From positions 1-23,519 of the IMG/VR virus record IMGVR_UViG_3300030107_005916: a stretch of 23,519 bases of DNA. One strand, written 5' to 3'. The notes under the pieces were generated by a model. It had not been told where the DNA came from. It saw only the letters and a list, made by a program, of their open reading frames with translations, and did not search any database. Below are positions 1-23,519 of this stretch, piece by piece. Positions within the stretch are counted from its first letter, which is position 1, and the number at the start of each line of letters is the position of its first letter. Position numbers and translations under genes: made by a program. This stretch comes from a virus.

Positions 1-43
1 TCTGCCCCCAAATTTTTTTTTATAAAATAGCTACTTTTTGACA

Positions 44-79
44 CAAAAAAAAGCCTACCCTATTTCTAGAGTAGGCTTT
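44..79 (-). terminator. Rho-independent terminator of the leftward gene
   Basis: The 9-bp perfect inverted repeat AAAGCCTAC (50-58) / GTAGGCTTT (71-79) has a 12-nt loop. Read on the minus strand it is followed by a run of T, the textbook layout of an intrinsic terminator. It lies 14 bases past the stop codon of the leftward gene at 93-650. On the + strand the stem is followed by TTTAATTTT-like sequence, so it may also stop rightward transcription weakly. Confidence 0.85.
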
Positions 80-92
80 AATTTTCTGCAGG

Positions 93-650
93 TTATTTTC
101 TTTTCACTTCACTTCTTTTAATTCCTGCTTTTTTGTCTGTTAGTAGATCGGATTCATTTACAATTGTATCTTCTTGTTGAGATACTTGTGCTATCTTCTC
201 TTCTACTGTTTTTGCTAGTGGTAAGAAACCCTGATTTTTTGCTCTCATAGCGTGTAAGATATTTTTCTCATCTTTCATTTCTGCTACAAGATCTTCTTTA
301 TCGTATTGGCTCAAACTTGGGTTTTTGCTTTCCCATTCTAGAGTTTCAACTTTTCTTCTTTGTGCTAGAATTTCTACTTCTGTAAATACTTGAGAAGTTT
401 TTACAAATGGTATAGTATTCCATTTCTCTAGATTTGGTTCATGTGCTAAGAATGTCCCATAATCGAACATATACAAGCTATCAGGCGTTTGACCTTTACT
501 ATATAGTAATATACCTTCTTTGTATACATCTTCTTTTACAGGGTGCTTAGCTGTTATTTTCTTTGTGTGAAATGGTGACAATTCACATTTCCAATAACTA
601 GACTTTCTAGTTGAATAATTGTTATTAAAGTTTTTATTAAAGTTATTCAT
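93..650 (-). CDS. Hypothetical leftward protein, 185 aa
   Basis: I do not recognise this protein. The open frame extends upstream to an ATG at 737, but I chose the ATG at 650 because AGGAGAT lies just before it and nothing similar precedes the longer start. The N-terminus is Asn-rich (residues 1-12). The middle has aromatic stretches (SLYMFDYGTF, residues 58-67), and residues 91-160 are charged and probably helical. The C-terminus is basic (KRSEVKRK). There is no signal peptide or membrane segment. It is the only leftward gene and stands apart from the late operon, divergent from terS across a long control region and closed by its own terminator. It is therefore more likely an early, regulatory or DNA-associated protein than a virion part, but that is inferred from position alone. 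Confidence 0.75.
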   Translation of the reverse strand: MNNFNKNFNNNYSTRKSSYWKCELSPFHTKKITAKHPVKEDVYKEGILLYSKGQTPDSLYMFDYGTFLAHEPNLEKWNTIPFVKTSQVFTEVEILAQRRKVETLEWESKNPSLSQYDKEDLVAEMKDEKNILHAMRAKNQGFLPLAKTVEEKIAQVSQQEDTIVNESDLLTDKKAGIKRSEVKRK

Positions 651-774
651 ATTTTTATCTCCTATATGAATTAATTTCTGTTGACCAATCAGCCAACCAT
701 ACCTGCTTAAAAGCATATTGTCGGAAGGATATGTCAAAAGGAAGATGCGAACCTTTGGCGACCTTTAGGTCGTG

Positions 775-822
775 TTTTGCAATTTTTTTGCAATCACTTG
801 TTATTGCGAAAAAATTGCAAAA
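775..822. repeat. 20-bp inverted repeat with 8-nt loop
   Basis: The left arm 775-794 and right arm 803-822 match at 19 of 20 positions, with loop CACTTGTT at 795-802. The single mismatch becomes a G-U wobble in a + strand RNA, so the hairpin would be unbroken in that transcript. Each arm contains TTGCAAT-like elements flanking a homopolymer run. No T-tract follows on either strand, so it is not an ordinary terminator. It lies 125 bases upstream of the leftward gene start. Confidence 0.85.
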
Positions 823-846
823 GATTTGCATACTCTTTTGATATAT

Positions 847-875
847 CCTGTAGCAATATGCTACACTTTTACAGG
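847..875. repeat. Two mutually exclusive nested inverted repeats
   Basis: GTAGCA (850-855) and TGCTAC (859-864) form a 6-bp hairpin with a 3-nt loop. CCTGTA (847-852) can instead pair with TACAGG (870-875). The two pairings share bases, so only one can form at a time. A TATAAT hexamer follows at 881-886 on the + strand without a good -35 box. A weak alternative is TTTACA (868-873), 17 bases, then TATTAC (891-896). Confidence 0.5.
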
Positions 876-938
876 TTGGCTATAATAATATATTACTTAT
901 TATTCATTTACTATTACCCTAATTACAATTACTAAAAA

Positions 939-1010
939 GATTCGCTCGGTTCGAATCAAATCGAAAGCCGTCGATTTGTCCGAAGGATCCATTTGGCAAG
1001 TCCCTTGCCA
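939..1010. repeat. Three consecutive short hairpins
   Basis: Three perfect inverted repeats follow one another. GATTCG/CGAATC (939-944/952-957) has a 7-nt loop. AAATCGA/TCGATTT (958-964/971-977) has a 6-nt loop and abuts the first. TGGCAAG/CTTGCCA (994-1000/1004-1010) has a 3-nt loop. The string GGTTCGAATC at 948-957 resembles the T-loop of a tRNA, but no tRNA cloverleaf can be drawn around it. Confidence 0.6.
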
Positions 1011-1270
1011 TTACCAATTCAATAGCTAGACCCATTGCATTCACATACAATAGCAAAGTAGTTAATATAATATAATTTAAACAAAGCAAACACTATAAAA
1101 AATAGCAAACCGATGTAACAAAAGTGGTGCAAGTAACAACCAAGAAGCGAATGGCGACTAACAAACAAACAAAGAAGCGACCACCCCCTATGTCTTAAGA
1201 AATCTTCTAGTAGGCTATACATACCTATGACAATTTTTTTTTGCAAAGTGGACTTGCTATGGCTGTAGCT

Positions 1271-1354
1271 ATTATATAGCTAATTGCTCTCCCTCTTATG
1301 GGGAGAGCAAAGCTAATTATGGTATTCTTCTCTCGCTATAGCATTATATAGCTA
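1271..1354. repeat. Direct repeat ATTATATAGCTA flanking a 10-bp hairpin
   Basis: ATTATATAGCTA occurs at 1271-1282 and again at 1343-1354, and each copy is soon followed by ATTGC. Between them lies a perfect 10-bp hairpin, TTGCTCTCCC (1284-1293) / GGGAGAGCAA (1301-1310), with a 7-nt loop. AGCTAATT is repeated on both sides of that hairpin. No T-run follows it, so it is not a simple terminator. Confidence 0.65.
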
Positions 1355-1469
1355 TATTGCAAAGCGTGTCAATACAAGGAAGGCTTGAAAAATGAACGGA
1401 TAGGGGGGAATTGTTTAGAATAGATAATTATATGTGAATATTTATTATGTTCCCCCTATCACGAGAGAA
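1328..1469. other. Possible folded RNA element with long-range pairing
   Basis: TTCTCTCG (1328-1335) is complementary to CGAGAGAA (1462-1469). Inside this pair lie the hairpin GCTATA/TATAGC (1335-1340/1347-1352) and the longer pairing GATAGGGGGGAA (1399-1410) with TTCCCCCTATC (1450-1460, one bulge). The three helices could make a three-way junction. It ends four bases before the palindrome at the terS promoter. Whether it is transcribed is unknown. Confidence 0.35.
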
Positions 1470-1472
1470 AGA

Positions 1473-1502
1473 GTTGACTATGTGAGTCAACAATATTATT
1501 AT
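1473..1502 (+). promoter_or_regulatory. Sigma70-like promoter of the terminase/head operon with palindromic operator
   Basis: TTGACT (1474-1479), a spacer of exactly 17 bases, and TATTAT (1497-1502) fit a sigma70-type promoter. The -35 box lies within the perfect 7-bp palindrome GTTGACT-ATGTG-AGTCAAC (1473-1491), a plausible repressor or activator site, or a hairpin. Transcription would start near 1509, giving a very short leader just ahead of the AGGAGG ribosome site of terS. No similarly convincing promoter was found elsewhere on the + strand. Confidence 0.6.
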
Positions 1503-1525
1503 ATTGTAAGTAGGAGGACAGGTCA

Positions 1526-1966
1526 ATGGCGTTTAGTGACAAAGAAAAAGTAGAATTAAAGAAGAAATTTTTAAAGGCATTTGGTAAATCTAGAACAATA
1601 TCGAGTGCTGTTAGTGGGTTACCTGTAGGTAGGAACTCAATATATGAATGGTTCAAGGAAGATTCAGACTTTAAGCAGGAATTTGACGATGCAAAGCTAG
1701 CAGTTGGGGAAAGTTTAGAGAGTACAGCTTTTACTTTGATAGACAAGATGTTACAAAGTGGAGATTATTCTAGACCCTTACTGTTAATAACCATGTTAAA
1801 TGCCCACTTACCTGAAAGATATAAAGCAGGTGACAACACAGGTGATGATTCTAGACAACTTATTTCTGAATTTAGGAAGATGGCTAAGAGTAATAAGGAA
1901 AAAAAGCCTAAAACTAAAGTTGAAAAAGAAGCCGAGGACATAATTAATGACTCAACCACAAAATGA
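1526..1966 (+). CDS. terS: Terminase small subunit (putative)
   Basis: Probable small terminase, the DNA-recognition subunit that recruits the large subunit to the packaging site. Residues 22-46 look like a helix-turn-helix (SRTISSAVSG, then VGRNSIYEWFKED), as in phage small terminases that recognise DNA. The middle is helical, and the tail from about residue 115 is Lys/Glu-rich. At 146 aa it fits the family size. The start is supported by TAGGAGG 8-13 bases upstream. Its end overlaps the large terminase start by 20 bases, the usual terS-terL coupling. The call rests on position and the HTH region; sequence conservation of small terminases is low. Confidence 0.75.
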   Translation: MAFSDKEKVELKKKFLKAFGKSRTISSAVSGLPVGRNSIYEWFKEDSDFKQEFDDAKLAVGESLESTAFTLIDKMLQSGDYSRPLLLITMLNAHLPERYKAGDNTGDDSRQLISEFRKMAKSNKEKKPKTKVEKEAEDIINDSTTK

Positions 1967-3287
1967 ATTAACTGATTTCCTTTACGAGAAAGTAGGGTTT
2001 GAACCTACTGACGAGCAAAGGGTAATATTAGATTCAGATAAAAGGTTTACACTTGTAGCAGGTGGGGAACAAGCAGGAAAAAGCATGATCGCTAGTAAAT
2101 TTCTGCTTAGAAAGATATTTGAAACAGAAGAACCGGGGTTATATTGGCTAGTTGCTGCTGATTACGGCAGAACTAGGGCAGAATTTGAGTATTTAATAGA
2201 AGATTTTGCTAAATTAAACCTATTAAAGAAGGCATCTAAGAGAGTAGATCCGGGCAGAATAGAACTTGCTGATGGAACAGTTATTGAAACTAAGTCAGCT
2301 AAAGATCCTCGTACTCTAGCTATGAGAGCACCCAATGGAATTGTAGGTTGTGAGGCTAGTCAGTTAGATTTAGAAAGTTATTACAGAGTAAGAGGTAGAT
2401 GTGCACCTAGAAGTGCATGGTTATTTTTAGCAGGAACATTTGAAGGTAGCCTTGGTTGGTATCCTTCGTTGTTTCAGGCATGGAAATACGGAGATAAAGA
2501 CGAGAAATCTTTTTCCCTGCCCTCTTATACGAATAAACATTTATATCCGGGAGGCAAAAATGACCCTGAAATACAAAAGCTTAAAAATGAAGCTAGTGAT
2601 GATTTCTTTATGGAAAGGATTGAAGGTATTCCTTCTCCACCTACGGGAATCGTATTCCAAGAATTCAGAAGTGATAGACATATATCAGAAAAAGCTAGTT
2701 ATGTACCGAATGAACCCGTCCATTTGTGGATCGACCCGGGTTATGCAGGCGGCTATGCTATCGAGGCGATACAGATCAGCGATGATCAAGTTAGACTTAT
2801 CGACGAAGTCTACGAAAAGTCCCTCATTACAGAAGAAATGATTAACATTTGTCAGAATAGAGAGTGGTGGAGTGATGTACAATTTGGGGTAATTGATGTG
2901 GCAGGGTATCAGCATCAGGCTATGGCTGCTCCTGCAGAAGTTTGGTTAAATGAAACAGGCTTGTACCTTGATTCTCAGAAAGTTAAGATCAATGATGGTA
3001 CAGAAAAATTAAAATCTATGTTAAAATTAGCTCCAAACGGAGAACCTAGATTAATAATTAACCCACAATGTAAAGGGATCTTGTCAGAGTTTGGTGCAGC
3101 TCCAAATCCATTTAATGGACAGACACTTGTGTACAAGTGGAAAACAGATAGAGATGGAAATATAGTTGGCAATCAGCCTGAAGATAAGTATAATCATGGA
3201 ATAAAAGCCGTAATCTATGGTTTGATAAACCATTTTGGTTATGCACATATAGAAAATAGAACATCAATCCGTGTAAGGAGATGGTAA
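1947..3287 (+). CDS. terL: Terminase large subunit
   Basis: The ATPase-nuclease motor that pumps DNA into the prohead and cuts it. The N-terminal ATPase has Walker A GGEQAGKS (39-46), a Walker B-like strand with likely catalytic Glu (GIVGCEAS, 131-138) and a coupling-like segment LAGTFEG (161-167). The C-terminal RNase H-like nuclease shows the expected acids: D263 in LWIDPG, D317 in GVIDVAG, and D413 with H416 in DKYNHG. The length of 446 aa is normal. The start overlaps terS, with GAGGA upstream. The stretch encoding the beginning of the nuclease domain (about 2701-2820) is richer in G+C than its surroundings. Confidence 0.93.
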   Translation: MTQPQNELTDFLYEKVGFEPTDEQRVILDSDKRFTLVAGGEQAGKSMIASKFLLRKIFETEEPGLYWLVAADYGRTRAEFEYLIEDFAKLNLLKKASKRVDPGRIELADGTVIETKSAKDPRTLAMRAPNGIVGCEASQLDLESYYRVRGRCAPRSAWLFLAGTFEGSLGWYPSLFQAWKYGDKDEKSFSLPSYTNKHLYPGGKNDPEIQKLKNEASDDFFMERIEGIPSPPTGIVFQEFRSDRHISEKASYVPNEPVHLWIDPGYAGGYAIEAIQISDDQVRLIDEVYEKSLITEEMINICQNREWWSDVQFGVIDVAGYQHQAMAAPAEVWLNETGLYLDSQKVKINDGTEKLKSMLKLAPNGEPRLIINPQCKGILSEFGAAPNPFNGQTLVYKWKTDRDGNIVGNQPEDKYNHGIKAVIYGLINHFGYAHIENRTSIRVRRW

Positions 3288-5099
3288 ATGGCAAAAGCTA
3301 GTTATAAACCTGAAAGAATAATAGATAAAGTAGAGAGTCACTATGATGCTACTGAACCATTAAGAAACAGAATGGACAGAGATTTTTCTCTTTACAGATT
3401 AGATCCTTATGATGCAGGTGACGGTTACCAATCCTACACATCTAACGAACCTTCCACCTATGCAGATAAAATAATTTCCTTTGTTACAGGAAGTGAAATG
3501 GTAGCAAGGATTCCTAATGTTTCTGAAAAAGAAGAAGATAGGGAAAAGAACAATAAAAAAGAAAAATTCTTTCTAGGTATCTTAAAAAGTGCTGACGAAA
3601 GAATTAAACGACATTCTATGCCTTCGATTAAAAACCAACTAGCTTGGTATATTACATTAAGAGGTTGGTATGCAGGTAGGGCTTTACTTGTAAAAGATAA
3701 AGATGAAAATACTTATGTAGATATTACACCTTGGGATCCGATGCACACATATTGGGGACTTGGCAGCGAAGGGCTAGAGTGGGCTTGTTATAAAGTTAAA
3801 AAATCTAAAGACTTAGTTGAAAGCCAATACAATATCAGACTTCCAAGAAACGAAGATTATGATGACGAAGATTGGATAGATGTATATGATTATTACGATA
3901 AAGAAATGAACACAGTAGTTCTTTCTAACGGAAGAGTAGCTAAGAAACCTACTCCTCACGGAGCAGACGAGGTGCCTGTATTTTTGGGGCCTGTGGGGTC
4001 AGCTCCCATGATACAGGCTCTCAATGATATGACTCCTATTGATGACACGATTGCTGATTACGGAGAATCTATTTATAAACATAATAGAGAAAATTACGAA
4101 AAGAATAATCAGATAATGTCTATTATGCTAGAGTTAACTTCCCGTGCTAGAAGGCAAGGATTAAAAATTATATCAAGAGATGGTACAAAATCTCTTGATG
4201 AAGATCCATACAAAGAAGGTACAGAAATATCTTTGGCACAAGGAGAAGATATACAACCATTAGGATTAATGGAAGTAGCTAGAGAAACAGGATCCTTTAT
4301 GGGATTAATCTCAGGAGAGATGCAAAGAGGTGGAGTACCACATACTCTTTATGGAGATATACAATTTCAATTATCAGGATTTGCAATTAATACTTTAAGG
4401 CAAGGTATTGATTCCATTATATCTCCTAGAATAGAAGCACTTGAAAATGCTTATAAAAAAATATGTATGATAATATTTGATCAGTATATGTCTGAATCCT
4501 TTGACAGCATGGAGTTGTCAGGTCAGGATATGAACAGACAATACTTTAAAGAAAAAATAAGTCCTAAAGACATAAAAGGCACAGGTGATATTGAAATAAC
4601 ATTTGTAGGACAACTACCTCAAGATGATTTGACCAAGATGAATATGGCTCAAATAGCTAGAGATGGTGAAAGTCCATTGTTGCCTGATATATTTATTAGA
4701 GATAAAATTCTTGGATTACAAGATACAGATATGATAGATGATGCTATTAAAGAACAAACAGCAGAAAGGATATTACCTGAAGCTGCACTTTGGACTTTAC
4801 TACAATCAGCAGAAGATAGAGGCAGACCCGACCTTGCTCAGTTCTATTATGGTGAACTTATTACTATGATGAACGAAAAGCAAACAAAACGATTACAATC
4901 AGAACAACAGTTGCAACAAGCAGCTCAACCTCCACAGCCACAACAGCCTAGAGGTATGGATCCTAGAGTAATGCCTAATGCAATGGCAGGTGCACCTCCT
5001 CCACAACCTACACCTCCTCAAGGAATGGTAGCACCCGGAACTCCAAGACCCGGAGCAATGAGTGATGAAGAACGAATTAGAAGACAAGCACTAAGATAA
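3288..5099 (+). CDS. Portal protein
   Basis: Portal (head-tail connector), the dodecameric channel at the capsid vertex through which DNA enters and leaves. It directly follows terL (ATG right after the stop codon, AAGGAG upstream). The 603 aa length and the core are typical: an N-terminal segment with YRLDPYDAGDG-like sequence, a beta region around WDPMHTYWG (about 145-160), and a long helical middle and crown region. The last 65 residues (from about 538) are Gln/Pro/Gly-rich and probably disordered, like the compositional style of the next four proteins. The call rests on position, length and overall sequence character rather than a single signature motif. Confidence 0.87.
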   Translation: MAKASYKPERIIDKVESHYDATEPLRNRMDRDFSLYRLDPYDAGDGYQSYTSNEPSTYADKIISFVTGSEMVARIPNVSEKEEDREKNNKKEKFFLGILKSADERIKRHSMPSIKNQLAWYITLRGWYAGRALLVKDKDENTYVDITPWDPMHTYWGLGSEGLEWACYKVKKSKDLVESQYNIRLPRNEDYDDEDWIDVYDYYDKEMNTVVLSNGRVAKKPTPHGADEVPVFLGPVGSAPMIQALNDMTPIDDTIADYGESIYKHNRENYEKNNQIMSIMLELTSRARRQGLKIISRDGTKSLDEDPYKEGTEISLAQGEDIQPLGLMEVARETGSFMGLISGEMQRGGVPHTLYGDIQFQLSGFAINTLRQGIDSIISPRIEALENAYKKICMIIFDQYMSESFDSMELSGQDMNRQYFKEKISPKDIKGTGDIEITFVGQLPQDDLTKMNMAQIARDGESPLLPDIFIRDKILGLQDTDMIDDAIKEQTAERILPEAALWTLLQSAEDRGRPDLAQFYYGELITMMNEKQTKRLQSEQQLQQAAQPPQPQQPRGMDPRVMPNAMAGAPPPQPTPPQGMVAPGTPRPGAMSDEERIRRQALR

Positions 5100-5109
5100 A
5101 GGAAAAATA

Positions 5110-7536
5110 ATGTCAGATCCAACAAAATATTATGAAGCTCAATCATCAGGGGCAAAATATATAGTAGGAAATCGTGGAGAAAAACGATTTGGAGAATCTA
5201 TATATAACTTACCTGTAATTATTGAATTTCCAAAAGAAGCTACAGCAGAAGACAGATTTGATTGGTACAAAAGATATAACTTTTTTAGTACACAACCTTG
5301 GTCACGAGGAGATGCTCATGATGTAATGCAAAATGCAATAGATGAAGAATATAGAAAATCAGGAAAATGGGTTCGTAGAAATGTACTTGGAAAGTTTAAA
5401 TGGATAGCAAATAATGATGATTTTGATAATGCTATAAATTTTGCTCCAATTATTAAAATAACTGATTTTCAAGGAAACAACGAAGAGATAAGTTTTTCTT
5501 TTGAAAAAATTCCTGCCAATACTGTTTTAGGATTGAAATTGTCAACGGGTTCTTATGGAACAATGGGACAAGAAAATTATTTAACTCCATATGAAGAAGC
5601 AGATAAAACTACAGTTGCATCTAATAAACTAGCTGATTACAGTTCTATAACTGAACAAGCTCCTGATACTATTCAGGATCCAACCAAACCTGCTTATATT
5701 CCACCAACACCAACAGGTGGAATGGGACAAACACCTGCTCCTTCTATTGCAGAAACTGAAGGAGTTACAGAAAGAAGAGCTTTTGGTGGAAGTTATGTAG
5801 ATCCTGACACAGGAAAATTAGTTACAATAGATACTCCTACAAGTCAGTATGATCAATTAAGAAGAACAGAATTGGGAGTGCCTGAATTTGAATCAATGCA
5901 AGCTTTTAAAGAACAAAGTAAAGATCTTGTAAAATCATTTTTGCAAGCTCCTACAGATCAGGGTGGATATAATTTTAAAGGCCTAGATGATGGCAAAGTA
6001 GAATTTGATTTTGAAATGGACGAAAACGGCATAATTACTAAATTAGATGTTTTTGAAGTTGTAAATGGAAAAAGAAATCCTAAACCTGCTTTAACATTAA
6101 CTGATCCAACTGAAACAAATAATAAATTTAATGAATATAAACGATATAGGTTAACACAAGATCCTACAGACCCAACATTACAACCTCCTAATGTTACAGG
6201 TAAAACTGCTACAGGATTTGGAGCTATTGGAACAACGGGTGCAGGAATAGGATCATTTCCTTTAGGTCAAAGTTTAATGGCACCCGGAGTTCCTATGCCC
6301 GGAAGTTTGCAACAACAAGCATTGTCAAGAGTTCCTTTATCTGATTATAGAAGAGCATTACCTGCAGCAATGCCGGGTGGTGGTATTCCTTTAATGAGAG
6401 GATTGTACAAAACTCCATTACAATTAGCACAAGAAGCATATTTATTATCTAGCAGAATGGGAACATTCCAACCACAAGGAACAATTCCGGGTGGTACAGG
6501 AGCATTTGGATTCCAACAATATTTAGGCGGACAACCTAATTACATTGCAGATTTACAAGCAGGTCTTGGAGCTATTCAACAAGTAAAACAAAAAATAATT
6601 AGTGGAATTTCACCTGCTCAGTTAACTCCTGCAGAACAACAAATATATACTAACTATATTGGAGGAACAGAAAGCAATCCTTATCAAGGAAGCGAAAACG
6701 AACTTGCTTTAAGACAGCAATTAACACAACTTTTACCTGCACCTTTAAGAACTGCAGCTCAATCTAATTTGCAAAATATATACAATCAAGCATTAGCAAC
6801 TAGACCTAGCACAGTAGCAGGTATGCCGCAATCATTAATGTATGGTGGGGCTTTAGGAACAGGATCTCCTTTCCAAAGTATGCAACCAATGAGTGTAAAT
6901 GTACCAACAGGAACTTCTCCTGTAGGTACTATGGGACAAGCAAGTCAAGCACCTACTCAAACAATTAATGTTACAGGTAGTACTAATATGAATAATGTTA
7001 TGACTAATAACAATCAAGCACAAACACAAACACAAACAGCAGATGGTAAAAGTATTATATTTAACAGAAATCCTGACACAGGATATATGCAAGCAACTTT
7101 AAATGAAGGAAGAGCAGGTGCAACAGGAGCAGGAGCAGCAACTGCTGCAGAAATAGATGCTCTTGGGCTTGGTTTGCCTACAACTCCAACAGGAGGAGCT
7201 TTTGGAAATATTATGGTTAAGAGATTAAATGATAAAGTAATAGATGCTTGGACTATAGGTGCAGATGGTAAAAGAACTCCATTAATGCAAAATCTTACCA
7301 ACTCTAAAGAAGCTAATGATCAAATAAAAGCACAGCAAATAAAAATAGCTAATGAAAAAGCAGAAGCAGAAGCTAAAAAAATAATGACAGGATCTCAAAA
7401 AGCACAGTTAGGAATGGAAGCACCTCCTACCGTACCCGGAATGAATGCACCAATTCAACCTTATACTTCTGTTCCTTTTCCTAGAGATATTACAGACCCT
7501 AATTTTAATGTAAATGAAAACATATTTAATTTTTAA
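5110..7536 (+). CDS. Large Gly/Pro/Gln-rich virion-associated protein (unknown)
   Basis: Not recognised (808 aa). Residues 1-150 look folded, with Trp/Tyr-rich stretches (DRFDWYKRYNFFSTQPW near 58-75). Then follow low-complexity linkers rich in Pro, Gly and Thr (about 190-215), a Pro/Gly/Met-rich section (380-430), and a helical Gln-rich middle. A QTQTQT run lies near 637-642, and a charged, probably coiled-coil helix spans about 730-770. There is no signal peptide. AAGGA lies upstream, 10 bases after the portal stop. The portal-scaffold interval suggests a minor head or internal (ejected) protein, but that is inference from position. Confidence 0.75.
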   Translation: MSDPTKYYEAQSSGAKYIVGNRGEKRFGESIYNLPVIIEFPKEATAEDRFDWYKRYNFFSTQPWSRGDAHDVMQNAIDEEYRKSGKWVRRNVLGKFKWIANNDDFDNAINFAPIIKITDFQGNNEEISFSFEKIPANTVLGLKLSTGSYGTMGQENYLTPYEEADKTTVASNKLADYSSITEQAPDTIQDPTKPAYIPPTPTGGMGQTPAPSIAETEGVTERRAFGGSYVDPDTGKLVTIDTPTSQYDQLRRTELGVPEFESMQAFKEQSKDLVKSFLQAPTDQGGYNFKGLDDGKVEFDFEMDENGIITKLDVFEVVNGKRNPKPALTLTDPTETNNKFNEYKRYRLTQDPTDPTLQPPNVTGKTATGFGAIGTTGAGIGSFPLGQSLMAPGVPMPGSLQQQALSRVPLSDYRRALPAAMPGGGIPLMRGLYKTPLQLAQEAYLLSSRMGTFQPQGTIPGGTGAFGFQQYLGGQPNYIADLQAGLGAIQQVKQKIISGISPAQLTPAEQQIYTNYIGGTESNPYQGSENELALRQQLTQLLPAPLRTAAQSNLQNIYNQALATRPSTVAGMPQSLMYGGALGTGSPFQSMQPMSVNVPTGTSPVGTMGQASQAPTQTINVTGSTNMNNVMTNNNQAQTQTQTADGKSIIFNRNPDTGYMQATLNEGRAGATGAGAATAAEIDALGLGLPTTPTGGAFGNIMVKRLNDKVIDAWTIGADGKRTPLMQNLTNSKEANDQIKAQQIKIANEKAEAEAKKIMTGSQKAQLGMEAPPTVPGMNAPIQPYTSVPFPRDITDPNFNVNENIFNF

Positions 7537-7548
7537 AGAGAGCATAAT

Positions 7549-8451
7549 ATGACAATGATGAATGGAAGACTAGATGACAGAATGATGGAGGGAAATCCTG
7601 CTGATTTTTTTGCAGAAACTATAAATCCAAATACAGGGGTAATAGATAATACAATGCCACCTATGACAGGGGTAATAAATAATACAATGCGATCTATACC
7701 ACCTATGCAACCTGCAGGAGAAATGCTACAAGAAAGAATGGCTGATAGACAAGCAGGGCCTTTAATGCCCGGTGGTACTTTTACAGGAAGCTTTATGGAA
7801 GATCCTTATAATTTGTTTAATGTACCACTTACAAATAAGTTTATTGGATTGGATCCCGTTAATGCACCAAAAGTAGGGTTACCAAGTGGAGCAGGAACTT
7901 ATAATGGAATGAGTCCTGATTACATGTCTGCTCAGTTAAACTTTCCTAGTTTAGCTTCAGCATCTGATATGCAAGATATAACAAGAAGAGGAGGAAGTCC
8001 TGTATCAGATTTTACAAGAACTACAACAATGGGAACAGGGTATCAACCTCCTGTAAATGAACCTATACAAAGAGTAGGGACTCCTATAGGAAGTATGGGA
8101 ATACAAAATCAACCTATGGTAGCACCTGTAGTAGACCCTGTCGTAGCTCCTGTATTTGACCCTTCTTCGTTTGCTAATACTTTATTACCACCTGCAAATG
8201 AAGAGATGTTGTATGGTAACAGACAAGATTGGACAGGGCCTTTAGTTGATCCTTTTATGAGTCCATGGACATTAGGAGCTTGGAATCCTTCAAAAAATCC
8301 CGGACTCTATAATTTATCTCACCCTAATTGGAATGATGCTTCTAGGTATTTAGCTCAGCAAAGATTAAATGACCTAATAAATGCAGGAACTTTTGCACTT
8401 AATCCTATACATTATTTAACAAATAATTTATTTGATCGATTTATTAGATAG
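7549..8451 (+). CDS. Met/Pro/Asn-rich protein of unknown function
   Basis: Not recognised (300 aa). It is very rich in Met, Pro, Gly and Asn and probably mostly disordered. Near the N-terminus is a short duplicated unit, TGVIDNTMPPM then TGVINNTM, encoded by an imperfect 24-base direct repeat at 7633-7656 and 7666-7689. The C-terminal 90 residues look more folded (WTGPLVDPFMSPWTLGAW and following). AAAGAGAG lies upstream. It sits 12 bases after the preceding gene and 9 before the next, so it belongs to the same transcript. It is probably a minor virion protein with its neighbours. Confidence 0.72.
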   Translation: MTMMNGRLDDRMMEGNPADFFAETINPNTGVIDNTMPPMTGVINNTMRSIPPMQPAGEMLQERMADRQAGPLMPGGTFTGSFMEDPYNLFNVPLTNKFIGLDPVNAPKVGLPSGAGTYNGMSPDYMSAQLNFPSLASASDMQDITRRGGSPVSDFTRTTTMGTGYQPPVNEPIQRVGTPIGSMGIQNQPMVAPVVDPVVAPVFDPSSFANTLLPPANEEMLYGNRQDWTGPLVDPFMSPWTLGAWNPSKNPGLYNLSHPNWNDASRYLAQQRLNDLINAGTFALNPIHYLTNNLFDRFIR

Positions 8452-8460
8452 GAAGATAAT

Positions 8461-9075
8461 ATGGTAAGAAGATATACTTTAGCAGGAAAAGCTATAGATT
8501 ATACAGATGAAGAAATAGAAGCATTTAATAATCCTTACGGAGGATATACAGTTGGAGGTGGAACAAATCCTTTGACAGGAATAGATGCTTTAACTTATTC
8601 TAGTCCTCCTGTTACGGGATATAAAATGCAACCCGGATTTACAGCAGGAAGAGGAGATATGGGGTATAATATTCCTTCTGCACAACAGGGAGTAAGTACT
8701 TATAATGTTGGGCAAGATTTATCTACCAATATGGCTAATCCTTTTTCAGATTATTTACCACAAGAATTTTTAGAAACGACACCTACTGCAGCATATTACA
8801 GCTCACCTGCAGCAGCAGATTTTTACACAAGACCATCAGGACAAATAGATCCTACAAAGAAAAAGTTTTACCAACAATCTTTTCAAGAAATATATAATGA
8901 ATATCTTGGGAAATTAGGAAGTATGGCTAGGGAAGGAGAAACTCCTGATTTAAGATTTACAGATTATTTATCACAAGCAGAACCTTTTAAAGAGAGATTT
9001 GAAAGACAAACTCCTTATCAAAGAGGAATAAGTAACAGAGCATTTGCTCCGTCAACTAGGTTTATATACTATTAA
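8461..9075 (+). CDS. Hypothetical Tyr/Gly-rich protein, 204 aa
   Basis: Not recognised. It is rich in Tyr, Gly, Pro and Ser through residue 130 (for example GGYTVGGGTNPLTG and YYSSPAAADFY), followed by a more regular, charged helical end (about 135-190). GGAAG lies upstream of the ATG. Its stop codon overlaps the start of the 1819-codon gene in a TAATG junction, so the two are probably translationally coupled. It shares the disorder-prone composition of the two genes before it, which suggests a common job in the virion. Confidence 0.72.
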   Translation: MVRRYTLAGKAIDYTDEEIEAFNNPYGGYTVGGGTNPLTGIDALTYSSPPVTGYKMQPGFTAGRGDMGYNIPSAQQGVSTYNVGQDLSTNMANPFSDYLPQEFLETTPTAAYYSSPAAADFYTRPSGQIDPTKKKFYQQSFQEIYNEYLGKLGSMAREGETPDLRFTDYLSQAEPFKERFERQTPYQRGISNRAFAPSTRFIYY

Positions 9076-12000
9076 TGAACAATTATAATATACAAGGAAG
9101 TAGATATGTTCCACCTCCTTCGCCAACTTTAAGTGTAGAACAAATTCCTAGAAATGTAGGACAAGGAATTGCAGGAACAAAATACACTCCTCCTCAACAA
9201 AATTTATTACCACCACCACCACCACCACAAGGTATTCCTGACGACAGAAATTTTTGGCTGACTCCTATGATATCTAAAGAAGCAGTAGCAGGTGCTCCTA
9301 GTTGGATAAGACCTGTAGCAGAATTTGCAACTCAATTAACTACACCATTAGATGTAGCTATAACTTTAGGAACAGCAGGATTGGGGCCTTTGATAGCAGG
9401 AGGAAGAGCAGGTGCTATGGGAATACGAGGTGGATTAAGAGGATTGGCTGCGGCAGAAGGAAGAGGCAGGGCAGCAAACTTAGCTTTAAGAGGAGCTGCT
9501 AATATAGTAGAACCCGCATTTATGGCTAGAGGAGCATTGCCTGCAAGATTAATTTCTGAAACAGGAGTAACTGCAGGAGGACATTTTTTAGCAGAAAAAG
9601 GACATGAAGCAGGAGGAATACCCGGCATGATAGTCGGTGCATTAGGTGGAGGAATTGCAGGAGGAGCAATAGGAGTAGGAGTAGTAAAAGGTATGGGTAA
9701 AGCAGCTAAAACTACACCCGGTCTTAGAACATTTTTTGCTGATCCTTTTAGTGATCCTATTAATCCTAAAGTAAAAACAATAGATCCTGAAAGCCCAACA
9801 GAGCTTACTGTATCTGAAGATCCTGCTTTAAATGAAGATATAGAAAAAGTAACTCAAATTTTTTATGATGATAACGGAATACATTATAGCGATGCTCATA
9901 AAATGGGCGAAGCATTTCCTATGACAGAAAAAAATGAAACTGCTGAATCAATACTAGGACAAAAAGCTTGGCAAACATTGCCTACAGCTCTTAAAAATAG
10001 TTTGCATAAAGTACAAAGATTATGGAATCCACAAAAACATTTAAAAAATCCCATTGAAAAATTAAAACTTATTCACACTATGGGAATGGCAATGGTTGAT
10101 CAAGAAGCTTATAAATTAAAAGGTTATATAAGAACTGAAGAATTTGATGACATTTTTGGAGAAACACAACTTGATGTAACAAAAGCTAATCGTGGAATGT
10201 TTAAGTTTAGAGATGATGATGGAAATATTATAAAAGACCACCCGTTGTTTACAGAAGAAAATCTTAAAAAAATGAAAGAGCTTGGAATAGATCCTGAAAA
10301 TTTAAGTGCCACTAGAATTTTTGATGAAGTTAATCCTTTAATAAACAGAGATATTACAGGAGTAGATTATGGATTAAAATCACCTCCTCCTAAATCTGAA
10401 ACAGGATTTTTAGATCCTACAATAAATCAAATAAAAAACGTAGAATTACAAAGAGAAATTTACGCAGGTAGAGAAAGATGGGGAATTTGGGACGACATAC
10501 TAAATGAAGAACAAAAAAAATATATTATAAGAAGAGCTAAAGCTTTTGATTATACTAACAACAGATTAATAGATCAGGGAATAGATACAACTAATAGAGG
10601 AAAAGAAATAGCAAGAGCAAGAGATAATGATTTAACAGATATAATAGAGTATACTCCTGAAGAATTAGAAGATATAGCAAAAGCTTCACTCGATGCAAAA
10701 GAACTAACACCTGATGATTACAATAAATTTCAAACAGATTTAAGAAGTGAACAAGGTTATTCTGCAAGATCTTTATGGACTAAGCAAGTTAAACATGGCG
10801 AAGCAGGAGAAGTTGATGTTGTAATTGTTGGAAAAGATCCTAATTTTGGATATAAGGTAAATGGAAAAGCAGGGTCTGAATACAGCAGAAAATTTTCTAG
10901 AGTTAGATTATCTGAATTAGAAGGATATACTTACAAGCCTGCAAACGAAGTTGTCTTTGAGCAACTTCGAGCTAGATTAAGAAGAGCTTATAATGCAAAC
11001 TTTGATGATTATAAAATTAAGTTTTTAGGTGGACAAAAATATGTAGATGATACAGGAGAAATATTAACAGAAGAATCTATTTTCGGCCCCTTTGTTACAA
11101 AAGAAACTAGACGAAGAAGAGCAATAAAAATTTTATTTAGAGAATACGGTCCCAAGAAATTACCTAAAGGCGAGGCTTATGATCCTAAATATTTAGAAGA
11201 ATTAATTAATAAATACGAAGCAGGCGAAAAAGTTGCAATGCCTTACCCGATAGCTAACAGAAACGAATTAAGAAGCCTTATAAGAGAAGCTAATACATTG
11301 AAAGAAAAAATGATAGCAATACAAAAAAGTAAGTTTAAAGAAGTAAACTTTACACAAGACGAAGTAGATATGTTAAAAGCATGGGTAGAAAGTACAGGCA
11401 ATTCTGCATTAGATGTTACTAAATTTATATCAGATCCTACAGGAGATAATATAATTGATTCTTTAGCTAAAGTAAAAATGAAAGAAGGCGGTAGTGTTGT
11501 TGCAAGGGTATTCAAATCATTACCAAATTTTGCAAAAGATTTTACAGGAATAGGAATGCAACAAGCAAGAATAGAAGCACAATTTGCTGTTGTGTTAGCT
11601 CACGCAAGAAGAATTATGGGAGTAGATTATGTAAATCAATATCCTATATTAAAGCCATTATTAGATGGTAATACAAAAAATTATAATTTTCCTGCAGCTA
11701 AAAAATACTTGCAACAACGAATACAAGAATATATAAAAGATGTTAATGATAATACATATAAAGAATTAACAATTTTAAGAAATCAATTAGATCAGTTAGA
11801 AAAAATTGCAACAACTCTTGATCCTGAAGACATTCCTTCAATAGCTGCAATAGAAGAAGAAATAACTGCATTGTCTGCAAACATAGTTAAAAGACAAAAT
11901 CTTTTAGAAGTATGGAGAAAAGCAGGCAGACCTAAAAATCTTAACTTTGATCAAGGTCAAGATTATATAAAAGGTATGAGCTATGGTATCAATGGTTGGA

Positions 12001-14534
12001 ATCCTACAGGAGAAGGCTACACTACAGGAGAAGCTGTTTTAGATAGTGTGTTTCAATTGCAAAAAGATTTAGAAGTCCCTACTGCACCTGCCATAGATGT
12101 AGATGAATTAAAGTTTGTAGAAGAATTAATTGATGATGCTAAAGAATATAATTACAACTATGATATGACACCAAAAGATTTAGATAATTTTATAAAAGCA
12201 TTAGATAATACTTCAAAAGGATTTAAAAATGATATAAAAGGATATCAAGAAATCATTGACAATGTAATGAAAAGAGAAGTCAAGAAAGAAAATATGCAAG
12301 AAATATTAATAAAAACTAATACAGATTTTATTAATCTTTTAAGTAGAAGTATTGATCCTATTGACAGAAAAGATCTTATTAATTTAAGAGGATTAGAGCC
12401 TGATGAATTTGGAGAATATAATTTAGAAAAAATATATTTTAATACTACTAAAGAACAAATGATAACCGAAGGTATTCCTGTGGGGCCTAATGAAGAAGAT
12501 GTATTTTTAATATTAAAAGACAATATAATTGTAGATGATACAGGTGGAAGCATGGCTAGGCCTCATGGAGTTTATGATGAAGTTATAAAGACAGTTCAAG
12601 CATTAGACGAAATGGTTAGAGTATCTAATATTGAAGGAATACAAAAATGGTGGTTACAAGCAAACTCTATGCAAAGAATGGTGGCTTTAGGTATTGATGC
12701 AAGTGTTATTAATATTCATTTGCTTCCTATGTGGTTTAACCACCCTGCTGTTCAAGCAACTAATGTTAGAGAATTTTGGAAGACTTTGTTAACAACTTTT
12801 AAAGATCAAAAACAAGGATCAATTTTAGTACAAAATTATAAAAATACAGAAGAGTTTTTAGATTGGCTAAACAAATATCCTGAATTATTAACATCTGAAA
12901 GTAACGAGGTATTCCAAGTTGCAGCACAAGTAGGGTGGCCAAAAGCTTTTGAAAAATTAGGAAAGCCTTTTGAGTTAGCCTTTGGAAGAGTTTTAGATGT
13001 AGCAGGAATTGAACTTGTTAAAGCTTTAGATTATTTAGTTGATCCTTCTTTGTCTGCTGCAGAGCAAGCAGCTAGAAGGTCAGTTATTGCTCAGTATGTA
13101 AATGATATGAGAGGATTATATGATGCAGGACTAAAAGGAATATCACCTAAACAAGCTAATATAGAATCTTCATTTATGCTTGCAGGTAGATACAGAAGAG
13201 CTATATTTGGCATATGGGCAAAAGCTTTTACAGGTACTGCTTTTGAAAGATACATGGCACAAAAAGCTTTGATAAATCTTTTTACAGGATTAGCTATGAC
13301 AACTATGGCTTTACAAATAGCTAACTCTGCTATTGGAGGAGATGATCCTGAAGAAGCAGGACAGAAAATAATTGATATGTTAGATCCCACATCAGGTAGT
13401 TTTTTGTTATTTAGCCAAAATGATCAAAAGTTGGGGCCGGGATCTAAGTTTGTATCAGATGCAAGAATACTTGCTAAAGCAATGAATTTCTTTTACAAAT
13501 CAGGAACTCAAGAAGATATGGAAGATTGGGAAAACTTTCTTTCTTTAAGTGAAAACAATCCGGGTATTAGATGGGTACGAGCACAAATGGCTTACAGTCC
13601 ATCAACTGCTTGGGATTTCTTTACAGGAACAAATTATATTGGAGAACCACAATTTAGAGAAGGTGAAAACTCTTTAGAAACAATAGGTAACTTTGTATCT
13701 CCATTTACTGAAATGGTTACTCCTTTATGGATTAACTCTACATTTTTCGAAAACACTCAAGGAAATTTAGAGTGGTCAGACAGGGTAAGAGGGTCAGGAA
13801 CTAGGTTTGTTTCAGAGTTTACAGGACTTAGAGCACACCCTCAAGGAGCATCAGGAATATTAAAAGAAGCTTCTTGGGATATTATGAATGCCCCTTATGA
13901 TAATTTAGAACCTTTTGAAAAAGATATTTTAAGGTATTCTATTATGGATCAATTAAGTCCATTGCAAGAACAAACAATTAAAAGAGGAACAAATGATTTT
14001 GCAGTTTACTTTAGCGATATTGAAAGAATAGAAAAAAACTTTCAAAACGAATTAATTGAAATGACTAAGCTATATCCTAATACTGCCGAAGGAAATAGAA
14101 ATATGTATGACAGATACAGGCAATTAAAAAGCTATATAAGAGGTCAAAAATTTGAAGTAGGTTATGATGTTGAGTTTGATGAAATTGATGATCAAGTAAC
14201 TGATCCAAAAAAAATAGCTTTAAATAAATATTTTAAAATGTTTGATACAGTTAAAATTCCCGGTACTCAATTAATAGATTGGGAAAAATGGGAAACAGAA
14301 TATGATACTTTAATGAAATCATTAACATTAGAACAACAAGCTGTTATAGCAAGAAATACTTCTAGGCTTCCTATACCTTATGTATTTTTAGAAAGATTAA
14401 AATATCTTGGAGAGGCTAAAGAATATAAAAGAATTATGAAAGCACAACAATTAAGAGAAATTTATTTAGAATCATTAGAAAGACCTGATTTAGCATCTAA
14501 ATCAAGAGATCTTTATTTGATGTTAGAGGATTGA
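9075..14534 (+). CDS. Giant internal virion/DNA-ejection-type protein, 1819 aa
   Basis: By far the largest gene here. After a Pro-rich N-terminus (six Pro at 46-51), residues about 75-210 are Gly/Ala-rich with amphipathic or hydrophobic segments, including a glycine-zipper-like stretch (GALGGGIAGGAIGVG, about 188-202) that could insert in a membrane. Residues about 230-1150 are charged and largely helical. The last third (about 1160-1819) has more aromatic, possibly membrane-active segments, for example around LINLFTGLAMTTMALQIANS (about 1400-1420). No lysozyme or transglycosylase motif was seen. Very large proteins encoded near the portal are often internal proteins ejected with DNA or large polyvalent proteins; the C-terminal part faintly resembles the latter. 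It starts at a TAATG overlap with no good ribosome site, suggesting coupled translation. Confidence 0.75.
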   Translation: MNNYNIQGSRYVPPPSPTLSVEQIPRNVGQGIAGTKYTPPQQNLLPPPPPPQGIPDDRNFWLTPMISKEAVAGAPSWIRPVAEFATQLTTPLDVAITLGTAGLGPLIAGGRAGAMGIRGGLRGLAAAEGRGRAANLALRGAANIVEPAFMARGALPARLISETGVTAGGHFLAEKGHEAGGIPGMIVGALGGGIAGGAIGVGVVKGMGKAAKTTPGLRTFFADPFSDPINPKVKTIDPESPTELTVSEDPALNEDIEKVTQIFYDDNGIHYSDAHKMGEAFPMTEKNETAESILGQKAWQTLPTALKNSLHKVQRLWNPQKHLKNPIEKLKLIHTMGMAMVDQEAYKLKGYIRTEEFDDIFGETQLDVTKANRGMFKFRDDDGNIIKDHPLFTEENLKKMKELGIDPENLSATRIFDEVNPLINRDITGVDYGLKSPPPKSETGFLDPTINQIKNVELQREIYAGRERWGIWDDILNEEQKKYIIRRAKAFDYTNNRLIDQGIDTTNRGKEIARARDNDLTDIIEYTPEELEDIAKASLDAKELTPDDYNKFQTDLRSEQGYSARSLWTKQVKHGEAGEVDVVIVGKDPNFGYKVNGKAGSEYSRKFSRVRLSELEGYTYKPANEVVFEQLRARLRRAYNANFDDYKIKFLGGQKYVDDTGEILTEESIFGPFVTKETRRRRAIKILFREYGPKKLPKGEAYDPKYLEELINKYEAGEKVAMPYPIANRNELRSLIREANTLKEKMIAIQKSKFKEVNFTQDEVDMLKAWVESTGNSALDVTKFISDPTGDNIIDSLAKVKMKEGGSVVARVFKSLPNFAKDFTGIGMQQARIEAQFAVVLAHARRIMGVDYVNQYPILKPLLDGNTKNYNFPAAKKYLQQRIQEYIKDVNDNTYKELTILRNQLDQLEKIATTLDPEDIPSIAAIEEEITALSANIVKRQNLLEVWRKAGRPKNLNFDQGQDYIKGMSYGINGWNPTGEGYTTGEAVLDSVFQLQKDLEVPTAPAIDVDELKFVEELIDDAKEYNYNYDMTPKDLDNFIKALDNTSKGFKNDIKGYQEIIDNVMKREVKKENMQEILIKTNTDFINLLSRSIDPIDRKDLINLRGLEPDEFGEYNLEKIYFNTTKEQMITEGIPVGPNEEDVFLILKDNIIVDDTGGSMARPHGVYDEVIKTVQALDEMVRVSNIEGIQKWWLQANSMQRMVALGIDASVINIHLLPMWFNHPAVQATNVREFWKTLLTTFKDQKQGSILVQNYKNTEEFLDWLNKYPELLTSESNEVFQVAAQVGWPKAFEKLGKPFELAFGRVLDVAGIELVKALDYLVDPSLSAAEQAARRSVIAQYVNDMRGLYDAGLKGISPKQANIESSFMLAGRYRRAIFGIWAKAFTGTAFERYMAQKALINLFTGLAMTTMALQIANSAIGGDDPEEAGQKIIDMLDPTSGSFLLFSQNDQKLGPGSKFVSDARILAKAMNFFYKSGTQEDMEDWENFLSLSENNPGIRWVRAQMAYSPSTAWDFFTGTNYIGEPQFREGENSLETIGNFVSPFTEMVTPLWINSTFFENTQGNLEWSDRVRGSGTRFVSEFTGLRAHPQGASGILKEASWDIMNAPYDNLEPFEKDILRYSIMDQLSPLQEQTIKRGTNDFAVYFSDIERIEKNFQNELIEMTKLYPNTAEGNRNMYDRYRQLKSYIRGQKFEVGYDVEFDEIDDQVTDPKKIALNKYFKMFDTVKIPGTQLIDWEKWETEYDTLMKSLTLEQQAVIARNTSRLPIPYVFLERLKYLGEAKEYKRIMKAQQLREIYLESLERPDLASKSRDLYLMLED

Positions 14535-14575
14535 CGAATTTTATTTATTTTGTTATTTTTATATAAGGAGGACAA

Positions 14576-15334
14576 ATGGTAAACGAAAATGAAAATATAC
14601 AACCTGAATTAAATATGGTATCTGAAGAGAGTACAGCTCCTGTAGCTGAACCTCAAGCAGAGCCTACAGTAGAACCTGCAACAGAACCTGTGGCAGAACC
14701 ACAAGCAAATCCTGCACCATCTACTGAAACTAATTCTACTACAGAAACTACAGCACCTAAAGCTGAAGAAAATGTAGGGACTTATCCTAGTTCTGTTCAG
14801 CCTGATAATGATGTGCAACAAACACTTCAGCAAACACAACAAAGATTACAACAAGTAGAACAACAAAACTTGCAAAATCAAATGTTGTACGAAACTGAAA
14901 ATTATAAACAACAGTTAGCACAACAAGGATATAGTAATGAACAGATACAATATGCTGCTGATACTTATTATCAAAACAGAGTGCAACAAGCACAAGTAGA
15001 GCAGAATTATAAAAAAGGATTAGAATTTAGAGAAGGTCAATTTAAGGCATCTTTACAATTTGGTAAAAAATACAATGTAGATCCTGAAGTACTATTAAAG
15101 TACCAAACACCTCAAGAAATGGAAACTGCAGCAAAGCATATGTCTGAAGTCAGAGCATTAAAAGAAGAAAATGCTAGACTAAAGCAAGGCAAAGTTCCTA
15201 CACAGAACTTTGACAACAATACTGCTCCTGCAGAAGCCACGACAAGTGAGGAAAGATTATTGGATCTTTACAACTCAGGAGTTCGCAATCCTGAAACCGA
15301 AGCAGCAGCTCGAAGGGCTGCAGGCATCGGATAA
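14576..15334 (+). CDS. Capsid scaffolding-like protein
   Basis: Probably the scaffold that guides assembly of the prohead and then leaves it. It lies immediately upstream of the major capsid gene, the standard place. Residues about 15-50 are an acidic Glu/Pro/Ala repeat (AEPQAEPTVEP-like). Residues about 80-145 are a Gln-rich coiled coil (QQTQQRLQQVEQQNLQ), and a second helix lies near 185-205 (ALKEENARLKQG). The composition is acidic, polar, helical and Cys-free, as in scaffold proteins; its length (252 aa) also fits. ATAAGGAGG precedes the ATG. The 41-base AT-rich gap before it shows no terminator. Confidence 0.8.
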   Translation: MVNENENIQPELNMVSEESTAPVAEPQAEPTVEPATEPVAEPQANPAPSTETNSTTETTAPKAEENVGTYPSSVQPDNDVQQTLQQTQQRLQQVEQQNLQNQMLYETENYKQQLAQQGYSNEQIQYAADTYYQNRVQQAQVEQNYKKGLEFREGQFKASLQFGKKYNVDPEVLLKYQTPQEMETAAKHMSEVRALKEENARLKQGKVPTQNFDNNTAPAEATTSEERLLDLYNSGVRNPETEAAARRAAGIG

Positions 15335-15363
15335 TTTATTTACCTTAATTTAAGGAGGTCGTA

Positions 15364-16239
15364 ATGGCACAGACAGCGACAACCGGAAATCTAGAAAATG
15401 CGAGTAAGATAATTATCGCAGCAGCTAGATACACGGAAGAACACAACGCACCTGCTATGGCATTAATTGAGCAATTTAACCTACCTAAAGGAGCTAAACA
15501 GGTAACTGTTCCTAAAGTAGGACAAATGCAAGTTGATGACTTAACAGATGGTGTTGACATCGTTGACGATCAAGAAATTGGCATGACAACTGTTGACTTA
15601 ACAGCAGCAGAAGTTGGAGCTAAAGTTATCTTAACTGATAAACTTGTTCGTGAACAACAAAACAATGTATTCACTATAATTGGTAAACAATTAGGTGATG
15701 CAATGGCAAGAAAGAAAGATACAGATGTTCATTCATTGTATGGTTCTTTAAATGGTGGTACCACTCTTGGTGCTGCAGCAGCAAGCATGAAAGCAAGTAA
15801 CATACAGGGAGCAATCACTTATGCAAAAGCTAATAAATTTGGTAGTCAAATTTACATTTTACATCACCCTAACTCAGTAGCTTATCTTTCTAAAGAAGCT
15901 GCAACAGTTGCTTCATCAGGTTCAGCAGAACTATCAAGTGGTTGGTCTGCAGATCTATTGAAAGACTTTTGGAGTGGACTAAGACCTATGAATGGTGTAT
16001 CAATATTTGAAGATGGTAACTTATCAGTTGACTCTTCAGATGATGCAACAGGTGTTATTGCTGACAAGTCAGCTATGGCAGTTCTTAAGTCTGTAGACAC
16101 TAGAACAGAGAGGCAGAGAGATGCAAGTTTGAGAGCCACAGAAGTGGTTATTACTTCAGACTATGGTGTCTTTGAGTTAGATGATACTAGAGGTGCAGGA
16201 CTTATATTTGATGCTGCAGCTTTAGCAACTAATAACTAA
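15364..16239 (+). CDS. Major capsid protein, HK97 fold
   Basis: Forms the icosahedral shell. The 291-aa length, the N-terminal helix (KIIIAAARYTEEHNAP), the beta-rich E-loop/P-domain region (about 45-95, with VTVPKVGQ and VGAKVILTDKLV) and the HK97-type segment YILHHPN (164-170) support the call. The A-domain end with VVITSDYGVFELD (261-273) is also as expected. It has a very strong ribosome site, AAGGAGGTCG, consistent with the most abundant virion protein. It is about 30 bases after the scaffold gene. No protease gene precedes it, so prohead processing, if any, is not encoded nearby. Confidence 0.92.
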   Translation: MAQTATTGNLENASKIIIAAARYTEEHNAPAMALIEQFNLPKGAKQVTVPKVGQMQVDDLTDGVDIVDDQEIGMTTVDLTAAEVGAKVILTDKLVREQQNNVFTIIGKQLGDAMARKKDTDVHSLYGSLNGGTTLGAAAASMKASNIQGAITYAKANKFGSQIYILHHPNSVAYLSKEAATVASSGSAELSSGWSADLLKDFWSGLRPMNGVSIFEDGNLSVDSSDDATGVIADKSAMAVLKSVDTRTERQRDASLRATEVVITSDYGVFELDDTRGAGLIFDAAALATNN

Positions 16240-16256
16240 TAGTATGGAGGCATTAA

Positions 16257-16619
16257 TTGGTTAATCATTATTATGGACACAATAAAAAGCAACAAAAAAA
16301 AGAAATCGATAAACAGAGGAAAAACATGGGGATAGATCAGTTTGACGGCTTACTGCCTGATTGGCAAAGTAAAACAACATACTACAATCATATTCCTAAG
16401 TTTAATGCTGAAGGAGATTTAGCAAAACCTTGTGGATCAGAATATCCGAATCAGCCAAGTGATGCAAACACACAGCAAAGACGAGGAGCTATAGGCTTAT
16501 TTCCTATAGTATGGGACGGCAAGTGTAGACTTGAAGCTAAAGGTGACAAGTGTATATGCAATCCTAAAAAAGAAAAAGCAAAGGAAGAGGTTAAACAAGA
16601 GAAGAAATCCTCTATTTAA
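16257..16619 (+). CDS. Small basic Cys-containing protein (unknown)
   Basis: Not recognised (120 aa from the TTG at 16257). The start has two candidates. TTG at 16257 has GGAGG seven bases upstream. ATG at 16326 (giving 97 aa) has AGAGGA five bases upstream. I prefer the TTG for its stronger site. The extra N-terminus is basic (KKQQKKEIDKQRKN). The core has four Cys (59, 90, 99, 101), the last three in a CRLEAKGDKCIC arrangement that could bind metal. The C-terminus is Lys/Glu-rich. Between the capsid and decoration-like genes it may be a minor head protein. Confidence 0.68.
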   Translation: MVNHYYGHNKKQQKKEIDKQRKNMGIDQFDGLLPDWQSKTTYYNHIPKFNAEGDLAKPCGSEYPNQPSDANTQQRRGAIGLFPIVWDGKCRLEAKGDKCICNPKKEKAKEEVKQEKKSSI

Positions 16620-16726
16620 CCTCTCCTTCTTTTAGTATAAGTGTAACGATTGACCGAGCTTATACGAAATTTAACAATCGGTTGGTCGTAGGGGTTCGTC
16701 CCCTACTTTATAAATAGGAGGGAATC
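16620..16726 (+). promoter_or_regulatory. Structured intergenic spacer before the decoration-like gene
   Basis: Three pairings are visible. GTATAAG (16635-16641) pairs with CTTATAC (16659-16665). GATTGACCGA pairs with TCGGTTGGTC further along (10 pairs in RNA, three of them G-U). The strong 7-bp hairpin GTAGGGG-TTCGT-CCCCTAC (16688-16706) ends about ten bases before the AGGAGG of the next gene. Only a short TTTATA follows, so it is at best a weak terminator. TTGACC (16650-16655), 17 bases, AACAAT is a weak promoter candidate. In that case the hairpin would cap the 5' end of the new mRNA. Confidence 0.5.
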
Positions 16727-17500
16727 ATGGCATTTCCGGTTACAATACAAGGCTCTTTTGGTGACGAGAAAGTTACTTCTTCAACAAAGAAGAACAGAAT
16801 CGGAGCTAGAATGGTACTTCCTGATGGTAGTGCTTTCGTTTATGCTTACGCAGGCGAAGCTATTACAGCAGGTAAGGTTACTATGCAAGCTCAAACAGCA
16901 TCAGACCACATTAAAGACTTAGCAGTTGCATCAGCAGCATCTGCAGGAGCTACTCAAATAGTATTAACTAATGGTGGCTCAACAGCAGTTACTGCATCTA
17001 GTTCTTATACAGGAGTAGGTACAACTGTTGGAGATTATGAAGACGGATATGTTTTCATAAACGATGTTAATGGTGAAGGACAGATGTGGAGTATTAAAAA
17101 TCACTCTGCAGCAGCCACAGGAGCAGCACTTACAATAAACCTACATGATACTGACAAAGTAGCAACAGCTCTTACAACTTCTTCACAAGCAGGTATTCTA
17201 AAGAATCCTCACAATGGAGTAGAAGTATGGGACACTAACGACATTGATGGTATCGCAGCAGGTGTTCCAAGATGTGATGTTACAGCTAACTATTACTTTT
17301 GGAACCAAGTGTACGGCCCCGCAGCAGTACTAACAAATGGTACAGTTGTATTAGGTAAAAATGTAATGACAGGATCTACTACTGATGGTTCCGTAGATGT
17401 TGTAGCAGACGACTCTAGTGCTGAGTTTATACTTGGTGGAGTTATGGCTGTTGGAGCAACTACTGAATATTCAGCAGTATTCTTAAACATTGGTGCTTAA
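16727..17500 (+). CDS. Putative capsid decoration / head structural protein
   Basis: A 257-aa, beta-rich protein of Ala, Thr, Gly, Val and Asp with almost no charge clusters. It is similar in style to decoration or head-fibre proteins that follow the capsid gene in uncultured marine phages. Visible landmarks are DGYVFINDVNGEGQMWSIK (about 106-124), KNPHNGVEV (about 159-167) and the Tyr/Trp patch ANYYFWNQVYGPAAVL (about 186-201). It has no signal peptide. AGGAGG precedes the ATG. The role is inferred from position and composition; alternatives are a minor tail or neck protein. Confidence 0.72.
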   Translation: MAFPVTIQGSFGDEKVTSSTKKNRIGARMVLPDGSAFVYAYAGEAITAGKVTMQAQTASDHIKDLAVASAASAGATQIVLTNGGSTAVTASSSYTGVGTTVGDYEDGYVFINDVNGEGQMWSIKNHSAAATGAALTINLHDTDKVATALTTSSQAGILKNPHNGVEVWDTNDIDGIAAGVPRCDVTANYYFWNQVYGPAAVLTNGTVVLGKNVMTGSTTDGSVDVVADDSSAEFILGGVMAVGATTEYSAVFLNIGA

Positions 17501-17502
17501 TA

Positions 17503-17937
17503 GTGCAGGTCGTAGGCTCAGAAACTTACGATAGAAGGTTAATACTACCTGTTGGTGTCACCCTTATAGGTGAATACGGGACAGGTAGTATTAAATCTTT
17601 ATCATTTAGTTTTTACGATTCAGTTACAGAAAGGAGATCGGTACTTCACAATGTGCCTTATACTCCTAGCGACCCTTACTCTCATAATGCTATCGAAACT
17701 ATGATAGGAGAAGCTCATGAAACATGGGTAACACAAGTAAGAGCACAAGGTAAAAAGAAACCTAAGATGACACTTGATCAAAGAAAAGAAGCAGGTAAGA
17801 TATTAGATGAAATAAGGGTAAATAAAGAAAAAAGAAACGAAAGTACTACAGGAAAAATTTATTTTGAAGGAACAAAAATTGACAGAAAGAAACTTAACAG
17901 AAAATTTAAACGGAAAGCAAGAGCATCTCGCAGATAA
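17503..17937 (+). CDS. Hypothetical protein with GTG start, basic C-terminus, 144 aa
   Basis: Not recognised. The first in-frame start is GTG, two bases after the previous stop codon (TAATAGTG). No Shine-Dalgarno site is visible, so translation probably depends on coupling to the upstream gene. Residues 10-35 form a beta-like segment (LILPVGVTLIGEYGTG). The middle is helical, and from residue 82 on it is strongly basic (KKKPKMTLDQRKEAGK and the final KRKARASRR). Its coding sequence contains a perfect 14-bp inverted repeat (17539-17594). The nucleic-acid-binding impression comes from charge only. Confidence 0.6.
   Translation: MQVVGSETYDRRLILPVGVTLIGEYGTGSIKSLSFSFYDSVTERRSVLHNVPYTPSDPYSHNAIETMIGEAHETWVTQVRAQGKKKPKMTLDQRKEAGKILDEIRVNKEKRNESTTGKIYFEGTKIDRKKLNRKFKRKARASRR
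17539..17594. repeat. Perfect 14-bp inverted repeat inside a coding region
   Basis: TTAATACTACCTGT (17539-17552) and ACAGGTAGTATTAA (17581-17594) are exact reverse complements, separated by 28 bases. The loop itself contains TCACC/GGTGA, allowing a stacked inner hairpin. It starts 36 bases after the GTG start of the surrounding gene. No T-run follows, although TTAAATCTTT comes next. It may be an RNA hairpin affecting processing, translation or partial termination, or a protein-binding site. Confidence 0.8.
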
Positions 17938-18118
17938 TGTAGTTGTACTACAAAGTGACATAGAAGAAACTATGAGAGAAGACGAGATGTTTAGACTTAA
18001 GGTTGTAAACAAAGCTCTCTCTAGAGAAAACAAACATTTAAAAGAACAAATTAAAATAATGGGCGAAGCTCAAGTTAAAAAAGCAATTAAGGAGGAAAAA
18101 AATGCCACCAATGGGTAA
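17879..18118 (+). CDS. Small coiled-coil protein, TTG start, about 79 aa
   Basis: Not recognised. The frame opens with TTG at 17864, but I chose the TTG at 17879 because GAAGGA sits seven to eight bases before it. The product overlaps the end of the preceding gene and the start of the next one. Most of it should be a charged helix with heptad-like spacing (residues about 15-70; VVLQSDIEETMREDEMFRLK, then LSRENKHLKEQIK), suggesting oligomerisation. The reading frame is compact and AT-rich, so the existence and exact start of the gene are moderately uncertain. Confidence 0.5.
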   Translation: MTERNLTENLNGKQEHLADNVVVLQSDIEETMREDEMFRLKVVNKALSRENKHLKEQIKIMGEAQVKKAIKEEKNATNG

Positions 18119-18191
18119 AGGTACATACGGAACTAAAAGAGGCAGACCACCTAAAAAGAAAAAAGCTATGAAAAGAAAAAAGAAGAAATAA
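18102..18191 (+). CDS. 29-residue AT-hook-like basic peptide
   Basis: A micro-gene with an excellent ribosome site (AAGGAGG six bases before ATG). Of 29 residues, 14 are Lys or Arg and none is acidic. Residues 12-19 are KRGRPPKK, matching the AT-hook core (GRP flanked by basic residues) that binds the minor groove of AT-rich DNA; poly-Lys follows. The N-terminus is PPMGKGTYG. It overlaps the upstream gene by 17 bases. It could condense the phage DNA in the head, bind host DNA, or be a capsid-linked peptide. Function is inferred from the motif and charge only. Confidence 0.65.
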   Translation: MPPMGKGTYGTKRGRPPKKKKAMKRKKKK

Positions 18192-18193
18192 TT

Positions 18194-18334
18194 ATGGCAG
18201 TAACACAAAGTAAAACAAGAAAAAGATATTACGAAAATATACATGATTTAATAATATTAACAGCCAAAGAAAAGAAAAAATATGAAGGCAAGGTTAATAG
18301 AAATTATAAGAAAAAAACTGCTAAAAGAAGGTAG
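18194..18334 (+). CDS. 46-residue basic protein (unknown)
   Basis: It begins with ATG two bases after the previous stop and ends two bases before the next ATG, so it fills the gap exactly. It has 16 Lys/Arg against 4 acidic residues. Basic ends (KTRKRYY near the start, KKKTAKRR at the end) flank a short helix-like centre (NIHDLIILTAKEK). The ribosome site is weak (AGAAGAAA), suggesting coupled translation with the AT-hook peptide. I recognise no family; a small nucleic-acid-binding or virion protein is possible. Confidence 0.5.
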   Translation: MAVTQSKTRKRYYENIHDLIILTAKEKKKYEGKVNRNYKKKTAKRR

Positions 18335-18336
18335 AC

Positions 18337-19605
18337 ATGGCAATAACACATGGCAAAACATTAGAAGATTTAAGAAAAGCAATAGGTAGAAACCTAGGTA
18401 AAATGATTACCGGTACTACATCAGGTAGTGGTTCTACTACTACTGCGTTAGATACTACATTGTTTGGTGGAGATGACGAATATATAGGAAGTTATATAAG
18501 ATTTACTTCAGGTACTTATGATGGTACTACTAGAAGAATAACAGATTATACAGCATCTACAGGTACAATAACATTTGCAGCAGTAGCAGGTACTATTGCA
18601 GGTAGTGTGACTTACGAAATATGGAAAGACGGATTTGATCCTGTTGTTATAGATGAGTTTATTAATCAATCTATACTAGCTATTACAGGAAAAATATATG
18701 ATCCCGTAGAAAACCTTGATATACACACAGACAAAGTAAATGCTAGGTGGGAAATACCTAGTGGTATAGAGATGATACAAGATGTTTTTTACAGAGATAA
18801 ATTTACTTCTGAAGTTTTGCACGATTGCAATTCTGCATTTGATGAATCGGTAGATTCTGATTTTACTATAACAGCAGACACAGAAGATTACAAAACAGGA
18901 TCTGCTTCTAATAAAATTGTAATTGCAGCAGGTGCTTCAGCAGGAGATACTGCTTCAGATACCATCACTTCAGTCAACATATCTAAATATGATTACATAG
19001 AATTTTGGATTAAATCTTCAGTAGCTACAAGTGCAGGTAATTTAAAAATACATTTAGTAGATGCAGGTGGTATAGAAGAATCATTAGATGTACCTGCTTT
19101 AACAGCTAATGTATGGAAATATTGCAGAGTAGCATTGGTTGCTCCTTATGATAATACAGCTATTACACAGGTAAGATTTGAATACGATTCTGATTTAGGA
19201 GCTTGTGTGGTTCATTTAGATGATATTAAAGTAGTAAAAAATGATACAGCAACATGGGAAAAACTTGCTAGAAACACATGGAGAATAGATAAAGAAGGTA
19301 CTTTACAGGGAGCTAGTACTGCTGACTTAGTATTGTCAGATAGAGGCAGAGCATTAGCTTCTTATAGATTAATCAAACTAACAGGTGGTGACAAACCTAC
19401 TGAGTTAAGTTCAGATTCTAGTACTACAGAAGTTCCCGAAGATTATATTATTTCCTATGCTACAGCTTTGGCAGCACAGGCAGGATCTGTAAGACCTGAT
19501 ATTGATATTGATGGAATGAGAAATCTTGCAGCATTTTGGTTTGCCAAATCAGAACAAGCTAGAAACAATATGCCATTTTTATCAAATGTCAGGACAGTTA
19601 GGTAA
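18337..19605 (+). CDS. Head-tail connector-like structural protein with carbohydrate-binding-like domain
   Basis: A 422-aa virion protein of a type common in marine phage contigs. Residues 25-97 form a small beta domain (YIGSYIRFTSGTYDG, TRRITDYTASTGTITF). Residues 100-150 contain a helix (VVIDEFINQSILAITG) and a strand. Residues about 160-301 look like an inserted jelly-roll of carbohydrate-binding-module type: YDYIEFWIKSS, LKIHLVDAGG, VWKYCRVAL and VVHLDDIKVV are the characteristic strands. Residues 302-422 return to a helical end (YIISYATALAAQAG, LAAFWFAKSEQARN) as in connectors and adaptors. Start supported by GAAGGTAGAC. The connector role is inferred from position before the propeller protein. 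Confidence 0.72.
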   Translation: MAITHGKTLEDLRKAIGRNLGKMITGTTSGSGSTTTALDTTLFGGDDEYIGSYIRFTSGTYDGTTRRITDYTASTGTITFAAVAGTIAGSVTYEIWKDGFDPVVIDEFINQSILAITGKIYDPVENLDIHTDKVNARWEIPSGIEMIQDVFYRDKFTSEVLHDCNSAFDESVDSDFTITADTEDYKTGSASNKIVIAAGASAGDTASDTITSVNISKYDYIEFWIKSSVATSAGNLKIHLVDAGGIEESLDVPALTANVWKYCRVALVAPYDNTAITQVRFEYDSDLGACVVHLDDIKVVKNDTATWEKLARNTWRIDKEGTLQGASTADLVLSDRGRALASYRLIKLTGGDKPTELSSDSSTTEVPEDYIISYATALAAQAGSVRPDIDIDGMRNLAAFWFAKSEQARNNMPFLSNVRTVR

Positions 19606-21476
19606 TGGCCAATAAAGTTATAAAGAAAAATGAGGTTTACCTTAATGGAAATTATTATCCAATAACTAGACCCGTGCAGCAGGTGTTAGCCTCCATCTAT
19701 CCTGCAAAGGTTACTATTGGTGATACCACTCGTGATTCACAAGCTAGAACAAGTGTAATATCTTGGGCTGATTTCAGGGGTGGTATAGGTGTAGAGAGAA
19801 TGGAAGGAGCTACAGATGTAGATCGTTCTTGGTTCAGTACCTGTAGCCTTCGCTACAAAAGGCACCTAGTATTACCTGCCAAAACTAATTCTGTAAGTAA
19901 CTCAGATGCTACAGGAGAATCCTTAGATATACTACAAGAATTTGATGGGGCACTATATGGTATATGGTCAAATCAAAAAGTATATAAATATAATTCAGGA
20001 TCAGACACATTTACTTCTGCGTTAGATACATTGCCTGCAGTAGCAACAGATGCTTTAGAAGTAAGAATGGGAGGCACATTATACCTAGTTATAGCTCACA
20101 CAGGAGGATATACTTACACATCTAATGGCACAGATTTTACTGACGACACTACAGATACAAAGTTTCTTGCTTGGTGGGACGAAAAACTATGGGGAATAGA
20201 TAATACAGGACAACTTTGGTACTCAACTACTATAGGAACTGAGGCAAATGATGCTAAGTTACCATTGCCTGATGGCCATGTAACTGATTTATTTGTAGCT
20301 AGAAATGCTAGTGGTGATCCTATTTTATATGCTATGACTAAAGAAGGATTGTTTGCACATGATTTTGCAAACGGAAGATTTGTAGAAACACAACTAGCTT
20401 TACCATTTCACAATGACAATGGTAAAGGTTCTGTTAGATGGAGAGATTCTGTATACATACCTGCAGGATTAAGTATATATAAATATATTAATGGTAGTAA
20501 CTCTGCCGTTGTAACAGTAGTGGGGCCTGACAGAGATGATGGATTACCTTCTGATTACAGAGGTAAGATATCTAAGCTTATAGGAACTCACAATGATTTA
20601 ATTGCAATGGTAGATGGGACTTTAACTCCCGGAACTGTAGATTTATTTGCTTCAGGAGAATCTCCTGTAATAGACGCAAGTACAGGTTACAGTACAATAT
20701 TAGGGTATAACGAAGTTGGTTGGGAAGTTAGGTGGTCAGCAGCAGGAACTGATAGAGGTAAAAAAATAACAGCAGGATTTGTATCTGATGTAGGTGGAAC
20801 TTTAACAGCAACTAATCCTTATAGAATGTATTGGGGATTTGATGGAAAACTATATTACCAACAACTACAATCAGATGTTATTAACCCAACACAAGTAACA
20901 AATTACAGGTACGAAGATAGCGTAGATGGCATACATTACACTCCATGGTTTAGTGCAGATCAAGTTGAAGTAGACAAATTAGCATTAAAACTTAAAGCAG
21001 AAACAGCAGATTGTAACTCTAATCAAACTGTAAAAATAGAATATGCTTTAGATTATGTTGAAAGTTATACTACTATGGGAACAATCACTTCAAATGGAAT
21101 AACAACTTATACTTTTGGAAGTAATATAGGAACAACATTTAGATCAATACAATTTAAAATAACTCTTGCCACTAATACTATAGCAGCTTCTCCTGATTTA
21201 ATTAGTTTAACTTTAGAGTATAGAAAAAAATTAGATACAAAATTTGGTTGGTCTGTAAATATAGATTTAAACAAAGGATATAAAGGATCAACTTCTAAAT
21301 CTATGAGAGCTAATATATTATCTGCTATACAAAGCAATACTTTATTAGAGTTTACTTACAGAGATGACTCTTCTACTAACAGAAACTACTATGTTGACAT
21401 AACGAATGCACAAGGATTAGAAGAAACAGCGTATGACGAAAGAGGAACAACTCAATTATTATTAACGGAGCCGTGA
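19605..21476 (+). CDS. Beta-propeller tail protein (nozzle-like)
   Basis: A 623-aa structural protein. Residues about 105-350 contain about six repeats of roughly 40-45 residues that read as propeller blades, for example FDGALYGIWSNQKVYKY, GGTLYLVIAHTGGYTYTS, WDEKLWGIDNTGQLWYS, YAMTKEGLFAHDF and WRDSVYIPAGLSIYKY. The C-terminal part (about 370-623) is beta-rich and ends in a segment with YRDDSSTNRNYYVDI. Propeller-containing nozzle proteins close the short tail of podoviruses such as T7, and I infer a similar place here. It begins at a TAATG overlap with the preceding gene and ends in a TGATG overlap with the next. Confidence 0.72.
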   Translation: MANKVIKKNEVYLNGNYYPITRPVQQVLASIYPAKVTIGDTTRDSQARTSVISWADFRGGIGVERMEGATDVDRSWFSTCSLRYKRHLVLPAKTNSVSNSDATGESLDILQEFDGALYGIWSNQKVYKYNSGSDTFTSALDTLPAVATDALEVRMGGTLYLVIAHTGGYTYTSNGTDFTDDTTDTKFLAWWDEKLWGIDNTGQLWYSTTIGTEANDAKLPLPDGHVTDLFVARNASGDPILYAMTKEGLFAHDFANGRFVETQLALPFHNDNGKGSVRWRDSVYIPAGLSIYKYINGSNSAVVTVVGPDRDDGLPSDYRGKISKLIGTHNDLIAMVDGTLTPGTVDLFASGESPVIDASTGYSTILGYNEVGWEVRWSAAGTDRGKKITAGFVSDVGGTLTATNPYRMYWGFDGKLYYQQLQSDVINPTQVTNYRYEDSVDGIHYTPWFSADQVEVDKLALKLKAETADCNSNQTVKIEYALDYVESYTTMGTITSNGITTYTFGSNIGTTFRSIQFKITLATNTIAASPDLISLTLEYRKKLDTKFGWSVNIDLNKGYKGSTSKSMRANILSAIQSNTLLEFTYRDDSSTNRNYYVDITNAQGLEETAYDERGTTQLLLTEP

Positions 21477-21880
21477 TGACCACTCAATCAAGTCAGTTAC
21501 AAGCACCACCTAATTGGGAAGGAAGTTTACCCGAATATTTAGTTTACAGATCTTTAATAGAAAGTTTTGGAAAAGAAGAAGGTATTGATTTTACTTATCA
21601 ATCTTCTCTCTTAGGAGGAAGATTGTTTAAAGGGGGAGTAATATTAGATTTCTTTTTTAACAACCCACCTGACCTTGCAATTAATGTGCAAGGTGAGTAT
21701 TATCATTATGGTATGGGTGCAACTTACTTGCAAAATGACATAATGGTAAGACAGCAAATGGCAGGAGAAGGGATTAATTTAATATTTATAGATGAAAGTG
21801 ATATACTTAATGATGTAGACTATTATGTTAGAGAGGCATTAAATTATAAAGATCATTCTAGATTAGGAGCAGGAAGATAA
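21476..21880 (+). CDS. PD-(D/E)XK-like nuclease-fold protein in the tail module
   Basis: 134 aa from the ATG at 21476, with GGAG five bases upstream; a GTG three bases earlier would add one residue. The core reads GGRLFKGGVILDFFF, LAINVQGEYYHYG, then a helix with NDIMVRQQM and a strand INLIFIDESD. This order resembles Vsr/DUF559-type PD-(D/E)XK nucleases: a DF motif, a following strand ending in E-x-D-G, then H. Numbering from the GTG, the Asp of the first motif is D59, and the usual strand Glu and Asp are replaced by N71 and Q73. E75 and H78 are nearby and could take part. It may be a nuclease acting in the virion or a structural derivative. Gene overlaps at both ends place it in the tail operon. 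Confidence 0.68.
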   Translation: MTTQSSQLQAPPNWEGSLPEYLVYRSLIESFGKEEGIDFTYQSSLLGGRLFKGGVILDFFFNNPPDLAINVQGEYYHYGMGATYLQNDIMVRQQMAGEGINLIFIDESDILNDVDYYVREALNYKDHSRLGAGR

Positions 21881-23280
21881 TGGCAACAATATATCAAGCA
21901 GGATATGTGTTTAAAGACGATGGTACTGCTGTAGAAGGAGCAACAGTTCAGTTGTATCAAGCTGATACTACTACTACTGAAGGCAGTTCTACTACTACCA
22001 ACTCTTCAGGATATTGGTCTTTAAGCACTACCACAGAACATACCTCAGGATATGACGCAAAGATAACTTCAGGTTCTTCTATCAGATATAGAAGAGGTAA
22101 CGACAAGTTACAGCTTGAAGAATTAGATATACGAAACGATACAGGTAATGGCCAAGGTGGATTACTTGTGGCTAATACAACTAACAACGCTAGTAATAAA
22201 GTAGCAACATTTGCAGGAAGAAATAGTACAAGAGCAGACGGAGATGAGATATATATTTCGTTTGAACTTAATGACGATGGTGGAAACATACACGAATTTG
22301 CTCGTATGACAGCAGAGGCAGTAGATGTTTCCAATGGTAACGAAGATGGACAAATTAGATTCGGAGTATCTGTAGCAGGTACTATGACAGATGTCTTTAC
22401 TATCAATGCTACTACAGCAGGTGTAACAGACATGACACTTGATGTGTCGGGTGATATATCTTTAGATGCTGATGGAGCAGATATATTCTTTAAAGATGGT
22501 GGTACTACATTTGGTTCAGCTACTAACAATAGTGGTAACTTAATAATCAAGTCAGGTACTACAACAGCCCTTACTTTTAGTGGGGCTAATGTAACCTTGG
22601 GAGGTACTGCAACTGTAACAACTTTGGCAGAAGTAGGGAGTGATACTGATAAAATAATAATGTCAGATAGTGGAGTTCTTAAATATGTAACAGGAGCTAA
22701 CTTAAGAAGTTATATAGGAGCAGGTACAGGAGATGGAGATATTACAGGAGTTACGATAACTGCCGATGATACTAATACAGCTTCTGATACAGCAGGTAGT
22801 GCAGACTTTACTATAGCAGGTGGTTCAGGATTAACATCATCTGTGTCAGGAACTACAATAACTGTAGCAGGAGATGATGCAAGTACATCTGCTAAAGGTG
22901 TAGCTCAGTTTAGTTCTGATAACTTTGCAGCATCTAGTGGTACTATAACCATTAAAGATGGTGGAGTAGTAACAGACGAAATAGCAGCAGATGCTATTAC
23001 AGGAGCTAAGATTGCTGATGATGCAATTAATAGTGAGCATTATACAGATGGCTCTATTGATACAGCACATATTGCAGATAACCAAGTAACCCTAGCTAAA
23101 ATGGCAGGACTAGCAAGAGGTAAGATTATATATGGAGATGCAAGTGGCGATCCTGCAGCATTGGCAGTAGGAAGTGCTAACGAAGTTTTAACAAGTGATG
23201 GTACTGATATATCATGGGCAGCAGCAGCAGCAGGTGGGATATCAGCAGGAAAAGCAATTGCTTTTTCATTAATATTTTAA
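21880..23280 (+). CDS. Tail fibre / receptor-binding protein
   Basis: 466 aa. Residues 1-70 resemble a transthyretin-like or carboxypeptidase-regulatory-like beta sandwich (GYVFKDDGTAVEGATVQLYQ, SGYWSLSTTT), which could attach the fibre or serve as a spacer. The middle is a beta-rich, Gly/Thr/Asp repeat region. Residues about 360-410 (GVVTDEIAADAITGAKIADD and similar) look like the repetitive stalk of trimeric fibres. The end (GKIIYGDASGDPAALAVG, SANEVLTSDGTDISWA, then Ala/Gly and a short hydrophobic tail) is typical of phage fibres in marine metagenomes. It starts in a TAATG overlap with the nuclease-like gene. It presumably contacts the host surface. Confidence 0.78.
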   Translation: MATIYQAGYVFKDDGTAVEGATVQLYQADTTTTEGSSTTTNSSGYWSLSTTTEHTSGYDAKITSGSSIRYRRGNDKLQLEELDIRNDTGNGQGGLLVANTTNNASNKVATFAGRNSTRADGDEIYISFELNDDGGNIHEFARMTAEAVDVSNGNEDGQIRFGVSVAGTMTDVFTINATTAGVTDMTLDVSGDISLDADGADIFFKDGGTTFGSATNNSGNLIIKSGTTTALTFSGANVTLGGTATVTTLAEVGSDTDKIIMSDSGVLKYVTGANLRSYIGAGTGDGDITGVTITADDTNTASDTAGSADFTIAGGSGLTSSVSGTTITVAGDDASTSAKGVAQFSSDNFAASSGTITIKDGGVVTDEIAADAITGAKIADDAINSEHYTDGSIDTAHIADNQVTLAKMAGLARGKIIYGDASGDPAALAVGSANEVLTSDGTDISWAAAAAGGISAGKAIAFSLIF

Positions 23281-23292
23281 AGAGAGGACAAT

Positions 23293-23519
23293 ATGGCAAA
23301 CCCAAATATAGTAAGTGTAAGTTCAATATACTTTCAGAACGCAGGGTTTCAAGTGCAATCTACTGCTGAAGCTATAATAACTGTAGCAGCAGATAAAGCA
23401 ATAAAGATAAATTCAATATATGTTTGTAATACACAAGCGACAGATGAAACTTTTACTATTGCTTTCACAGGTATAGGAACAAGTGGAGTAGGTACAACAT
23501 TAGGAAGTAATGCTGTAGC
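23293..23519 (+). CDS. Partial structural protein (N-terminus, 75 codons)
   Basis: This open frame runs off the window end. GAGAGGA lies just upstream of the ATG. The start reads MANPNIVSVSSIYFQNAGFQ, then a beta-rich stretch with VAADKAIKINSIYVCNT and FTIAFTGIGTSG. N-termini of this kind belong to small beta-sandwich virion proteins next to tail genes in many phages. I assign it as a tail or neck structural protein only by resemblance and position after the fibre. Confidence 0.7.
   Translation, partial: MANPNIVSVSSIYFQNAGFQVQSTAEAIITVAADKAIKINSIYVCNTQATDETFTIAFTGIGTSGVGTTLGSNAV

Follow-up and report, generated by a model that had tools for sequence, protein, structure and literature searches.

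A cysteine-free, module-swapped gene block between portal and scaffold genes encodes putative DNA-ejection proteins of a podovirus

Nozzle-type podoviruses normally need internal virion proteins that are ejected (PMC8954989). In P22 these proteins can be exchanged as whole sets; gp16 and gp20 among them show high diversity, and escape from SieA exclusion maps to these two (PMC10883804). LPD38 is a domain of phage polyvalent proteins, which are inferred to be injected (Iyer 2017, PMC5512222). The metaviromic islands of marine phages consist mainly of host-recognition genes, and three internal virion proteins are listed among their contents without explanation (Mizuno 2014, PMC3909814). Here a block of four genes, gA to gD, is compared with these systems and is put forward as probably encoding the internal-virion (DNA-ejection) proteins of a podovirus.

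The window, i.e. the DNA analysed, is an entire IMG/VR viral record of 23,519 bases, a whole viral contig (23.5 kb). On its plus strand lie, in order, the genes for the terminase small subunit (TerS, 1526-1966; PHROG 4044, E 2.7e-7), the terminase large subunit (TerL, 1947-3287; PHROG 2, E 2.3e-18) and the portal (3288-5099), the four block genes, the genes for the scaffold (14576-15334) and the major capsid protein (MCP, 15364-16239; PF25209, E 9.7e-9), head and tail genes, a nozzle gene (g623, 19605-21476), a nuclease-like gene and the fibre gene. Portal and scaffold form the conserved flanks of the block. No significant family, PDB or profile match was found for the portal; it owes its name to its size, to its place after TerL and before the block, and to a weak, local similarity to annotated portals, and attempts to establish its identity by sequence yielded hints only. 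The scaffold is named for its size, its composition and its position preceding MCP. The nuclease-like gene (21473-21880) is conserved between nozzle and fibre in most relatives, and has a weak match to an HNH endonuclease PHROG (E 0.003).

Positions 5110-14534 are filled by four intact, near-contiguous ORFs on the same strand, totalling 3131 codons. The first, gA (5110-7536), is the block's most variable gene and encodes a Pro/Gly/Gln-rich, Cys-free putative ejection protein of medium size (808 aa). It is followed by gB (7549-8451; 300 aa), an optional accessory member; gC (8461-9075; 204 aa), a small conserved component with the C-terminal motif FAPxTRFIYY; and gD (9075-14534), which encodes a giant putative ejection protein of 1819 aa, its ATG overlapping the stop codon of gC by one base (TAATG). 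Sequence comparison shows that these are real genes: orthologous blocks are present in 27 portal-to-MCP loci, and comparing like alleles gives dN/dS values that lie mostly at 0.1-0.45, the mark of mostly purifying selection. The original prediction, made from the window alone, had described four genes of no known family at this position, and the intact ORFs agree with it, as do the database searches: the block proteins of the window have no Pfam or PHROG match, and family, PDB and profile searches with gA, gC and gD were all without result, with gD having no PDB sequence match and no relative among 50,697 phage records, and gC only chance-level matches in the same records. Confident matches to non-structural enzymes, which the prediction had named as evidence against itself, did not appear in the family, PDB or profile searches. 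Nor did the similarity to T7-type internal core proteins for which it had proposed a search, as hhalign detected no sequence or profile similarity between gA, gC or gD and the ejection proteins of P22 or T7; the same method also missed the match between the nozzle and gp10. No fold match of gA, gC or gD to T7 or P22 proteins was found either, the gD model being one of low confidence.

In composition the first three proteins are, as predicted, rich in Pro, Gly, Gln and Met, which make up 27.7% of gA, 31.3% of gB and 25.5% of gC, against 19.1% of gD and 12-25% of the proteins encoded by the flanking genes. The accompanying suggestion that all three are disorder-prone has to be withdrawn in part for gC, whose last ~110 aa form, by alignment, the best-conserved domain of the block, so that this protein is not merely disordered. 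In all, 45 distinct gC sequences align over a common domain ending F-A/S-P-x-T-R-F-I-Y-Y. Hydropathy analysis found no transmembrane helix in gC; in gD it marked a Gly-rich segment (residues ~181-199) and a modest hydrophobic segment (~1398-1416), the latter present in the window and near relatives only, and several relatives have no hydrophobic segments. The AlphaFold model of gD residues 620-1819 is mainly alpha-helical, of low confidence (pLDDT 56) and without a credible fold match. Tandem repeats are found in gB (33 bp, two copies; 7633-7697) and in the region encoding the scaffold N-terminus (~24 bp, 2.7 copies, AEPxAEPx; 14644-14707).

Viral contigs yielded 204 relatives of the portal and 560 of the capsid protein, and 27 fetched loci, a few of their contigs being counted twice, hold both. 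The interval from portal to capsid is 7.5-10.9 kb in all 27, and the layout portal-gA-(gB)-gC-giant gD-scaffold-MCP recurs in each locus examined. The gA product is Pro/Gly/Gln-rich, usually 400-1020 aa in length and sometimes split; gC (104-204 aa) is the common thread of the block across loci, with its stop codon overlapping the start of gD by one base in 17 of 23 loci; and the orthologous or positional counterparts of gD encode 1455-2185 aa, or 3045 aa in G006. In about two-thirds of loci gB is absent as a separate gene, and an extra ORF with no family match lies between gC and gD at L001:2488-3339 (283 aa) and L016:6574-7473 (300 aa or more). Among the gD proteins, which are mosaic, a large group (type A) is related to that of the window, and in another (G004, G005, L150 and L057-L059) the C-terminal half is unrelated to type A by profile comparison. 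This other type carries the LPD38 domain in the gD of L057 and L165. The occurrence of LPD38 in the gD of the window, suspected from its motif, was rejected, as the domain is absent by Pfam and hhalign found no link to the LPD38-bearing type.

The kind of phage is indicated by g623. Its AlphaFold model (mean pLDDT 76) is a beta-propeller, of which the first five PDB fold matches are podovirus tail complexes (Pa223, P22 gp10 and Sf6 gp8; E 2e-12 to 6e-11) and the matches in a viral library include many annotated P22 gp10 proteins; judged by this predicted structure, g623 is a P22-gp10-type nozzle. No tape-measure gene was found in the longer relatives (~37-47 kb), in which no late protein exceeds 700 aa except gA, gD and the fibre. 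A short-tail nozzle is accompanied by the absence of a tape measure, the context of a podovirus ejection set, and the block is the only obvious ejection candidate of suitable size in these phages. A second candidate follows the fibre in relatives (G006 39517-40821, G004 32645-33727 and G005 27074-27949, in their own coordinates), a protein of 290-450 aa with N-terminal hydrophobic segments, a repetitive C-terminal part that looks like a beta-solenoid and no Pfam match, which could be an additional ejection part, a membrane protein or a lysis protein.

The block lacks cysteine. In the window, gA-gD have no Cys in their 3131 residues. The same holds for all 79,073 residues of gA-gD and the extra ORFs across 28 loci, even though identity among gA or gD alleles is often no more than 20-30%; in these loci, Cys makes up 222 of 52,717 residues (0.42%) of TerL, portal, scaffold, MCP, g257, g422 and nozzle. 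In a control panel of P22, T7, N4, SP6, phiKMV and P-SSP7, every annotated ejection protein longer than 400 aa is Cys-free, including the N4 virion RNA polymerase (vRNAP, 3500 aa), and Cys accounts for 6 of 15,197 residues in the whole ejection set, versus 136 of 18,338 in other virion and packaging proteins; this panel is small and author-chosen, and the sequences counted, here and in the loci, are related and the tests not independent. The near absence of Cys derived from these six model phages is likewise found in the block. Three tape-measure proteins (L166-L168) also contain no Cys, and tape measures too leave through the tail. Among 165 viral loci, some from contigs fetched twice, the plus strand has 128 ORFs of 700 aa or more, of which 122 are Cys-free; the other six all start like fibre proteins. 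Scaffold and MCP are also nearly Cys-free, which implies that the signature does not single out ejection. It is possible that Cys exclusion is a general signature of channel-passing phage proteins, and a Cys-free composition would then offer a simple, alignment-free screen for ejected proteins where homology fails. No statement of such a signature was found in the literature searched, which does not in itself prove it new.

The level of variation in the block contrasts with that of its flanks, such that it forms a divergent island within near-identical genomes. Between the window and L002, identity is 100% in TerS and TerL, 99% (98.8%) in the portal and 96-100% in scaffold, MCP, g257, the tail genes and the part of the fibre that is present, the fibre itself staying at 100%, whereas it falls to 32% in gA, 60% in gB, 59% in gC and 44% in gD. 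Immediately beyond the portal stop codon, DNA identity drops from 97% to ~50% or lower, and where gD gives way to the scaffold it recovers from ~76% to 97%. Synonymous sites follow the same course, with dS of 0.03-0.12 in the flanks, 0.98 in gA, 0.40 in gB, 0.49 in gC and 0.89 in gD, and gA is 32-34% identical, with dS of 0.75-0.98, between phages with 99% identical portals. At the level of the sequences compared, this shows replacement by long-separated alleles, and not fast protein change alone, because synonymous divergence is raised in the block too. Positive selection alone was ruled out on the same ground for the window, L002 and G001; pairs whose flanks have diverged further, L057-L059 for instance, do not help to decide the matter. 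This exchange of alleles among near-identical phages is the block's most striking property, and one that the original prediction, made from the window alone, had no means of seeing.

The replaced units are smaller than the block. L002 and G001 have kept the same gC and gD (dS 0.01 and 0.08) and differ by swapped gA and gB (dS 0.86 and 1.41), which implies that the two pairs are exchanged separately. L001 resembles the window in gC (95%) and gD (98%) but not in gB (31%), in addition to having the extra 283-aa ORF, and the closest full-length relative of the G001 gA is that of G003, with a portal ~92% identical to the group, not that of L002, with a 100% identical portal. Within gD, the hypervariable, Pro-rich N-terminus (9075-9260, plus strand) has 72-82% DNA identity to L001 within a background of ~98%, and likewise between L002 and G001. 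The amino acid pattern is repeated in L018-L043 and L028-L035, where the flanks are also diverged at synonymous sites. Outside the block, g257 (16727-17500) is a second variable gene, its relatives falling into two classes that are mostly 63-100% or 30-39% identical to the window; it varies also beside conserved neighbours, with 36% identity between the window and G003 and 94% in the adjoining MCP. A short variable stretch (18237-18337) interrupts the otherwise near-identical right part in the comparison with L002.

A scan of 84,980 species genomes found cellular relatives of MCP at only eight loci, all in Chloroflexota or Dehalococcoidia MAGs and 50-58% identical, and these findings suggest that the phage family infects Chloroflexota. 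Contigs from Chloroflexota MAGs (L185-L189, L208 and L209) hold syntenic, intact homologues of TerL, scaffold, MCP, g422 and g623 among cellular genes, an arrangement that resembles a domesticated phage or a gene-transfer-agent-like set. On contigs of 161 and 253 kb, two of these genomes (G014 and G015) have phage genes dispersed over ~20-30 kb: MCP, scaffold, TerL and tail genes and, ~20 kb from the syntenic set, portal, a short gA-like gene and gC. In these genomes gD was not found by a search that does recover a gD-like gene in G147, a genome in the same class as G014; there, on a 12.5-kb contig (L210, G147:C29), a 1943-aa, Cys-free gD-like ORF is followed by scaffold-like and capsid genes (MCP 30%). 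If the hosts are Chloroflexota (Dehalococcoidia-like), the block would represent an ejection set of several proteins in a phage whose host may have a single membrane.

The most likely and best-supported reading of the block is an ejection machine, given the P22-type nozzle downstream, the absence of a tape measure, the Cys-free composition, the rapid mosaic divergence, the LPD38 domain in gD of two relatives and the presence of adjacent small, medium and giant genes in a late region, a size pattern that resembles ejection operons (PMC8954989). Against this reading, gA and gC persist without gD in the two Chloroflexota chromosomes, and the block precedes the scaffold gene, whereas in P22 and T7 the ejection genes come after the nozzle. 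Also against it count the lack of detected similarity to P22 and T7 ejection proteins, the low-confidence gD model with no credible fold match, the modest hydrophobic segments of gD, the gC without a transmembrane helix, the nearly Cys-free scaffold and MCP, and the second candidate behind the fibre.

The reading that survives next best makes gD chiefly an injected multidomain effector, a polyvalent protein directed against host defences, with gA-gC helping to package or deliver it and a conduit supplied from elsewhere. The length of gD (1455-3045 aa) would suit such a role, and the swapping of alleles fits an arms race, but no enzymatic or protease domain was recognised in any gD scanned, and the type found in the window lacks LPD38, such that we consider it unlikely, if worth keeping in mind. 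It is moreover only partly exclusive with the ejection reading, since N4 vRNAP is both ejected and enzymatic. Alternatively, the four proteins might be assembly or internal-core factors (minor scaffolds) that serve portal incorporation and capsid building and are not ejected. Their position between portal and scaffold, the Cys-free scaffold and the adjoining of gA and gC to the portal gene in the Chloroflexota chromosomes that lack gD are all compatible with this, yet a factor touching only conserved parts should not diverge to 20-44% identity beside portal, scaffold and MCP at 96-100%, and a nozzle-type podovirus would be left without obvious ejection proteins; this makes it a rather improbable explanation. 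As all the sequences are metagenomic contigs, the extreme differences could in principle be assembly chimeras, but this was ruled out, and is hardly credible, given that the ORFs are intact, the identity breaks are located at gene junctions, the pattern recurs in the further pairs and the same allele with the same flank is found in separate samples (L007/L015/L017, L014/L016 and L020/L021, with the gA allele of the window in L011). That gD, being long, mainly helical in its low-confidence model and as Cys-free as the three tape measures, is the tape-measure protein of a long-tailed phage is extremely unlikely beside a P22-type nozzle, with its gene between portal and scaffold and no tail-tube or assembly-chaperone gene recognised.

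Under the ejection reading, gA-gD would be packed near the portal during procapsid assembly and would exit by way of portal and P22-type nozzle, extended and Cys-free, cysteines being presumably a liability for extended proteins in an oxidising space. The exited proteins would assemble a conduit across the cell envelope, in which gA, plus gB where present, is the probable variable component, and gC, the most conserved, probably anchors the set to a constant part of the virion. With its Gly-rich N-terminal and its C-terminal hydrophobic segments, gD would be the membrane part, probably reaching the cytoplasmic membrane, and may carry effector regions. Recombination would replace the block genes as modules, with capsid, nozzle and fibre remaining constant, because the block proteins meet host envelope, superinfection-exclusion or defence proteins; variation at a constant fibre suggests that selection acts after adsorption. 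We tentatively propose, as something that may well not hold, that in this phage family the main host-interaction locus swapped as modules is the ejection machinery rather than the receptor-binding fibre, and that proteins exiting through portal and tail are generally marked by Cys exclusion, which needs no alignment and can be used to find ejection proteins in uncultured phages. Given how different its versions are in otherwise near-identical phages, the block could be a major battleground between phage and host. The pattern is a sharp one, in that fibre, nozzle and capsid hardly differ and the putative ejection genes have been replaced module by module, and it enables a direct test of whether a post-adsorption step (envelope passage or superinfection exclusion) drives phage diversification.

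Of the described systems, the SAR11 phages HTVC111P and HTVC026P share an MCP 28-30% identical to that of the window, and their portal and scaffold genes are separated by one or two hypothetical genes; unlike the block, the latter contain Cys, and the phages carry tape-measure genes. A relationship of these small genes to gC was considered and rejected, as the gC profile finds nothing there. The LPD38 polyvalent proteins are, like gD, giant late-region phage proteins, and the domain is present in the counterparts of two relatives (L057 and L165), whereas gD of the window has neither LPD38 nor, with two or more disparate ones being the mark of the class, any recognised effector domain. The metaviromic islands are alike in being variable islands inside near-identical phage genomes, but in the present phages it is the putative ejection block, delimited by contig comparison, that makes up the island, and the fibre does not vary. 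T7 gp14/gp15/gp16 form a similar small/medium/giant set, of which gp15 and gp16 are Cys-free and gA is a size analogue of gp15, as it is of P22 gp20. They differ in gene order and location and show no sequence match; gp14 has transmembrane helices where gC has none, and no lytic transglycosylase domain was found. As to the C-terminal transmembrane helices of gp16, gD of the window and its near relatives has a single modest hydrophobic segment towards the C-terminus. P22 gp7/gp20/gp16 combine, as the block does, a small conserved member with larger, highly diverse ones, contain no Cys, and are exchanged in mosaic fashion among phages whose capsid and tail genes are conserved, and the phage of the window has a P22-type nozzle; they are without sequence similarity to the block, their genes follow the nozzle instead of lying between portal and scaffold, and gD is 2-5 times longer than gp16. 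The original prediction of an ejection machine of an undescribed type is best sustained in its ejection part, with 'undescribed' being apt for sequence and gene position but not for function: the block is most likely a new, highly diverged, module-swapped variant of the known podovirus ejection systems.
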